IMG/VR virus record: IMGVR_UViG_3300034072_000696
Location: 1-53,802 of that record
Length of the DNA: 53,802 bases
Origin: a virus
Strand: one strand, 5' to 3'
The notes beneath the pieces were generated by a model, which did no database searches, had not been told where the DNA came from, and saw only the letters and a list, made by a program, of their open reading frames with translations. The position numbers were made by a program, and so were the translations under genes. Below, piece after piece: positions 1-53,802 of this stretch (positions are counted from its first letter, which is position 1; the number at the start of each line of letters is the position of its first letter).

Positions 1-1
1 C

Positions 2-3000
2 AGCGGGGCAGGGCTGGTCATGAAGTCCGCCTACTACCTCGGCCTGACGGACACGAGCCGCTGGGGCGACCGTATTTTCGACTCGCTGACGGCATGGAAC
101 ACGGGCCGCGCCAGCGCCTCCCAGTTCGACACCGAGGTCTGCGAGATCGGCATGGCCTGGGACGACATCAAATCGGGTGGCCTGACGCTCAACGTGCCGG
201 CAGCGGAACTCATCGTGACGACGCGCGTCAACGGCGTGCGTTCGGCGGGGTTCCATAACTTCCGCAACGACCAGGGCTACGCTTTTACCGTGCCCGCCTT
301 CGGCGGCAACGCGCTAACTTTCGGCGCGTACCGCACGAAGACCGACGGCTTCGTGGTCCATGTCGTCGGCCACAGCGGCATCCAGGGCATCTACAGCAAC
401 AAGGCCGGTGCCAAAGCGCACAACATGTTCGTCTACAAAGACGTGTATGGCGACGGCGGCAACGGTATTTCGTTCGACTGCCAGTTGGCGGAGGTCGTGA
501 ACTGTGTCACCTCTGGCTTTAGCCGCGGCGTCTACATCTACTCGAACGCCAACGGCAGCTTGATCGCGAACAACATCTCGGCGGGCAATACCTTCGGCTT
601 CGGGTCGAACCTGACGCAGACGCGCGGCTACTACTACAACAACATCAGCATCGGCAACGTCAGCGGTAACTGGCCGGCGCTGACGGGGCAGGAGGGCATG
701 GCGAACAACGCCGGCCTGTCCACGGACACGATTTGGGGCAGCAACTCGGTGGCGCTGACCACCGCCGCCTTCGTTTCCTGGAATGCGGTGGAGCCGTACA
801 AGAGCGACTTCCGCCCGGCTGCGATCTCGTCACCGCAGGTCGACAAGGGTACGGACTACTTCGGGCGTCTGCCGTACGACGCGGGCGAAAACGAGGTGCC
901 GAACTACTACCCCGTCGACCCGGGCAAGATCGACATCGGCCCGTACGAATTTGACCACGGCTACGGCCTGACGCCGCAGTCTCAGCCGGTCCAGGTCTCC
1001 GACATCGTGGACGGTTCGCGCATCAAGATCGCCAAGCAGTCCGATGGCGCCGAGCTGTACAACGCGGTGCTGGCGGGTGCGACCTCGATCAGCTACACCG
1101 AGTCGTTGAGCACCAACACGCCGGTCTACCTGTACGTGCGCAAGGGCTCGACCGCACCGTTCTTCAAGCCGCTGCGCCTGGGCGCGAACATCGACGCCGT
1201 GCAGGGCCTGAGCCAGTCGCTCGCCGGCCTGCAGATCGCGGACATCGCCCGCGCCGCCAGCTACCCGGCTGGAGTGGCGACGGACTGGACGTTCAACGCC
1301 GGCACGGGCGCGATTACGCACGTTTCGGGCAGCGACCGCTACACGGTGCAGAGCCTCTACAGCTACTACCGTGACTACACGGACGACAGCGCGACGGTCG
1401 ATGACACTCTGCTCATGGACGGCACGACGCCGACGGTGTTCAGCCTCATCAACACGGGCAGCATCACCGACGCGCACTTGCAGTACCTCAAGGGCGGCTC
1501 GATTGAATTCCAGGACGGCACGCTCTGGAGCAACGTCTATTCGGTCGGCGCACTGAGCGGCAACCCCGACGTCTACCTCTACCAAGGCGCGACCAAGCTC
1601 ACGTCGTTTTGGGGTAGCGGCCACATCGACATTCTCGTGAAGGCGGCAGCAGCGGGCGTGCCCGTCAGCAGCGGCCTGGTCACCGGGTACGCCCGCAAGT
1701 TCGGCTACACCTACGACCACTACGAGGTGGATATGTCCTCCGGGGGCCGCAACGTCATGCCGCTGGCGAGCCTCCCTGATCCTGCCATCGACGACACCGA
1801 GGCGACGGTGGCCGGCTGGAACGACATCGGCGTCAGCTTCGGCTCGTACGCGCTCGATTTCAGCGACGGCGCCGGCGCGCAGACGTATCACGCCCGCATC
1901 GACTGCAACGGTCGCCCGCTGGCCCAGGTGTACCAGCGCATGCAGTACCTGACCCGCGGCGGTTCCAGCGTGTCGCTGAACGGTGTGCCGGGCGAGCGAT
2001 ACCAGGCAGCGCACCCCAGCTTCGCCCCGATCAAGACCGCGCCGTTCGGTGTGTACTCGGGCGGCGTCTGGTCGCTGGCCCCGGGCGTGTGGCTGGATAA
2101 TGTCGCTTCGGGCGACCTCTACAACTTCGTCCTCACGGACGCCGCGGGTGGCGCGCACCAGAACGTCGCGGCCCTGTTCCAGTCGGTCAGCATCGCGGGC
2201 GTGCTCCCTGGCTCGCGGGTCCAGATTTACGACACCAGCAACGACCTGGAGCTGTTCAACGACATCGCGGCCACTAGCACGGTGAGCTGGCAGGACAGCG
2301 TGGCGCCGGTGGGCGACCGCGCGATCCGCCTCCGCGTGGCGTATGTGGATGGCGCGGATGCGCGCAACTTCATCGAAGCCAGCATCGGCACCTGTGGCAC
2401 TGCAGCAGGCAACAAGGACGTGACCTATCTGGTGAGCCAGACGACGGACGCGGTCTACAACGCCAACGCCATCGACGGCAGCACGGTCACGGGTGTGACG
2501 TTCACGGACGCGACCGTGGACACGATGAACATCAACATCAACGCGGGCACGGTGAATCTCGGCCAGCTCTATGCGGCCTGGGTCTGGTACGCGTTCAGCG
2601 CGGCCGGCATCGCGACGGACATCGACTACATCCGCGCCATCGACCAGGCCAACTACGTCTACTCGAATCTGCGCTGGAAGAACACCACCAGCCCGGCTAC
2701 GCCGCTCAAGATCACGGGCGGGTACGCCTGGGACTCGGTTACGGAAGACCCGACGGACCTCGTGGATGTCACTGGCGGCACGGTGTTCCTGACCCCGCCG
2801 CACGTCGTCGCGAAGACGATCACGGTGACGGGCGGGAACGTCATCACGGGGGACGTAGGCGATCTGCCGACGGCCTCGCAAGTGGCGGCGGCGGTCCTGG
2901 CTGCGGCGGCGACGGACCCGATCCACGCAGACACCAAGCGCATGAACGGCGCAGCGGTGTTCGGGGACGGTAGCGAAGGCGACCGCTGGCGGGGCGCGGG

Positions 3001-3013
3001 TGTTTCACCCTAG
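2..3013 (+). CDS. tail spike / receptor-binding protein, 5' partial
   Basis: The frame is open to the first bases of the window with no ribosome site before the ATG at 20, so the N-terminus is missing. The first 310 or so residues look like a right-handed beta-helix: Asn/Gly-rich strands with recurring hydrophobic ladders, closing with a DIGPYEF motif of the kind that ends pectate-lyase-like repeats. Several beta-rich repeats with SDIVDGSRI- and SIAGVLPGSRV-like turns follow, then an Ala-rich end. Such architecture fits a tail spike that binds or cleaves surface polysaccharide. Catalytic residues cannot be assigned. Confidence 0.7.
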   Translation, partial: SGAGLVMKSAYYLGLTDTSRWGDRIFDSLTAWNTGRASASQFDTEVCEIGMAWDDIKSGGLTLNVPAAELIVTTRVNGVRSAGFHNFRNDQGYAFTVPAFGGNALTFGAYRTKTDGFVVHVVGHSGIQGIYSNKAGAKAHNMFVYKDVYGDGGNGISFDCQLAEVVNCVTSGFSRGVYIYSNANGSLIANNISAGNTFGFGSNLTQTRGYYYNNISIGNVSGNWPALTGQEGMANNAGLSTDTIWGSNSVALTTAAFVSWNAVEPYKSDFRPAAISSPQVDKGTDYFGRLPYDAGENEVPNYYPVDPGKIDIGPYEFDHGYGLTPQSQPVQVSDIVDGSRIKIAKQSDGAELYNAVLAGATSISYTESLSTNTPVYLYVRKGSTAPFFKPLRLGANIDAVQGLSQSLAGLQIADIARAASYPAGVATDWTFNAGTGAITHVSGSDRYTVQSLYSYYRDYTDDSATVDDTLLMDGTTPTVFSLINTGSITDAHLQYLKGGSIEFQDGTLWSNVYSVGALSGNPDVYLYQGATKLTSFWGSGHIDILVKAAAAGVPVSSGLVTGYARKFGYTYDHYEVDMSSGGRNVMPLASLPDPAIDDTEATVAGWNDIGVSFGSYALDFSDGAGAQTYHARIDCNGRPLAQVYQRMQYLTRGGSSVSLNGVPGERYQAAHPSFAPIKTAPFGVYSGGVWSLAPGVWLDNVASGDLYNFVLTDAAGGAHQNVAALFQSVSIAGVLPGSRVQIYDTSNDLELFNDIAATSTVSWQDSVAPVGDRAIRLRVAYVDGADARNFIEASIGTCGTAAGNKDVTYLVSQTTDAVYNANAIDGSTVTGVTFTDATVDTMNININAGTVNLGQLYAAWVWYAFSAAGIATDIDYIRAIDQANYVYSNLRWKNTTSPATPLKITGGYAWDSVTEDPTDLVDVTGGTVFLTPPHVVAKTITVTGGNVITGDVGDLPTASQVAAAVLAAAATDPIHADTKRMNGAAVFGDGSEGDRWRGAGVSP

Positions 3014-3545
3014 TTCGTTCCACAGCTCCAGCTTCCACCCGTCGTCATGGCGGGGTGTGGAAGGTGAGGTCCGGCCTGTTGTCCAGCCGCTCAACGGCGG
3101 CGTTCGGTTTACCCCGATCCGTGACGCCGAGCCGAGGCTGCGGATTAACGCGCGCGTCGCGCACACCGCGGGGGGCCGGCTACCGGCATCGGCGGGGGCG
3201 ACGGCTACTGTCTTCGCGGCAGGGTATGTGCGCGTTGTCAGCGGGGCCGCTGTGTGCGCCGGCGGCGCCCGACCGGCATTCAAGACGAAGCCGACGGCGA
3301 GCCGTGTATGTTGCATCGCACCAACGGCGAATGCCCGAGCTGTTTCCCGCCTCGCCGCGGCGACGAAAATGCTCCGCCAGGATGTCCGGCCAGCAGGGTA
3401 CGCGTGCCCGACGTTCCGCACGTACGACACATATTCGGCGTCAGCAGTAGCGCGCCCGCGCGGCGTTTTGAACCCCAGCGACGAAGAATTGTTGGCCCTT
3501 GTATACGCAGCGCGAAAAAAGCGCTTGACACACGCTTACAGGTAA
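3000..3545 (+). CDS. hypothetical protein after the tail spike
   Basis: This frame, from a GTG overlapping the spike stop, stays open for 181 codons with GC-rich third positions. The two other rightward frames give Arg/Ser-rich products typical of shadows. The N-terminus has a short FHPSS/FHSSS repeat and the middle is rich in Ala, Val, Gly and Thr. No family is recognised. The start is uncertain, and a GTG at 3057 is possible. Its last codons contain the -35 box and operator of the next promoter, so it probably ends the spike transcript. Confidence 0.45.
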   Translation: MFHPSSFHSSSFHPSSWRGVEGEVRPVVQPLNGGVRFTPIRDAEPRLRINARVAHTAGGRLPASAGATATVFAAGYVRVVSGAAVCAGGARPAFKTKPTASRVCCIAPTANARAVSRLAAATKMLRQDVRPAGYACPTFRTYDTYSASAVARPRGVLNPSDEELLALVYAARKKRLTHAYR

Positions 3546-3554
3546 GCATATAAG
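3525..3554 (+). promoter_or_regulatory. sigma70-type promoter with operator between -35 and -10
   Basis: TTGACA (3525-3530) and TATAAG (3549-3554) are separated by 18 bases. The spacer contains the palindrome GCTTACAGGTAAGC (3534-3547). The arrangement is nearly identical to that at 53753-53782. A protein bound to the palindrome would block RNA polymerase. It serves the gene starting at 3561 and perhaps the scaffold and coat genes. Confidence 0.8.
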
Positions 3555-3560
3555 ACACCT

Positions 3561-3800
3561 ATGAACGATATTGCGGTGCAACAAGCGCTACTGCTGATTA
3601 AGACGGCCCCGGAGCTTCAAGGCTTCCGTGACTGGCTTGTCGCGCAGCAGCTCTTGCTTGGCGACCGTCTCGTTTCCGCCGAGTCCGAAGTGGAGCTTCG
3701 CAACGCCCAAGGGGCCGCGCGCTTCCTCCGTGACTTGACGAAAAAGATCGAGGTTTCGGGCGACGTCCTAGCCCGAATCCGAGGTGAGGGTGCGCGATGA
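3561..3800 (+). CDS. small hypothetical protein before the scaffold
   Basis: A 79-residue acidic, mostly helical protein (Leu, Gln, Glu, Ala-rich), not recognised. The ATG lies only seven bases after the -10 box, so its mRNA would be leaderless or have a very short leader; no Shine-Dalgarno is seen. Its stop overlaps the next start as ATGA. Small helical proteins at this place before a scaffold are sometimes head-assembly factors, but that is only position-based. Confidence 0.7.
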   Translation: MNDIAVQQALLLIKTAPELQGFRDWLVAQQLLLGDRLVSAESEVELRNAQGAARFLRDLTKKIEVSGDVLARIRGEGAR

Positions 3801-3928
3801 GCGCACGTTTGCGTAGACCGTATCAACCCAGCGGGCTCGAAGGCTCCGAAGGGGTAGTCGGCACTTCCGTGCGTAGCACGGCTGTAGACCGTAACCCTGA
3901 CGAACACCGGACGGCAATGGGTATGTAG
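3797..3928 (+). CDS. 43-residue basic protein
   Basis: A short frame starts at the ATGA overlap with the preceding gene and ends at TAG 3926-3928, 19 bases before the scaffold ATG. The product is basic and Gly/Ser-rich with no recognisable domain. The stop-start overlap is the main support for translation. The frame could also be a chance opening in the scaffold leader. Confidence 0.4.
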   Translation: MSARLRRPYQPSGLEGSEGVVGTSVRSTAVDRNPDEHRTAMGM

Positions 3929-3947
3929 TCGGCACGAGGAGAAAACG

Positions 3948-4916
3948 ATGGCACTACCGAAGGCAATCCAAGCAGAAGTTGATCGCGCTACCGCGATCGA
4001 ACAGCAACTCGCGCAACCGGCAGCTCCGGCCGTGGATACGTCCGCGCCCGCCGCGAATACTGAACCGGAAACGCCCGCTGACGTCCCCGTGGAGCAGCCT
4101 GCGGCAGTCGTACATCAACCGGACGAGACCCCGGCCCAACCCGAAGCGGAAGACATCTACCGCCGTCGCTATGAGGCCCTGCAAGGCAAGTTCAACGCCG
4201 AGGTTCCCCGCCTGACCCGTCAGGTCCAGGAATCGGAGCGTGTGATCGCGCAAATGCAGGCAGACCTCCAGGCGCTGCGCGAGAAGGTGAAAACCGAACC
4301 GGAGCAGCCGCAGCAATCGTCTCAGAAGGACGTTGAGGAGTTCGGCGCAGATTTGGTCGCAATGGTGAACCGCATCGCAGCGGAAGCCGCAACCAATGCC
4401 GCGCGTCGTTTGGAAGCCAAGTTCCGGGAGGAGCTGGCGAAGGTCGGCAGCCATGTCGGCGATGTGTCTCAGCAGGTTGTGGAATCGAAGACCAACGAGT
4501 TTTGGGGTGCAGTCCTGCACTTCGTACCCGATTGGGACGCGATCAACACCAACCCTGCATGGGTTGCATGGCTCGATACGCGCGCGCCGGGCTCGCTGCA
4601 CACCTACCGCGCCCTGGCCGAAGAAGCGGTCGCGCAGTTCAACCCCGAGCCGGTCGTCGAGTTGGCGAAGCTGTGGAAGTCGCAGCAAGCCCCCGAGAAG
4701 CCGGCAGGCAAGAAGCCTGATCTCCAAAAACAAGTATCACCCCCCGCAGCCCGCGCAAGCGGTCCTGCCCCCGACACCGCCCCGGTCTTCACGATGAAGG
4801 ATGTGGAGCAAATGGGTGACCCCCGCTTCATTGCTCGCATGAGCGAAGCGGAGTACGCCCAGCGTTCTGCAGCCATCGACCAGGCGCTTGTCGAAGGCCG
4901 GATTCGCATGAGCTAA
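3948..4916 (+). CDS. capsid scaffolding protein
   Basis: 322 residues, started by GGAG eight bases before the ATG. Residues about 20-75 are Pro/Ala/Glu-rich, followed by a charged coiled coil (about 85-150), a globular part with Trp residues (about 180-245), and a charged C-terminus. Acidic, coiled-coil, low-complexity composition immediately upstream of the coat gene is typical of podovirus scaffolds, which guide procapsid assembly and then leave. No protease motif is seen. The call rests on composition and position. Confidence 0.8.
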   Translation: MALPKAIQAEVDRATAIEQQLAQPAAPAVDTSAPAANTEPETPADVPVEQPAAVVHQPDETPAQPEAEDIYRRRYEALQGKFNAEVPRLTRQVQESERVIAQMQADLQALREKVKTEPEQPQQSSQKDVEEFGADLVAMVNRIAAEAATNAARRLEAKFREELAKVGSHVGDVSQQVVESKTNEFWGAVLHFVPDWDAINTNPAWVAWLDTRAPGSLHTYRALAEEAVAQFNPEPVVELAKLWKSQQAPEKPAGKKPDLQKQVSPPAARASGPAPDTAPVFTMKDVEQMGDPRFIARMSEAEYAQRSAAIDQALVEGRIRMS

Positions 4917-4930
4917 AGCGGTTAATTCGT

Positions 4931-4944
4931 GCTTACACGTAACC
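4931..4944 (+). promoter_or_regulatory. operator copy in front of the coat gene
   Basis: GCTTACACGTAACC matches the dispersed palindrome with one changed base. It lies between the scaffold stop and the Shine-Dalgarno (AGGAG, 4947-4951) of the coat gene. No convincing -10 box is seen here, so it may act on elongating polymerase or on the leader rather than at a promoter. Confidence 0.65.
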
Positions 4945-4960
4945 ATTAGGAGAAATTCTC

Positions 4961-5938
4961 ATGCCGTATCCCACTACTGGTGATTTCGTCACCAACCCGA
5001 CTTACTCGGGCTCGTTTATCCCGACCCTGTGGTCGAGCAAGCTGAACGCCAAGTTCTACAAGGCGACCGTGTTCGGCGAAATCGCCAACACCGACTGGGA
5101 AGGCGAGATCAAGAACATGGGTGACAAGGTCACCATCAACAATGTTCCTGATCTCACCATCAGCAACTACACCGTCGGCGGCACCCTGAGCTATCAGGTT
5201 CCGACCCCGAGCACCATCACCCTGAACATCGACAAGGGCAAGTCCTTTGCGTTCAAGGTGTCCGATGTTCTGGCCTACCAGTCGGACATCAAGCTGATCG
5301 ACACGTTCTCGGACGATGCCGCCAGCAAGATGAAGGTCGCCATCGACAGCACCGTGGTCTACAACACCTTCTCGAAGGCCGCCGCCGCTAACAAGGGCGC
5401 GACCGCGGGTGTGAACTCCGGTGGCATCGACCTCGGCACCGACGCCGCCCCGGTCACCCTGACCGCCAGCAACGTCCTGGACGTGATCCTGCGCCTGGCC
5501 GCCGTGCTGGACGAGCAGAACGCCCCGGAAAGCGATCGTTGGCTGCTGCTGGACCCGCTGACCCGCCAACTGCTCATGCAGTCGAACCTGGCTCAAGCCC
5601 AGTACACCGGCGACGCCAGCTCCCCGGTTCGCAACGGCAAGATCGGCGGTATCGACCGCTTCACCGTCTACGTGACCAACAACCTGCCGCGCGCCGCCGC
5701 CGCATTCGATTTCAAGTCGGGTGATGGCTCCGAAGGTGGCGTGACCGCAGTGGCAGGCGCTCCGGCCCGCCGCGTGCTGGTCGCAGGTCACAAGTCGGCG
5801 ATCACCTTCGCCAGCCAGATGACCAAGATGGAGACCCTGCCGAACCAGAACGACTTCGGTTCGCTGGTTCGTGGTCTGAACGTCTACGGCTACGAAGTTG
5901 TGAAGCCCGACACCCTGACCTTCGCGGTCGTCAAGTAA
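4961..5938 (+). CDS. major capsid protein
   Basis: 325 residues, with AGGAG before the ATG. It follows the scaffold and is followed by a hairpin terminator, the usual setting of a highly expressed coat gene. The sequence is rich in Thr, Asp, Asn and small residues, with an N-terminal segment containing FIPTLWSSKLNAKFYK, as in P22-like or HK97-like coats of temperate podophages. The C-terminal part has a TDMG-free beta-rich end (LVRGLNVYGYEVVKPD) like that of other phage coat proteins. Codon use is strongly biased to C/G endings, stronger than in the neighbours, which fits high expression. Confidence 0.85.
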   Translation: MPYPTTGDFVTNPTYSGSFIPTLWSSKLNAKFYKATVFGEIANTDWEGEIKNMGDKVTINNVPDLTISNYTVGGTLSYQVPTPSTITLNIDKGKSFAFKVSDVLAYQSDIKLIDTFSDDAASKMKVAIDSTVVYNTFSKAAAANKGATAGVNSGGIDLGTDAAPVTLTASNVLDVILRLAAVLDEQNAPESDRWLLLDPLTRQLLMQSNLAQAQYTGDASSPVRNGKIGGIDRFTVYVTNNLPRAAAAFDFKSGDGSEGGVTAVAGAPARRVLVAGHKSAITFASQMTKMETLPNQNDFGSLVRGLNVYGYEVVKPDTLTFAVVK

Positions 5939-5953
5939 GTCGCTAGTGCAACA

Positions 5954-5979
5954 ACCCACACCCTCACGGGTGTGGGTTT
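5954..5979 (+). terminator. intrinsic terminator-like hairpin after the coat gene
   Basis: ACCCACACCC (5954-5963), loop TCAC, GGGTGTGGGT (5968-5977), then a short T stretch. The 10-bp perfect stem is placed so that it could reduce transcription beyond the coat gene. The weak T tract suggests partial read-through to the adaptor genes. Confidence 0.7.
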
Positions 5980-5995
5980 CCTTACGGAGAACAAT

Positions 5996-6265
5996 ATGTC
6001 CCACACCATCGAATCCCTGGCCGCCATCCCTGGCGTTCAACTGGTCGCCGGCTCGTTTATCGCCCGCATCAACCACGCGAACACCGAGATCGCGACCGTC
6101 GGCAAGCATGACGGCATCCTGTCGTTGACCGAGGCCGGCATCGAGTTCCTCAAGACCCTGGAAGCCCCCGCCGCGAAGGCCGCAGCGCCGACCAAGGGTA
6201 AGGCTGCCAAGGCTGACGCCGCTCCGGTTGTCGGCGACGCTGAAAAGTCTCTGGACCTGGACTAA
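5996..6265 (+). CDS. small head protein with Lys/Ala-rich tail
   Basis: 89 residues from the ATG at 5996, preceded by ACGGAGA. The first 55 residues look globular; the rest is a Pro/Ala/Lys linker ending in an acidic LDLD tail. The position, directly after the coat gene, suggests a head decoration, stabilisation or completion protein, but no family is recognised. Confidence 0.65.
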   Translation: MSHTIESLAAIPGVQLVAGSFIARINHANTEIATVGKHDGILSLTEAGIEFLKTLEAPAAKAAAPTKGKAAKADAAPVVGDAEKSLDLD

Positions 6266-6271
6266 ACGCCC

Positions 6272-6601
6272 ATGCCGTACACGATGCAGGATGTCATCGA
6301 CAAGGGCCGCTATCCGCTTAACGATCCGACCAAGGTTCGTTACCCGGATGCGGCGCTGCTCGGCTTCGGCAACGACGCCATCCTGCTCACGCGCAAGAAG
6401 CGCCCCGATTTGTTCCTCGGGGCGTGGTCGGCTCTGCCGGGCAATCTTGCGTTCGGGGATACGTTCCCGCTCCCCGACGAGTACGTACCGCTCGTCGCGG
6501 ACTACATTTCTGGCCGCGCCGAGCTGATCGACGACGAACACGCGAACTCCGGCCGTGCCGAGAAGCTCGTGATGACCTTCTATGAGGGCCTTCTGACGTG
6601 A
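6272..6601 (+). CDS. head-tail adaptor-like protein
   Basis: 109 residues, starting six bases after the previous stop. It resembles short phage adaptor proteins encoded just before tail-tube A: an N-terminal MQDVIDKG-type segment, a central aromatic and Pro-rich loop, and a helical end. It overlaps the next gene by GTGA, so the two are translationally coupled. A role at the head-tail joint is inferred from position. Confidence 0.6.
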   Translation: MPYTMQDVIDKGRYPLNDPTKVRYPDAALLGFGNDAILLTRKKRPDLFLGAWSALPGNLAFGDTFPLPDEYVPLVADYISGRAELIDDEHANSGRAEKLVMTFYEGLLT

Positions 6602-7239
6602 GTACCGCCGCTTGGGAGACCCTGTTCGACGACGTGCTGCCGGAAGTCAGCGCGTGCGCGCAGAACGTGGCTGCAGCGGCGATCCGCCGGGCCACGATCG
6701 AGTTTTGCCGCGACACCCTGGTCTATAGCGCGATCCTCGCGCCGATCAACGTCGTCGCGGGCCAGCGCCGCTACATCCTGACGCCCCCGTCAGCCGACGT
6801 GGCGGTAGGCATGATCTTGAATCTGTCGCTCGGTGGGGCTACGTGCCACCCGGTCGCGCCGGATGAACTCGCGGCGAACAACCCGTCCTGGATGCGTGAG
6901 ACGGGCTCGCCGCGCGGCTTCATGGAGCCGGAACCGGGCACCGTTGAGTTTTTCCCCATCCCGGACACGAACACCACTGCAGGACTGCAGGCGCACGTGG
7001 CGCTGATCCCGAGCCAAACCGCGCTCGGCGCTCCTGCGTGGCTGTTTGAGAAGCACGGGTTCGAGATCGCCGAGGGCGCCAAGCACTACTTGATGCTGAC
7101 CCCGGGCCGCCCGTACTCCAACCCGACCCTGGCCGATTTTTACGGGCGCCGTTTCGCCAGCGCCAAGACCGACGCCAAGAACGCTGCCAATCGTGGCGGC
7201 GCCCGCGCCGGTATGCGCATCCAGCTACGAAAGAGTTAA
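6598..7239 (+). CDS. tail tubular protein A-like (gatekeeper / adaptor)
   Basis: 213 residues, GTG start inside the previous stop (GTGA). The pattern of an N-terminal helical bundle with FCRDT, a beta-rich middle and a helical C-terminus ending with basic residues is that of T7 gp11-type adaptors, which form the ring between portal and tail nozzle. Length is near the T7-family size (about 200). The call combines length, order and composition. Confidence 0.65.
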   Translation: MSTAAWETLFDDVLPEVSACAQNVAAAAIRRATIEFCRDTLVYSAILAPINVVAGQRRYILTPPSADVAVGMILNLSLGGATCHPVAPDELAANNPSWMRETGSPRGFMEPEPGTVEFFPIPDTNTTAGLQAHVALIPSQTALGAPAWLFEKHGFEIAEGAKHYLMLTPGRPYSNPTLADFYGRRFASAKTDAKNAANRGGARAGMRIQLRKS

Positions 7240-7242
7240 GCC

Positions 7243-8442
7243 ATGCCGAACCTACTCCTATCTGACTACGCGGTCACTACGCTGGCGTCCTCGTTCGACG
7301 CCGACGCGGGTACGTTCACGGTTGCGCCGGGCACCGGGGCGCTGTTCCCGACGCCCATCGGCGGCACGGGCACGTACATGATCCTGACGCTGGAGGACGA
7401 AGCCGGGAACACCGAAAAGATTAAGGTCTCGCACCGGGCGGGGGATGTGTTCGGCTCGAACACGTACCCGATTCAGCGGGGCTACGGCGGCACGTCCGCC
7501 CGCGCGTGGACTGGCGGGGACTCGCTCTCGCTGCGCTGGAACAAGACGACCGCGGAAGAAATGGCGGCGGAGGCAGCGGAGGGCGCGTTCGCGGCGCACG
7601 TTGTTGAGCCTGACCCGCACCCGCAGTACCTGCAGCTTGACGACGTGGCGGGTCTGTTCGTCGAGCGTTCTTCGGTCACGCCGTATATGCAGGCTGTGTT
7701 CGGGTCTGCGGACGCCGCGACGGTGCGCGGGGCAATCGGCGCGATGAGCGCGAGCGTCGTGCTCGGTAACTACCGCGGCGTGGCGTATTACGAAGATACG
7801 GCCACGCTCTCGCTGACGCACGCGGGGAAGCTGCTCCTCGCTGGCTCCACAGCCAGCACTAATTGGGCGATAAGCCTCCCGACCCCGACCGCGGATGACA
7901 TTGGTAAGCGATTCATGCTGCTGAACACCAGCGGTAAGCCCCTGGTGATTTCTCCGCCGGCGGCAGTCGCACCGGATGAGGCCGTGCTTATGGTCGACAA
8001 CGCCAATGTCGCGACCTTCACTCTACCCGCCACGGACACTATGGAATTCACTGTGGTCGGCTATGGCGCGATCAGCGGGGGCGGCAACAAGACGACGTGG
8101 GTCGGCCTGCACGTTCACAAGAAGACCCCCGTAACGGTGAACACGTTCAATGGGCGCACGGGTGCGGTTGCGCTGACGTCGGCGGATGTCACCAGCGCCC
8201 TTGGGTACACCCCGGCGAATACCTCACACACGCACAGTTACGTCGCGACCGATAGTAGTTCCGGGCGGGTTGGCAGTTACGGGACCGCTACCGGGTCACC
8301 TACGAGCGCGAACGCCACTATCTCGGGGGTGGGGAGCTGGGCTCCGCTTGGGGGTGGAACTTGGCGCCGCGCGTACGGCGTGGGTTGGGACCGCGGACCC
8401 GATGGGGACTCTTACACGTACCTGTTCCAACGCATCGCCTAA
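7243..8442 (+). CDS. tail fibre protein
   Basis: 399 residues. An N-terminal part with beta-turn repeats is followed by a HPQYLQ-type segment (about 125) and a C-terminal half with the phrase NTFNGRTGAVALTSADV (about 290-307) and LGYTPANTSHTH, both common in collar and shaft regions of phage fibres. The end is Gly/Trp/Arg-rich, as in receptor-binding tips. The next gene encodes a fibre assembly chaperone, supporting the call. Together with the spike at the window start, the virion may carry two adhesins. Confidence 0.8.
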   Translation: MPNLLLSDYAVTTLASSFDADAGTFTVAPGTGALFPTPIGGTGTYMILTLEDEAGNTEKIKVSHRAGDVFGSNTYPIQRGYGGTSARAWTGGDSLSLRWNKTTAEEMAAEAAEGAFAAHVVEPDPHPQYLQLDDVAGLFVERSSVTPYMQAVFGSADAATVRGAIGAMSASVVLGNYRGVAYYEDTATLSLTHAGKLLLAGSTASTNWAISLPTPTADDIGKRFMLLNTSGKPLVISPPAAVAPDEAVLMVDNANVATFTLPATDTMEFTVVGYGAISGGGNKTTWVGLHVHKKTPVTVNTFNGRTGAVALTSADVTSALGYTPANTSHTHSYVATDSSSGRVGSYGTATGSPTSANATISGVGSWAPLGGGTWRRAYGVGWDRGPDGDSYTYLFQRIA

Positions 8443-8451
8443 AGGAGCGAC

Positions 8452-8889
8452 ATGATGGAAGCACGCAACCCGGCTTGGGCGAACGCAGAACACACGGTGA
8501 TTAATCTTGAATGGAACCACCCTGAGTACGGTTGGATTCCCTTTTCGGCGCTACCGGACGACGCCGAGGAGCACGGCCGCGCACTATTTCTGCTCGCAAC
8601 GGCGGAGGAGTTCGGACCTGTCGCTGAATACGTCGCGCCACCGGAGCCAGTGCCCAGCCGCTGCACCCGTCGCCAAGGTCGCCTTGCGCTGCTAAACGCG
8701 GGCTACCTGGAGATGGTGGAAGCGTCCATTGCGGCCATCGTCGACCCGGTGGAGCGCACGAAGGCACAGATTGAGTACGAGGCCGATACGTGGGAGCGGG
8801 CCAACCTGTTCCTGCAGGCTATGTGGGCGCAGCTCGGCGGTACGCCCGAGGGCCTGGACGACCTTTTCCGCTACGCGGTTACGCAATAA
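8452..8889 (+). CDS. tail fibre assembly chaperone-like protein
   Basis: 145 residues; AAAGGAG precedes two tandem ATGs (8452 and 8455), either of which could be used. The C-terminal half starts with TRRQGRLALLNAG and ends with LDDLFRYA, a pattern of the Tfa-like family that helps fibres trimerise. Its position immediately downstream of the fibre gene agrees. Confidence 0.7.
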   Translation: MMEARNPAWANAEHTVINLEWNHPEYGWIPFSALPDDAEEHGRALFLLATAEEFGPVAEYVAPPEPVPSRCTRRQGRLALLNAGYLEMVEASIAAIVDPVERTKAQIEYEADTWERANLFLQAMWAQLGGTPEGLDDLFRYAVTQ

Positions 8890-8902
8890 CTCAGGAGCGC
8901 GC

Positions 8903-9145
8903 ATGGTTATGACTACAACTGAAACCGCGGCGGAACGCGCGTCGGCGACCGCAACGTATCTCGCCAGTGGAGGGGCTGTGCTGTTCGGATTGACCGCGAA
9001 TGAATTGGCCGCGTATGTCGGTATCTTTGTGGCTGTGCTCACCTACGGGACGAACCTGTGGTTCAAGCACCAGCACCTGAAAATGGTCCGTGAAGCACTG
9101 CGCAAAGCGCCCGAGAAGGCCGTATGCGAGGTTGACACGCTGTGA
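8903..9145 (+). CDS. holin, two transmembrane segments
   Basis: 80 residues from ATG 8903, preceded by AGGAG. There are two close hydrophobic segments (about 18-34 and 36-52), then a Lys/Arg-rich tail that would lie in the cytoplasm, a class II holin layout. It overlaps the endolysin start by GTGA. Holins of this kind open the inner membrane; with a SAR endolysin they may act as a pinholin. Confidence 0.75.
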   Translation: MVMTTTETAAERASATATYLASGGAVLFGLTANELAAYVGIFVAVLTYGTNLWFKHQHLKMVREALRKAPEKAVCEVDTL

Positions 9146-9693
9146 TCCAGGTCCGAGTACCCCCGAAGCTGCTGCAGGTCAGCGGTGCGCTCCTGGTGGC
9201 CCTTGCGGTCTCCGAGGGGTTCGTGGGTGTCGCAGAGCCGCCCATCCCTGGCGATGTGCCGACTTTCGGGTATGGCGCGACCACGCACGCTGACGGCTCT
9301 CCCGTCCGCCGCGGGGAGCGCATCGACCCGGTCCAAGCGCTCGGGCTCCTACTGGAAGACGCGAACGCTCACGCTGCTGCTGTGGTGCGCTGCGCCGGTG
9401 CGCCGCTGTACCAGCACGAGTTCGATGCGTACACGCAGCTCGCGTACAACATCGGCGAGGCGGGCTTCTGCCGCTCGTCGATCCCGAAGAAGCTGGCCGC
9501 CGGAGACTACGTGGCGGCTTGCGCGACGATCCTCGACTACGTGTGCGGTCCGGCCAAGGAGCACGAACGGGTGACGACGCCGGGCGAACGCTGCTATCGC
9601 GCCCCGCACCAAGCACCCAAGAAAGTGATCCCGGGTCTTGAAAACCGACGGAGCAAAGAGTTCCGGCAGTGCATGGGGGTGCAGCATGGGTAA
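9142..9693 (+). CDS. SAR endolysin, T4-lysozyme-type muramidase
   Basis: 183 residues, GTG start coupled to the holin stop. A hydrophobic, Ala/Gly/Leu-rich N-terminal segment (about 10-23) with no cleavage site looks like a signal-arrest-release anchor. The catalytic triad of glycoside hydrolase family 24 can be placed at Glu25, Asp38 and Thr41 (TFGYG). Several Cys residues follow, common in endolysins regulated by disulfide exchange. It cleaves the glycan backbone of peptidoglycan after release into the periplasm. Confidence 0.85.
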   Translation: MIQVRVPPKLLQVSGALLVALAVSEGFVGVAEPPIPGDVPTFGYGATTHADGSPVRRGERIDPVQALGLLLEDANAHAAAVVRCAGAPLYQHEFDAYTQLAYNIGEAGFCRSSIPKKLAAGDYVAACATILDYVCGPAKEHERVTTPGERCYRAPHQAPKKVIPGLENRRSKEFRQCMGVQHG

Positions 9694-10093
9694 GAGCCTC
9701 GCCGCCGTAGCGGCTGTGATCGCTATCGCCCTCCTGGGTTACGGGAAGGGATACCACGACGCCAAACAAGCTGTCCAGGTGGCGGAAGGCAAGAAGCTGA
9801 CTGCGCAAGTGGCGGCGAACAAGAAACTACAGGAGACGCTCGATGATGAAACTCAAGCTGCTGCGGATCGTGAGCGGGCGCTGCGCATGGACCTTGCCGA
9901 TTCTGTTGAGCGCCTGCGCAAGCGGCCCGACCGTCTACCCGCCGAAAGCCGCGCTCACTGCCAGGGTGCCACTGGAGCAGAACTCAGTGCAGAGGATGGA
10001 ATCTTTCTTAGAGGGGAAGCTACCTCCGCCGCGATCTGCTGGTCAGAACTCGGACGGTGCTACCGCTTCGCGGACCGAGTAGAGGGTAAGTAA
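9686..10093 (+). CDS. Rz: i-spanin, Rz-like
   Basis: 135 residues from the ATG at 9686, overlapping the endolysin end by eight bases. An N-terminal transmembrane segment (about 4-20) is followed by a periplasmic Lys/Gln/Glu-rich coiled coil (about 28-75) and a Cys-containing C-terminus. It would span the periplasm with Rz1 and fuse inner and outer membranes at lysis. Its TAA shares one base with the next ATG. Confidence 0.8.
   Translation: MGKSLAAVAAVIAIALLGYGKGYHDAKQAVQVAEGKKLTAQVAANKKLQETLDDETQAAADRERALRMDLADSVERLRKRPDRLPAESRAHCQGATGAELSAEDGIFLRGEATSAAICWSELGRCYRFADRVEGK
9843..10082 (+). CDS. Rz1: o-spanin, Rz1-like lipoprotein nested in Rz
   Basis: 79 residues, encoded entirely within Rz in another frame. 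The N-terminus has a short signal sequence with lipobox LSAC (lipid attachment at about Cys25), and the mature part is Pro-rich, as in Rz1 proteins. Two tandem ATGs (9843, 9846) are possible starts. Full nesting of Rz1 within Rz is the arrangement known from lambda. Confidence 0.85.
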   Translation: MMKLKLLRIVSGRCAWTLPILLSACASGPTVYPPKAALTARVPLEQNSVQRMESFLEGKLPPPRSAGQNSDGATASRTE

Positions 10094-12078
10094 TGGGCGC
10101 CATTCGCATTGCCAACTTCGGGGGTGAAATCCCCCGTATGGACCGCCGCGCGCTGCCGGACACGAACGCGCAGATTTGTCGCGGGTCGCAGTTGGCGGAT
10201 GGCGCGCTCACCCCGCAGAAGACGCCGTTGCGCGTTGAGCTGGTGGGGCCGTCGCGCAGCGTGTTTCGCTTGTATGACAGCGGGGGGGACTACTGGCTCC
10301 GGTTTTCGCAGGATGTGGACGTCTGTCGCGGCCCGATTGCTGGTGACACGAGCTTCCGCGTACTGTACTCGTCCGCCGAGTTCGAGCCGCGACAGACCAA
10401 CCTCGCGCTGGCTAAGTCGGCGTCGCCGTTCCCCGGCGCGTGTTTCGTCCTGGGCGTTACGCCACCGGCGGCGAAGCCTACTTACTCGGTGTTCGGCGGC
10501 AGCGGGACCAATGAGTCCCGCGCATATGTCTACACCCTCGTCACCCAATGGGGCGAGGAGTCTTCGCCGTCCCCCGCGGGCGACATCGTCACTGGCTTCG
10601 CCAACGGCACGTGGAACCTGGACCTACCAAGCGGCCCGCCGCCCAATACGGGCGCTATCACGGGGGTCACGACTACCGCGACTACGGTGACAGTGGAAAC
10701 TGACTCGGTTTACGGGCTCCGTGTGGGCGAGCGGATTGCGTTCGCCGGCGTGCTCGGCATGACCGACCTCAACGCGGAATTCGCCATTCAGGCGATCGAC
10801 ACCGCGGCGAAGAAGATCACGGTCGCACTGGCGACGGAGCAAACCTATGTCGTCGGTGGGGCGTGGGCGCGCAAGGCCCCGCACAACACGACGGGCATGA
10901 AGAAGCGGATTTATCGCTCCATCACCACGGGCACGTCCGCCGAGTATTTCTTCATCGGCGAAGTCGACGTGACCACGGCGACGTTCGCGGACAACGTAAC
11001 CATCATCGGCGAGCCATGCCCGACCGTTGGATGGGCGATGCCGCCGGTCGGCATGCAGGGGATCGGGATTCTGCCGTCTGGAGCCGCGTATGGCTTCGTC
11101 GACAACGAGGTGTGCTTCTCGGAGCCGGGCGCCGTGTATGCGTGGCCCGTCCAGTACCGCATGACGTGCGCGAGCCCGGTCGTGGCGGTCAAGGACTTCG
11201 GGCAGTCGCTGGTCGTCGGCACCAAGGGTAGCCCCGAGATCATCTCCGGTATCGACCCCGCGGTAATGACCAAGTACAAGTTCCCCGTCGCGTGGCCGTG
11301 CGCCTCAAAGCGGTCGATGGTGAGTGTGCTGGACGGCGTGGTGTACGCGTCGCCCTTCGGCTTGGTCCTGGTCGACAACGCCGGCCCGCGCATGGCTGCA
11401 GACGCATGGTTTGACTCGTCCGCATGGCGTCGCCGCGTAGATTCCAACAACCTGCTGGCGGTCGAGTACAACGGCAAGTACGTGAGCCGGGTAGGGGAAA
11501 CCCTGATGTTCTTCGGCGAAGGTAAGCTGGTGTTTTTCAGCATGCCGGAAGTGACCGCGCTCTACACCGACCAGGCCAACGGCAAGCTCTATGTCGTCTC
11601 AGACGGCGAGCTGGTGGAGTGGGCGGCAGGCTCTGCGCGGTACGCGCTCGACTGGAAAAGCAAGGAGATCGTCTCTCCGCGCCCGTTGAGCCTCGGCGCC
11701 GCCAAGGTGGACGCTGACTTCACCGCCACGCCGGAGGAAACCGCGGCCTTGGCTGCAGCGCGCCAAGCCGTCATCGACGAGAACCTGGCGCTGATCGCTA
11801 CGGGCGACATCAAGGGCGGCATGGGCATGCTCCCGATGGGGAAGGCTGTGCTCAATGGGTCGCTGTTGAAGGCCCCGCCGCCGGCGTCGTACGACCAACT
11901 GGCGCTGATCCTGTACGTCAACAACGACGCGGTGTACTCCGTGCCGATCACGGACAGCCGTGCGGTGCGCCTCCCGGCCATCGGCAAGTACGACAACTTC
12001 GCGCTGCGCATCACGGGTAACGTGAAGGTTTGGGCGGTCCTGGTCGCTGATACGAAGGATGGACTCAAGGATGCGTAA
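10093..12078 (+). CDS. tail tubular protein B-like (tail nozzle)
   Basis: 661 residues, beta-rich throughout. The opening, with an IPRMDRRALP phrase followed by Asn/Gln-rich strands, is typical of T7 gp12-like nozzle proteins, as is the alternation of Gly/Trp/Tyr-rich beta repeats. Its length is somewhat below T7 gp12 (about 790). It starts at the base shared with the Rz stop (TAATG). It would form the distal tail tube. The call is by pattern, length and gene order. Confidence 0.7.
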   Translation: MGAIRIANFGGEIPRMDRRALPDTNAQICRGSQLADGALTPQKTPLRVELVGPSRSVFRLYDSGGDYWLRFSQDVDVCRGPIAGDTSFRVLYSSAEFEPRQTNLALAKSASPFPGACFVLGVTPPAAKPTYSVFGGSGTNESRAYVYTLVTQWGEESSPSPAGDIVTGFANGTWNLDLPSGPPPNTGAITGVTTTATTVTVETDSVYGLRVGERIAFAGVLGMTDLNAEFAIQAIDTAAKKITVALATEQTYVVGGAWARKAPHNTTGMKKRIYRSITTGTSAEYFFIGEVDVTTATFADNVTIIGEPCPTVGWAMPPVGMQGIGILPSGAAYGFVDNEVCFSEPGAVYAWPVQYRMTCASPVVAVKDFGQSLVVGTKGSPEIISGIDPAVMTKYKFPVAWPCASKRSMVSVLDGVVYASPFGLVLVDNAGPRMAADAWFDSSAWRRRVDSNNLLAVEYNGKYVSRVGETLMFFGEGKLVFFSMPEVTALYTDQANGKLYVVSDGELVEWAAGSARYALDWKSKEIVSPRPLSLGAAKVDADFTATPEETAALAAARQAVIDENLALIATGDIKGGMGMLPMGKAVLNGSLLKAPPPASYDQLALILYVNNDAVYSVPITDSRAVRLPAIGKYDNFALRITGNVKVWAVLVADTKDGLKDA

Positions 12079-12256
12079 ACCGACGATCGTGGTGGTGACT
12101 CGAGACCCGACGCTCCGGCCGACGCTTGACGCCATCAAGGAAAACATCGAAATCCTTACGGGGCAGCGCAGGAACGGGATCAAGCCGCTGCCCGCAACCG
12201 CTTCACTGGCGGATGTGATCGCAAAGGTGAATCAGATTATTGACAGGCTAGACTGA
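12071..12256 (+). CDS. 61-residue hypothetical protein
   Basis: Begins at the ATG 12071 inside the last codons of the tail-tube gene, with GAAGGA ten bases upstream; an ATG at 12059 is less well spaced. Basic N-terminus, then a helical region ending VIAKVNQIIDRLD. No recognised family. It is the last gene before an operator copy and the GNAT gene. Confidence 0.6.
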   Translation: MRKPTIVVVTRDPTLRPTLDAIKENIEILTGQRRNGIKPLPATASLADVIAKVNQIIDRLD

Positions 12257-12267
12257 GCCGTGTATAT

Positions 12268-12289
12268 GCTTACGTGTAACCACGTAAGC
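12268..12289 (+). promoter_or_regulatory. operator copy with extended palindrome
   Basis: GCTTACGTGTAACC (12268-12281) is followed at once by ACGTAAGC, so GCTTACGTG and CACGTAAGC also form a nine-base inverted repeat around TAAC. It lies eight bases before the GNAT ATG at 12297. It could bind two overlapping regulator dimers or form a hairpin that hides the weak ribosome site. Confidence 0.6.
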
Positions 12290-12296
12290 GGCGAAC

Positions 12297-12923
12297 ATGA
12301 CCGAAATCCAAGCGATTCTGCGTAGCGTTCTGGCGATGAATCAGGGAAGCCGCCTGACGCCGGAACTCGCGCTCGGAATCGAGCAAAGCATCGTCACCCA
12401 GGTGAGCGCGCTTCGCAGTCAGGACAAGGCAATCGCGCTGCGCGGGTTCGTCCCCGAGCAGTATCAGGACGTGGTCTTCGCCGTGGAGCGCATGGAAAAC
12501 CTCGTCGACGAGATCGAGCCGCTGCACCACGCGCACTGGCAAGAGTCGGAATCCGCGCGCCATGAGCTGCCGTACAACCCGAACTACGAGGGTTGGGTGC
12601 AGCACGAGCGCGCAGGTTCCTTCATGGTGTTCACCGTCCGTAACGCCACGGGCGCGCTCAAGGGCTACATGCAGATGTATGTCGGGCGCTCGAACCATAC
12701 CGGCGTCCTTCTGAGCAACGAAGACGCACTGTTCCTGGACCCTGAGGTTCGTAAGGGCTTCGTCTGCCGCCGGTTCGCTGCGTACGCCGAAAAGTGCATG
12801 CGCGAGCTTGGCGTGCGGGAAATCCGTCTGTCGGTGAAGAACACCAACGGCGTGTGGAAGGTGTGGACCCGCATGGGGTTCGCCGCCACGGGCGTGGAAC
12901 TCATCAAGATTCTGGAGGATTGA
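12297..12923 (+). CDS. GNAT-type acetyltransferase
   Basis: 208 residues. The N-terminal third is helical. The C-terminal half carries the GNAT core: a central strand with MVFTVRN, a GLxP-like region DPEVRKGFVCRRFAAYAEK in the place of the acetyl-CoA pyrophosphate loop, and the family ending LSVKNTNG..VWTRMGF. Podophages often carry such proteins among their virion genes; substrates are unknown. No strong Shine-Dalgarno is seen, and the operator immediately upstream suggests separate control. Confidence 0.75.
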   Translation: MTEIQAILRSVLAMNQGSRLTPELALGIEQSIVTQVSALRSQDKAIALRGFVPEQYQDVVFAVERMENLVDEIEPLHHAHWQESESARHELPYNPNYEGWVQHERAGSFMVFTVRNATGALKGYMQMYVGRSNHTGVLLSNEDALFLDPEVRKGFVCRRFAAYAEKCMRELGVREIRLSVKNTNGVWKVWTRMGFAATGVELIKILED

Positions 12924-12924
12924 T

Positions 12925-13833
12925 ATGTGTTCAAGCGGTAGCAGCGCGCCGGCGCCGGACCCTAACATTGGCATCGCCGCGCTCAAGAACTCGAAGATCG
13001 CGGAAGACACGCTGAACTGGTACAAGAAGATGTACGAGGAGAATCTGCCGCGTCAAGCCGCGGCGGATGACATGGCGCAGAAGCTCTACAAGCAGCAGTT
13101 CGACATGGCCGAGCACAACAAGGGCCGCGCCGACCAGCAGTGGAATTACTGGCAGGATACGTACCAGCCGGTCGAACGCCAGACGGTCATGGACTCGATG
13201 GGCTCCCGTTACCTGGGCGACAGCGACCGCGCGCTCCTGGCCTCGATTGTGTCTGGCACGAGCAACTTGGGCGGCGACGCGCTGACGTCCGAAATGGACC
13301 GCATCTCCCGCGCTGCAGCCGAGGGCGCCGCTACTCAGGCGGTTACCAGCTCGCAGGCGCTTGCGAACAGCTCCTACGCACAGCAGGCGCGCAACCTGTC
13401 CCGTTCGGGTATGGACCCGTCGCGCATGGCAGCCGCGGCTGCCGGCCTGGCGCAGAACCAGACCCTCACCAACGTGACCGCCGCGAACATGGCGCGTCAG
13501 GGCGTGTCGGATCAGCAGGCGGGTCTCCGTACCGGCGTGGCGAACTTCGGTCGCAACATGCCGAACACCGCTGGCCAAGCCTTCGGCCTCGCTACCCAAG
13601 CGGGTAACAGCGCGGGCCAGAACGGCATGATCGGCAACAACTACAACGCCGCGCAGAACGCGATGGTCGGGCAGGGCTTTGCGTCCGCCGCCAACACGAA
13701 CGCGTCGGTGATGTCGGGTCTGAATCAGCAATACGGCACCCAGGTCTCCGCGTGGGGCCAGCAGCAACAGGCTCAAAGCCAGGGCGCAGCAGGCTTGGGT
13801 TCGCTGGTTGGTATGGCGGCGATTGCGATTTGA
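12925..13833 (+). CDS. internal virion protein, gp14-like
   Basis: 302 residues; GGAGG before the ATG, one base after the GNAT stop. An N-terminal Cys/Ser-rich stretch is followed by long Gln/Asn/Ala-rich helices and a Gly/Gln-rich C-terminal region ending in a short hydrophobic segment. It is the first of three large Gln/Ala-rich proteins in the order of T7 gp14-gp15-gp16, which are ejected to make the channel across the cell envelope. Sequence similarity is compositional only. Confidence 0.65.
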   Translation: MCSSGSSAPAPDPNIGIAALKNSKIAEDTLNWYKKMYEENLPRQAAADDMAQKLYKQQFDMAEHNKGRADQQWNYWQDTYQPVERQTVMDSMGSRYLGDSDRALLASIVSGTSNLGGDALTSEMDRISRAAAEGAATQAVTSSQALANSSYAQQARNLSRSGMDPSRMAAAAAGLAQNQTLTNVTAANMARQGVSDQQAGLRTGVANFGRNMPNTAGQAFGLATQAGNSAGQNGMIGNNYNAAQNAMVGQGFASAANTNASVMSGLNQQYGTQVSAWGQQQQAQSQGAAGLGSLVGMAAIAI

Positions 13834-15215
13834 GCGCGAACCGTCTCCACTCTCTTGGCGTTGAGCTTCTGGAGTCCCACGTTGTCGGTGGTACTGCGGA
13901 GGCTCAAGCCGCGTACTTTCTCAGCAAGCTCGACTTGCCGGAGGGGGCGCACGTCGTCGACATGGGTTGCGGCTCCGGCCGCTTCGCAAAGGTTCTGAGC
14001 GAGTTGTCCCCTCTGGAGCGGTGCTCCTTGGTCGCCCCCGATGCCGGGGAAATCCTGGTTGACGGGGCGGTTTTTTCCAAGGTGCAGGCCGACTATCACG
14101 AGACGGGGCTGCCGAGCGGCACGGCTGACGCTGTGCTGTTCATGTACTCGTTCCTGTACTCGCGCCCGAACAAGGCGCTGGCCGAGGCCCGCCGTCTACT
14201 CAAGCCGAACGGCAAGCTGCTCCTGTGGGAGCCGCTGGACGCGCCGAAGGCGTACGAGGAGCTGTTCCCGGGCAACCGCGCCATGACGCGCGAATTCGTC
14301 CTGGCCGAACTCAAGGCCGCCGGCTTCGTTGTTCGCGAGGTGGAGACGCCCGAGGCTGATAGCACTGCGGCGCAGAAGGCGCTCGCCGAACTCAGCGAAA
14401 GCTGGGTATTCGACGCGACGTTTGCCAAGGCGACCCCCACGCTGATCGTGGCGGAACGCGGCGCCCGTGACGACGCCGTCAACCACTCCTGGATCGCACA
14501 AGCGTTCGCGCGCCACCCGCGTGTCGCGTTCGAGTTTTCTGGCGGCCGTGACTCTCTGGCTGCTCTGTATCTGTTGCGCCCGTACTGGGGCCGCATGACG
14601 GTCTATCACACGGACACCGGCGACCAGTTCCCGGAGACCCAAGAGGTCGTGAGCCGAGTCGAGGCCATCGTGCCGCGCTTCGTGCGCATCAAGGGCCGCC
14701 TGCAGGAGTCGATCGAGCAGTTCGGGCTCCCGACGGACCTGTCGCCCGCAGGGGCGAACTCGGGTATGGGGGCGTGGCACTACGGCTCCCCGCGCCTGCA
14801 GGATCGCTACGACTGCTGCTACCGCAGCCTCATGGCGCCGATGCACGAGCGGGTCACTGCGGACGGCTGCACCCTGGTCATTCGCGGCCAGCGTGACACG
14901 GACTACAAGCTGCCGCCGATGCGGTCGGGTGAGTCGTTCGGCGTCGAGGTGCTGTACCCGATTGAGCGGTGGAACGACGACGACGTGCTGGGGTATCTGC
15001 AGGAGGTGGGGGTAGCTCCGGCCCGCTTCTACGAGCACGGCCTGGAGACGTCGCCGGAATGTATGCGCTGCAGCGCGTGGTGGGATGACAAGCGCGCGGC
15101 CTACATGAAGCAGTTCCACCCGGAAGCACACAAGGAATACGTGGCGCGACTCGTCTTCGTACGGAACGCCATCATGCCGCACCTGGCGGCGCTGGACACT
15201 GAGCTGGAGGGCTGA
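13830..15215 (+). CDS. fusion: SAM methyltransferase + PAPS reductase-like PP-loop protein
   Basis: About 461 residues if the TTG at 13830, which overlaps the previous stop (TTGA), is the start; the frame is open further upstream. Domain 1 (about 1-215) is a class I SAM methyltransferase: VDMGCGSGRF (about 44) is motif I and LLKPNGKLLLWEP (about 126) is the post-II region. Domain 2 (about 225-461) is a PAPS reductase / adenine nucleotide alpha-hydrolase fold: FSGGRDSLA (about 236) is the PP-loop, then YHTDTG, and a late Cys pair (ECMRC, about 410). It sits between two internal virion genes. It could modify nucleic acid by thiolation and methylation, or act in sulfur metabolism; the substrate is unknown. 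Confidence 0.85.
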   Translation: MSANRLHSLGVELLESHVVGGTAEAQAAYFLSKLDLPEGAHVVDMGCGSGRFAKVLSELSPLERCSLVAPDAGEILVDGAVFSKVQADYHETGLPSGTADAVLFMYSFLYSRPNKALAEARRLLKPNGKLLLWEPLDAPKAYEELFPGNRAMTREFVLAELKAAGFVVREVETPEADSTAAQKALAELSESWVFDATFAKATPTLIVAERGARDDAVNHSWIAQAFARHPRVAFEFSGGRDSLAALYLLRPYWGRMTVYHTDTGDQFPETQEVVSRVEAIVPRFVRIKGRLQESIEQFGLPTDLSPAGANSGMGAWHYGSPRLQDRYDCCYRSLMAPMHERVTADGCTLVIRGQRDTDYKLPPMRSGESFGVEVLYPIERWNDDDVLGYLQEVGVAPARFYEHGLETSPECMRCSAWWDDKRAAYMKQFHPEAHKEYVARLVFVRNAIMPHLAALDTELEG

Positions 15216-15217
15216 TT

Positions 15218-16678
15218 ATGAAATTGGGCGCATTCGCGGGCGGGCTGGCCGGCGGCATTGGCATGGGGATGAAGCTGCGCTCCCACATGGACGCGCAGGC
15301 GCAGCGGGACGACATCAAGGCGATCAACGCCACGCAGCCGACCGAGTTCTCTGGCCCGGACCAGTTCTCCACCGATCAGCAGGCGCAGATGCAGGGCCTG
15401 CAGGATAGCGGCCAAGGCTACTACGACGAGGAAGCCGGCTGGGTGGGTAACGACGGCGCACCGATCCAAGGTCTGCAGGCACCCACGCAGGCGGCCAAGA
15501 AGTCATACGCGATGGGCGACCACGTCCAGGATAAGGCATTCACCGACAATCAGGTCCGCGACTGGAAGAACAACGCCATCGCGCGCCGCGTCATGCAGGA
15601 CGACCCCACGGCGGGTATGAGCATGCTTCGCAGCCAGCAGGGCCTGCAGGCCGGCGACCTGGCGATCGCTGATGCGGAACGCACGGCGGGTAAGAACCGC
15701 GAGATCGACGCGCTGACCGCCGAGTACCAAGAGGCGATGCGCAACCCCGAGGCTGCAGTCGCGTTCATGCGCGCAGGCGCAGGGTTCGTCACGTCGGCAA
15801 AGGACAAGGACGGCAAGCACCGTTTCGACGAGTCGCTCGGCATCGACGACGAGGGCAACTGGACGGTGATCGGCAAGGATGGCAAGGTCCAGAAGTACGA
15901 CTTCCCGACCGGCTTCAACAAGATCGGGCAGCTCGTGGGTATGAACCCCGTGCAGTACATCTACGAGCAGCGCCTGGGTGCCGTAAGCCCTGACCACTAC
16001 AAGAATGTCGTCGGCTTCGCGGATAAGCGCGAGGACAACGCCCGCATGGACCGCCAGCTCGACGAGATGACCAAGTACCGCCAGGGCATGCTCGACGTAA
16101 ACCGCGTCCGTGCGGCACGTGGCGCGGGTGGTGCTGGTGGCGGTCTCGGCAAGCTGGCCCCCAAGGATCGGTTCATGCTCAGTCGCGACGACGCCACGAT
16201 CAAGTCGATCAACACCCAACTCAATAAGCTCGACCTGGAAGACCCGGCTCAAGCCCAGCGCGCCGAAGCACTCCAGCGCCAGCTCCTGATTACTCAGGGG
16301 CAGCAGTACGACCGTCTGAGTGGGCTCGGCATGATCCCCGAGGGCGTGAGCCGCGCGGACTTCATCGACCCGGCGGGTAGCGTCCAGACGTTCCAAGAGG
16401 GCGCGCGCAAGGTCATCCAGTACGCCAAGACCCCGGAGCACTTCCAGCAGGCGCTGCAGATGTTCCGTGAGGACGCCGAGGTCACTCGCGCTGTTTACGG
16501 CGACGAGGGCTATGAGGAAGTGCTGGCGGGCCTGCAGGACTACTACAGCCGGAAGTGGTCGCAACCGCGTCAGGCGGATATTGACCGCAACGCCGCGCGC
16601 AAGTCGGATGGTCTCCAGCGCCGTGAAGGCGCGCGCGACGCACGCTTGGCCCCGCAAACCCCGTGGCTCTCCCGTTAA
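15218..16678 (+). CDS. internal virion protein, gp15-like
   Basis: 486 residues, starting two bases after the previous stop. A Gly/Met-rich N-terminus (a possible membrane-active segment, residues 1-18) precedes long charged, Gln-rich helical regions. No catalytic motif is seen. Its place as the second of the three internal proteins, directly before the giant gene, suggests a gp15-type ejection protein. It ends in a basic segment. Confidence 0.6.
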   Translation: MKLGAFAGGLAGGIGMGMKLRSHMDAQAQRDDIKAINATQPTEFSGPDQFSTDQQAQMQGLQDSGQGYYDEEAGWVGNDGAPIQGLQAPTQAAKKSYAMGDHVQDKAFTDNQVRDWKNNAIARRVMQDDPTAGMSMLRSQQGLQAGDLAIADAERTAGKNREIDALTAEYQEAMRNPEAAVAFMRAGAGFVTSAKDKDGKHRFDESLGIDDEGNWTVIGKDGKVQKYDFPTGFNKIGQLVGMNPVQYIYEQRLGAVSPDHYKNVVGFADKREDNARMDRQLDEMTKYRQGMLDVNRVRAARGAGGAGGGLGKLAPKDRFMLSRDDATIKSINTQLNKLDLEDPAQAQRAEALQRQLLITQGQQYDRLSGLGMIPEGVSRADFIDPAGSVQTFQEGARKVIQYAKTPEHFQQALQMFREDAEVTRAVYGDEGYEEVLAGLQDYYSRKWSQPRQADIDRNAARKSDGLQRREGARDARLAPQTPWLSR

Positions 16679-16687
16679 GGATCATTG

Positions 16688-19600
16688 ATGCGCTCTCGGC
16701 TCGACCAGCTACTCGCCAACGATAACGGCCAGGATCAACTGAACGATCCTGGCTTTGTCACCTCCGTCAAGCGCGGTATCGGCTCCACGATCACCGGCTT
16801 TGGGGAAATGGCGGGCGATATTACCGGCGACTACAACAACTCCATCCGCCAGTACGGCGAGGAGATGGTAGCGCGTAACCCCGCGGGGATTGTTTCGACG
16901 CAGGACATCGGCAGCAGCCCGTGGTTGGCCGTGAAGGAAGCCGCGGGTAGCTCCGTGGCGCCGCTACTCTCCGTCGGTCTGACGCGCGGTGCGGGCCGTG
17001 TCGCCGGCGGCCTTGGTGCGGGTCGTACCGCTGCTGCGCTCCGTAACCCTATCACTGCCGCCGAAGTCGCGGGTCTGCCGTCGTACGGCGAAATCGGTGA
17101 AGCACAGCGCGAGACCGGGACCGAGAACTGGGCATTGAAGCAGGGCGGCGCGTTGGCCGTCGGCGCGATCGAAAACCTCGGCGGTGTGCAGCGTGCACTG
17201 GGCTGGGGTGGCGGACGCGGTATGACGGAAGCCGCAGCACGAGAATTCATGGCCTCGCCGGGCCGTTCGTTCGGTAAGGCGTGGTTGAAGATGGGCGCCC
17301 AGGAAGCGGGCGAAGAAATGCTCCAGACGCCCATTGAGCGGGGTGCTGGCGGTCGTGATGCGTTCGACCAAGAGGGTATGGACCAGATCGGCTTCGGTGG
17401 TGCTATGGGCGCCATCGGCGGCTTGGCATTGGGTCCGCTGGGCGCTGCCGTGCAACGCAGCGGCGCACGTAACCACATCGAGCGAATTGACGCCGCACGC
17501 GCCACGCTGGCCGATTACAACGCGCCCTATGAGGATCGGCTGGACGCCGGCCAGTTCCTGACCCGTGTCATGGCGAACGACGTCAACGACGCGCAGGCGC
17601 AAGCCTGGTGGGGCGGCTACAACGAGGCGCTTGTTCAAGACCGCGACGTGCACGCCGCGAATGCTGCGATGGAAGCACGCCGCGCAGCCGTCGAGCAAGA
17701 GCTGCAGGCGGTCCACGACGAGCTGTTGAAGGCTGACTTCAATGCTTACCTGCGGGAGCAGTTGGGTGACCGTGGTGCATCCACGGACCTCCTCGACGCG
17801 ATCAACAAGACCACCGGCGTAACCAACATGCGGGAGCGCCTGCCGCTGTTCTACGGGCGGGACATCCCCGAGGTGGGCGGCGTGCAACCGACCAACCGTA
17901 TGACCCAGCCGGGCCAGGAGCGCGCCCAGTGGTGGCAGCAGCAGGGCGAAGGCGATCTGACCTCCCGCGGCCCGGGCTACGGCGACTGGTGGAACACGCA
18001 AGACACCACCCCGTATGAGGCGCGCGCAGCCGCGCAGCCGGGGGCGACCCGCGATCTGTTCTCGAACGAATGGCGAGCACCGGCGCAACCGGAAGCCCAA
18101 GTGGAGCAGGACGCCACGATGCGCCCGAACCGACGCCAAATGGCGCTGGACCTCGACGCCGAACGCCCGCCGATCTACATGGGCGCCACGGGGGCGGGCT
18201 TCTCCCAGCTCCCGATCACCGACGACATCCGCCCGGCTGCGAACATGGAATCCAGCCCGATGGTCGCCGCAGCTCGTGCGTTCCGCCAGCAGGGCGGCTC
18301 CAAGCGCGTATGGGACAACTTCCAGGCTCGTGTCGCTGATCTGGCGACCAACCCGGTCGAATTGGCTCGTGCGCTGCAGGCGCGTGAAGCCACAGCAGGT
18401 CAGGGCAAGGACACGTCTCACCCGAAGGCATGGCAAGCCGCCATCGCCGCGCTCAACATCCAAGGAGATCAGAATGGCAAAGGCATCGTTCAAGGCGCAG
18501 TCGGTACGAACCAGGACGGATACGCGAACTCCCAACAGCGTGACCAATCCCAAGACCTCGCCCAACGGGGTGGGAACCAAGTACAAGGGGATGCTGGAAA
18601 CCGATACGGCCAAGAAGTTGCGCGGCAAGAAGTAGATGCGCGGGCTCTAGTCGCCGCGGTCAAGGGCGACAGCAAAGAGGCGCAGCTTCTCCGTAAGGTG
18701 CTTGGCGTCGACGCGAACCTGGAAGTCGTGGGTAACCCGATGCCGTACAGTGAAGCGGGGCGCCTGTTTGGTTACGGCGGTGGCGGCAAGGACTCGCGCC
18801 AAGGTGCAGCAGCGGCACTGAACCGCATCCTCAAGCCCGTGCGCAAGCAAGGCGAGCCGCTGGCCAAGGTGCTCGACCGCATCGTCGCGCGCCTGCACGA
18901 CGTGGATATTACGACCGGCAGTTTCTCGCAGCTTGCGGGTGAGGGCGGTATCAGCGTACATCAGCGCGGGGAGACGGACAAGCGCACCCTGGCCGGCTGG
19001 GGTTCCAGCGTCGACTCCGAAACGCTTGCAGCGCAAAAAAGCGAGGAACCGGATGCGGACCTGCGCCATGTGGAGCGCACCACGGGCGCGATGCTCGAAG
19101 ACCGCGTAGTTGAGTATGAGGGCGATGGCGGCCAGGTCGAAGTTGAAGTCATCGACCAAGGCACCGCTGAGTTCAACGATGGCGCGGGACAATTCGACGA
19201 AGACTCGCACCTAAGCCGCCCCGCCGCGGAAGAAGACGCCACGGAGATGGCTGACGTCGAACTCGACGCCCGCTGGGTGGATTACAATGGCAACCCGATC
19301 AAGCAGGTCGACATCGACGACGCGCTCGAAGACTGGGAAGACCGCGACGGCACCACGCTACCGAAGCAGTTCCATCTGCAGTGGACGAAGGCGTGGGTGA
19401 ATTATCACAGCGGTGCGTTTGACGACCGCGTATTCCAGGAGATTTACCGTGGACTCACAACGCAAGTCGACACCGTCAACGCCCGAGAAAGCGGCGATTC
19501 GTCAGCAGCACCGGCAGGAGAGCCGGCGCGCGGCAACGAAGCTGCCGGAGCATATCAAGGGCTCCCCGAAGCTGGAGAAGATGTGGGCAGCGGGCGAGAC

Positions 19601-22600
19601 AATCCCGAATTGGCGGGAGGCGCCCGAGCTGTACCCGCACTTGAGCGAAGCGCAGATGGCAGCGCTGGACGCGGGATCGAGAGCGTACGCGGACGAGCTT
19701 CTAGCGGAAATCAGGACCGCGAAGTAACCGCCGAAACCATCAACGACCCGGCCTTGGTCGAGTCGTGGTGGAACAAGGGCGCCCGCGCAATGGGCGTGAC
19801 TTCGTGGGAAGGTCTGACTGAGGGCCAACGCCGCGTCCTCCTGAACACGGAGACGAAGCAAGACTTCGACGAGACCGCGCAGGAAATCGCCGACGACCTG
19901 AATGACGCCGGCCCCGGCCAGGACGCTATGTACTCCGAGGGCGCCGCTGGCGGCACCACGGTGGAAGCGGTCAACGCGGCCATCAAGCGTCTTTTCACCT
20001 CTCCGGCCCGCGCGGGTCTGGTGACGGTCTACGCCACGCAGGATGAGGCCAAGACCGCCGGCGCACTGAGCCAAGACTATAAGGGTCGTGCCCTGGGTTT
20101 CACCCACAAGGGCAAGGTCGGCCTCATCGCTGAGAACATCCGACCGGGTCAGGAGCTGGCCGTGCTGCTGCACGAAGTCGGCGTCCACCTCGGGATGAAG
20201 AAGCTCGTTGGCGCGGCCAATATGGACGCCATGATCGCGCAGATCGACGCATGGGCCGCGCGCAACGACAACAGCATCGAAACCCGCGTCGCCAAGCAGG
20301 CAGTGGAGCGCGCAGCGGCATCGTCGTCCAAGAACAAGACCGAGGAAAAGCTGGCCTACATGATCGAGGGCCTGGTCGCCGAGGGCGTGACCCCGACGCA
20401 GATGAAGTCCGCTGCCGGCCGGTTCCTGAATCGCGTGTGGAGCGCGGTTCGTGTTGCACTGCAGCAATTCGGCATCGGCGCCAAGTACGACGGGCAGCAG
20501 CTCGTGGACCTAGCCTATGGTGCTGCGAACATCGACGCCGCTGCGGTCGACACTGACAGCAGCTACTCTGAGTCGCCGGTCTTCAACGCCTGGTCGCAGA
20601 TGATGACCCCGGACAAGGCCAAGGGTGTCCTCGGCAATGCGTGGGACAAGGTCAAGACCATCGACCTCGGTTGGCGCACGCTGCGCGAGCTGTCCGAGCA
20701 TTCCAAGATGCCTTGGGTGGAGAAGTACGCCGATGCCCTGCAGGCCATGCAACGCGGCTCGAAGCAAATCCTGAACCGCGCCTCGACCGTGGATTACGAG
20801 TGGGCGCAACTGGACAAGGCCACCGCTGACCGGCTCTCGCAGGTCATGCGCGACGCCACGCGTGCGATGTTCGACCCCGCAGTCGACAAGCCGATGGACG
20901 AGGCGCAATCTGCCTTGGCCAAGCGGTACGAGGGTCTGTCCGACAAGGCCAAGGCGGTCTACACCAAGGCTCGGGACTTCTACGCCGACAACCGCCAGCA
21001 GCGCCAGCAGATCATGGAGAAGATCGCGGCGGAGACGAGTGATGCTGCAGTGCAGCAAGTTGTGCGCGAGTACAAGAACTTGAGGGGGCCGTACTTCCCC
21101 CTGATGCGCTTCGGCGAGTTCTACACCGTCGCCATGTCCAAGGAACTGGCCGCCCTCACTGCGAAGCAGGAGCAGGGGATGACCAGCGCCGCCGAGGACA
21201 AGCGGATCGCCGCGTTGCGTAAAGACCCGGCGCACTACATCACACGCACCCACGACAAGCTCTCGGAGGCCAAGGCCGACATGGCGGCCCTGCAGAAGCG
21301 CTTCCCCGAGGTGCGGTACAACCGTGTGGCCGATCGCCGCAGCAGCATTACCGCCTCGATGCCGGAACTGGAGCGCGTCACTGCGTCTCTGACCGCTGGC
21401 ATGCAGAAGGATGGCGCTGCCGCTATCCGCGACGCGATGGCTCAGATTTATTTCGACATGCTGCCGGAGCACCACGCGTTGAAGCGGGAGATGAAGCGCG
21501 AAGGCGTCCACGGCGAAAGCTCGGACATGCGCCGCGTGTTCTCTGCATCAGCCATCCAGCAGGCCCACTACATCAGCCGCCTGGAGCATGCCAAGGGTGT
21601 GTCCGAGGCACTGGAGGAAGGCCGCCGCGAAAGCACGAACTCCGACGCGACCGCGGTCTACAACGAGATCGTGAAACGGTCCAACACCGCGATGAAGCAG
21701 GATACGCCCAACGGGCTCGTGTCGGCCCTGGCATCGGCCAGCTACTTCGCGCACTTGGGTCTGTCGCCCGCGTTCATCCTGACCAACATGACTCAGGTGC
21801 CGGTGGTGGCGTACCCGTGGTTGGCTGCGCGCTACGGCGCCGGTGCCGCGTCCCGTGCGATCGCGACGGGCTACGCGGACGCCACGAAGATCATCAAGTC
21901 CACGTACAAGGGCAAGAACTGGCGTGCGGAACTCGACTGGAGCCAAGCCGGCCTTTCGTCCGACGAAGGCGCCATGCTGACTCACCTGCTGAACCAGAGC
22001 CTGCTGGACGTGACGATCGAGCACGATCTGACGGCTGTGGCCGAGTCCTCGCACGGCAAGATGAACGAGTACATGAAGATGGCGAACATGCCGGTCCACG
22101 TGACTGAGCTGATGAACCGTTCGACCGTGGCGCTTGCGTCGTATCGCCTGGCCCGTGGGAAGGGTCAAGCCCACGATGCAGCCGTCAAGACCGCAGTCAA
22201 GGCTGTGGCGGACACCCAGCTCGACTACACGGGCCTCAACGCCGCGCGCCACATGCAGACCCTGTTCGGTAGCCGGGATATGGCCCGTCTCGCGTTCCAG
22301 TTCCGCAAGTTCCAGCACGGCATGCTGCGCATGATCGGTCGCTCTATCCACGACGCCATCGGCGCCAACGGTGTGAGCGCAGAAGATCGTGCCGTCGCGC
22401 GCCGCCAGCTCGCGTACCTGGGTGCGACCACTTGGGCGTTCGCCGGTGTCCTGGGTATGCCTCTTGCCGGCACGGTGGCCTGGGTACTCGAAGCGCTGAT
22501 CCCGGAAGACGATGACGAGCCGCTGGACCTCGAAGTGGCGCTTCGCAACGTCATGACCGATATGCTGGGCAAGGAAGGCGCGGCGGTCGTCACCAACGGC

Positions 22601-23281
22601 CTCGTGGGGTCTCTGCTGGGCATCGACCTGACCAGCCGCGTCGGTATGGGCGACATCGCCTCCCCGACCCCATTTGCGCGTTCGGGGCGTACCGCGCAGG
22701 AAACCACGGCCAACTACTACGCCGCGGCGTTCGGTGGTGCTCCACTGGGGACCGTTGCCGACACGCTGGACGGCATCACCAAGATTGCCTCCGGCGACAT
22801 CGCCAAGGGGTTGGAAAAGGCGCTGCCGCTCAAGCTGGCGCAGAATCTGGTCCGCTCGGAGCGGTTCAGCCGCGAGGGTATGAGCGACAGCAAGGGCAAC
22901 ACGATCCTGTCGGAAGACAAGTTCGACTTCATGGACCTGGCGATGCGTGCGGCGGGTTTCCAGACCAAGAAGGAGTCCGACTACTACGCGGCCAACTCGG
23001 CGGTCATGAACCGCAAGGAAGCGGCCAGTGAGGTTCGGACGAACCTGCTGCGGGCCTACACCAAGGCCAAGCTGGCGGGGGAACCCACGGCAGAAGTCGA
23101 CGCCAAAATCCGCGAGTTCAACCAACGCCACCCGGAGAAGGGGGTCCGCATTGACGCGAGCACGAAGCTCAAGTCTTTGGAAGCCCGCCGCAAGATGGCG
23201 AAGGAACGGAACGCGTCGGGGCTACGGGCCGATAAGGGCAACAAGCCCTATCTGGATCAGGCCCGCTTCGTCGGGGAGTGA
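16688..23281 (+). CDS. giant internal virion protein, gp16 / PLxRFG-type
   Basis: 2197 residues from ATG 16688, six bases after AAGGA. The N-terminal 300 residues contain Gly/Ala-rich hydrophobic stretches. The middle (about 600-1020) is low-complexity, Gln/Gly/Glu-rich and holds two genes in another frame. About residue 1160 there is HEVGVH, a HExxH zinc-peptidase-like motif. The last 1000 residues are long helices with a hydrophobic hairpin (about 1910-1950) and a Lys-rich end, like phage polyvalent or PLxRFG proteins. By position it is the third ejection protein. Cleavage of peptidoglycan or protein by the HExxH region is possible but unproven. Confidence 0.7.
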   Translation: MRSRLDQLLANDNGQDQLNDPGFVTSVKRGIGSTITGFGEMAGDITGDYNNSIRQYGEEMVARNPAGIVSTQDIGSSPWLAVKEAAGSSVAPLLSVGLTRGAGRVAGGLGAGRTAAALRNPITAAEVAGLPSYGEIGEAQRETGTENWALKQGGALAVGAIENLGGVQRALGWGGGRGMTEAAAREFMASPGRSFGKAWLKMGAQEAGEEMLQTPIERGAGGRDAFDQEGMDQIGFGGAMGAIGGLALGPLGAAVQRSGARNHIERIDAARATLADYNAPYEDRLDAGQFLTRVMANDVNDAQAQAWWGGYNEALVQDRDVHAANAAMEARRAAVEQELQAVHDELLKADFNAYLREQLGDRGASTDLLDAINKTTGVTNMRERLPLFYGRDIPEVGGVQPTNRMTQPGQERAQWWQQQGEGDLTSRGPGYGDWWNTQDTTPYEARAAAQPGATRDLFSNEWRAPAQPEAQVEQDATMRPNRRQMALDLDAERPPIYMGATGAGFSQLPITDDIRPAANMESSPMVAAARAFRQQGGSKRVWDNFQARVADLATNPVELARALQAREATAGQGKDTSHPKAWQAAIAALNIQGDQNGKGIVQGAVGTNQDGYANSQQRDQSQDLAQRGGNQVQGDAGNRYGQEVARQEVDARALVAAVKGDSKEAQLLRKVLGVDANLEVVGNPMPYSEAGRLFGYGGGGKDSRQGAAAALNRILKPVRKQGEPLAKVLDRIVARLHDVDITTGSFSQLAGEGGISVHQRGETDKRTLAGWGSSVDSETLAAQKSEEPDADLRHVERTTGAMLEDRVVEYEGDGGQVEVEVIDQGTAEFNDGAGQFDEDSHLSRPAAEEDATEMADVELDARWVDYNGNPIKQVDIDDALEDWEDRDGTTLPKQFHLQWTKAWVNYHSGAFDDRVFQEIYRGLTTQVDTVNARESGDSSAAPAGEPARGNEAAGAYQGLPEAGEDVGSGRDNPELAGGARAVPALERSADGSAGRGIESVRGRASSGNQDREVTAETINDPALVESWWNKGARAMGVTSWEGLTEGQRRVLLNTETKQDFDETAQEIADDLNDAGPGQDAMYSEGAAGGTTVEAVNAAIKRLFTSPARAGLVTVYATQDEAKTAGALSQDYKGRALGFTHKGKVGLIAENIRPGQELAVLLHEVGVHLGMKKLVGAANMDAMIAQIDAWAARNDNSIETRVAKQAVERAAASSSKNKTEEKLAYMIEGLVAEGVTPTQMKSAAGRFLNRVWSAVRVALQQFGIGAKYDGQQLVDLAYGAANIDAAAVDTDSSYSESPVFNAWSQMMTPDKAKGVLGNAWDKVKTIDLGWRTLRELSEHSKMPWVEKYADALQAMQRGSKQILNRASTVDYEWAQLDKATADRLSQVMRDATRAMFDPAVDKPMDEAQSALAKRYEGLSDKAKAVYTKARDFYADNRQQRQQIMEKIAAETSDAAVQQVVREYKNLRGPYFPLMRFGEFYTVAMSKELAALTAKQEQGMTSAAEDKRIAALRKDPAHYITRTHDKLSEAKADMAALQKRFPEVRYNRVADRRSSITASMPELERVTASLTAGMQKDGAAAIRDAMAQIYFDMLPEHHALKREMKREGVHGESSDMRRVFSASAIQQAHYISRLEHAKGVSEALEEGRRESTNSDATAVYNEIVKRSNTAMKQDTPNGLVSALASASYFAHLGLSPAFILTNMTQVPVVAYPWLAARYGAGAASRAIATGYADATKIIKSTYKGKNWRAELDWSQAGLSSDEGAMLTHLLNQSLLDVTIEHDLTAVAESSHGKMNEYMKMANMPVHVTELMNRSTVALASYRLARGKGQAHDAAVKTAVKAVADTQLDYTGLNAARHMQTLFGSRDMARLAFQFRKFQHGMLRMIGRSIHDAIGANGVSAEDRAVARRQLAYLGATTWAFAGVLGMPLAGTVAWVLEALIPEDDDEPLDLEVALRNVMTDMLGKEGAAVVTNGLVGSLLGIDLTSRVGMGDIASPTPFARSGRTAQETTANYYAAAFGGAPLGTVADTLDGITKIASGDIAKGLEKALPLKLAQNLVRSERFSREGMSDSKGNTILSEDKFDFMDLAMRAAGFQTKKESDYYAANSAVMNRKEAASEVRTNLLRAYTKAKLAGEPTAEVDAKIREFNQRHPEKGVRIDASTKLKSLEARRKMAKERNASGLRADKGNKPYLDQARFVGE
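18474..18635 (+). CDS. nested 53-residue basic protein inside the giant virion gene
   Basis: Starts at an ATG preceded by a full Shine-Dalgarno, AAGGAGA, with good spacing, and ends at TAG 18633-18635. It is in the +1 frame relative to the giant gene. Its third codon positions are clearly GC-rich (about three in four by eye), while the host frame there has near-random third positions and a Gln/Gly-rich product. The product is Lys/Arg/Thr-rich. No family recognised; a nucleic-acid-binding or virion role is possible. Confidence 0.65.
   Translation: MAKASFKAQSVRTRTDTRTPNSVTNPKTSPNGVGTKYKGMLETDTAKKLRGKK
19449..19727 (+). CDS. nested 92-residue protein inside the giant virion gene
   Basis: GTG start with AGGAG seven bases upstream (19437-19441), ending at TAA 19725-19727. 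Same +1 frame as the other nested gene. The N-terminus is basic, Arg/Gln-rich; the C-terminal part is a normal-looking globular sequence containing IPNWREAPELYPHLS and an amphipathic helix. GC-rich third positions favour this frame over the giant gene's own frame, which here is Gly/Ala/Glu low-complexity. A GTG at 19413 is a weaker alternative start. Function unknown. Confidence 0.7.
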   Translation: MDSQRKSTPSTPEKAAIRQQHRQESRRAATKLPEHIKGSPKLEKMWAAGETIPNWREAPELYPHLSEAQMAALDAGSRAYADELLAEIRTAK

Positions 23282-23290
23282 GTGGTACGC

Positions 23291-23323
23291 CCCCACGCTC
23301 TCTCCTGTGGGGAGCGCGTGGGG
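23291..23323 (+). terminator. hairpin at the end of the virion operon
   Basis: CCCCACGC (23291-23298) pairs with GCGTGGGG (23316-23323); an inner CTCC/GGAG pairing extends it. It lies ten bases after the giant gene's stop and before attP. No T tract follows, so it may be factor-assisted or simply protect the mRNA 3' end. Confidence 0.5.
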
Positions 23324-23382
23324 AATTCGCGTGCGATAATGCGACCGCGCGCCGCGGAACCAGCGTCCGCACGCGAAACTGT

Positions 23383-23402
23383 GCTCCCCAAAATTTCCCC
23401 GT
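23383..23402. repeat. integrase arm-type repeat, left of the core
   Basis: Contains TCCCCAAAATTTCCCC, matching at 15 of 16 positions the repeat at 23569-23584 on the other side of the attP core. Paired repeats flanking a core next to an integrase gene are expected arm-type binding sites for the N-terminal domain of the integrase. Confidence 0.65.
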
Positions 23403-23432
23403 GCGTGCCGGAAAGCCCTGCAAATACTGGAA

Positions 23433-23456
23433 GTTCGATTCCCGTTCCCGGCACCA
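23433..23456. other. attP core: copy of a tRNA 3' end
   Basis: GTTCGATTCCCGT followed by TCCCGGCACCA has the form of a tRNA T-loop, 3' T-stem, acceptor strand, discriminator A and CCA. The bases to the left do not pair with it, so no full tRNA is present. A 3' tRNA fragment about 140 bases upstream of the integrase gene is the classical attP core. The acceptor would pair with GCCGGGA, seen in some Leu tRNAs; the isoacceptor is inference. Confidence 0.8.
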
Positions 23457-23462
23457 TTATTG

Positions 23463-23504
23463 TTTAGCGGCGTTTAGCGCGAAATTAAATACCGTTAAAT
23501 ATCA
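23463..23504. repeat. two pairs of 10-bp direct repeats between attP core and integrase
   Basis: TTTAGCGGCG/TTTAGCGCGA (23463-23482) and TTAAATACCG/TTAAATATCA (23485-23504) each repeat with a period of ten bases, one helical turn. This region is AT-rich compared with the genome. Such phased repeats beside attP are typical for cooperative binding of an excisionase or a bending protein. Confidence 0.5.
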
Positions 23505-23567
23505 GCAACATATCCAGCGGCGCCGTGCACGAAATTGACCCCGGAGTTAAATCTTTTTAAGCTCTGG

Positions 23568-23598
23568 TTCCCCACAATTTCCCCACGGGTTCCCCAAA
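23568..23598. repeat. integrase arm-type repeats, right of the core
   Basis: Three TTCCCCA-like units occur in a row: TTCCCCACAA, TTTCCCCACG and TTCCCCAAAA. The first two form a unit equivalent to the left arm repeat at 23383-23402. They end at the integrase start codon, so integrase binding would also repress its own promoter. Confidence 0.6.
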
Positions 23599-24582
23599 AT
23601 GGCATCTATCCAACCAACGGCGAAGGGCTACCGCGCCCAAGTGGCGATCCTGGGCCAACGAGACTCCAAGACATGTCGAACCCGCAGAGAGGCGGAAGCC
23701 TGGGCCAGCGCGCGGGAAACCGAACTGCGTCGGGCGGCGACCTTGGAGCCAGGGAAGCGTGTGACGCTGCGCCAGGCCCTCGAACGCTACGTCGCGGAGA
23801 TCACGCCGGGGAAGCGGGGAGCGCGTGGGGAGACGCTGCGCATCGCCGCCTTTCTCCGGCACCGCGATTTGCCACTGGATGCCCCACTGGCGGACCTTTT
23901 GCCGGATGATTTCCAGGCTTGGCGTACTACGCGCCTTGGGGAAGTCGCGACCAGCTCAGTGCTGCGCGATATGAACATCCTGTCGGCGGTGCTGCAGCAG
24001 TGCAAGAAAGAGTGGCGGTACATCAAGGAGAGCCCCTTCTCCGACGTACGCCGGCCGACGCAGCCAGACCACCGGACGGTGACGATCACGTGGCGGCAGG
24101 CGCGCGCGATGGTGACCTCGATGGGGTATCGGCCTGGGCGACCTATCCGCACCACGTCTCAGGCGCTCGCGGTGGCGTTCCTGATGTCGTTGTACACCGG
24201 CATGCGGCAGGGTGAGGTGTGCGGGCTGGAGTGGCGCCATGTCCACGACGACTACGTCGAGCTGCCTGTGACCAAGACCACGAGCCGGGACGTGCCCCTG
24301 TCGAAGCGGGCGCGGCGGCTGCTGCAAGTAATGCAGGGGTGGGACTGTACCTATGTGTTCGGGCTGAACGCCAACTCGTCGTCCACACTGTTCACAAAGT
24401 ACCGGAAGCGACTGGGGCTTGATGGGTTCACCTTCCACGACGCGCGCCACACGGCGGCGACGGTGATCTCGCGGAAGGTCGATGTTCTGACCCTCTGCAA
24501 GATTTTTGGCTGGAAAGACCCCAAGTTCGCCATGATCTACTACAACCCGAAGCCGTCCGACGTGGCGAAGATGCTCGGTTAA
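23599..24582 (+). CDS. int: tyrosine-type site-specific integrase
   Basis: 327 residues. An N-terminal arm-binding domain (1-55, basic) and a core-binding SAM-like domain (about 60-160) precede the catalytic domain with TGMRQGE (Arg at about 200), a Lys in the VTKTTS beta-hairpin (about 228), HDARH (about 280-284) and the Tyr nucleophile in MIYYN (about 314). All hallmark residues are present, so it should be active. It recombines attP with a tRNA attB. Its stop overlaps the stop of the convergent excisionase-like gene (TTAA). Confidence 0.95.
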   Translation: MASIQPTAKGYRAQVAILGQRDSKTCRTRREAEAWASARETELRRAATLEPGKRVTLRQALERYVAEITPGKRGARGETLRIAAFLRHRDLPLDAPLADLLPDDFQAWRTTRLGEVATSSVLRDMNILSAVLQQCKKEWRYIKESPFSDVRRPTQPDHRTVTITWRQARAMVTSMGYRPGRPIRTTSQALAVAFLMSLYTGMRQGEVCGLEWRHVHDDYVELPVTKTTSRDVPLSKRARRLLQVMQGWDCTYVFGLNANSSSTLFTKYRKRLGLDGFTFHDARHTAATVISRKVDVLTLCKIFGWKDPKFAMIYYNPKPSDVAKMLG

Positions 24583-24809
24583 GGTGCCCTTGCGGCAAGT
24601 ACCTTGTCCACTTCTGAGATAGGTACTTGCCCGAGGCGGTTGAGGTGGATTTGCCCCGCCCGGATGAGCTTACTCACCGTCACGTGGCACACGCCCAGCA
24701 TTTCGGCGGCTTGCTTCTGCGTAACCGAGGATGGTCGCGGGTGAGCTTCCGCGTAAATCTGGACCGCCTTCACCGCGATGGCGAGTGCGTTTTGGTCAGT
24801 CGTGTTCAC
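24579..24809 (-). CDS. excisionase-like HTH protein
   Basis: 76 residues, GTG start inside the stop of the primase-helicase gene (GTGA). Residues 28-60 (TQKQAAEMLGVCHVTVSKLI) are a MerR/Xis-type helix-turn-helix followed by a short wing (LNRLGQVPISEVDKVL). Small size, adjacency to the integrase and this fold fit a recombination directionality factor. It is the last gene of the leftward replication operon, so excision would be tied to lytic early expression. It could instead be a general repressor. Confidence 0.65.
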   Translation of the reverse strand: MNTTDQNALAIAVKAVQIYAEAHPRPSSVTQKQAAEMLGVCHVTVSKLIRAGQIHLNRLGQVPISEVDKVLAARAP

Positions 24810-27800
24810 GCGCTGCGCTCCGCAGAATCATCCTGCACGGGGGTGTCCTTCGACTCGTGCAGCGGGACTACGTTGGTAGCCGTCACGTGGGTCTCGATGT
24901 AACCCTGCGCGACCGCCAGGTCGAACTCCAGGGCGCGCGTCCTGCCGCCGGTGACCGTCGGTACGCCCCGGCACAGATACACCTTGGAGTCGTCCTCAGT
25001 GGCGTGGCGCTTCACGAAGCCCCCGGCCATCAAATCCCGCCGGAACTTCAACGGGCTGATCCCCTGGGTCTTACACCATTCGTTCAGCGCCGCGTGCGAC
25101 ACCAGCAACTGACCGGCCTCCGTGCTGGTCCCGAGGACCAAACGGGCCTTCACCGCGCCTCGGATATGGATGATCGGCAGCTCCGTCTTGCCGCCGCGTG
25201 CATCGAGCCCGTGGTACGCGTTGGTGACCAGGACGTTACCGTGGAGGTCCGCGAGGAACGCCGCCAGGGTTTCTTGGACGTTGTGGTTGTAGGACTTGGC
25301 AGATTCGCGCATACGGTCGATATGGTTGAGCGCCCAATCGCGCAGGGCCTTGAGGTCGAACTTGATGAGGCCCATGCGCTGCGCCACGAGGGCGCCGGTC
25401 ATGGCACAGGTCATGTGGTAGATGAAGAAGCGTTCCTTCGAGGCGTTGCCGCCGCGTTGGTTGACCGCGTTCGACAGCTTGGCGAACTGATTCTCCAGCG
25501 TGGTCTCGACGACGTCCCGGTTCTTCATGATCCAGCGGATGTACTCCAGGCCGACGACGCACGAGTTGCGGTTCATCAGGCGCTGTGACACGGCGGCGCA
25601 CTCTGCCTTGATGTCGGACTCCTCATCGGACATGGACGCCAGGCGGGGGTACTCATCCAGCGGCACTTCGAACAGACGCATCTGCACGGCTTCCGGGTTG
25701 AACTTGGTGTCCGTCAGTTGGTACGTCAGATTCTTGTTGCCCGTGATGAAACTCATGAGCTTCCACGGGGGCGCAGCCTCGCGCTCCTGGCCGCCGACCG
25801 TCATACCCACGCGGGGGCGACCGTTGGCCAGGGCATAGAGCACGTCAGCCAGTGGGTCTGCTTCCTTGAGGGTGTTGGTCACTTCGTCGTACAGCGTCGG
25901 CACGTGGTTCATGATGCTGGCCCGACCAGGCACAGCCTTCGGGGTGCAGTCGGCGACGATAACCTTCGCGGCTTCGGTGTAGATGTTCAGGCCGATGGTG
26001 CAGACCGAGGTCTTGCCGAGACCGGACGTGTCGCTGGTCAGCGCGAGCGGGATGCCGTTCCATTCAGCTCGGTGGAGCAGGGGGGTCAGCGCCGCGCCAA
26101 ACGCCGTGGCGATCGCATACTGGTACGGCTCGCCGTGCTCCCTGTTGTAGAGGAAGTCCACACCGTCGACCCAATCCGCCACGGTGCCTTGTGGGTTAAA
26201 GGCCGCCAGCAGGTCACGGTCAGAGACGCGCTTGCCGACACGCACCGTGCGGGTGTCGTTCTGCGTAATGACCGTGGTGCCGATCAGGAACTCGGTGTAG
26301 TTGTTGTGCCAGCCGAACTGCGTGTAGGTACAGACCTCCTGCACGTTCCGGCGCAGTTGTTCGAGAAAAGTGCCCATGAACGTAAATGCCAGTTTGTCGT
26401 TGGTGACAATGATTTCCTTCGAGGCCAGCGCGATCCGCATGGCGCGGGCGTCAGCGATGTGCTTCGTCGGAATATCGGTTTCGCGCCACTCGCCGGGGCG
26501 CACTTCGTAGCGGATGACCAGGGTGTAGGTGTCATCCTCATTCCGCACGCGACTGACGGGGTAAAACGCCGGCCGCGCGAACTCCTGCCAGAACGGGACG
26601 CCGGTGTCCTTGTCTTCGACCAGCGTAGACAACCCGCCGTTGGCGCAACGATACTTTTCGGGCCACAGGTCTTCGATGGACTTGGCCGGTTCAAGTGGTG
26701 TGGGTTCTGCGTCGGCCGCTGCGAGCGCCGGAGCTGCAGGCTGCGCCGCGTCGATCTTGGTGATCTTGGCGACGACAGGCGCGGTGCCCGTGGCGGCGTA
26801 GCCCAGTTGAATCGGGCTGCTGACGTTCATCGTGCAGCCAGCGCAGCCGGGTTCATTCAACTCGCGGAACTTGGCGCAGGTCGCAGGGCCGTGGGGCCAC
26901 TGATCGAGCTTGGCCTGGGTCTCCTCCCGGATATAGCCGGGGTACTGCTTGCTCCACTGATGGGCCAGGGCCTCGCCGTCGGTGCAGTGCTTGCTGACGC
27001 CCAGTGCTGCGTACCAGACGGGCTCCGATTCGCCGCCGGTGTCACGGAACTGTCGAATCTGCTCGCAGCGCTCTGCGATGAGTTCCAGCGAGCTGGGTGG
27101 GTACTCGACGGCCGCCAGATCGTTGCTCATGGCGAAGCGCGAGGCCCGGCGCTGCGGCAGCACCGCCACATCCACATCACCGACGTACTGCCGCAGGATC
27201 GCGGTCAGCGCCTCGCGTTCGACCGGCGCGGCTACGTGTTTAGCTGTAACCACGCGCTCGCCGTTCTTACGCCACGTGGCGCCGACGGGGCGCAGCACGC
27301 GGGATGAATCCATGTCGACCGCGGAGTCAACGAGCAGGCCGAACTTCTTGGTGGCCAGGCGCTTGAGCGCAGCCAGTTCCAGCCATTCCGCCGGCGTCGC
27401 ATCTTCGGTCAGCGTCCAGTAGATGTGGATGCCGCCGCCGCTGTCCACGAGCGTCGGAGCCGGCAGGCTGAGTTCGTCGACAAAGCGCGCGATCTCGCCC
27501 GCAGCTTGCTTCTTCGTGGTGTAGCAGCCGGGCTTGCCGATATCAATGTCGTCGTACAAAGAGCGGCACGCCACCACATTGGATTGGGTGCGGATGCGCT
27601 TCTTCTTGACGCCCTTTACTTCTTCCTCGTACCAGTCGCCGTAGCCGGCGCAGGCGTAGTAAATCGTCTTGCCTGCAGCGTCCAGTTGAGCGATGGCCTG
27701 CGCCATGCCCTCGATGGACCTGTGCGCGGTATAGCGCCACGCGGGGCGGTCCCGACCCGGGACATCGACCAGCTCGGCGAGCAGCTTGAGCCCGCCCGCA

Positions 27801-27835
27801 GGCAGGACCAGCTTCAAAAAATCGTATGTATTCAT
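24806..27835 (-). CDS. primase-polymerase / helicase
   Basis: 1009 residues. The N-terminal third is an archaeo-eukaryotic-type primase: YDDIDIG (about 95) gives the DxD metal site, GGGIHIYW (about 136) the (s)GxH motif, and VDMDSSRVLRPVG (about 180) the third motif. CAGC (about 335) may belong to a zinc site. The C-terminal half resembles DUF927-type helicases, with Walker A SDTSGLGKTS (about 600) and Walker B TLYDEVTN (about 648). It would prime and unwind DNA for the phage replisome. GGGGG lies just before the ATG. Confidence 0.85.
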   Translation of the reverse strand: MNTYDFLKLVLPAGGLKLLAELVDVPGRDRPAWRYTAHRSIEGMAQAIAQLDAAGKTIYYACAGYGDWYEEEVKGVKKKRIRTQSNVVACRSLYDDIDIGKPGCYTTKKQAAGEIARFVDELSLPAPTLVDSGGGIHIYWTLTEDATPAEWLELAALKRLATKKFGLLVDSAVDMDSSRVLRPVGATWRKNGERVVTAKHVAAPVEREALTAILRQYVGDVDVAVLPQRRASRFAMSNDLAAVEYPPSSLELIAERCEQIRQFRDTGGESEPVWYAALGVSKHCTDGEALAHQWSKQYPGYIREETQAKLDQWPHGPATCAKFRELNEPGCAGCTMNVSSPIQLGYAATGTAPVVAKITKIDAAQPAAPALAAADAEPTPLEPAKSIEDLWPEKYRCANGGLSTLVEDKDTGVPFWQEFARPAFYPVSRVRNEDDTYTLVIRYEVRPGEWRETDIPTKHIADARAMRIALASKEIIVTNDKLAFTFMGTFLEQLRRNVQEVCTYTQFGWHNNYTEFLIGTTVITQNDTRTVRVGKRVSDRDLLAAFNPQGTVADWVDGVDFLYNREHGEPYQYAIATAFGAALTPLLHRAEWNGIPLALTSDTSGLGKTSVCTIGLNIYTEAAKVIVADCTPKAVPGRASIMNHVPTLYDEVTNTLKEADPLADVLYALANGRPRVGMTVGGQEREAAPPWKLMSFITGNKNLTYQLTDTKFNPEAVQMRLFEVPLDEYPRLASMSDEESDIKAECAAVSQRLMNRNSCVVGLEYIRWIMKNRDVVETTLENQFAKLSNAVNQRGGNASKERFFIYHMTCAMTGALVAQRMGLIKFDLKALRDWALNHIDRMRESAKSYNHNVQETLAAFLADLHGNVLVTNAYHGLDARGGKTELPIIHIRGAVKARLVLGTSTEAGQLLVSHAALNEWCKTQGISPLKFRRDLMAGGFVKRHATEDDSKVYLCRGVPTVTGGRTRALEFDLAVAQGYIETHVTATNVVPLHESKDTPVQDDSAERSA

Positions 27836-27864
27836 AGCCCCCTCGACCCCGTGTTAAGCCTGCA

Positions 27865-28140
27865 TCACGGGGCTACAGCCGCGTCGACATAGTTCTTGAT
27901 CTTTTCCACGTTCTCGCGGCGCTTGGCCCGGGGGAGGCTGCTGCGCATCGGCAGCTTGCCCGCCTCAACCAAATCACCGAGGACCGACGAAACGGCCTCC
28001 ATACGGCGCTTGGTCAACGGGTGGACATGTACCACGCCTTCGGCTCGCAGGAGCCGCGAGATCGTCGTGAAGTGGACACCCGTTACGGTTGCCAGCTCAC
28101 GGTACGACAGTTCGGTCGACTTCAACTTCTCGTAATTCAT
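27865..28140 (-). CDS. small HTH regulator
   Basis: 91 residues, GGAG before the ATG. LSYRELATVTGVHFTTISRLLRAEG is a good Cro/XRE- or LacI-like helix-turn-helix near residues 11-34; the rest is basic and helical. It sits inside the replication operon, so it may be a Cro-like early regulator. It is one candidate for the protein binding the dispersed GCTTACNNGTAAGC palindrome, but nothing in the sequence proves it. No operator copy lies directly before it. Confidence 0.65.
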   Translation of the reverse strand: MNYEKLKSTELSYRELATVTGVHFTTISRLLRAEGVVHVHPLTKRRMEAVSSVLGDLVEAGKLPMRSSLPRAKRRENVEKIKNYVDAAVAP

Positions 28141-28208
28141 GAAAGCTCCAACAGTTGCAAGTGCGCGTTTTTGCCGAGCCGCGCCCCTCGGTACTACAGG
28201 GGGGTTAC

Positions 28209-29312
28209 TTACGCGTCGTCGAAGTCCAGATCGCTCAGAGCGGACGCCAGGCCCGAGCCTGCATCCACGGTCTGCACTTCGGTCGACTTGGCTGCGATCA
28301 CTTCGCCTTCCACTGCGGTAGCTTCGGCAGCGGCAACTTCTGCGGCAGCAGCCTCAGCTTCGGCAGCAGCCAGAGCAGCGGCGGCTTGTGCGGCGGCCAG
28401 CTTGGCGGCAGCAGCCTTGGCAGCGGCGGCCTTGGCAGCATCATCTGCAGCCGGAGCAGCGGTCGCTGCGGGTGCGGCCTTCGCAGCAGCCTTCGTCGTC
28501 TTCGCCGCGGGCTTGGTCGCCGGCGCGGTTTCCGTCGGAGTCGCCGCTGCAGCAGCCTTGGTCGGCGCCGGGATGGTCGGTGCGGCAGCAACCACATCCG
28601 AGCCGAGAATCTGCTTGGTGACCTCCAGGTCGCACGCCGCGGCGACTTGATCCACCGTGGCGTCGTCCAGCACGGCGATCGGCTTGAACGTCAGTGCGGG
28701 GTGCGCCACGGTGTAGTCGAAGCCGATCTTGGTGACGACTTCCTGGAACGGGTATCCGCGGGAGGCCAGCAGCTTGTTGAACTCGGTCAGCGGCTTGAGG
28801 CTGGCGGCGGGCACGCGCAGCAGCATGGGATCGTTCAGTGCGTTGACCGCAGCGATGGCCAGGCGCTTGGAGTCGGCGCAAGCCTTACCCTTACCGCCGG
28901 TGTCGCTGATGCGGGAGCCCCACTGGTTGTGCGGGCACGCGGCGCACGATTCGCACTGCTTGTTCTCGGCGTCAAGCGCGGGGAACTCGCCGTCGTTGGA
29001 GTAGCACTCCGGCTTGGCGTCCGAGCCCTCGGTGTAGTTGGTGCCGTAGAACACCTTGGCGGTCTTACCGGCACCCGGGAACACACCCAGGATCACGGCT
29101 TCGATGGATGCTGCGGGCTCGTCCGGGGTATCCGGCTTGGTCAGCAGCGTGGTTTCGTCGCCGCGGCGGATGTGGAAGACCTTGCCCTTGATGGACACGA
29201 CGGGGAAGCCGCCGCCACCGCCGCCCATGAGGTCGGTGGATACGGCGAAGGGGCTGCGCTCGCGGCGTGCGGGGAGGTTGCCGGCGGCGTCAAACGGGAT
29301 CAGGTTGCTCAT
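28209..29312 (-). CDS. putative ssDNA-binding protein with long Ala/Lys linker and acidic tail
   Basis: 367 residues; GGAGA before the ATG. Residues 1-215 look globular, with a Cys cluster (CESCAACPHNQWG, about 122) that may bind zinc. Residues about 240-335 are almost only Ala, Lys, Pro, Thr and Glu. The C-terminus ends in an acidic LSDLDFDD tail like that of SSB or T7 gp2.5, used to recruit replication partners. The neighbours are replication genes. The ssDNA-binding role is inferred; a structural linker protein is the alternative. Confidence 0.55.
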   Translation of the reverse strand: MSNLIPFDAAGNLPARRERSPFAVSTDLMGGGGGGFPVVSIKGKVFHIRRGDETTLLTKPDTPDEPAASIEAVILGVFPGAGKTAKVFYGTNYTEGSDAKPECYSNDGEFPALDAENKQCESCAACPHNQWGSRISDTGGKGKACADSKRLAIAAVNALNDPMLLRVPAASLKPLTEFNKLLASRGYPFQEVVTKIGFDYTVAHPALTFKPIAVLDDATVDQVAAACDLEVTKQILGSDVVAAAPTIPAPTKAAAAATPTETAPATKPAAKTTKAAAKAAPAATAAPAADDAAKAAAAKAAAAKLAAAQAAAALAAAEAEAAAAEVAAAEATAVEGEVIAAKSTEVQTVDAGSGLASALSDLDFDDA

Positions 29313-29339
29313 TGTGATTCTCCTAACGGGGGTAGTTGT

Positions 29340-29744
29340 TTAAGAACGACGGAAGCCGACTGCGGCCACTTCGTTCCAGTTCAGGCCGGGGGGCAGAACG
29401 CCGTGCTCGGCCTTGTAGGCTTCGACAGCCGTCTTGTTGGCGCGGACGTCAAGGAAGTCCCACGCCTGGTGCGGGATCACGAACTCCTCCATGAAGGCTT
29501 GGCGATCCGCAGTGGTGCAGGAGGTCTTGATGTTGCGGTACGCAGTGCCGTGCTCGCGGGACGAGGTGCTGTCCGTGCCGCGCTCGTTCAGTCGGCGGAG
29601 GACTTCGGCCTCGATCTTTTCTTGCCGGCTCTTGTCGTCGGCGTCGGCCGCGTCGTGCGCGGCTTTGCGTTGGGCGCGGCGGTCTCGGATTTCGACGAAC
29701 GCTGCGATTAGTACGTCGTCGGTGGCTTCGCTCAGTTTAGCCAT
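29340..29744 (-). CDS. conserved phage replication-region protein, unknown function
   Basis: 134 residues; AGGAG before the ATG. The N-terminal half is a charged coiled coil; the C-terminal half has DVRANKTAVEAYKAEHGVLP, a phrase seen in phage proteins encoded beside SSB- and helicase-like genes. No catalytic motif. It is the first gene after a strong promoter with an operator and probably belongs to the replication operon. Confidence 0.65.
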   Translation of the reverse strand: MAKLSEATDDVLIAAFVEIRDRRAQRKAAHDAADADDKSRQEKIEAEVLRRLNERGTDSTSSREHGTAYRNIKTSCTTADRQAFMEEFVIPHQAWDFLDVRANKTAVEAYKAEHGVLPPGLNWNEVAAVGFRRS

Positions 29745-29754
29745 GTCTGCTCCT

Positions 29755-29794
29755 GGTTACGTGTAAGCACATTATACGGTTTAGTGTTGTTGGT
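29755..29794 (-). promoter_or_regulatory. leftward promoter with operator just after -10
   Basis: On the minus strand a TATAAT (29771-29776) follows a TTTTGA/TTGACC -35 region with 17 or 15 bases spacing. The operator GCTTACACGTAACC (29755-29768) starts two bases after the -10 box and covers the start site. It ends next to the Shine-Dalgarno of the 29744 gene. A bound regulator would block initiation of the replication operon. Confidence 0.75.
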
Positions 29795-31389
29795 CAAAAA
29801 GTCGTTGCAAGTGCCTCCGTCTCGGTTCGTTCGCTTCGAATCATTTCGAGCAGAATGTTTTGCGCACTCTGCTTCTCCTTCAAGCGCTTGTAGTATTTCC
29901 GTTCGATATCGGTTCCCTCCACCATGACGATCAACTGACTGTGCTTCTGACCCGGACGGGTGATCCGGCCATTGGCCTGCTCAAACGTGTCGTTGGACGT
30001 GACCGGCGCGTACCAGATGATCGTGGACGCTGCCGTGAGGGTCAGGCCGTGGCTCATACTCGCTGGCTGCGCGACCAGAACCTGTGGCGTATCCGTCTTC
30101 TGAAACGCGTTGAAGATGCGGTCCCGCTCGCCCTTACCGACGCCACCGTGGATGATCTCAACAGTGAGGCCGGCGCCCTTCAAGTGCTCGGCGACCATTT
30201 CCAGTACCGCCACGAACGGTACGAACACGATGGTCTTGGTGCCCGCTTCGCGGATAACCTCCTCGACGACCGTAAGCCGGCTTGACGCGTCGAACAGCAG
30301 TGGCGCCCCGTCGTTCCCGTACGCCACGCCGCAGGCGATCTGGATCAGCTTCTGCGCCTTCACCGCCGCGTTGACTGCAGTCACCTCGCCGCTATCGACT
30401 TCGTGGTGCAGCGTCTCCAGCATGTTCTTGTACGCCGCGCGCTGCTCGCTCGTAAGCTCCACGGAGCGCGTCTGGTACACGCAGGGGGGCAGGTCGATAC
30501 ATTCGTCCCGCGTGTACCGGATCGCCGGCTGCATGGCGTCCTGGACCAGCTTGTGTGCGTCCGGGCGCGGCACCCACGAGAACGTCCCCACCTGGCGCAT
30601 CACGGACTCTTTAAACCGCTTCATGCTGGATGGCACGTTCTTCGGTGAAATGATCTGGCACTGCGCCCAGGCATCGGTTGGTGAGTTCGGCGTCGGCGTC
30701 CCGGTCAGGCCCCATACGATCCGCTCATGCTGCTTACAGGTAAGCGTTCGAAGGACACGGAAACGCTCCGCGCCGGCGGAACGAGCGATCTGCGCCAGCT
30801 CGTCGATAGCGATCACATTGATGTCCGGCCGATCGGCAAGCGCCTCCAAGAGCCCGCGCACCTTGATCCCATCATGGTTGATGAGATAGACATCGAAGTC
30901 TCGGTTGTCGAGCAGCTTGAGCCGCTTGTCCCTGGAGCCGTGCAGCACCGTGTAGTTCAGGTGCGGGAAACTCGTGAACAGTTCATCGCCCCAGGTGCGC
31001 TCCAGTGTTGAGAGCGGGGTGATGACCAAGAGCTTCTGCGCGCGGCCGATGGACCGCAGATAGTCGTAGGACCACAGCGTGCTGATCGTCTTTCCCGTGC
31101 CGATGTCGTTCAGGTTGAACGCGCGATCGTGAGTGGTGAGAAACCCGGCCGTCTCGCGTTGGTGGTTGAACGGGGTGAACTGGCCGGGCCAGTCGTAGTA
31201 GTAAAGGATGGGCGAGGGCGCCTTGATCCCGAGGTTGCGCAACACACGGACTTCGTCCACGCCGTGCTTGACCGCCACGTAGTCCTTGCCATCGTGGTTG
31301 ATGATCTTCGCCGACGGGATGACCGTGGTTACGCGAGCCGGGTCACGGAGCCGGAGTACCAGTGCCTTCTTGGGCTTGTATACGAGCAT
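29794..31389 (-). CDS. SNF2/DEAD-like helicase
   Basis: 531 residues from ATG 31389 (GAGG six bases upstream), overlapping the preceding gene by 47 bases. Walker A lies in NDIGTGKTIS (about 95), motif II is DELA (about 196), motif III LTGTPTPN (about 222), and the second RecA domain ends with QANGRITRPGQKH (motif VI, about 480). Phages with a family A polymerase and VRR-NUC nuclease often carry this helicase, probably for replication or recombination. Its coding sequence contains a perfect operator palindrome at 30732-30745. Confidence 0.85.
   Translation of the reverse strand: MLVYKPKKALVLRLRDPARVTTVIPSAKIINHDGKDYVAVKHGVDEVRVLRNLGIKAPSPILYYYDWPGQFTPFNHQRETAGFLTTHDRAFNLNDIGTGKTISTLWSYDYLRSIGRAQKLLVITPLSTLERTWGDELFTSFPHLNYTVLHGSRDKRLKLLDNRDFDVYLINHDGIKVRGLLEALADRPDINVIAIDELAQIARSAGAERFRVLRTLTCKQHERIVWGLTGTPTPNSPTDAWAQCQIISPKNVPSSMKRFKESVMRQVGTFSWVPRPDAHKLVQDAMQPAIRYTRDECIDLPPCVYQTRSVELTSEQRAAYKNMLETLHHEVDSGEVTAVNAAVKAQKLIQIACGVAYGNDGAPLLFDASSRLTVVEEVIREAGTKTIVFVPFVAVLEMVAEHLKGAGLTVEIIHGGVGKGERDRIFNAFQKTDTPQVLVAQPASMSHGLTLTAASTIIWYAPVTSNDTFEQANGRITRPGQKHSQLIVMVEGTDIERKYYKRLKEKQSAQNILLEMIRSERTETEALATTF
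30732..30745. promoter_or_regulatory. perfect operator palindrome inside the helicase gene
   Basis: GCTTACAGGTAAGC, identical to the copy in the promoter at 3534. It encodes LTCKQ in the helicase frame. No promoter is evident around it. An intragenic site may act as a road-block (stoperator) for elongating RNA polymerase. Confidence 0.5.
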
Positions 31390-31627
31390 GGGGCGCCTCA
31401 ATGAATTCGACGAGCTTGGACAGGTAGTGCTGGGCCTTCTTCAAGTCTTCGATGCCACCCTTGTCGTTGCAGCGGGCGGTGTACTTGATGACGTTGCCGC
31501 GCAGGTAGCCGATGAACTCCTCGCGGGTCATCCACGATTCCATTGCGTGCCACGGCTGGATGGTCTTGCTGTTGTAGTGGTTGCCGCCGACCTGGGTGGC
31601 GTCGGCGGTTTGGTTTGCTACGTTCAT
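31343..31627 (-). CDS. DUF3310 family protein
   Basis: 94 residues from the ATG at 31627, which has AAGAGG eight bases upstream; the longer frame to 31708 lacks a site. The family pattern is visible: VGGNHY, then IQPWHAMESW, then GNVIKYTARCNDKGGIEDLKKAQHYL. DUF3310 proteins are widespread in phages and sometimes called nucleotide kinase-like, but the function is not established. Confidence 0.8.
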   Translation of the reverse strand: MNVANQTADATQVGGNHYNSKTIQPWHAMESWMTREEFIGYLRGNVIKYTARCNDKGGIEDLKKAQHYLSKLVEFIEAPHARIQAQEGTGTPAP

Positions 31628-31704
31628 GACGTTGTTACCTCTTGCGATGATCGGTGGCACGGGGGGGCCCATGCCCCCGGTGGCTGGGATGGGGAATATC
31701 GAGA

Positions 31705-31887
31705 TCATTTCGTGCGCGCCTTGTTGGTGATATACGCGCCGTAATCGACGTGCGGGCGCAGCGCGTCCTGTTCGCCTTGCAGGCGGTGAATCTCACCCGC
31801 CGCAAAATTGAGCGCTTCGACGAGTTCCTCCCGGGTGAGTTCGTCGATCGGGCGCCCGTAGAGCATGGCTACACGGGGTTCGCTCAT
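31705..31887 (-). CDS. 60-residue hypothetical protein
   Basis: Start ATG at 31887 overlaps the stop of the HNH-like gene (ATGA). An N-terminal LYGRPIDELTREELVEAL segment is followed by a helix with heptad spacing (INFAAGEIHRLQGE-like). This looks like small phage proteins of unknown function that carry a 'DELTREEL' helix. Translationally coupled. Confidence 0.6.
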   Translation of the reverse strand: MSEPRVAMLYGRPIDELTREELVEALNFAAGEIHRLQGEQDALRPHVDYGAYITNKARTK

Positions 31888-32156
31888 TTCTTGTTCGGCA
31901 CCTTGTAGCCGGATTGGCCCTTGCGCCATCCGCGGTTAGTCTTTTGGTCCTGGACCACCGTGTTGCCCTTGGTGTTGCGCCCACCGTTGTCCAGCGCGAC
32001 CTTGTGCGCCACGTCCTTACCATCGCCGACCTTGGCGTCGCCGCGCTTGATGGCGGCTTGGCGCGCGGCGTTGTTGAGAACCCGCTTCTTCACGTTCTCG
32101 GGTCGGGCGTTGTATTCAGCCTGGTAGGCCAGCTTCTGCTTCGATGACTTTGGCAT
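31884..32156 (-). CDS. small HNH-like / basic DNA-binding protein
   Basis: 90 residues, GGAGA before the ATG. Very basic. The middle, KDVAHKVALDNGGRNTKGNT followed by VVQDQKTNRG, resembles the His-containing and Asn-containing parts of HNH nucleases (AHK, N-x-x-N and a late NR), though a full metal site is not certain. An operator copy (32166-32179) ends four bases upstream of the Shine-Dalgarno. Confidence 0.55.
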   Translation of the reverse strand: MPKSSKQKLAYQAEYNARPENVKKRVLNNAARQAAIKRGDAKVGDGKDVAHKVALDNGGRNTKGNTVVQDQKTNRGWRKGQSGYKVPNKK

Positions 32157-32165
32157 GTTGTCTCC

Positions 32166-32179
32166 GGTTACACGTAAGC
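32166..32179 (-). promoter_or_regulatory. operator copy before the HNH-like gene
   Basis: Read on the minus strand, GCTTACGTGTAACC followed directly by GGAGA and the ATG at 32156. It overlaps the last codons of the VRR-NUC gene. No clear -10 is seen upstream. Confidence 0.6.
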
Positions 32180-32512
32180 ACGTAGGCAGTAATGGTTAAG
32201 AGCAGCGCGGAGCTGCTCCACGTCGTCAAATACACAGGCTTCGCCGCCTGCGGCTTGGATCGCCGCGATCTCGCGGAGCTGATTAGCGGTGGCGCCCTTG
32301 ATGTTACCGGGGGCCTTGGCCTCGAACCCACAAAACAGGCCGACGGTCTTGCCGACCATATCGGCGGTGATGGTGATCGGCGCGCAGACAATGAAGTCCG
32401 GTGCCCCAACGCGCCCCATCCCGTTACTGACCGGCATGTAGTAGTACGCGCCGATCTCCCCGAAATACTTTTTCGCTGCGTCCTTGACGCGCCCTTCCGG
32501 GGTCGCTGCCAT
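32168..32512 (-). CDS. VRR-NUC domain nuclease
   Basis: 114 residues from ATG 32512, one base overlapping the previous stop (TGATG), with GAGGGGG upstream. The PD-(D/E)XK-type signature is visible: GAPDFIVC (about 36), GFEAKAPGNIKG (about 63), Q in ATANQ, and AGGEACVFD near the end. Stand-alone VRR-NUC proteins cut branched DNA and usually accompany the SNF2-type helicase, as here. Confidence 0.9.
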   Translation of the reverse strand: MAATPEGRVKDAAKKYFGEIGAYYYMPVSNGMGRVGAPDFIVCAPITITADMVGKTVGLFCGFEAKAPGNIKGATANQLREIAAIQAAGGEACVFDDVEQLRAALNHYCLRAYV

Positions 32513-32670
32513 CAACTGCCCCCTCTTTCCGCAGTAAGCAGCGCGATCTCCTCAAGCGCGCGGCCAAGTCGGTCAGCCAGCTCCACTTCGGCGTCGGTCG
32601 TCTCGGCCTGGGAGCAGACATGGGTGATGAGGTCTTCATCGGTCAGTTGCGACAATTCGGCGATGCTCAA
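32512..32670 (-). CDS. 52-residue acidic protein, TTG start
   Basis: The frame opens with TTG at 32670, six bases after a strong GGAGAGAG, and ends in TGATG overlapping the VRR-NUC ATG. The product is acidic and helical (Leu, Glu, Thr, Asp-rich). No ATG is available at the N-terminus. Coupling and the Shine-Dalgarno make it convincing as a gene; function unknown. Confidence 0.65.
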   Translation of the reverse strand: MSIAELSQLTDEDLITHVCSQAETTDAEVELADRLGRALEEIALLTAERGGS

Positions 32671-32683
32671 AATACTCTCTCCT

Positions 32684-32697
32684 GATTACTTGTAAGC
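32684..32697 (-). promoter_or_regulatory. operator copy before the 52-residue gene
   Basis: On the minus strand GCTTACAAGTAATC is followed directly by AGGAGAG. TAAATA upstream could be a weak -10. One changed base in the second half-site, the usual pattern for copies placed before a Shine-Dalgarno. Confidence 0.55.
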
Positions 32698-32702
32698 TCT
32701 TA

Positions 32703-33374
32703 CTATTTACGCTTAGGTTCCCAAAACTCACAGTGCGCCCGGGTTGCGGGGCACCAACCGCGACACAAACCCGAGGGCTTCGGGAGCCACACGTTCTTGT
32801 CTGCTGCTGCCTGGATACGCCCGGCACGGCGCGCGTACTCCTCCCAAATCACTGGCAGCTCGTCTCGGTAAAATGATTTTTTTGAAACCTTGAAATCTTT
32901 GAGCCAGATGAAGGCAGTGTCAACCACGGGCAATTCCTTGTGGTGCTGCATGAGCACGCCGGCGGTCAATCGCAACTGATCTGAATCAGCCTTCACTTTA
33001 CCAGTTTTCCAATCGCCCGCGAAGCCCCTGTGCGGCTGGATGGCGCTCACGTCGATGATGGCCCGCACCCAAACGTCCTTGGCAAACCACCCGGTAGGTT
33101 CTAGGTTACGTGTAAGCGCGTATTGAGTTTCAGTTTTTACGTTTTTGAGGCCATCGAAACGCGCAGCCAGCGGCTCCCATTGCGCCATCCCTTCCGGCAG
33201 TGGGGTTTTGTCCCGCACTCGATACTCCAGGGCCTTATGGACCTCGTTCCCCCACGTCGTCGCCTCACTTGGGGGTTCCTTCACCAGCTTCGCAACTCGC
33301 ACCAAGTAAAACTGGCGGGGGCAGGTTTCAAATTGTGAGAGGGCCGAGTGCGACCATGCAATTTGCTTCGTCAT
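32703..33374 (-). CDS. RecB/Cas4-like PD-(D/E)XK nuclease with Fe-S-type cysteines
   Basis: 223 residues; ATGA overlap with the gene upstream. WSHSALSQFETCPRQFYLV at the N-terminus carries the first Cys; GNEVHKALE gives the His of motif I; RAIIDVSAIQ and DWKTGK (about 120) give the Asp and the D/E-X-K core. The C-terminus has three Cys (LCRGWCPATRAHC) that with the first could hold a 4Fe-4S cluster, as in Cas4/AddB. Likely an exonuclease in recombination or end processing. An operator copy lies inside its coding sequence (33104-33117). Confidence 0.85.
   Translation of the reverse strand: MTKQIAWSHSALSQFETCPRQFYLVRVAKLVKEPPSEATTWGNEVHKALEYRVRDKTPLPEGMAQWEPLAARFDGLKNVKTETQYALTRNLEPTGWFAKDVWVRAIIDVSAIQPHRGFAGDWKTGKVKADSDQLRLTAGVLMQHHKELPVVDTAFIWLKDFKVSKKSFYRDELPVIWEEYARRAGRIQAAADKNVWLPKPSGLCRGWCPATRAHCEFWEPKRK
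33104..33117. promoter_or_regulatory. operator copy inside the RecB-like gene
   Basis: GGTTACGTGTAAGC, one base from the palindrome consensus, in the coding sequence. No promoter boxes are obvious. Possible road-block site. Confidence 0.45.
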
Positions 33375-33913
33375 TTAGGCAATTCTCCACGGGCGATTTC
33401 AGCGTCGATATCGGCCCACATTTGGTCTACCGCGTCGTTGAATTCATCCCGGTCGGCGCGCTCCTGGCCGCCGCCGAGTAAAGACTTGCGGACCTTCTGG
33501 CGGCGGAGCTGCCACGCGGCGACGCACTTGCGCGAGTACGCGGCCTTGGCATCCACGGTGTTCTCGATCAGCCCCGTAGCCAGAGCCGCGGCGATGGCCC
33601 TGTTGATGCGGTCGCGGCGCTCCTGCTGCACTACGCGGGTGTGGACCCGGCGGTAGAGCGCGTGGAGGTCGTCGTCATACGAGCGCGCGCCCTTGGTGCG
33701 CTGGTCGCGTTCCTTCTTGATGAAGGTGAGCCAGCCTGAAAGGTCGGCCGCGTACTTGGCGATGACGGGGCGCAAATACTCGTGATCTGGCGGCAGTCCG
33801 AACTTCGCGCCGAGCTTCTGCGCCAACGGCATATAAGAGTCCGCCAGGTCGAGGACTGCTGCGGGGGAGTCTGACTTGCGCAAAACGTCCTTAAACTGTT
33901 GAATCGTAGACAT
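33371..33913 (-). CDS. hypothetical basic helical protein
   Basis: 180 residues from ATG 33913 (AGGGA upstream; the longer open frame lacks a site). Mostly helical, with many Arg/Lys in the middle (RVVQQERRDRINRAIAA) and an acidic C-terminal part. Not recognised. Encoded between polymerase and nuclease genes, so a replication or recombination role is plausible. Confidence 0.65.
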   Translation of the reverse strand: MSTIQQFKDVLRKSDSPAAVLDLADSYMPLAQKLGAKFGLPPDHEYLRPVIAKYAADLSGWLTFIKKERDQRTKGARSYDDDLHALYRRVHTRVVQQERRDRINRAIAAALATGLIENTVDAKAAYSRKCVAAWQLRRQKVRKSLLGGGQERADRDEFNDAVDQMWADIDAEIARGELPK

Positions 33914-33939
33914 GTTATGTCCCTCTTTTGCGTATTGTT

Positions 33940-33979
33940 GTATGTACATCATACACTTTCCGCCCGCGTACAAGTAAGC
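33940..33979 (-). promoter_or_regulatory. possible promoter with imperfect operator
   Basis: On the minus strand the operator-like GCTTACTTGTACGC (33966-33979) occupies the -35 region of a TATGAT -10 (33943-33948), about 16-17 bases downstream. It would start transcription between the polymerase gene and the 33913 gene. Confidence 0.5.
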
Positions 33980-34020
33980 AATATAAACGAGCCACGGGCG
34001 GAGTTTTCTACTCCTTTTCC

Positions 34021-35982
34021 TTATTTCGCTTCGCCGTAACTCTGGGCGATGTCGCCCTCGGACCACGTGACCAGCTCCGGCCACCACTTCGGTGGGGTGC
34101 GCATCACGCCTTGAACGATGGCCAGGTGGGACTCCGCCTCCGCATCAGGGACGATATAGATCAGTTCGTCGTGGACCGACAGGACCGGCCAGTGCCCCGT
34201 GAGCTTCTTGACCTCCAGCATGTTGTCCGCGATCACGTCCCGTGCCAGAGCCTGCACGATGTTTTCATCGCACTTCCCGCCGTTCAGGAACGTGGTGTTG
34301 CGCCCGCGCCCCATCTTCCACGTGGCGCTGCCGTTTTCCACCTCTTGCCGCAGCTCCGGGTAGTAAATCAAGCGCCCGCTCGGGAGGAGGAAGCCTTCCG
34401 GGGTCGTGGTGACCAGGCCCCACGGGTCAACGGCTTGCGTAGCGCCGGTGACAATCGCCGTCAGCGCGTTTTGGCACCGCTTCCAGCCTTGCTGAATCGC
34501 AACGTACATCCGGCGCCAGCTCGACACGATAGACTTGGATTCGCCCTCGTCGATGTCCACCCCGCCCATCGTCTTGGCGATGGTGATGAACGTCTTCCAG
34601 CCGGCGCCGAAGCCCAGGCCCAAGTGGGCCACCTTACCGATCTGCCGCTGGTCCTTGGTCACTTCGTCGAACATCACGTTGTACAGCGTGGTGGCGAAAT
34701 CCTTGTAGAGATCGGCATCGCCCGGCGAGGCTTGGTACAACGCCATGCTGGACTCGACCTGCCACAAGAAGTGGTTGACGCGTAGCTCGATCCCGGACAA
34801 GTCGGCCACGACGACCTTGTATCCCTTCGGCGCGCGGAGGCACATGCGCAGCGCGTTGGAAATCTTCGGGATGATGTTGCCCAACTTATCCCGGGGGATG
34901 CGCGGCAGGTTTTGCTGGTTCAACCCCAGGGCGCCGCCCCAACGGCCTGTATGCCCGCCGTAGTAGGCGAGTGCGATCGGCATCATGCCATTGCACGCTC
35001 GGGCGACAGCGATGAACGCCTCCAGGCGGGTCTCGACTTGGGTGGACTTCACCCCGAGGCGCGCACTCGCGGCCAGCGCTACCAGTTCATTGTCCGACTC
35101 CTGCAGCGCGAGGAACGCCTCGTCCGTCTTCGACAGCGCCGGAATCATCTTCTCCGGGTTGGACGGCGATGGCTTCATCGGCACCTCGGCGCCCAGCGAC
35201 CGCAGGAACTCCGCGAACTTCGGGGCGCTGGCCAGCGTCATCTGCGCCGCAGTGATGACGTCTTCGTCGTCCATGCCCGGCCAGAATGCGCCGGCCTGCT
35301 TACCGATCGTGACGAGGAGTTGCCGCTTACGGGCTTGCTCCTCTACCAGTGCCGCTTCGAGCATGGGGATGTCCACTTCGAACTTCGGCTCGACCAGCAT
35401 GCGGATCGTGGCGTCGATGAGCCGCATTTCGCGCTTACTTGTACGCTTGAGAAGGAGCGAAAAAAGGCCCGCGCATTGCTCTGTGTCGTTGCGGTTGTAG
35501 ACCTTCATCGCTTCCAGCTCGTCAGGCGTGAAGTCCGCCAGGTGCTTGCCGCGGGTGTTCACCAGTGCGCTGTTGTCCTTGCGCGTGGCGATTCCCATCT
35601 GGCCCAGCTCGTCCTGGAAGTGCTCCACGAGCGCAGCCAGGGAGACCCCAATGGTCTTGCCGAAGTGCGGCTTCGCCATCGCCAGCGTGCAGCCCCACAT
35701 GGCCGGGCGGACGCCGCAGCGCCACGCCAGGATCATGGCGTCAAAGCCCGAGTTGTTGTGGGCGATGACCAGCTTGTCGGACCAGTCGATCTTCTTGAGC
35801 GCGGCGATGACGTTCTCCTCGCCGAAGATCACGTCCGTCGGGTGGTTGCCGAACTTCGCCGAGATACTGATGATCTCTGTCTCGGGGTGGAGACAGTACA
35901 AGATCGGGTTCATCTTGGACAGGCTGTGCGTCGTCGACCAGAAGGTTTCCAGGTCGAGGACAACAGGGGTGAGAGCAGCCAT
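34021..35982 (-). CDS. family A DNA polymerase
   Basis: 653 residues. The 3'-5' exonuclease domain starts at once with VVLDLET (about 8) and has HNNSGFDAMIL and a late YNRNDTEQC. Polymerase motif A is VVADLSGIELRV (about 392), motif B lies around RQIGKVAHLGLGFGAG (about 445) and motif C is LSVHDELIY (about 603). No 5'-3' exonuclease domain, as usual in phages. Its short size matches the group found with DUF927-type primases. It contains one imperfect operator (35433-35446). Confidence 0.95.
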   Translation of the reverse strand: MAALTPVVLDLETFWSTTHSLSKMNPILYCLHPETEIISISAKFGNHPTDVIFGEENVIAALKKIDWSDKLVIAHNNSGFDAMILAWRCGVRPAMWGCTLAMAKPHFGKTIGVSLAALVEHFQDELGQMGIATRKDNSALVNTRGKHLADFTPDELEAMKVYNRNDTEQCAGLFSLLLKRTSKREMRLIDATIRMLVEPKFEVDIPMLEAALVEEQARKRQLLVTIGKQAGAFWPGMDDEDVITAAQMTLASAPKFAEFLRSLGAEVPMKPSPSNPEKMIPALSKTDEAFLALQESDNELVALAASARLGVKSTQVETRLEAFIAVARACNGMMPIALAYYGGHTGRWGGALGLNQQNLPRIPRDKLGNIIPKISNALRMCLRAPKGYKVVVADLSGIELRVNHFLWQVESSMALYQASPGDADLYKDFATTLYNVMFDEVTKDQRQIGKVAHLGLGFGAGWKTFITIAKTMGGVDIDEGESKSIVSSWRRMYVAIQQGWKRCQNALTAIVTGATQAVDPWGLVTTTPEGFLLPSGRLIYYPELRQEVENGSATWKMGRGRNTTFLNGGKCDENIVQALARDVIADNMLEVKKLTGHWPVLSVHDELIYIVPDAEAESHLAIVQGVMRTPPKWWPELVTWSEGDIAQSYGEAK

Positions 35983-36233
35983 TAATTAGGCCGCCCCATA
36001 TTAAAGCCCTTGCTGGTGAAGCCTGCGTGGAGCGTGGTCTTCACGTGGTCCAGCATGATCTGCGTGGCCTGGGTGCCGGCCACGGGGTTGTCGGACATGT
36101 TCACAATCAGGCGGCCCATACTCTCAGCCAGGGCCAGGAGGACTTCGCCCTGATTGAAGCGGCCGTCGCCGATAGCGTTGGTGATGATCTGGACGATCCA
36201 CTGGACGTTGCCTGGATTAATCGGTTGCTGCAT
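35982..36233 (-). CDS. 83-residue hypothetical protein
   Basis: Shares one base region with the polymerase start and overlaps the upstream gene by 17 bases. Helical, with hydrophobic spacing (IVQIITNAIGDG, LLALAESMGRLIVNM). Not recognised. Its tight fusion to the polymerase gene suggests co-expression. Confidence 0.65.
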   Translation of the reverse strand: MQQPINPGNVQWIVQIITNAIGDGRFNQGEVLLALAESMGRLIVNMSDNPVAGTQATQIMLDHVKTTLHAGFTSKGFNMGRPN

Positions 36234-36417
36234 GGTGTGTCGTTTCCTTGTATTTGAATTCGTACCCCGCGGCCGAGACCGCGTCTTTCATTTCGATGAT
36301 CTGGAGGAGCAGCGTCTTCATCTGCTCGTCCCGCGCTTCCAGGCGGCGCTTGGTTTCCGCCAACTCGGCTCTAGTGCGGGCCAGCTCCCACCGCAACCGA
36401 TCTCTATTCAGCGTCAC
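36217..36417 (-). CDS. 66-residue coiled-coil protein
   Basis: GTG start at 36417 within the previous stop (GTGA). Almost the whole product is a charged coiled coil with clear heptads (LRWELARTRAELAETKRRLE). A longer frame to 36591 lies over the neighbouring gene and is Arg-rich, so the coupled GTG is preferred. Function unknown. Confidence 0.6.
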   Translation of the reverse strand: MTLNRDRLRWELARTRAELAETKRRLEARDEQMKTLLLQIIEMKDAVSAAGYEFKYKETTHHAATD

Positions 36418-36713
36418 TTGATGCGCTCCCACACCGTCGCCTTGTTCGCTGCGGATACCCGCACCGCCCCTTTCTTCGCGAGGTAGCCCCGCTTCTCCAG
36501 TTTGTGCAGTGCATGGTTGGCGCTCGCGCTGGAGGCGTAGCCGAGAAGGCGCGCGGCGGCGGTCGTAGTGAGTCGTTCCCCCACGCTCCATTTGCCATCC
36601 ATACGTTCGTGCGCGGTCTGTTTACGGCTTTCTACGGCATCGGCCTCTGCGGCCCGCAGCGTCGCCGCGTAGGCCGCCGCGCGTCCGACTTGCTCAATCA
36701 TGGACGGGATCAT
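36414..36713 (-). CDS. winged-helix protein 1
   Basis: 99 residues from ATG 36713 (ATGA overlap, AGGGG upstream). LTTTAAARLLGYASSASANHALHKLEKRGYLAKKGAVR-type sequence shows a winged helix-turn-helix in the second half. It shares the opening MIPxxxEQ, a GxWxVGExxTTTA-like core and the ending WERxK with the protein at 36886-37230; the two look like diverged duplicates. Possible DNA-binding regulators. Confidence 0.65.
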   Translation of the reverse strand: MIPSMIEQVGRAAAYAATLRAAEADAVESRKQTAHERMDGKWSVGERLTTTAAARLLGYASSASANHALHKLEKRGYLAKKGAVRVSAANKATVWERIK

Positions 36714-36889
36714 TTGGTGCACCCCTCGCACTGCGCGTCGTTATGGCGGCTGTCGTAGTTGCACCGGGTCGTCGATCGGTCCTCGATGTATTGCTGCTTC
36801 ATCGTGAACTCGCCGTCGGGGCGGTAGTCGCGCACCAGGACGAAGTAACCCGGCTTCCGCTCTGAGTTCCGGCATCCGTACGGCTTCAT
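36710..36889 (-). CDS. 59-residue Cys-containing protein
   Basis: ATG 36889 overlaps the upstream stop (ATGA) and its own stop overlaps the next start (ATGA). Has CEGC near the C-terminus and two further Cys, with Tyr/Arg-rich sequence between. A small metal site is possible. Supported by double coupling; not recognised. Confidence 0.6.
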   Translation of the reverse strand: MKPYGCRNSERKPGYFVLVRDYRPDGEFTMKQQYIEDRSTTRCNYDSRHNDAQCEGCTK

Positions 36890-37230
36890 TTCAACCGCTC
36901 CCAGTGCACGACCTTGTAGCCGGACTCGCCACGGGTTTTGTCCCTGCGGATCACGACGCCGGCGAACTGCAGGCGGTCCAGCGCACCCATCGCGGCGGAG
37001 GTGCCGATGCGCATCATCTTGGCGAACGCGGTGGTAGGGCGCTGCTCGCCGACCGGCCAGTGGGGGTCAATCGCGGGCTTGACCCTGGTCTCGAAGTAGA
37101 CGAGCGCTCGATGGCGCCGCACCTCCTCTTTACTCGCGCCAGGGGCAATCGACGGCGCATTTGCGTCGCGCTCCGCGCCGGGTAGCGTCTTGTGCGCCGT
37201 TGCAAGTTGCTCAAACAGACCAGGGATCAC
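36886..37230 (-). CDS. winged-helix protein 2
   Basis: 114 residues, GTG start coupled to the zinc-ribbon gene stop (GTGA). The C-terminal half, with RPTTAFAKMMRIGTSAAMGALDRLQFAGVV-type sequence, is a winged helix. Related to winged-helix protein 1 by ends and core. Regulatory or replication-linked DNA binding is likely. Confidence 0.65.
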   Translation of the reverse strand: MIPGLFEQLATAHKTLPGAERDANAPSIAPGASKEEVRRHRALVYFETRVKPAIDPHWPVGEQRPTTAFAKMMRIGTSAAMGALDRLQFAGVVIRRDKTRGESGYKVVHWERLK

Positions 37231-37430
37231 AGCAGCCCCCTGTCGCGGGCCTTTTGCCAGTCGTCCCTACATTGGTCGTCGCACCAGCGCCGGCCCGCGG
37301 GGAGCGATGCGCCGCACTCGTTCAGGCACATGCCAGTTGCCTCGGCTTCGGGCTTCAAGTCCACCGACGCGATCCGGTTCTGCACAACCGCGGCCACCAG
37401 ATCATTGGCCGCGTCTACTACATCCGCCAT
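37227..37430 (-). CDS. zinc-ribbon protein
   Basis: 67 residues. The C-terminal half has CLNECG followed by RRWCDDQCRDDW, a four-Cys zinc finger seen in small phage proteins. Its ATG overlaps the stop of the gene upstream by one base (TGATG). Possibly a regulator or a factor binding RNA polymerase; not established. Confidence 0.7.
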   Translation of the reverse strand: MADVVDAANDLVAAVVQNRIASVDLKPEAEATGMCLNECGASLPAGRRWCDDQCRDDWQKARDRGLL

Positions 37431-37603
37431 CAGAATTCCTTGTGCATGTTGAGAAGGTCTTTGTTCGCCATGCGGGTGGCGGCATCCAGGGAGAAACCCT
37501 GGGAGCGGTACGCCGCGATGGCATCAAGGACGAACTGCTCCTCCCACGCGTTGAGCGGGGGCGGCTCATGCGGGCCGTAGTGACCTTGCATACCGGGTTG
37601 CAT
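37430..37603 (-). CDS. 57-residue hypothetical protein
   Basis: Both ends are coupled by TGATG overlaps. The product has a Pro-rich start (PHEPPPLN) and a helical domain with a WEEQFVLDAIAAYRSQGFSLDAA pattern, a segment also seen in small phage proteins. Too short for most automatic calls, but coupling supports it. Confidence 0.6.
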   Translation of the reverse strand: MQPGMQGHYGPHEPPPLNAWEEQFVLDAIAAYRSQGFSLDAATRMANKDLLNMHKEF

Positions 37604-37809
37604 CAGCGCACCCCCTGCATCAAACCGACGTTGGCGCCCTTGTAGACCTTTTCGTCATACTGGTCGGCCAGGCCGATAGCACCCACCCATTCGCCTGCTT
37701 CGTGGTACGTGTCGAACGCGGCGTCTTTGATGGGCCACCAGAACAGGCCCCACTTGAGCATGCAGACTTGCCACTTGGCGATAGCTGGGTTGAAACGAAT
37801 GGTGAACAT
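37603..37809 (-). CDS. 68-residue aromatic-rich protein
   Basis: First gene after the strong leftward promoter at 37824-37847; GGAGA lies eight bases before the ATG. Rich in Trp, Phe and Tyr (LKWGLFWWPIKDAAFDTY). Not recognised. It leads the operon of overlapping small genes that runs to the polymerase. Confidence 0.7.
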   Translation of the reverse strand: MFTIRFNPAIAKWQVCMLKWGLFWWPIKDAAFDTYHEAGEWVGAIGLADQYDEKVYKGANVGLMQGVR

Positions 37810-37823
37810 TTTTAAGTCTCCTA

Positions 37824-37847
37824 GTGCTTACGTGTAAGCACATTATA
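37824..37847 (-). promoter_or_regulatory. leftward promoter with perfect 18-bp operator
   Basis: GTGCTTACGTGTAAGCAC (37824-37841) is the most complete copy of the palindrome. On the minus strand it starts immediately after a TATAAT box (37842-37847) and so covers the transcription start. The -35 is weak, which suggests an activator or an extended contact. It drives the block 37809 to 34021. Confidence 0.8.
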
Positions 37848-37851
37848 CAGG

Positions 37852-38217
37852 TTAATACTCGGACGGGAGCAGCAGGATGTTGTCGATGAAGTAGAACACC
37901 CACTCGCCTTCGGGGCAGTCGGTGAACATGACCTCCTTCGTCCAGAAAGGCGGGATGTCGGTGTCATCCGCCCCGGTGATGGTTGCCTTCTTGTTCTCGA
38001 CCTTGAGCGTGACGATCATGAACGGGCGACCGGCGCACGCCGTGATGCCTTCCGTGGCGATGATGTCCAGGAACCAGTAGGCCCCGCCGCCGGCGTTCTC
38101 CGCGAAGAACTGGACCCCCTCCGTGTAGAGGACTTTGCGGTTGAGGTTGTGACGGAACCATGTCTCGGTGCCGGTGTACTGGGAGAGACCGTCGCGTAGA
38201 GTTTTCGGGTTATCCAT
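37852..38217 (-). CDS. DUF6876-like protein
   Basis: 121 residues. The pattern YTGTETWFRHNLNRKVLYTEGV followed by AENAGGGAYWFLDIIAT matches a small family found on phages and plasmids whose function is unknown (my recognition, not a search). Overlaps the upstream gene by eight bases. Confidence 0.65.
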   Translation of the reverse strand: MDNPKTLRDGLSQYTGTETWFRHNLNRKVLYTEGVQFFAENAGGGAYWFLDIIATEGITACAGRPFMIVTLKVENKKATITGADDTDIPPFWTKEVMFTDCPEGEWVFYFIDNILLLPSEY

Positions 38218-38971
38218 GATGTGCGTACTCCTCTGTAAGAATGTCGCGCAATGCGGTCAGGCCGCCGTTGCAGTAGCGCAGGTTGGCTTTCGCGGCCTTG
38301 ATGGTCTCCGTGACGCTGTGGTCGATGAACTTCGTCATCGAGATCACGATGTCGGCGTGGCCGGCGGCACTCGCCAAACGGTTGCGGTGCTCCGTGGTCT
38401 GGTAGAAGGACAAGTCCAGCTCGCGGTGGAACTCTTGCTGGATCATGCCGGCCTGCTGCGGGAGTAGGCCGACGATCAGGACTCGGCGCTTACGCGGCGC
38501 CGGCGCAGTTGGCCCAGCGGCGATACCTTTTTCGGGAGCAGGGATCACCACGGACTTCACGGCCTTCGCGATAGCGTCGTCGACTTGAGCCTGCAGGGTG
38601 GCGTGCAACTGCGCGGTGACTTGCGTCGTAACCTGCGAGACCAGCGCGGAGACGAACTCCTGGATCGTCCGCTCGATCGTGAGTGGTGCGGGCGCTGGAT
38701 GCGCCACGGGGAGCACCGCTGCAGGGGTTGAAACGCTCTGTGTCGCGTCGTAGCCGAACGGGTAGAGTTTGTAAGGTGCTCGCCCTTTAGCCCCGCCCGG
38801 GGCCGACTGGACCCGTTGGATGAGGCGTTTGTTTACCAGGATGCGCACCGACGCGTCGACGGAACCCGGCGTGGTGTCGATGACTTCGGATGCGTCAGCG
38901 ACGGTCGACCCGGGGTTCTTCTGCACGAACTCCAGGATGGCCTGCTGGAGCCAGCCTTTTTCTTTCTTCAT
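38210..38971 (-). CDS. winged-helix protein with DUF2325-like C-terminus
   Basis: 253 residues from the ATG overlapping the DHH gene stop (ATGA); ATG 38980 is an alternative. An N-terminal winged helix (about 5-60), a Pro/Ala linker with a long helix, and a C-terminal Rossmann-like domain starting KRRVLIVGLLPQQ and containing DIVISMTKFIDHS, which resembles DUF2325. Such combinations may sense a small ligand and bind DNA, but no function is known. Confidence 0.6.
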   Translation of the reverse strand: MKKEKGWLQQAILEFVQKNPGSTVADASEVIDTTPGSVDASVRILVNKRLIQRVQSAPGGAKGRAPYKLYPFGYDATQSVSTPAAVLPVAHPAPAPLTIERTIQEFVSALVSQVTTQVTAQLHATLQAQVDDAIAKAVKSVVIPAPEKGIAAGPTAPAPRKRRVLIVGLLPQQAGMIQQEFHRELDLSFYQTTEHRNRLASAAGHADIVISMTKFIDHSVTETIKAAKANLRYCNGGLTALRDILTEEYAHHG

Positions 38972-39885
38972 GCCAGCCATCCTTTCAGCGTGTCGAGGTC
39001 GGTCTCGAATCCCGCAGCGTTCTTGTGGCCACCGCCACCGAATGCCTTGGCGATTGCCGAGACGTCATAGTCGCCATTGCTGCGCAGGGAGCACTTGACC
39101 TTGCCATCTGCGCCGACGTACCAGAGCAGACCGTAGGTGCCGCTCTTGTTGGCGAGGACGTGGCCGGTTTCGCTGATGTGGTTCTGCGTGTTGAGGGCGA
39201 GGCCGATGTAAAGGTGCCCATCGTCATCGTCACCGAGCATACGCACCGTTTTGATCCCGCACGTCATCGCCTGCTTGGCTTGCTGCTCGACCATGATCTC
39301 TTGAGCACGGAGGATGGCTGCGCCTTCGTCGAACAGTGAATAGATGCCGGCATCCATCATTTCTGCCCACTGTTTAAAACTCCACGGCAGTCGGGCCTGT
39401 AACGCAGCGTGCATCTCCTTGCTCCCTTTCAGCTTGAACTGCCAGCGGTCACGGTCGTCGATGTGCTGGATCAGCATCGGGACTTCGGTGCCGGGGTGGA
39501 AGTATTCCCACGCCAGCAGGGCGCCTGATTTGTTGTTGTCGAGCGTAACGAATACGTTGCTGGAGTGGGCGTCGAATCGTGCGGTCGGTGTGTATTCGAT
39601 ATTTATCGACTCGAAAGCTGTCTTGTGGTGGTCGAGCCAGATAGTCTCGGCAGCGGCATCCATCACGTACTCCATCACAGCCTTGGGGAAACTGAAGTCA
39701 AGAATGTAGACTTCGCGACCGTGTACGATGCTGCCGAGTTCCATATCTTCGGGGACTAACTTACGCCAGTCGCCGCCGTGGTTCATCGGCAGATACTCGG
39801 CGTCGTCGCCGAACTTCATCCATGCTGCGAATGCTGCGCCAAAGCCGTCGGTGCAGTTGGCGTGGTAGATAACGAGAGGTTTCAT
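38968..39885 (-). CDS. DHH-family phosphoesterase (oligoribonuclease-like)
   Basis: 305 residues. HANCTDGFGAA (about 9) is motif I, ILDFSF (about 62) motif II, WLDHHKTA (about 84) the DHH motif, and GGGGHKNAAGF (about 285) the DHHA1 signature. This is the fold of NrnA/NrnB nanoRNases and related enzymes that degrade short oligonucleotides or cyclic dinucleotide products. It could recycle nucleotides or destroy signal molecules of host defence. ATGA couplings at both ends. Confidence 0.85.
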   Translation of the reverse strand: MKPLVIYHANCTDGFGAAFAAWMKFGDDAEYLPMNHGGDWRKLVPEDMELGSIVHGREVYILDFSFPKAVMEYVMDAAAETIWLDHHKTAFESINIEYTPTARFDAHSSNVFVTLDNNKSGALLAWEYFHPGTEVPMLIQHIDDRDRWQFKLKGSKEMHAALQARLPWSFKQWAEMMDAGIYSLFDEGAAILRAQEIMVEQQAKQAMTCGIKTVRMLGDDDDGHLYIGLALNTQNHISETGHVLANKSGTYGLLWYVGADGKVKCSLRSNGDYDVSAIAKAFGGGGHKNAAGFETDLDTLKGWLA

Positions 39886-40118
39886 GCTTGATCCTTGTAT
39901 TTGGAGAGAATCACTTCATTGACGATGCCAATCCCGCACTCGCGGAGCATTACATCGCGCACACGTACAAGCTCATCCACCAGCTCCCGCACAATCTCTG
40001 CTGTATGGGCGGTGGCGTAGGCTTCTGCGTCCTTGAGATGAACGTAATCAACAGCCGGGGTAAGCTCCGCGCCGTACTTGTTCGGCGCGGAGCGGGGCTT
40101 GTGCGGTGCGTAACGCAT
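39882..40118 (-). CDS. 78-residue hypothetical protein
   Basis: The frame is open further upstream, but there it runs over the gene at 40048-40296 in poor codon use; the ATG at 40118 is the most plausible start, though its Shine-Dalgarno is weak. Helical, with a Val/Arg/Glu-rich amphipathic stretch (EIVRELVDELVRVRDVM). Coupled to the DHH gene by ATGA. Not recognised. Confidence 0.5.
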   Translation of the reverse strand: MRYAPHKPRSAPNKYGAELTPAVDYVHLKDAEAYATAHTAEIVRELVDELVRVRDVMLRECGIGIVNEVILSKYKDQA

Positions 40119-40296
40119 CCAGTCGGCCAAGCAAAAACTGGTAATGCTCTTGGTGGTACTCAGGCATCCAGCCGATCTGCTCGCGCAGCCAGAGTTCTTT
40201 AGCATCTTCCCTTTGCTGCGGCGTCATTTCCGACAGTCGCTTATCGCGTACAGCGTCGAAGTCTGGTGTTGACACCTTGGCCTGTGTGGTGGTCAT
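40048..40296 (-). CDS. 82-residue hypothetical protein
   Basis: GAAGGA precedes the ATG, which overlaps the upstream stop (ATGA). Charged N-terminal half with DKRLSEMTPQQREDAKELW, then an aromatic stretch (YHQEHYQFLL). Not recognised. Overlaps the next gene by about 70 bases. Confidence 0.55.
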   Translation of the reverse strand: MTTTQAKVSTPDFDAVRDKRLSEMTPQQREDAKELWLREQIGWMPEYHQEHYQFLLGRLDALRTAQAPLRAEQVRRGAYPGC

Positions 40297-40511
40297 TTGG
40301 TTTCCTTCATTGCCGTGCGGTGCGCGGCCTTAGTCATTCCGCGCCATTGCCTTACCATCATCGGACAAGGGACAAGGAATCCAACTCCGTCCCATTCCAG
40401 CATCCAGCGAGTTAAGACACCTCCAGGGAGTCGAACTACGCACTCGTACAGACCGTGATTCACCGGCTCAACATGGCGCGGAAACCATCGGGTTTTGCCT
40501 TTAGTGGCCAT
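40293..40511 (-). CDS. 72-residue hypothetical protein
   Basis: ATG 40511 has GGAGG six bases upstream and overlaps the end of the preceding gene by 11 bases. Basic, with several Trp and Arg; looks like a small beta-rich domain (YECVVRLPGGVLTRWMLEWDG). Not recognised. Confidence 0.6.
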   Translation of the reverse strand: MATKGKTRWFPRHVEPVNHGLYECVVRLPGGVLTRWMLEWDGVGFLVPCPMMVRQWRGMTKAAHRTAMKETK

Positions 40512-41412
40512 CACTCCCCTCCTTGCCATCAGCAGGGGTGGCGAGCGTGGCGGCGTCGATTGCAGCGCGAGCGGTTGGGTGCCACTTCCCCCAAGGTTCG
40601 CCGTCGTAAAGCATCCTGAACCGGACGGGATTCGCACCACGCTTTTCCCACTGGACTGACCAAGGCAGCCCGAAAGTGGTGATGAAATCCAAGCGCGGAG
40701 AATCCTTTGCATCCTTCTCCGCTACCGGGGTAGATGCCGCTTGTGGCTGAATAGCTGTCGCGGAGGCGAGCATTGCGGAACGGTCATAGTGGCGAAGCTT
40801 TGTTATCGCCTCGCGCAGAATGTCACCGTCGGATTCATACAGCTCCGGGTGATGAACGCCTGACTCCGAGTTATTGATTACGCGATCCAAGAAGGATTGC
40901 AGGCGGCTAATCGTGTGCTGTGTATCACACATTTGATGTCCTTTCATTTCATCCGGCACCACCGCACAACCGGGCGGGATGGCTGGCTGGGGGCGGGTGT
41001 AGAGCTTGGTGCCTTCCGGCAAACTGAGCAGTCCAATTAGCGGCTTTAGGACATGCTTGCCGTTGTAATACCAGCAATCCTCATGCCATTCTTTATCGCG
41101 CACAACCTCCCCAACCGCCTCCACACCCTGACGGAGTTCGGCGAGCTGGGATTCGAGTTCATTGATACGGGCTTGCAGCTTTCGTTCGTCGATAGACAAC
41201 TGGCTAGTGCTTCTAGCCAGGCCCCATGCTTTAGCGTTATCCTCCCGCAGCGCCTTCACTGCTGGGATGTGGTCGAGGATGGCAGGGTCATCTGCCGACC
41301 GGCTTACACAGCCGTCGATAACCCAGTTGTGCATGTTCTTCTCCGCGAAGAACTGCGTCACCTTGCGGGCGGCTTCGGCGATTTCCTGGGGGATGTCGTC
41401 GATCCTGTTCAT
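40501..41412 (-). CDS. hypothetical protein, Ead/Ea22-like organisation
   Basis: 303 residues from ATG 41412 (GGAGAAGG upstream). The N-terminal domain is helical, then comes a coiled coil (about 80-100, LQARINELESQLAELRQGV), then a segment with TKLYTRPQPAIPPGCAVVP and a helical C-terminus. The coiled coil plus 'LYTRPQP' phrase is common in modular phage early proteins assembled from exchangeable segments. Function unknown. Confidence 0.55.
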   Translation of the reverse strand: MNRIDDIPQEIAEAARKVTQFFAEKNMHNWVIDGCVSRSADDPAILDHIPAVKALREDNAKAWGLARSTSQLSIDERKLQARINELESQLAELRQGVEAVGEVVRDKEWHEDCWYYNGKHVLKPLIGLLSLPEGTKLYTRPQPAIPPGCAVVPDEMKGHQMCDTQHTISRLQSFLDRVINNSESGVHHPELYESDGDILREAITKLRHYDRSAMLASATAIQPQAASTPVAEKDAKDSPRLDFITTFGLPWSVQWEKRGANPVRFRMLYDGEPWGKWHPTARAAIDAATLATPADGKEGSDGH

Positions 41413-41435
41413 TCGGGTTCCTTCTCCGGTTTGTG

Positions 41436-42659
41436 TCACGCGCCCTTGACGCAAAGGACTTGCTTGAGGACGTGCACCACGTCGATCAGGTCACGCTGGT
41501 TGTCCATGACGACGTCGATGTCCTTGTATGCGCCGGGGATTTCATCCAGCACCGCATCATCCTTCCGGCACTCGACGCCGGCGGTTTGTGCGGACAGGTC
41601 TGCCAGCGTGAACTTCTTGCGCGCCGCGGACCGGGACATGCTGCGCCCCGCGCCATGCGAGCACGAGCAGTACGATTCGAGATTCCCCTTGCCGCGTACG
41701 ATGTAGCTGCGCTGCCCCATCGACCCAGGGATGATGCCCAGGTCGCCTTCACGGGCACGTATGGCCCCCTTGCGTGTGACCCACAGGTTCCGACCGAAGT
41801 GGTTCTCACGCTCGACGTAGTTGTGGTGGCAGTTGATCGCCTCTTGTGTGATGATGAACTCGACCGGGATGTGGCGGCGCAGGGCGGCGATGACCGCCTC
41901 CATCATGACCTTGCGGTTCTCCAGCGCGTAGTTCTGCGCCCAATCGACGGCGGCCATGTAGTCGTCGAAGTCGTCGGTGTCCTCCGGCAGATACGCGAGG
42001 TCGCCGTCTGGCAGGTGGATGAAATACTGCTCCATGCGGCGCTTGGCCTTCTCGATGAAGTAGCTGCCGATCATGTTCCCGATGCCACGCGAACCCGAGT
42101 GCAGCATGATCCACACATCGTCGTTCTCGTCGAGGCAAAGCTCGATGAAGTGGTTGCCGGAGCCGAGCGTACCTAACTGACCGCCAGCCTTGCTCAGAAA
42201 CCGCTCCCACGACTTATCCGCCCCAACCCCAAAGACAGGAGCAAGAGCGTCAGCAATGCCCGAAAAGTCAGGCATGCGCTCCAGGTTGCGCTCGACATCT
42301 ACTTCGCGCTGATGGCGACCACCAGCGCCCAGCGGCACATCACGCTCGATCTGGTGGCGTATAGCGGTCAGCGAGTCAGGCAGGTCGCTGGCCTTGAGTG
42401 ACAGGCGCACGGCGTTCATGCCGCAGCCAATGTCCACGCCTACCGCTGCCGGAATGATCGCCTTGTCGGTCGCTATGACGCTGCCAATGGTCGATCCCTT
42501 GCCAGCATGAACGTCGGGCATCAGCGCAACCCCGTTGCCTGCAATGAACGGGAGGCGCGCCAGGTTCTTGGCCTGCGTCAGCGCCTCGTCCTCGATGTCA
42601 TTCGTCCAGATTTTGATCGGGCGCGCGCCCGGCTCGTTGATTACTTGCTTGAAAGTCAT
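41436..42659 (-). CDS. rtcB: RtcB-type RNA ligase
   Basis: 407 residues, near the normal size of bacterial RtcB. VDIGCGM (Cys about 78, metal ligand), PDVHAGKG, GSRGIGN, CHHNY and SHGAGRSMSR (the guanylated His about 335) are all present, so it should be active. It joins 2',3'-cyclic-phosphate or 3'-phosphate ends to 5'-hydroxyl RNA using GTP. On a phage it probably repairs tRNAs cut by host anticodon nucleases. It overlaps the NinX-like gene by ATGA. Confidence 0.95.
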   Translation of the reverse strand: MTFKQVINEPGARPIKIWTNDIEDEALTQAKNLARLPFIAGNGVALMPDVHAGKGSTIGSVIATDKAIIPAAVGVDIGCGMNAVRLSLKASDLPDSLTAIRHQIERDVPLGAGGRHQREVDVERNLERMPDFSGIADALAPVFGVGADKSWERFLSKAGGQLGTLGSGNHFIELCLDENDDVWIMLHSGSRGIGNMIGSYFIEKAKRRMEQYFIHLPDGDLAYLPEDTDDFDDYMAAVDWAQNYALENRKVMMEAVIAALRRHIPVEFIITQEAINCHHNYVERENHFGRNLWVTRKGAIRAREGDLGIIPGSMGQRSYIVRGKGNLESYCSCSHGAGRSMSRSAARKKFTLADLSAQTAGVECRKDDAVLDEIPGAYKDIDVVMDNQRDLIDVVHVLKQVLCVKGA

Positions 42660-43048
42660 GCCAATTCCTCCGGGATTTCGATTTCGTCGCCCATCTTGCT
42701 AGCGACGTAGCAGCGCATGGCGGCGATTAGGTGGGTTTTGCCGGTAGCATTGACGCCTTCTGTGCCGGTGCGATAAAAGAAAGCGTTGATAGCCTTATCG
42801 TCACCATAAACGCCCCGGAAAAGAATTCCTTCCCGCTCAATAATCGGCCCGGCCAGCGCCCAGTTTGTTGAAGCCCGGTAAAAGGCGGTGTGGAAGGCTT
42901 GGCCGTCTGCTACACGAGAAAAGGCCACCACTGCCGGCATTCCAGGGAACGCAGGGTGTATATCAACCGGGGTGCCTTCGCACTTCGCCACAGCCCAGTC
43001 GAGCTGGGCGCCTATCAGGTCTGCTGTCTTGATCTTCATGATCTTCAT
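42656..43048 (-). CDS. NinX-like / DUF2591 protein
   Basis: 130 residues; AAGGACAG before the ATG at 43048. The start MKIKTADLIGAQLDWAVAKCEG-type sequence and the ending AAMRCYVASKMGDEIEIP are hallmarks of the DUF2591 family, first known as NinX in lambdoid phages. Function unknown. The ATGAAGATC nonamer is repeated in tandem, giving two in-frame starts (43048, 43039). Confidence 0.85.
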   Translation of the reverse strand: MKIMKIKTADLIGAQLDWAVAKCEGTPVDIHPAFPGMPAVVAFSRVADGQAFHTAFYRASTNWALAGPIIEREGILFRGVYGDDKAINAFFYRTGTEGVNATGKTHLIAAMRCYVASKMGDEIEIPEELA

Positions 43049-43061
43049 GATCTGTCCTTGA

Positions 43062-43087
43062 GACACCCCGGCCGAAGCCGGGGTGTC
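43062..43087 (-). terminator. stable UUCG hairpin between SPFH and NinX-like genes
   Basis: GACACCCCGGC and GCCGGGGTGTC enclose CGAA on the plus strand, which is UUCG in minus-strand RNA, the extra-stable C(UUCG)G tetraloop. The stem is 11 bp without mismatch. No U tract follows, so it may act as a weak terminator or an mRNA stabiliser after the SPFH gene. Confidence 0.55.
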
Positions 43088-43124
43088 GGTTTAGTAGCGG
43101 CGCCCACGAGCTTGGCGCGGCCCA

Positions 43125-43931
43125 TCACTTGAGGCTGATGAACGGAACGGCGCCGCCGGCTTGCGTCACAGGTAGCTTGCCGTCCCACTTCTCGATGGCC
43201 TTCAAGCGGACGTAGTCATCGCCGCCCTGGACAGAGATCGCTTGCGCGCTGATGCGGATGGCGTCCGCGTTACCCTGGGCCTCGACGCGCTTGCGGTCTG
43301 CCTCAGCCTTGGCGAGTTCGACTTCTTTCTGCTTCGTCATGATCTGGTAGTCACGCTTGGCGTTCTCCTTGATGCTCGCCTCCAGTGCCGGATCGGTCAC
43401 GAGGTTGCGGATGTTGACCGTGCGGACGAAGAACCAGCCCTTGCCAGCCTCAGTGTCGAGACTGGCCTGCAGAATCTTCGCGACCTCGGCCGCGATCTCG
43501 ACGCGCTTGGTGTGGATCACGTCGGACTTGAAATCGTCGACCGCGTTGAAGATGGCCTCGCGCGCCTGGCGGGTCACATAGTTGAATCCAATGCGCGCAC
43601 CATCTTCGGTCGGCTCGTATGAAACATCGCCCGGCCATCGCGTCATGATGGCGACAGCCTTGCTGGGGTCGATCTGCACATAGATGTCCACGTCCAGGTC
43701 TGCCAGGGTGATCTTGTCCGCGGTCTGCGGGCGCAGGTCCGACAGTTGGATCGGCAGTTCCTTAGTGGAGACCTCGGTCACACGCTTGAACAGGGTGAAG
43801 TACACGCCCGGCTGCATGGTCTCAGCGGAGACCTGGCCCATCGTGGACTCGACGCCCACGTTGCCGGTGTCGATCTGCGAACAGCCCGTCAGGGCAACTG
43901 CGATTGCTGCAGTGATGAGAAACTTCTTCAA
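43125..43931 (-). CDS. SPFH / prohibitin-like lipoprotein
   Basis: 268 residues. A signal peptide with lipobox LTGC (lipidated Cys17) precedes an SPFH (band 7) domain of about 200 residues, then a Lys/Glu/Ala-rich coiled coil (about 205-235, QKEVELAKAEADRKRVEAQ) and a short beta end. Cellular SPFH proteins scaffold membrane complexes or modulate proteases such as FtsH. A phage copy could stabilise lysogeny factors or exclude other phages. Encoded with a two-TM protein immediately upstream. Confidence 0.85.
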   Translation of the reverse strand: MKKFLITAAIAVALTGCSQIDTGNVGVESTMGQVSAETMQPGVYFTLFKRVTEVSTKELPIQLSDLRPQTADKITLADLDVDIYVQIDPSKAVAIMTRWPGDVSYEPTEDGARIGFNYVTRQAREAIFNAVDDFKSDVIHTKRVEIAAEVAKILQASLDTEAGKGWFFVRTVNIRNLVTDPALEASIKENAKRDYQIMTKQKEVELAKAEADRKRVEAQGNADAIRISAQAISVQGGDDYVRLKAIEKWDGKLPVTQAGGAVPFISLK

Positions 43932-43940
43932 AGCAAACTC

Positions 43941-44132
43941 CTAAAAGATAGATGCTGCAGGGAGGTGCAGCGCCGTCAGGATGACCAGCGCTGCGATGGC
44001 GAGGATCACGCCGAAGCGGATGCCGTGCAGGGCGATAAACCCGAACACGGCCTTCCTCGTGCTCGTCGGGGCCATGCTGTAAAACACGTAGCCGGCGACG
44101 AGCAGAAACAAGACGAGGAGGAGGTGGCGCAT
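43941..44132 (-). CDS. small membrane protein, two TM segments
   Basis: 63 residues with hydrophobic stretches at about 3-19 and 36-57 and a short basic loop between. Follows the HTH-like gene by three bases and precedes the SPFH lipoprotein by nine. Probably acts with the SPFH protein at the inner membrane; not recognised. Confidence 0.65.
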   Translation of the reverse strand: MRHLLLVLFLLVAGYVFYSMAPTSTRKAVFGFIALHGIRFGVILAIAALVILTALHLPAASIF

Positions 44133-44135
44133 GGC

Positions 44136-44708
44136 TTACGCGCGGCTGTCCACGTACTCGACCAGCTTGGCGATGTCGGCCTTGATCGCGTCGATCTTGG
44201 CGACCAGCTTCTTGGGCTTGTTCTTGATGTCGTCGTAGCTCGTGACCTTGGCTTCGAGGTTGGCGATCATCGAGAAAATCTGGTCGTCGCTCATCTTGTC
44301 CGCGCGTTGGCCGTGGATCAGCACCACGGTCTCGATGGTCGGGCGCAGTGCGTCGCCAGTGTCGTACGCTTCCATCGCCGGGATTTTGGGGCTCTTGGCC
44401 TGGGGGATACTCGTTTCGTTCATTTCTGTTTCCTCCGTGCGAAGGGCCTGACCCTTCGTGGTTACGGTGAAGTTGCCTGCGCGGTCGACGTCGATCAGCT
44501 TGTGCGTCTGCGCTAGCCGGGACAAGACGGCGGTCGCGGAGCGTTCGCAATGTCGCGCCATGTTGACCAGCGACATACCCTGTTTGAAATACTCGATCAG
44601 CAGTGCGTCGTCGGACTTCGTCCACGAGCTACCTGACTTCGCTCCGCGCGGATACGCCTGCCCCGCCATGTTGACGGTGTTCGCCGAAGCGAAAATGTTT
44701 TCGTTCAT
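44136..44708 (-). CDS. SANT/Myb-like HTH protein
   Basis: 190 residues; AGGAG before the ATG. Residues about 25-65 (SWTKSDDALLIEYFKQGMSL then ARHCERSATAVLSRL) form a SANT/Myb-type trihelical DNA-binding unit. The rest includes a charged helical domain. Possibly a transcription or DNA-handling factor; target unknown. Confidence 0.6.
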   Translation of the reverse strand: MNENIFASANTVNMAGQAYPRGAKSGSSWTKSDDALLIEYFKQGMSLVNMARHCERSATAVLSRLAQTHKLIDVDRAGNFTVTTKGQALRTEETEMNETSIPQAKSPKIPAMEAYDTGDALRPTIETVVLIHGQRADKMSDDQIFSMIANLEAKVTSYDDIKNKPKKLVAKIDAIKADIAKLVEYVDSRA

Positions 44709-44722
44709 GTGGTGCTCCTAAA

Positions 44723-44742
44723 GGCCGGGGTTCGCCCCGGCC
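44723..44742 (-). terminator. GC hairpin after the 44754 gene
   Basis: GGCCGGGG and CCCCGGCC around a four-base loop (UUCG on the plus strand, CGAA on the minus). On the minus strand it is followed by TTT and then the Shine-Dalgarno of the next gene, so it may act as a weak intrinsic terminator between the two genes. Confidence 0.5.
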
Positions 44743-44753
44743 CTATCGGTTGC

Positions 44754-45194
44754 TTAGGCGTCGATGGTGTACTTCACCGAGCCATCGGCCACTTCGTCGC
44801 GGCTCACCTTGAGGGTGACGGAGCGGGTGCCCTTGTCGCCCTTGCTGGTGAACACGCCCTTGACGCGGAAGTAGTCGTCGGTGACTTCGATCACGTCGGC
44901 GTCCTGGCCTTCGTCAAGGAAGTTCTTCACGCCGTCGAACTTGTGCAGCACGTCGCCTTCCTGCGGCCACTGATACACCGGCAGGTCGCTCGCAGCGGGG
45001 GCCTCGGCCGCGCCGGTGTCGGTCTGGTTACCAGTAACCACGTTGTCGGCCGGCTTGTCCGCGTGAGTGGTGCGTGCGCCGGTGACGATCGCATGGAGGA
45101 TGGCGTCGAACGGGCTGACGGCCTGCGGCTGGGCGCCCAGGGCGATGTGCAGGGTGACGTTGAGGTTCTTGATGTTGATGGTGGTCTTGCTCAT
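44754..45194 (-). CDS. hypothetical protein, 146 residues
   Basis: GGAG before the ATG. The N-terminal third is beta-like (INIKNLNVTLHIAL), the middle a Thr/Ala/Asp linker, and the C-terminal part a compact beta-rich domain (about 72-146). Not recognised. Codon use is the normal GC-rich pattern of the neighbours. Confidence 0.65.
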   Translation of the reverse strand: MSKTTINIKNLNVTLHIALGAQPQAVSPFDAILHAIVTGARTTHADKPADNVVTGNQTDTGAAEAPAASDLPVYQWPQEGDVLHKFDGVKNFLDEGQDADVIEVTDDYFRVKGVFTSKGDKGTRSVTLKVSRDEVADGSVKYTIDA

Positions 45195-45220
45195 GGTGTT
45201 GCTCCTTGTGGTTGAAAAGG

Positions 45221-45412
45221 TTAGACGGTGCCGAGTTCTGCGACGCCGTTGTACTGCATGTAGAGCGTTTCCGCGCCGTCGACGACGGTCAGGGTGGGCT
45301 CAACTCCAATGCGGGCTTCGACTTGCGCCTTGGCCTCGTCCGCGTCAGTCGCCAGGGTGACGAACCAACGCGTGCTATCGGGGGTTGCTGCTTGAATGAC
45401 AAAGGGTTGCAT
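45221..45412 (-). CDS. 63-residue hypothetical protein
   Basis: ATG 45412 preceded by GGAGA; upstream extension would overlap the peptidase gene and is rejected. A small alpha-beta domain with DADEAKAQVEARIG and a beta end (LYMQYNGVAELGTV). Unknown function. Confidence 0.6.
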   Translation of the reverse strand: MQPFVIQAATPDSTRWFVTLATDADEAKAQVEARIGVEPTLTVVDGAETLYMQYNGVAELGTV

Positions 45413-45420
45413 TGCTTCTC

Positions 45421-46548
45421 CTACTGGTAGTTGTGGTAGTAATCGAATTCTTCGAGCGCGGTGACCGCCGTCATGGCGGTATCGCGGATCAATTCGACAA
45501 GCTCGTCTGCGCTCATCTTCAACACCATCGCCCGGAGTTCGGCCGTGGTCATGGCGTCGAGTTCGTAGACACTGGTGCCGGCGCTGGCTTGCGGCTTCTT
45601 GGGGGTGTAGCTGCGGCTCCACGAGCCGTACCCGCTCCAGTTACCCCACGAATCGGCGGGATCAACTTCGCCCGGCTTGCGGGTCTGCGGTAGGCCCGGG
45701 TCGGTCTTGAACGCGGCGACGCATGCGTTCTTCAAGCGGATGGCGTACTCAACGTCGAGGTCTTCGGCGCCACGGTGCTCGTTCATGTAGCCGCACGACA
45801 CGTTGGTGCACTCGCCGATCAGGTCGGTGTATTCCGCCGTGTCGGTGTACACGCCGCCGTCGTCCGGCTCCAGCTTCCCGCAGCCGTTGTCGTTCAGCAG
45901 CTTGGCCAGGGCCGTGGCGAACTCATCCGAGCAGCAGCGCCCGAGGGATTGGTGCGTGATGACCGAGCAGTCGCTTTTACGGTCGAACGCAATGGCCGCG
46001 GTCAGCCCCTTGAAGTCGTCGGGGAAGTTGTCCGTCACGAACTTGGAGCCGATGCCGCCGCACTCCTCGCCGCGGTGGAACATATAGACGCCCGGCACGC
46101 CGGCCTCGATCATGTTGAGCATGATCCATACACCCACGCCGTCGTCCGCGCCCAGGCATTCGTCGTCCTGCTTGTAGGCCACGAGCATGCCCGGGTCGAA
46201 CAGCACCTCCTGCTTCACGCGCTCGGGGTCTTTGCGGTGCACGGTGTCGACGTGACACGAGAACAGGATTTTCCCGTCGCCGACATCGACGCGGTATGCC
46301 ATGTCCTCCAGTTCGCCGGTCGCGTCGTCGATGCTGGCGTAATACACCGTCGGGTCCATCGGGCGGATGTACTTGTCGACGAACTGCGCCTCGCCGAGTG
46401 AGTGGTGCCCCCGCCGCATCGTCAGGATCGACAGGAGGCGATCCACGTTCTCCGCCACGAGATCAGGCGGCAAGGCAGAAGCGCTCGTCGCGGGCTTGGG
46501 TGTTGGCGAGGGTAGCGTGGGCGGCACGAGCGATAGTTGCTTGGTCAT
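45421..46548 (-). CDS. M20/M42-like metallopeptidase
   Basis: 375 residues from ATG 46548 (AAGGAC upstream). The di-zinc set is visible: SCHVDTVH (about 98), LGADDGVG (about 136), GEECGG (about 161), a DRKSD-type Asp (about 190) and a final NEHRGAED His (about 257). Pattern and length fit aminopeptidase-type enzymes that trim small peptides, with an extra C-terminal region rich in Ser/Gly/Tyr followed by a helix. Rare in phages; role unknown. Overlaps the Cys-rich gene end by 86 bases. Confidence 0.75.
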   Translation of the reverse strand: MTKQLSLVPPTLPSPTPKPATSASALPPDLVAENVDRLLSILTMRRGHHSLGEAQFVDKYIRPMDPTVYYASIDDATGELEDMAYRVDVGDGKILFSCHVDTVHRKDPERVKQEVLFDPGMLVAYKQDDECLGADDGVGVWIMLNMIEAGVPGVYMFHRGEECGGIGSKFVTDNFPDDFKGLTAAIAFDRKSDCSVITHQSLGRCCSDEFATALAKLLNDNGCGKLEPDDGGVYTDTAEYTDLIGECTNVSCGYMNEHRGAEDLDVEYAIRLKNACVAAFKTDPGLPQTRKPGEVDPADSWGNWSGYGSWSRSYTPKKPQASAGTSVYELDAMTTAELRAMVLKMSADELVELIRDTAMTAVTALEEFDYYHNYQ

Positions 46549-48319
46549 GGTCTTGGTCCTTGTCGAAATAGTGGGGGTGATACTCGTGGTTGGTCCGCGC
46601 TGCGGTCGAAGTACACAAACGCATTTCGCGCAGTCGTTCCTTTTCGTCGGCGACTTCTTCGTCCTCGGGGTACTCGTCCTCGCAGTCCTCGTGGATGGTG
46701 ATCTCCTCGCCCTCATGGATCACCGTGACGGTGTCGCTCTTATGTGCGTAGTCGTTGCCATCCAGGTCGGGCCGGTCGAGTTGGACCGCCAGGTCGGGGT
46801 GGATCAACCCCCGGCTCGTGTCGACCAGGTCGTCGAGGTCGTAGTATTTGCCGGACTCGCTACACATATGGACGTTGAAGTGGTGCTCGTCGCCTTCGCG
46901 GTAGCTCTCGCCATCCGTCTCGCAGTAGATGACGTTGTCGTCGTGTATCCACGCCGTCGCCTGCCCATAGTTTCGGTTGTAGACGTTGGCGCGGGTGTAG
47001 TCGATACTCAGGCAGTGGTTGCACACGCAACGGTCTTCATATACACCGACGTAGTTCACTTCATCCTCGGAGTAGATGTCACCGTCGCAGTCCTCGCATA
47101 CCGCGATACGGGTGTCTAGCTCCACGTACCCCGAGGCGCTCGACGTGTAATCCGCGCAGCCCGTGGTGGCGACCATGTAGTCATCGCCCTCGGTCCAGTC
47201 GACTCCGTCGGTGTCTCCGTCCAGATACGGCACGATCAGCATGTCGCCGTTATAGACCCGGGCCGCGAGCTTCACGCCATCGAGGGTTTCATGGCATTCG
47301 CGATACCCCGATTTACGCAGCAGGAGCGCGAGGCGGCCGTCGCCATAGACACGGACGTAGGTCTTTTTGTCCTCATTCACGATGGACCGCGCATACACAC
47401 GCTCCTCGTCGCCGATATAGGCCAAGCGGAGGCCGTTACCTGCATACGCGTAAGCACGTACAGGGTGGTTAATGCCGTGCAGCTCGGAGTCGATGTGGCG
47501 GCTCGATGGGTGGTTGTACATCATGCACGAGCTGAAACCGTGGGCGTGCTCATACACCCATTCCCATCCGTCGGGATCGGTGTTCTCTTTGAACTGGAGC
47601 TGGTTGCACGCCTCCTCCTTCTTCGCTTCGATGTTGAAGGTCTCGACGAAATCCTTGATGGCCTTCTCGTCATACACATCCGAATAGAAGCGGGTCAGGT
47701 ATCGCCCGGGCTTGATCTTGGTGAACTTACCATTGAGCAGCGCGTCGATGCTGCGGGCATAGGCCAACATCGTGGGGTCTTCGGTGCTGACGTGCATCGC
47801 ATGGAAGAACGTCTCGACCTTGCCCCAGCCGATCGCGAGCGGGAAGTTCCGCCAGTCGCCGCAAGCGACCTTCGCCCCGAACGCGTCGAGCGCCACGCGC
47901 ACATGCTCGGGCACAACCTGCTCGAACACGCTGTACCCCGGGCGCACCAAATGCCCGAAGACCGGGTCATCCCCCAGCAGCTCCAGCGCGGCGACGATGT
48001 CTTTCTTGGCCACCGTGATCGCCTTGGCTACCCGGCGGCCGTGTGAGTGGTGCATCTGAATGTGCTGGAGCGCGTCCCTGCGATGGTTGTGCTCATACAA
48101 GGCGCTGCGTTTGGACGACGGCAGGTTGCCCAGTCGCATGTTCTTCTTAATGGCGGCGCGCAGCGCGGAGCGTTTCTGATCCTGATAGACCTTGGTCCAG
48201 TACGCGTTATGGCGCTCGTACTGCTCCAGGGACACCGGATCGGCCCGCACCGCGTCGGTGATGGAAATGAGGTCCGGCTTGTAGACGGTTTCCAGCGCAC
48301 CCAGAAGATTAGATGTCAT
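46463..48319 (-). CDS. large Cys-rich, Asp/Tyr-rich protein
   Basis: 618 residues from ATG 48319 (GGAG nine bases upstream). The N-terminal half is helical and contains a fold with WGKVETFFHAMHVSTED. The C-terminal half has a series of paired Cys (VCEDCDGD, CVCNHC, CETDGES, MCSESGK) spaced like repeated zinc ribbons with acidic Tyr-rich stretches between, ending in a Glu/Asp run. Seems related to large hypothetical proteins of other big phages. Zinc binding is inferred; function unknown. It may act on RNA or polymerase. Confidence 0.65.
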   Translation of the reverse strand: MTSNLLGALETVYKPDLISITDAVRADPVSLEQYERHNAYWTKVYQDQKRSALRAAIKKNMRLGNLPSSKRSALYEHNHRRDALQHIQMHHSHGRRVAKAITVAKKDIVAALELLGDDPVFGHLVRPGYSVFEQVVPEHVRVALDAFGAKVACGDWRNFPLAIGWGKVETFFHAMHVSTEDPTMLAYARSIDALLNGKFTKIKPGRYLTRFYSDVYDEKAIKDFVETFNIEAKKEEACNQLQFKENTDPDGWEWVYEHAHGFSSCMMYNHPSSRHIDSELHGINHPVRAYAYAGNGLRLAYIGDEERVYARSIVNEDKKTYVRVYGDGRLALLLRKSGYRECHETLDGVKLAARVYNGDMLIVPYLDGDTDGVDWTEGDDYMVATTGCADYTSSASGYVELDTRIAVCEDCDGDIYSEDEVNYVGVYEDRCVCNHCLSIDYTRANVYNRNYGQATAWIHDDNVIYCETDGESYREGDEHHFNVHMCSESGKYYDLDDLVDTSRGLIHPDLAVQLDRPDLDGNDYAHKSDTVTVIHEGEEITIHEDCEDEYPEDEEVADEKERLREMRLCTSTAARTNHEYHPHYFDKDQDHDQATIARAAHATLANTQARDERFCLAA

Positions 48320-48796
48320 GGTCGTAGCTCCAGCAGAAGGGTCGTTTTTCGGTGATGCATTCGAGTGCGGCTCGATACCAGGCGAAGTACCGCCGCGCAG
48401 TGGGTCGCGGAGTCGTTCGCGCCACATGCGAAGCAGGTTGGACGCGCTCATCGGGTCGGGGTCGTTCCCTGGGGGCGGGTCCGGGGGTGCCGGCCGGACG
48501 ATCCGCGCTGGCTGTTGCCGCCACGGATACAGGTCGTCGCCTTGCATGGCGCGGTCGGTCGCTGTCATCAGCCTCGGGGGGACAGGAGAAGTCATGCATG
48601 TCTGCACCTCCTGGTCCGCGCCCATATCGCCGGCGAGCAGATACTGAACACGAAACTGCGCATCCCGCGTGACTGCCTCGCGGTACTGCTGCATGCGGTA
48701 GTCCCGAATTTCGTCGATGATCGCGAGGTCCAGCTCGTTACCCCGGAGCGACGCGGCGGAACGGATGAACTGCGGGGGCGGTGGGTGTATTGGCAT
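48309..48796 (-). CDS. hypothetical protein, apparently frameshifted near its end
   Basis: The frame starts at ATG 48796 after the double-operator promoter and codes well (GC-rich third positions) to about 48405. From there the -1 frame codes better and stops at 48309 with a natural-looking end (RRYFAWYRAALECITEKRPF). Joined, they give a protein of about 160 residues with a Pro-rich middle. In the literal sequence the 48796 frame instead runs on into the 48319 gene. A sequencing slip, a mutation or a programmed -1 shift could explain this. Confidence 0.45.
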
Positions 48797-48807
48797 GTCA
48801 GATACTC

Positions 48808-48852
48808 GCTAACGTGTAAGCATATTATACACATAAGAGCGTACGTGTAAGC
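48808..48852 (-). promoter_or_regulatory. leftward promoter flanked by two operators
   Basis: On the minus strand: GCTTACACGTACGC (48839-48852) at the -35 position, a TATAAT -10 (48823-48828) about 17 bases after GCTTAC, then GCTTACACGTTAGC (48808-48821) covering the start. Both operators have one or two changed bases, and both would need to be emptied for transcription. It controls the accessory block beginning at 48796. Confidence 0.75.
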
Positions 48853-48859
48853 ACGTGAG

Positions 48860-49057
48860 TTACGAAAAGCACACGCGGCACAAATAGCGCAGCGCCTCCA
48901 GGGCGCCCCATATCAATGCCGCCGTGCCGATGACCAAAGCCACGTCCGCGAAGAACTCGCCACGTGTGTCCTGCTGCAGACGTCTAGGGCCGTTACGCTC
49001 CAACGGGTCCGGCTCGGGGTAGGCGACACGGGCGCGGCGCTTGTCGTGCGGGGTCAT
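48860..49057 (-). CDS. 65-residue single-TM protein
   Basis: A basic N-terminal half precedes a transmembrane helix (about 38-58, VALVIGTAALIWGALEAL) and two Cys near the C-terminus. ATG overlaps the previous stop (ATGA). Not recognised. Confidence 0.6.
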   Translation of the reverse strand: MTPHDKRRARVAYPEPDPLERNGPRRLQQDTRGEFFADVALVIGTAALIWGALEALRYLCRVCFS

Positions 49058-49317
49058 GGCTGCTCCTTCGCGATCAGTTCCTCGACCCGGCCGCAGGTCA
49101 CGAGCATCGTCGCGCTGGGGTCCATGTTGGCGGTCAGGGCGTGCTGCATATTAAGAGCGCCCAGCCAGAACATCGCGATGAGCTGCTGACCCCGCTTGGT
49201 GCGCGGGTTGATCCCGTCATTGGCGAGGATGTTGCAACACGCTTGCTTGAGCGCTTCGCGTTTTTCTTTCGTCAGCACGGGCGGATGAGTGGTGTCGTCG
49301 GGCGAAGTGGTCGTCAT
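49054..49317 (-). CDS. 87-residue hypothetical protein
   Basis: Coupled at both ends by ATGA. Thr/Asp-rich start, then a helical domain (ALKQACCNILANDG, LIAMFWLGALNMQHAL) that is amphipathic rather than clearly membrane-spanning. Not recognised. Confidence 0.6.
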   Translation of the reverse strand: MTTTSPDDTTHPPVLTKEKREALKQACCNILANDGINPRTKRGQQLIAMFWLGALNMQHALTANMDPSATMLVTCGRVEELIAKEQP

Positions 49318-49601
49318 TCGGGGGCCTTTATATGGACAGTGAGGGGGAGCGCGTCAAAGTTGAGCGGCGGCACGCGCTGCTTAATAGCCCGCGGCATGAT
49401 GTTGAACGCCTGGGGCCAAAACATCGTCCGCAATCCATCCACGCTGACGAAGTAGCTTTTCTTCGCGCCATACCCGGTTCGATGCGCGAACAATTGATAC
49501 GCACCACGCTCGGCGATCAAGACAGGTTCGCGGGGGCGCGGGAAGTTTTCGGGCGGGATGAGGGAGCCAAGGAACTGGCGGGTGACTTTGATTTTCGGCA
49601 T
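49314..49601 (-). CDS. 95-residue basic protein
   Basis: ATG 49601 lies two bases after an operator copy and has no Shine-Dalgarno; the frame open to 49652 would start inside the regulatory region. Basic, with aromatic and Pro residues (RTGYGAKKSYFVSVDGLRTMFW). First gene of a three-gene coupled set. Not recognised. Confidence 0.6.
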   Translation of the reverse strand: MPKIKVTRQFLGSLIPPENFPRPREPVLIAERGAYQLFAHRTGYGAKKSYFVSVDGLRTMFWPQAFNIMPRAIKQRVPPLNFDALPLTVHIKAPE

Positions 49602-49603
49602 CG

Positions 49604-49617
49604 GATTACATGTAAGC
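49604..49617 (-). promoter_or_regulatory. operator copy at the start of the 49601 gene
   Basis: On the minus strand GCTTACATGTAATC, directly before the start codon. About 18 bases upstream lies TATGCT/TACACT, a possible -10. The site would cover start point and initiation region. Confidence 0.6.
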
Positions 49618-49676
49618 ACGTGACGCGCGGAGTGTAGCATATGCAACACCACAGGCTAGCGGGGCGGACTTTTTGT

Positions 49677-49988
49677 AATAGCCCAGAAGTTTTCACAATT
49701 GGCCCAAAATGGGGTGGGCATTCGGACTATTACGCGAGCCCTTGTGGCACAACGGATTGTGGGATTTTGTTCAAATAGCCCAGCGCCAGAAAAAATATAA
49801 CGCCATATACAATCCCCCGTACCCCGTTTCGCGCTCATTCCACATCGCCGCCCAAAACTCTACATGGGGATTTATTATTTTTTACTGGGCTATTGGTACT
49901 TTGATATATGGAATTGTTGGGAACCCCTACTGCCACAACGATCTTCAAGTGGTGACTTTCGACCGCCCCCCGGATTTACTGGGCTATT
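49677..49988. repeat. AT-rich intergenic region with four AATAGCCCAG repeats
   Basis: The 10-mer AATAGCCCAG occurs at 49677 and 49774, and its reverse complement at 49885 and 49979, giving a symmetrical ++ -- arrangement with about 95-110 bases between copies. A second motif, TTGTGGCACAACG and relatives, recurs near 49742, 49930 and 50024. The stretch 49620-50130 is much more AT-rich than the genome and has no convincing gene. It may be a replication origin or a partition-like or packaging site. A 95-codon rightward frame (49709-49996) crosses it. Confidence 0.6.
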
Positions 49989-50129
49989 ATGCGTGACGTT
50001 AGTATAGGAATTCTCGCCAAACCTTGTGGCGCAATGGTTCCCGTGGGGTTCAATCCGGTCCAGACCTGAAATGAAACTAAAACGATACACAGATTGCTTT
50101 CGCATTTCGATTTAGTATCATTTTTTCCG

Positions 50130-50179
50130 CATACGAAAACGGCCCCAAAATCCGTAGATTCCAGAGCCGTTTTCGTATG
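50130..50179 (-). terminator. 23-bp RNA hairpin that forms fully only on the minus strand
   Basis: The arms 50130-50152 and 50157-50179 match over 14 outer bases and four inner ones; the remaining pairs are G-U wobbles in minus-strand RNA but C-A mismatches on the other strand. The loop is UACG closed by C-G, one of the stable UNCG loops. The outer stem contains AAAACGGC/GCCGUUUU. It follows the 50276 gene and its micro-ORF, so it is probably their terminator. Confidence 0.7.
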
Positions 50180-50197
50180 GCCCCTCTTGCGAGGGGC
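50180..50197 (-). terminator. GNRA-loop hairpin next to the long hairpin
   Basis: GCCCCTC and GAGGGGC flank TTGC; in minus-strand RNA the loop is GCAA, a GNRA tetraloop. It lies between the micro-ORF stop (50204) and the 23-bp hairpin, making a tandem of two stable structures at the 3' end of this unit. Confidence 0.5.
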
Positions 50198-50203
50198 GCG
50201 GGG

Positions 50204-50272
50204 TTAGCTGGCGAGGTACTGCGCCAGGGTGAGCGACATCGTGGCGCCGCCCGGCAGGTGCATGACGATCAT
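50204..50272 (-). CDS. 22-residue micro-protein
   Basis: An ATG (50270-50272) three bases after the stop of the 50276 gene, with GGAG seven bases upstream formed partly by that stop, opens 22 codons ending in TAA. Product is mildly hydrophobic (TMSLTLAQYLAS at its end). Directly followed by two stable hairpins. Translation is plausible; function unknown. Confidence 0.4.
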   Translation of the reverse strand: MIVMHLPGGATMSLTLAQYLAS

Positions 50273-50275
50273 GGC

Positions 50276-50770
50276 TTACTCCGTTTCCGCGGCCGACACG
50301 CGACCGGCCAGCGCCTTGAGGTCACGAATCAGGTCGGCGTGTTGCACGGTTTTCTTGCCCGCCTCAACTTCACGTTCGGCGCGCTTGATGAGTTCGCGGA
50401 CAGCCTCGGCGACGTCATACACGGACGACACTTGCTGCGGCTTCTTGGCGTGTTGCCACCACGGCAGGCCCAGCAGTTCGGTCGCGTCATACACGCCTTC
50501 GAACGATTTGTTGATGCCAAAGCGCTTGACGCCGTCCGATTCGGATTTGCGGAACATAACCGGCGTATTGGTTTCCGCCCATTTGACGATCGCGGCCAGG
50601 TCGGCGCCGGTCATTTGCTCCAGCAGATGATTGAACGGATCAGCATTGCCTTCGAAGGCGAAGCCAGCGCAACGCACGAGGATCACCTGCACATCGTCGC
50701 GCCATTTGGACGTGCGGGCACCCAAGCGCTTGATATCGGACATGAGTTGCGAGATAGCGGATTTAGCCAT
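50276..50770 (-). CDS. conserved-looking small phage protein in a stand-alone unit
   Basis: 164 residues; GGAGA before ATG 50770. Begins with a helical region (ISQLMSDIKRLGARTSKW) and has a Cys/Phe-rich centre, a GVYDATELLGLPWW stretch and a Lys/Glu-rich helical end. The layout resembles small phage proteins starting with an 'I..I..RG..LD..IH' helix that are common in other phages but uncharacterised. It is isolated between a leader hairpin and terminators, like a moron or an abundantly expressed early gene. Confidence 0.65.
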   Translation of the reverse strand: MAKSAISQLMSDIKRLGARTSKWRDDVQVILVRCAGFAFEGNADPFNHLLEQMTGADLAAIVKWAETNTPVMFRKSESDGVKRFGINKSFEGVYDATELLGLPWWQHAKKPQQVSSVYDVAEAVRELIKRAEREVEAGKKTVQHADLIRDLKALAGRVSAAETE

Positions 50771-50801
50771 TTTGAGTCTCCAGACAGGGTTTAGTCGCAT
50801 G

Positions 50802-50827
50802 AAAAAGCGCCCTAGGTAGGACGCTTT
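50802..50827 (-). terminator. intrinsic terminator in the leader of the 50276 gene
   Basis: On the minus strand AAAGCGTCC and GGGCGCTTT (one U-G pair) enclose a short loop and are followed by a TTTTT run. It lies 32 bases upstream of the ATG of the 50276 gene with no gene before it on that strand, so it probably attenuates or insulates that transcript. Confidence 0.7.
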
Positions 50828-51311
50828 CAGATACGCCCGGATTTGCCCGATCCGGGGCGCGCCTGTAACGTGCGGCGCGCATGTATCCTGTCTGTCGTGA
50901 GCCCGTGCGCGGCGGCCGCGGCGGTACTCCCTAAAGCGCGCTTGCCTATCTCCTGATAGTCCCGTCGTGCCTTGCCCCTCAAAACCTTTCGGCCCTGATG
51001 CGCTCGTGCAAGCGGTAAGCATTACGCCCTATGAATCGGCGGTTAAACCGTCTCATAACGGACACCGTTGTTTCGGCCCGGTGCCCCATCCTAGGCATGC
51101 CTTCACATGCCGCCGAGCTTCCCGCGTTTTCTCGGCTTCGCGTCCTACACCTATGGGGCGGAGTAAATGCGCGGCGCGGCGGAACGGATGAAACGGCCTG
51201 GCCGGGGGGAGGGTAGGGGGGGGTGGGACCATGAGGTGATGCGACCCCCACCCCCTTCACGTGTTCCATACACCCCAAGCCCAAAATCCGCTTTGTGTAT
51301 AAAATGCATAC
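50828..51311. promoter_or_regulatory. divergent control region with hairpins and a G-quadruplex motif
   Basis: No gene is convincing here. Features: CCCGGAT/ATCCGGG (50836-50857) and GCGCGCC/GGCGCGC nearby, a half-operator GGTAAGC near 51013, and a plus-strand G-run GGGGGG-A-GGG-TA-GGGGGGGG-T-GGG (51204-51227) opposite a C-run CCCCCACCCCC (51245-51255). TATAAA at 51297-51302 is a possible -10 for the rightward gene at 51312. Leftward promoters for the 50276 gene must also lie here, but none stands out. Confidence 0.55.
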
Positions 51312-51515
51312 ATGCACCCCGTCGACCACAAGCTCCTGCTGACCGGCGTGCGACTCGTAGCCCAAACGGATGACCCGATGTTGCGATCCGCTGTTGCACT
51401 GCTCCTGGATCACGACAGCAGCCAGGCCCCGACCCCGGCGGAATGGAAGGCAATCGGCCTCATCGAGAAGATGTCCGACGCGTACTTCACGCTTCACGGC
51501 CACCGAGTCGCTTGA
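51312..51515 (+). CDS. 67-residue hypothetical protein
   Basis: ATG 51312 lies nine bases after TATAAA, with no Shine-Dalgarno, so the mRNA may be leaderless. Helical, with LLLTGVRLVAQTDDPMLRSAVALLL and PAEWKAIGLIEKMSDAYF segments. Possibly a small packaging protein by position; not recognised. Confidence 0.55.
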   Translation: MHPVDHKLLLTGVRLVAQTDDPMLRSAVALLLDHDSSQAPTPAEWKAIGLIEKMSDAYFTLHGHRVA

Positions 51516-51554
51516 CGTAAATTTCCCCCTGCTGTACTCCTTGGGCATTAACGT

Positions 51555-51568
51555 GCTTACGGGTAAGC
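51555..51568 (+). promoter_or_regulatory. perfect operator before the terminase operon
   Basis: GCTTACGGGTAAGC ends one base before the GTG of the small terminase candidate. A TTGACG (51513-51518) with a TACTCC 17 bases on, or TTGGGC (51541-51546) with TAAGCA, could form the promoter. Binding would shut off packaging genes. Confidence 0.65.
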
Positions 51569-51569
51569 A

Positions 51570-51947
51570 GTGGAGCCGACGGAAGAAGACGCGATTGCAG
51601 GGATGGACCTGGCCCGCCGTGGTGCGGCTGCCCGGCTTCCGCTCGTCGTCGAGCACATGTTCGACGTCCTGCGCGACCCCGACTGCCCTGCGGGTAAGTT
51701 CTCGACCGCCGCTGACTTCATCTACAAAGCCTCCGGCATGGCGCAGCGGAATACCCCGTCGCCGACCGGCTCAGGCTTCCAGCTCAACATCGTCCTGGGC
51801 AAGCAGACCCTCTCCCTGGAGGCAGCGCCCCAGGCGGACCTGACGCAGACGACCAAGCTCGAATTCTCGCTCCCGCAACGGGACGCCGCCGAGGCGCGCA
51901 TGCCGGTGACGGTCGACGCCACACCGCTGGACTTCGACGATGAGTGA
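51570..51947 (+). CDS. small terminase subunit candidate
   Basis: 125 residues. An in-frame TAA lies within the operator just upstream, so GTG 51570 is the earliest start; no Shine-Dalgarno is present. A helical N-terminal half (ARLPLVVEHMFDVLRDP, FSTAADFIYKASGM) and a flexible acidic C-terminus ending LDFDDE. It overlaps TerL by eight bases. Position and helix-plus-acidic-tail layout fit a TerS-like protein, but it lacks an obvious HTH. Confidence 0.5.
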   Translation: MEPTEEDAIAGMDLARRGAAARLPLVVEHMFDVLRDPDCPAGKFSTAADFIYKASGMAQRNTPSPTGSGFQLNIVLGKQTLSLEAAPQADLTQTTKLEFSLPQRDAAEARMPVTVDATPLDFDDE

Positions 51948-53361
51948 GAACACGATCACATTCACGCCGCCGCCCAGCGTGGAGCCCTTCCTGCTGGCGG
52001 ACAAGTTCGCGAACTTCATCGTAGGCCCGGTCGGCTCGACCAAGACGTCGGGCAGCATCATGAAAATCGCGTACGAGGCGTCACGCGTAGCACCGTGCAA
52101 GGACGGCATCCGCCGGTCGCGCTGCGTCGTCGTCCGTAACACCCGCGAGCAGCTCCGAGACACGACGATCCCGGACTTCCTCAAGTGGTTCCCGGACGGC
52201 GTGGCCGGCGCGTACATCAAGACCGAAGGGCGCTTCATCCTCCGCATCAGCGACATCGAGTGCGAGGTGCTGTTCCGCGGTCTCGATGAGGCCAACGACG
52301 TCCGGCGCCTGCTGTCCCTGCAGCTCACCTTCGGCTTCATGGACGAGTTCCGCGAGATCAACCCGGACATCTACAACGCACTGACCGGCCGCCTGGGTCG
52401 ATACCCCGACAAGAGCATGAACGGCGTCGGCTGCGTGGACGACGAGGGCAACGCGATCTACAAGGTTTGGGGGTCGACCAACCCGCCGGACGAAGGGACG
52501 TTTTGGGAGGAGCTGCTCACCGACCCGCCGGAGAACATGTCTGTCACGTTCCAGCCGAGCGGGCTGTCCGCCGAGGCTGACTGGCTGCACTACCTGCCGG
52601 ACGGCTACTACGAGAACTTGGCCAAGGGCAAGAGCGAGGCATGGATCAACGTCTACATCCACGGAAAGTTCGGCGAGTCCTTGTCTGGCAAGCCGGTGTT
52701 TCGGTGCTTCAATCCCTCGGTTCATGTGGCAAAGAATTCCATGCAGCCGAACCGCGTGTCTGCGAACCCGATCATCATCGGTTTCGACTGCACCGGCCTG
52801 AACCCGGCGGCGGTGATCGGTCAGCTCGGGTTCGAGTCTCGCGCCTACGTCTACGACACGGTCTACGCGACCGACATGGGCGTGTTGCGATTCATCCGCG
52901 AAAAACTCAAGCCTCTCCTGGCGAACAAGTACGCCGGCATGAGCACGGCCATCATCATCGACCCGGCGGGGATGGCCAGAGACTCCGAGGAACGCACTGT
53001 GAAGGACATGCTGGCCGCTGAGGGGCTTATCGCCCGCCCGGCCAGGTCCAACCTCCTGGCGCCGCGCTTGGCAGCCGTCGAGAACCTCCTGACGCGTTTC
53101 GTCGATGGTAGCCCCGGCCTGGTCATCTGCCCGAACGGGAGCAACGCGGACCTCATCGCGGCGTTGCGCAACCGCTACCGATTCAAGATCAACAGCAAGG
53201 GTGAAGCGTCCGACACGCCCGACAAGGCCCACCCGTGGGGCGACATCGCGGACGCGTTCCAGTATTTCTGCCTGCACGCCGACGGCGGCACGATCTTCGG
53301 CGGCGAGATGCGGCGCCAGGCAGTCCAAGTCCACGCAGCCCCGCGAGGCTGGGCGCGTTAA
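51940..53361 (+). CDS. terL: terminase large subunit
   Basis: 473 residues. ATPase: Walker A-like GPVGSTKTSGS (about 28), Walker B FMDEFREI (about 133) and WGSTNPP (coupling motif, about 177). Nuclease (RNase H-like): IGFDCTG (about 281), a middle IIIDPAG (about 342), and HPWGDIADAF (about 429) give the acidic metal ligands. The terminase packages and cuts concatemeric DNA. The Walker A lacks the usual GKT Gly (TKT). Confidence 0.9.
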   Translation: MSENTITFTPPPSVEPFLLADKFANFIVGPVGSTKTSGSIMKIAYEASRVAPCKDGIRRSRCVVVRNTREQLRDTTIPDFLKWFPDGVAGAYIKTEGRFILRISDIECEVLFRGLDEANDVRRLLSLQLTFGFMDEFREINPDIYNALTGRLGRYPDKSMNGVGCVDDEGNAIYKVWGSTNPPDEGTFWEELLTDPPENMSVTFQPSGLSAEADWLHYLPDGYYENLAKGKSEAWINVYIHGKFGESLSGKPVFRCFNPSVHVAKNSMQPNRVSANPIIIGFDCTGLNPAAVIGQLGFESRAYVYDTVYATDMGVLRFIREKLKPLLANKYAGMSTAIIIDPAGMARDSEERTVKDMLAAEGLIARPARSNLLAPRLAAVENLLTRFVDGSPGLVICPNGSNADLIAALRNRYRFKINSKGEASDTPDKAHPWGDIADAFQYFCLHADGGTIFGGEMRRQAVQVHAAPRGWAR

Positions 53362-53378
53362 CCACAGAGGAGCACGAC

Positions 53379-53756
53379 ATGAACGAACCGATCGAGCAGG
53401 AAATCCAGCGCAAGGGCCTGAATGCACCACGCCTGACCCCGAACGACATCGAGGGGAACATCGCCAGCGAGCACTATTTCACCGCGGCAGAGGGCACGCT
53501 GGGCGCCGCCGTGTGGGGCGATTACGCGCCGACCATTGCAGCGGGCAGCTTCGAGCAGCCGAGGCAGTCGCTCGACTGCCTGACGTTCTGCGTGCTGATC
53601 CTCAAGAACGGCTTCACCGTGACCGGCGAATCTGCCTGCGCCAGCCCGGAGAACTTCGACGTCCAGATCGGCCGAAAGATCGCCCGCGAGAACGCGCTCC
53701 AGAAAATTTGGCCGCTCATGGGCTACGAGTTGAAGTCCCGCCTAAAAAGCGCTTGA
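53379..53756 (+). CDS. Gp49 / Sf6 gp66 family protein
   Basis: 125 residues; GGAG before ATG 53379. The family signature is clear: RLTPNDIEGNIASEHYF, LDCLTFCVLILKNGFTVTGE, ENFDVQIGRKIARENALQKIWPLMGY. Found in N4 and Sf6-type phages, usually near packaging genes; function unknown. Its stop codon is part of the -35 box of the next promoter. Confidence 0.85.
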   Translation: MNEPIEQEIQRKGLNAPRLTPNDIEGNIASEHYFTAAEGTLGAAVWGDYAPTIAAGSFEQPRQSLDCLTFCVLILKNGFTVTGESACASPENFDVQIGRKIARENALQKIWPLMGYELKSRLKSA

Positions 53757-53782
53757 CACACGCTTACGTGTAAGCATATAAG
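53753..53782 (+). promoter_or_regulatory. promoter with operator between -35 and -10, twin of 3525-3554
   Basis: TTGACA (53753-53758), 18-base spacer with GCTTACGTGTAAGC (53762-53775), TATAAG (53777-53782). With the upstream AAAAAGC it shares a 22-base stretch with the 3525 promoter. It starts the head operon beyond the window, probably the portal gene. Confidence 0.8.
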
Positions 53783-53795
53783 GGGGGAACCACAT

Positions 53796-53802
53796 ATGGC
53801 GT
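53796..53802 (+). CDS. start of a further gene, cut by the window end
   Basis: GGGGGG followed eight bases later by ATGGCGT. Only two codons and one base are present. By position it could be the portal gene, which is otherwise missing from the window. Confidence 0.5.

Follow-up and report, generated by a model that had tools for sequence, protein, structure and literature searches.

A probable 92-codon gene nested out of frame (+1) in a giant phage gene, and its recurrent counterparts in Bcep22-like giants

Does an open frame of 92 codons that carries its own Shine–Dalgarno (SD) motif and lies wholly inside a giant phage gene encode a protein, or is it a chance feature of the low-complexity sequence over which it runs? 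The window that we analysed is a virus record of 53.8 kb (53,802 nucleotides), and all coordinates given for the giant and its nested genes 1 and 2 refer to it. The giant, a DarB/PLxRFG-type gene (16685..23281, + strand), begins with TTG and encodes 2198 aa. Nested gene 2 (19449..19727, +; 92 aa) runs from GTG to TAA in the +1 frame of the giant, with a 7-nt spacer between its AGGAG (19437..19441, +) and the GTG. Nested gene 1 (18474..18635, +; 53 aa, ATG to TAG) shares this +1 frame, follows an AAGGAG (18462..18467, +) after a 6-nt spacer and ends 813 bases before nested gene 2. The initial annotation had reported the 92-codon frame with its GTG, its AGGAG and a distance of about 0.8 kb from gene 1, and the coordinates, the spacer and the TAA were all correct on inspection. 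SD motifs of at least 5 nt stand at just four starts in the +1 frame of the giant, two of which belong to nested genes 1 and 2.

Over nested gene 2, codons 922–1014 of the giant (19448..19726, +) form a low-complexity, low-hydrophobicity linker with atypical codon usage. Only 12–13% of its residues are ILVFMWYC, compared with a mean of 26% for the giant, which puts it near the bottom of the protein's 93-residue stretches in hydrophobicity and bears out the earlier description of the giant frame as low in complexity. The nested product is predicted to be all-helical (AlphaFold2, single-sequence; mean pLDDT 72.9, core blocks 84–88), and a structure search with this model returned no significant fold match. 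An additional +1 ORF at 23028–23339, with a GTG after AAGGA, overlaps the 3′ end of the giant and gives no signal in the codon-score scan.

Virion genes of the window match those of Bcep22-like podophages (major head protein, internal virion protein and virion structural protein), as does a PAPS-reductase-like gene, and the gene order resembles that of BcepIL02 upstream of the giant. The giant itself matched a DarB-like antirestriction family in PHROG (7.9e-73) and LPD39 in Pfam (aa 1315–1465, 6.4e-12); LPD39 was its sole Pfam match above the cut-off, with no methylase or SNF2 helicase domain among the matches. By tblastn, its C-terminal module has homologues in the C-terminal regions of giants from 33 phage records, and this homology, seen by tblastn and alignment, places it among the Bcep22-like DarB giants. 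The initial annotation had put the nested genes inside a virion gene, with which these results agree: judged by sequence, the giant is a member of a virion-protein family, and its DarB-like relative JC1 gp69 was detected in purified virions by mass spectrometry (PMC9144972). The window giant is a short form, most relatives having about 4,400–5,000 aa. Upstream of LPD39 it contains an LLHEVGVHLGM stretch that looks metallopeptidase-type, in a region weakly common to relatives. The nearest relative found (L009) has 41% identity in the C-terminal module, and its giant of 1448 aa holds no nested ORF that passes the SD and codon-score test described below; we found no close relative with a linker homologous to that of the window giant.

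We measured what chance would produce in the window by keeping the giant protein fixed and shuffling its codons synonymously 2,000 times. The +1 frame stayed open over nested gene 2 in 12% of shuffles (P = 0.12), and the corresponding value for nested gene 1 was P = 0.80; an open +1 frame of the length of nested gene 2 is, alone, not significant. The evidence beyond chance is instead a codon signal, as distinct from openness. The top +1 coding segment of the whole giant, 19485–19712, scored 37.8, against a shuffled median of 7.4, a 99th percentile of 12.5 and a maximum of 20.4. The second-best segment, 18579–18632, scored 15.5 and ends at the last codon of nested gene 1. Among 538 windows of 92 codons each, drawn from nine genes, the one at 19445 ranked last for in-frame score and first for +1 score. 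GC3 of the giant frame, with a median of about 0.84, is only 0.52 over nested gene 2, the lowest value in the genes tested.

Following the proposal in the initial annotation that the 92-residue product be searched for stand-alone homologues, we searched phage records, viral contigs, genome contigs and 50 related records and found none; one weak hit (record G030, E 0.0036) was rejected as spurious, as it lies in a different frame inside a 552-aa tail-spike-like ORF. Pfam returned no match to nested gene 2, and PHROG none that was significant. A resemblance to the nested family of the third slot (hhalign E 0.0084, probability 4.8%) was also set aside, as the family profile did not recover nested gene 2 at E ≤10. 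For nested gene 1, a 12-residue match in phage PBC5 was attributed to chance, the PBC5 frame stopping soon after.

The arrangement itself recurs. We took giants from phage records and viral contigs, 61 in all, and searched them for alternative-frame ORFs of at least 45 codons whose start follows an SD motif by 4–11 nt and whose codon log-likelihood ratio, relative to the giant frame, is positive. Such ORFs were present in the +1 frame of 46 of the 61 giants and in the +2 frame of none. Synonymous shuffling never produced a positive score (60 shuffles for each of 21 giants), and other genes of the same phages yielded no passing ORF in 30,536 aa, compared with 23 in the 67,390 aa of their giants. 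Non-passing giants include short, incomplete and low-GC ones, on which the test has little power; among the short giants L002–L004, at about 25% identity, the complete one (L002) has no nested gene. Many giants carry a short nested ORF at about residues 600–1030 or a longer one at about 1200–2450, several carry both, and some have one near residues 3550–4240; there are up to three nested genes per giant, in giant genes of up to 15 kb. The initial annotation had thought it unusual to find two SD-equipped genes in one alternative frame, a view that this recurrence does not support. Its suggestion that they are accessory genes inserted into a tolerant linker survives in part: the genes look real and the linker tolerant, but in the traceable families nothing suggests a recent insertion. 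Every one of the 76 distinct matches to three such families is out of frame, at the expected offset, under a frame of more than 800 aa, with no free-standing copy among them. One giant contains an extra +1 nested ORF of 186 aa (L127:5599-6156, +) between its short and long nested genes; its Pfam matches are weak helix–turn–helix ones only, and we take it to resemble a phage HNH-type homing endonuclease.

We define these ORFs as the SD-equipped +1 nested genes of Bcep22-like giants, and nested gene 2 belongs with them by its DarB/PLxRFG-type host, +1 frame, AGGAG at a spacing of 7, 92 codons, low-hydrophobicity linker and codon log-likelihood ratio of 14.1 against the giant frame, at the low end of the class. 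Because nested gene 2 has no homologue, this assignment rests on anatomy and codon statistics and not on conservation; conservation of the nested frame among relatives is seen in other nested families.

Clustering linked 35 of the long nested proteins, including those of BcepIL02, JC1 and PEp14, into one family, whose phages have hosts including Klebsiella, Vibrio, Agrobacterium, Ochrobactrum, Pseudomonas and Microcystis. Its members have a weak relation to Pfam TnpV (PF14198; 16 of the 29 members scanned, best 3.6e-5), which stays below the Pfam cut-off in the member shown; the same scan matched nothing in control genomes and is uninformative as a control. The family is predicted to fold as a four-helix bundle (pLDDT around 90 over residues 1–70), for which a structure search gave no significant match, and no such proteins were found on plasmids. 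The family, at slot 2 of Bcep22-like giants, resembles nested gene 2 in host gene family, frame, SD, approximate size and location in a linker but not in sequence: hhalign gave a probability of 0.2%, and nested gene 2 did not match the family profile.

Selection in this TnpV-like family is frame-specific. In close pairs, the first, second and third positions of nested codons had substitution rates of 0.078, 0.073 and 0.206, respectively; in the giant frame, the third of these is a first codon position and the second a third position. Substitutions thus peak at the third position of the nested frame, and purifying selection therefore follows that frame. Consistent with this, of the 562 pairs with at least 20% nested identity, 539 were more alike in the nested frame than in the giant frame over the same codons; these alignments were built on the nested frame, which biases distant pairs, but the 34 pairs with more than 60% identity all show this excess. 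On the reasoning of Pavesi et al. (PMC3744397), the older of two overlapping frames is the one with genome-like codon usage. The codon statistics would then suggest that the giant linker is the overprinted frame, but stronger selection on the nested frame would leave a similar pattern.

Conservation in the family is also bounded by the start codon, which bears on whether such frames are entered by initiation or by recoding. Over the 12 codons before the start, nested-frame identity is 17%; over the 12 that follow, it is 65%. Starts are ATG in 32 members and GTG in 3, and in 14 of the 35 an in-frame stop lies at most 7 codons upstream. All 35 have an SD-like motif, as the scan required, against a background of 7.6%; in a profile search that dropped this requirement, 32 of the 33 family members from the first locus set still had an SD. 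The jump in identity at the start codon, together with the SD motifs, fits independent initiation and does not fit frameshifting, and on this sequence evidence the TnpV-like members are real, independently started genes. SD-like motifs can stimulate frameshifting, so the motif at nested gene 2 might instead drive a programmed frameshift that yields a shortened giant ending in nested sequence, with no separate protein. The N-terminal half of the PBC5 giant does continue in frame into a TnpV-like domain. Given the start-bounded conservation and nearby upstream stops in the TnpV-like family, and a window frame that is open for just 16 codons upstream of the GTG, we consider recoding highly improbable.

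Chance is the more serious alternative, by which the open frame of nested gene 2 would be spurious, running over a relaxed linker rich in Gly, Ala and Arg, with a coincidental SD and GTG. Its openness (P = 0.12), its product without homologues in the phage records, viral contigs, genome contigs and related records, and the frequency of SD motifs at +1 ATG or GTG codons of giants (7.6% for any motif, 2.2% for motifs of at least 5 nt) are all compatible with such an origin. A codon signal above all 2,000 shuffles is not, nor is an architecture shared in +1 by 46 of 61 giants and absent from +2 and from control genes, nor the frame-specific selection in traceable nested families, and we regard chance as unlikely. 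A selfish, homing-type element lodged out of frame in the giant would recall the 186-aa ORF of L127, with its resemblance to a homing endonuclease, and would have a precedent in the ShiLan hidden HNH endonuclease, an out-of-frame GTG-to-TAA ORF within a phage gene (PMC11855218). Nested gene 2 is, however, all-helical in its model and without any Pfam match, it has a ribosome-binding site where ShiLan elements have none detectable, and the traceable nested families have no free copies; this origin seems very unlikely. Finally, paired indels from sequencing or assembly would switch the frame locally and give exactly such a swap of coding signal, yet both frames are open, the ORF is bounded by SD and start at one end and a stop at the other, and the pattern is repeated in dozens of separately sequenced giants, making an artefact barely credible.

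We favour nested gene 2 as, probably, a genuine gene made by internal initiation and overprinted by a disordered linker, with the giant as a possible partner of its product. Its translation in the window phage is very likely. Ribosomes would start anew in +1 at an internal ribosome-binding site, AGGAG-7-GTG, on the giant mRNA to make a helical protein of 92 residues, and the remaining ribosomes would stay in the giant frame and read the same bases as disordered linker. Selection at such sites would act mainly on the small protein, the giant frame being merely kept open. Made beside the nascent giant from a shared message, the small protein would, on this reading, act on or with it, perhaps as an assembly, packaging or restraint factor for the virion-carried giant; co-location points to this partnership, which we put forward tentatively, at somewhat less than an even chance. 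More broadly, Bcep22-like giants could be covert polycistrons in which several linkers hold independent +1 genes whose products work with the giant, the small gene being constrained and the linker the overprinted newcomer, with the window as a divergent pair; for and against, we hold this generalization evenly balanced.

The nearest precedent is ShiLan, an HNH endonuclease domain hidden in another frame of a phage methylase gene (PMC11855218). There too a GTG-to-TAA ORF lies out of frame, and the larger phage gene reads through it without a stop as a loop or linker. ShiLan, however, is described as a mobile homing endonuclease without a detectable ribosome-binding site (PMC11855218), whereas nested gene 2 has a strong SD, no endonuclease match and a recurrent multi-slot layout. 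Rz1 within Rz, the spanins annotated in PEp14, BcepIL02 and JC1, is likewise a small gene fully nested with its own start, but Rz1 is a lysis lipoprotein in a short gene, as against helical proteins in the linkers of a giant. JC1 Rz1 is described as embedded, and the retrieved passages of the same report make no mention of a nested gene in JC1 gp69 (PMC9144972). The window giant belongs, through LPD39 and its DarB-like PHROG match, to the polyvalent, DarB-like giant virion proteins (PMC5512222), although it differs from those described in having no methylase or helicase domain by Pfam; the retrieved passages of that source on nesting, frames and overlap contain no nested genes. In the open full-text literature we came across no description of nested genes in DarB-like giants, and the 2011 Bcep22/BcepIL02 paper may mention them. 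None is annotated inside giants in the annotation tables examined, including those of BcepIL02 and JC1, because standard annotation retains a single frame at each locus.

A whole layer of phage proteins thus appears to have been missed, with up to three extra per giant gene, and the findings suggest a second use, as coding space, for the long linkers of giant injected proteins. They also invert the usual expectation, as in this conflict of frames the small hidden gene is the conserved one.

The giant of Sinorhizobium phage PBC5 is divided between two overlapping ORFs (L007:17-5488 and 5062-14694), with the TnpV-like domain in the frame of the first; this split would be explained by a frame change, whether natural or a sequencing error, upstream of the nested gene. 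In Pseudomonas phage Itty13, a giant frame open for 4112 aa (L095:5987-18322) is unannotated in NC_070969, which has antisense hypothetical proteins annotated in its place, and this giant contains a TnpV-like nested gene at 11001–11324.
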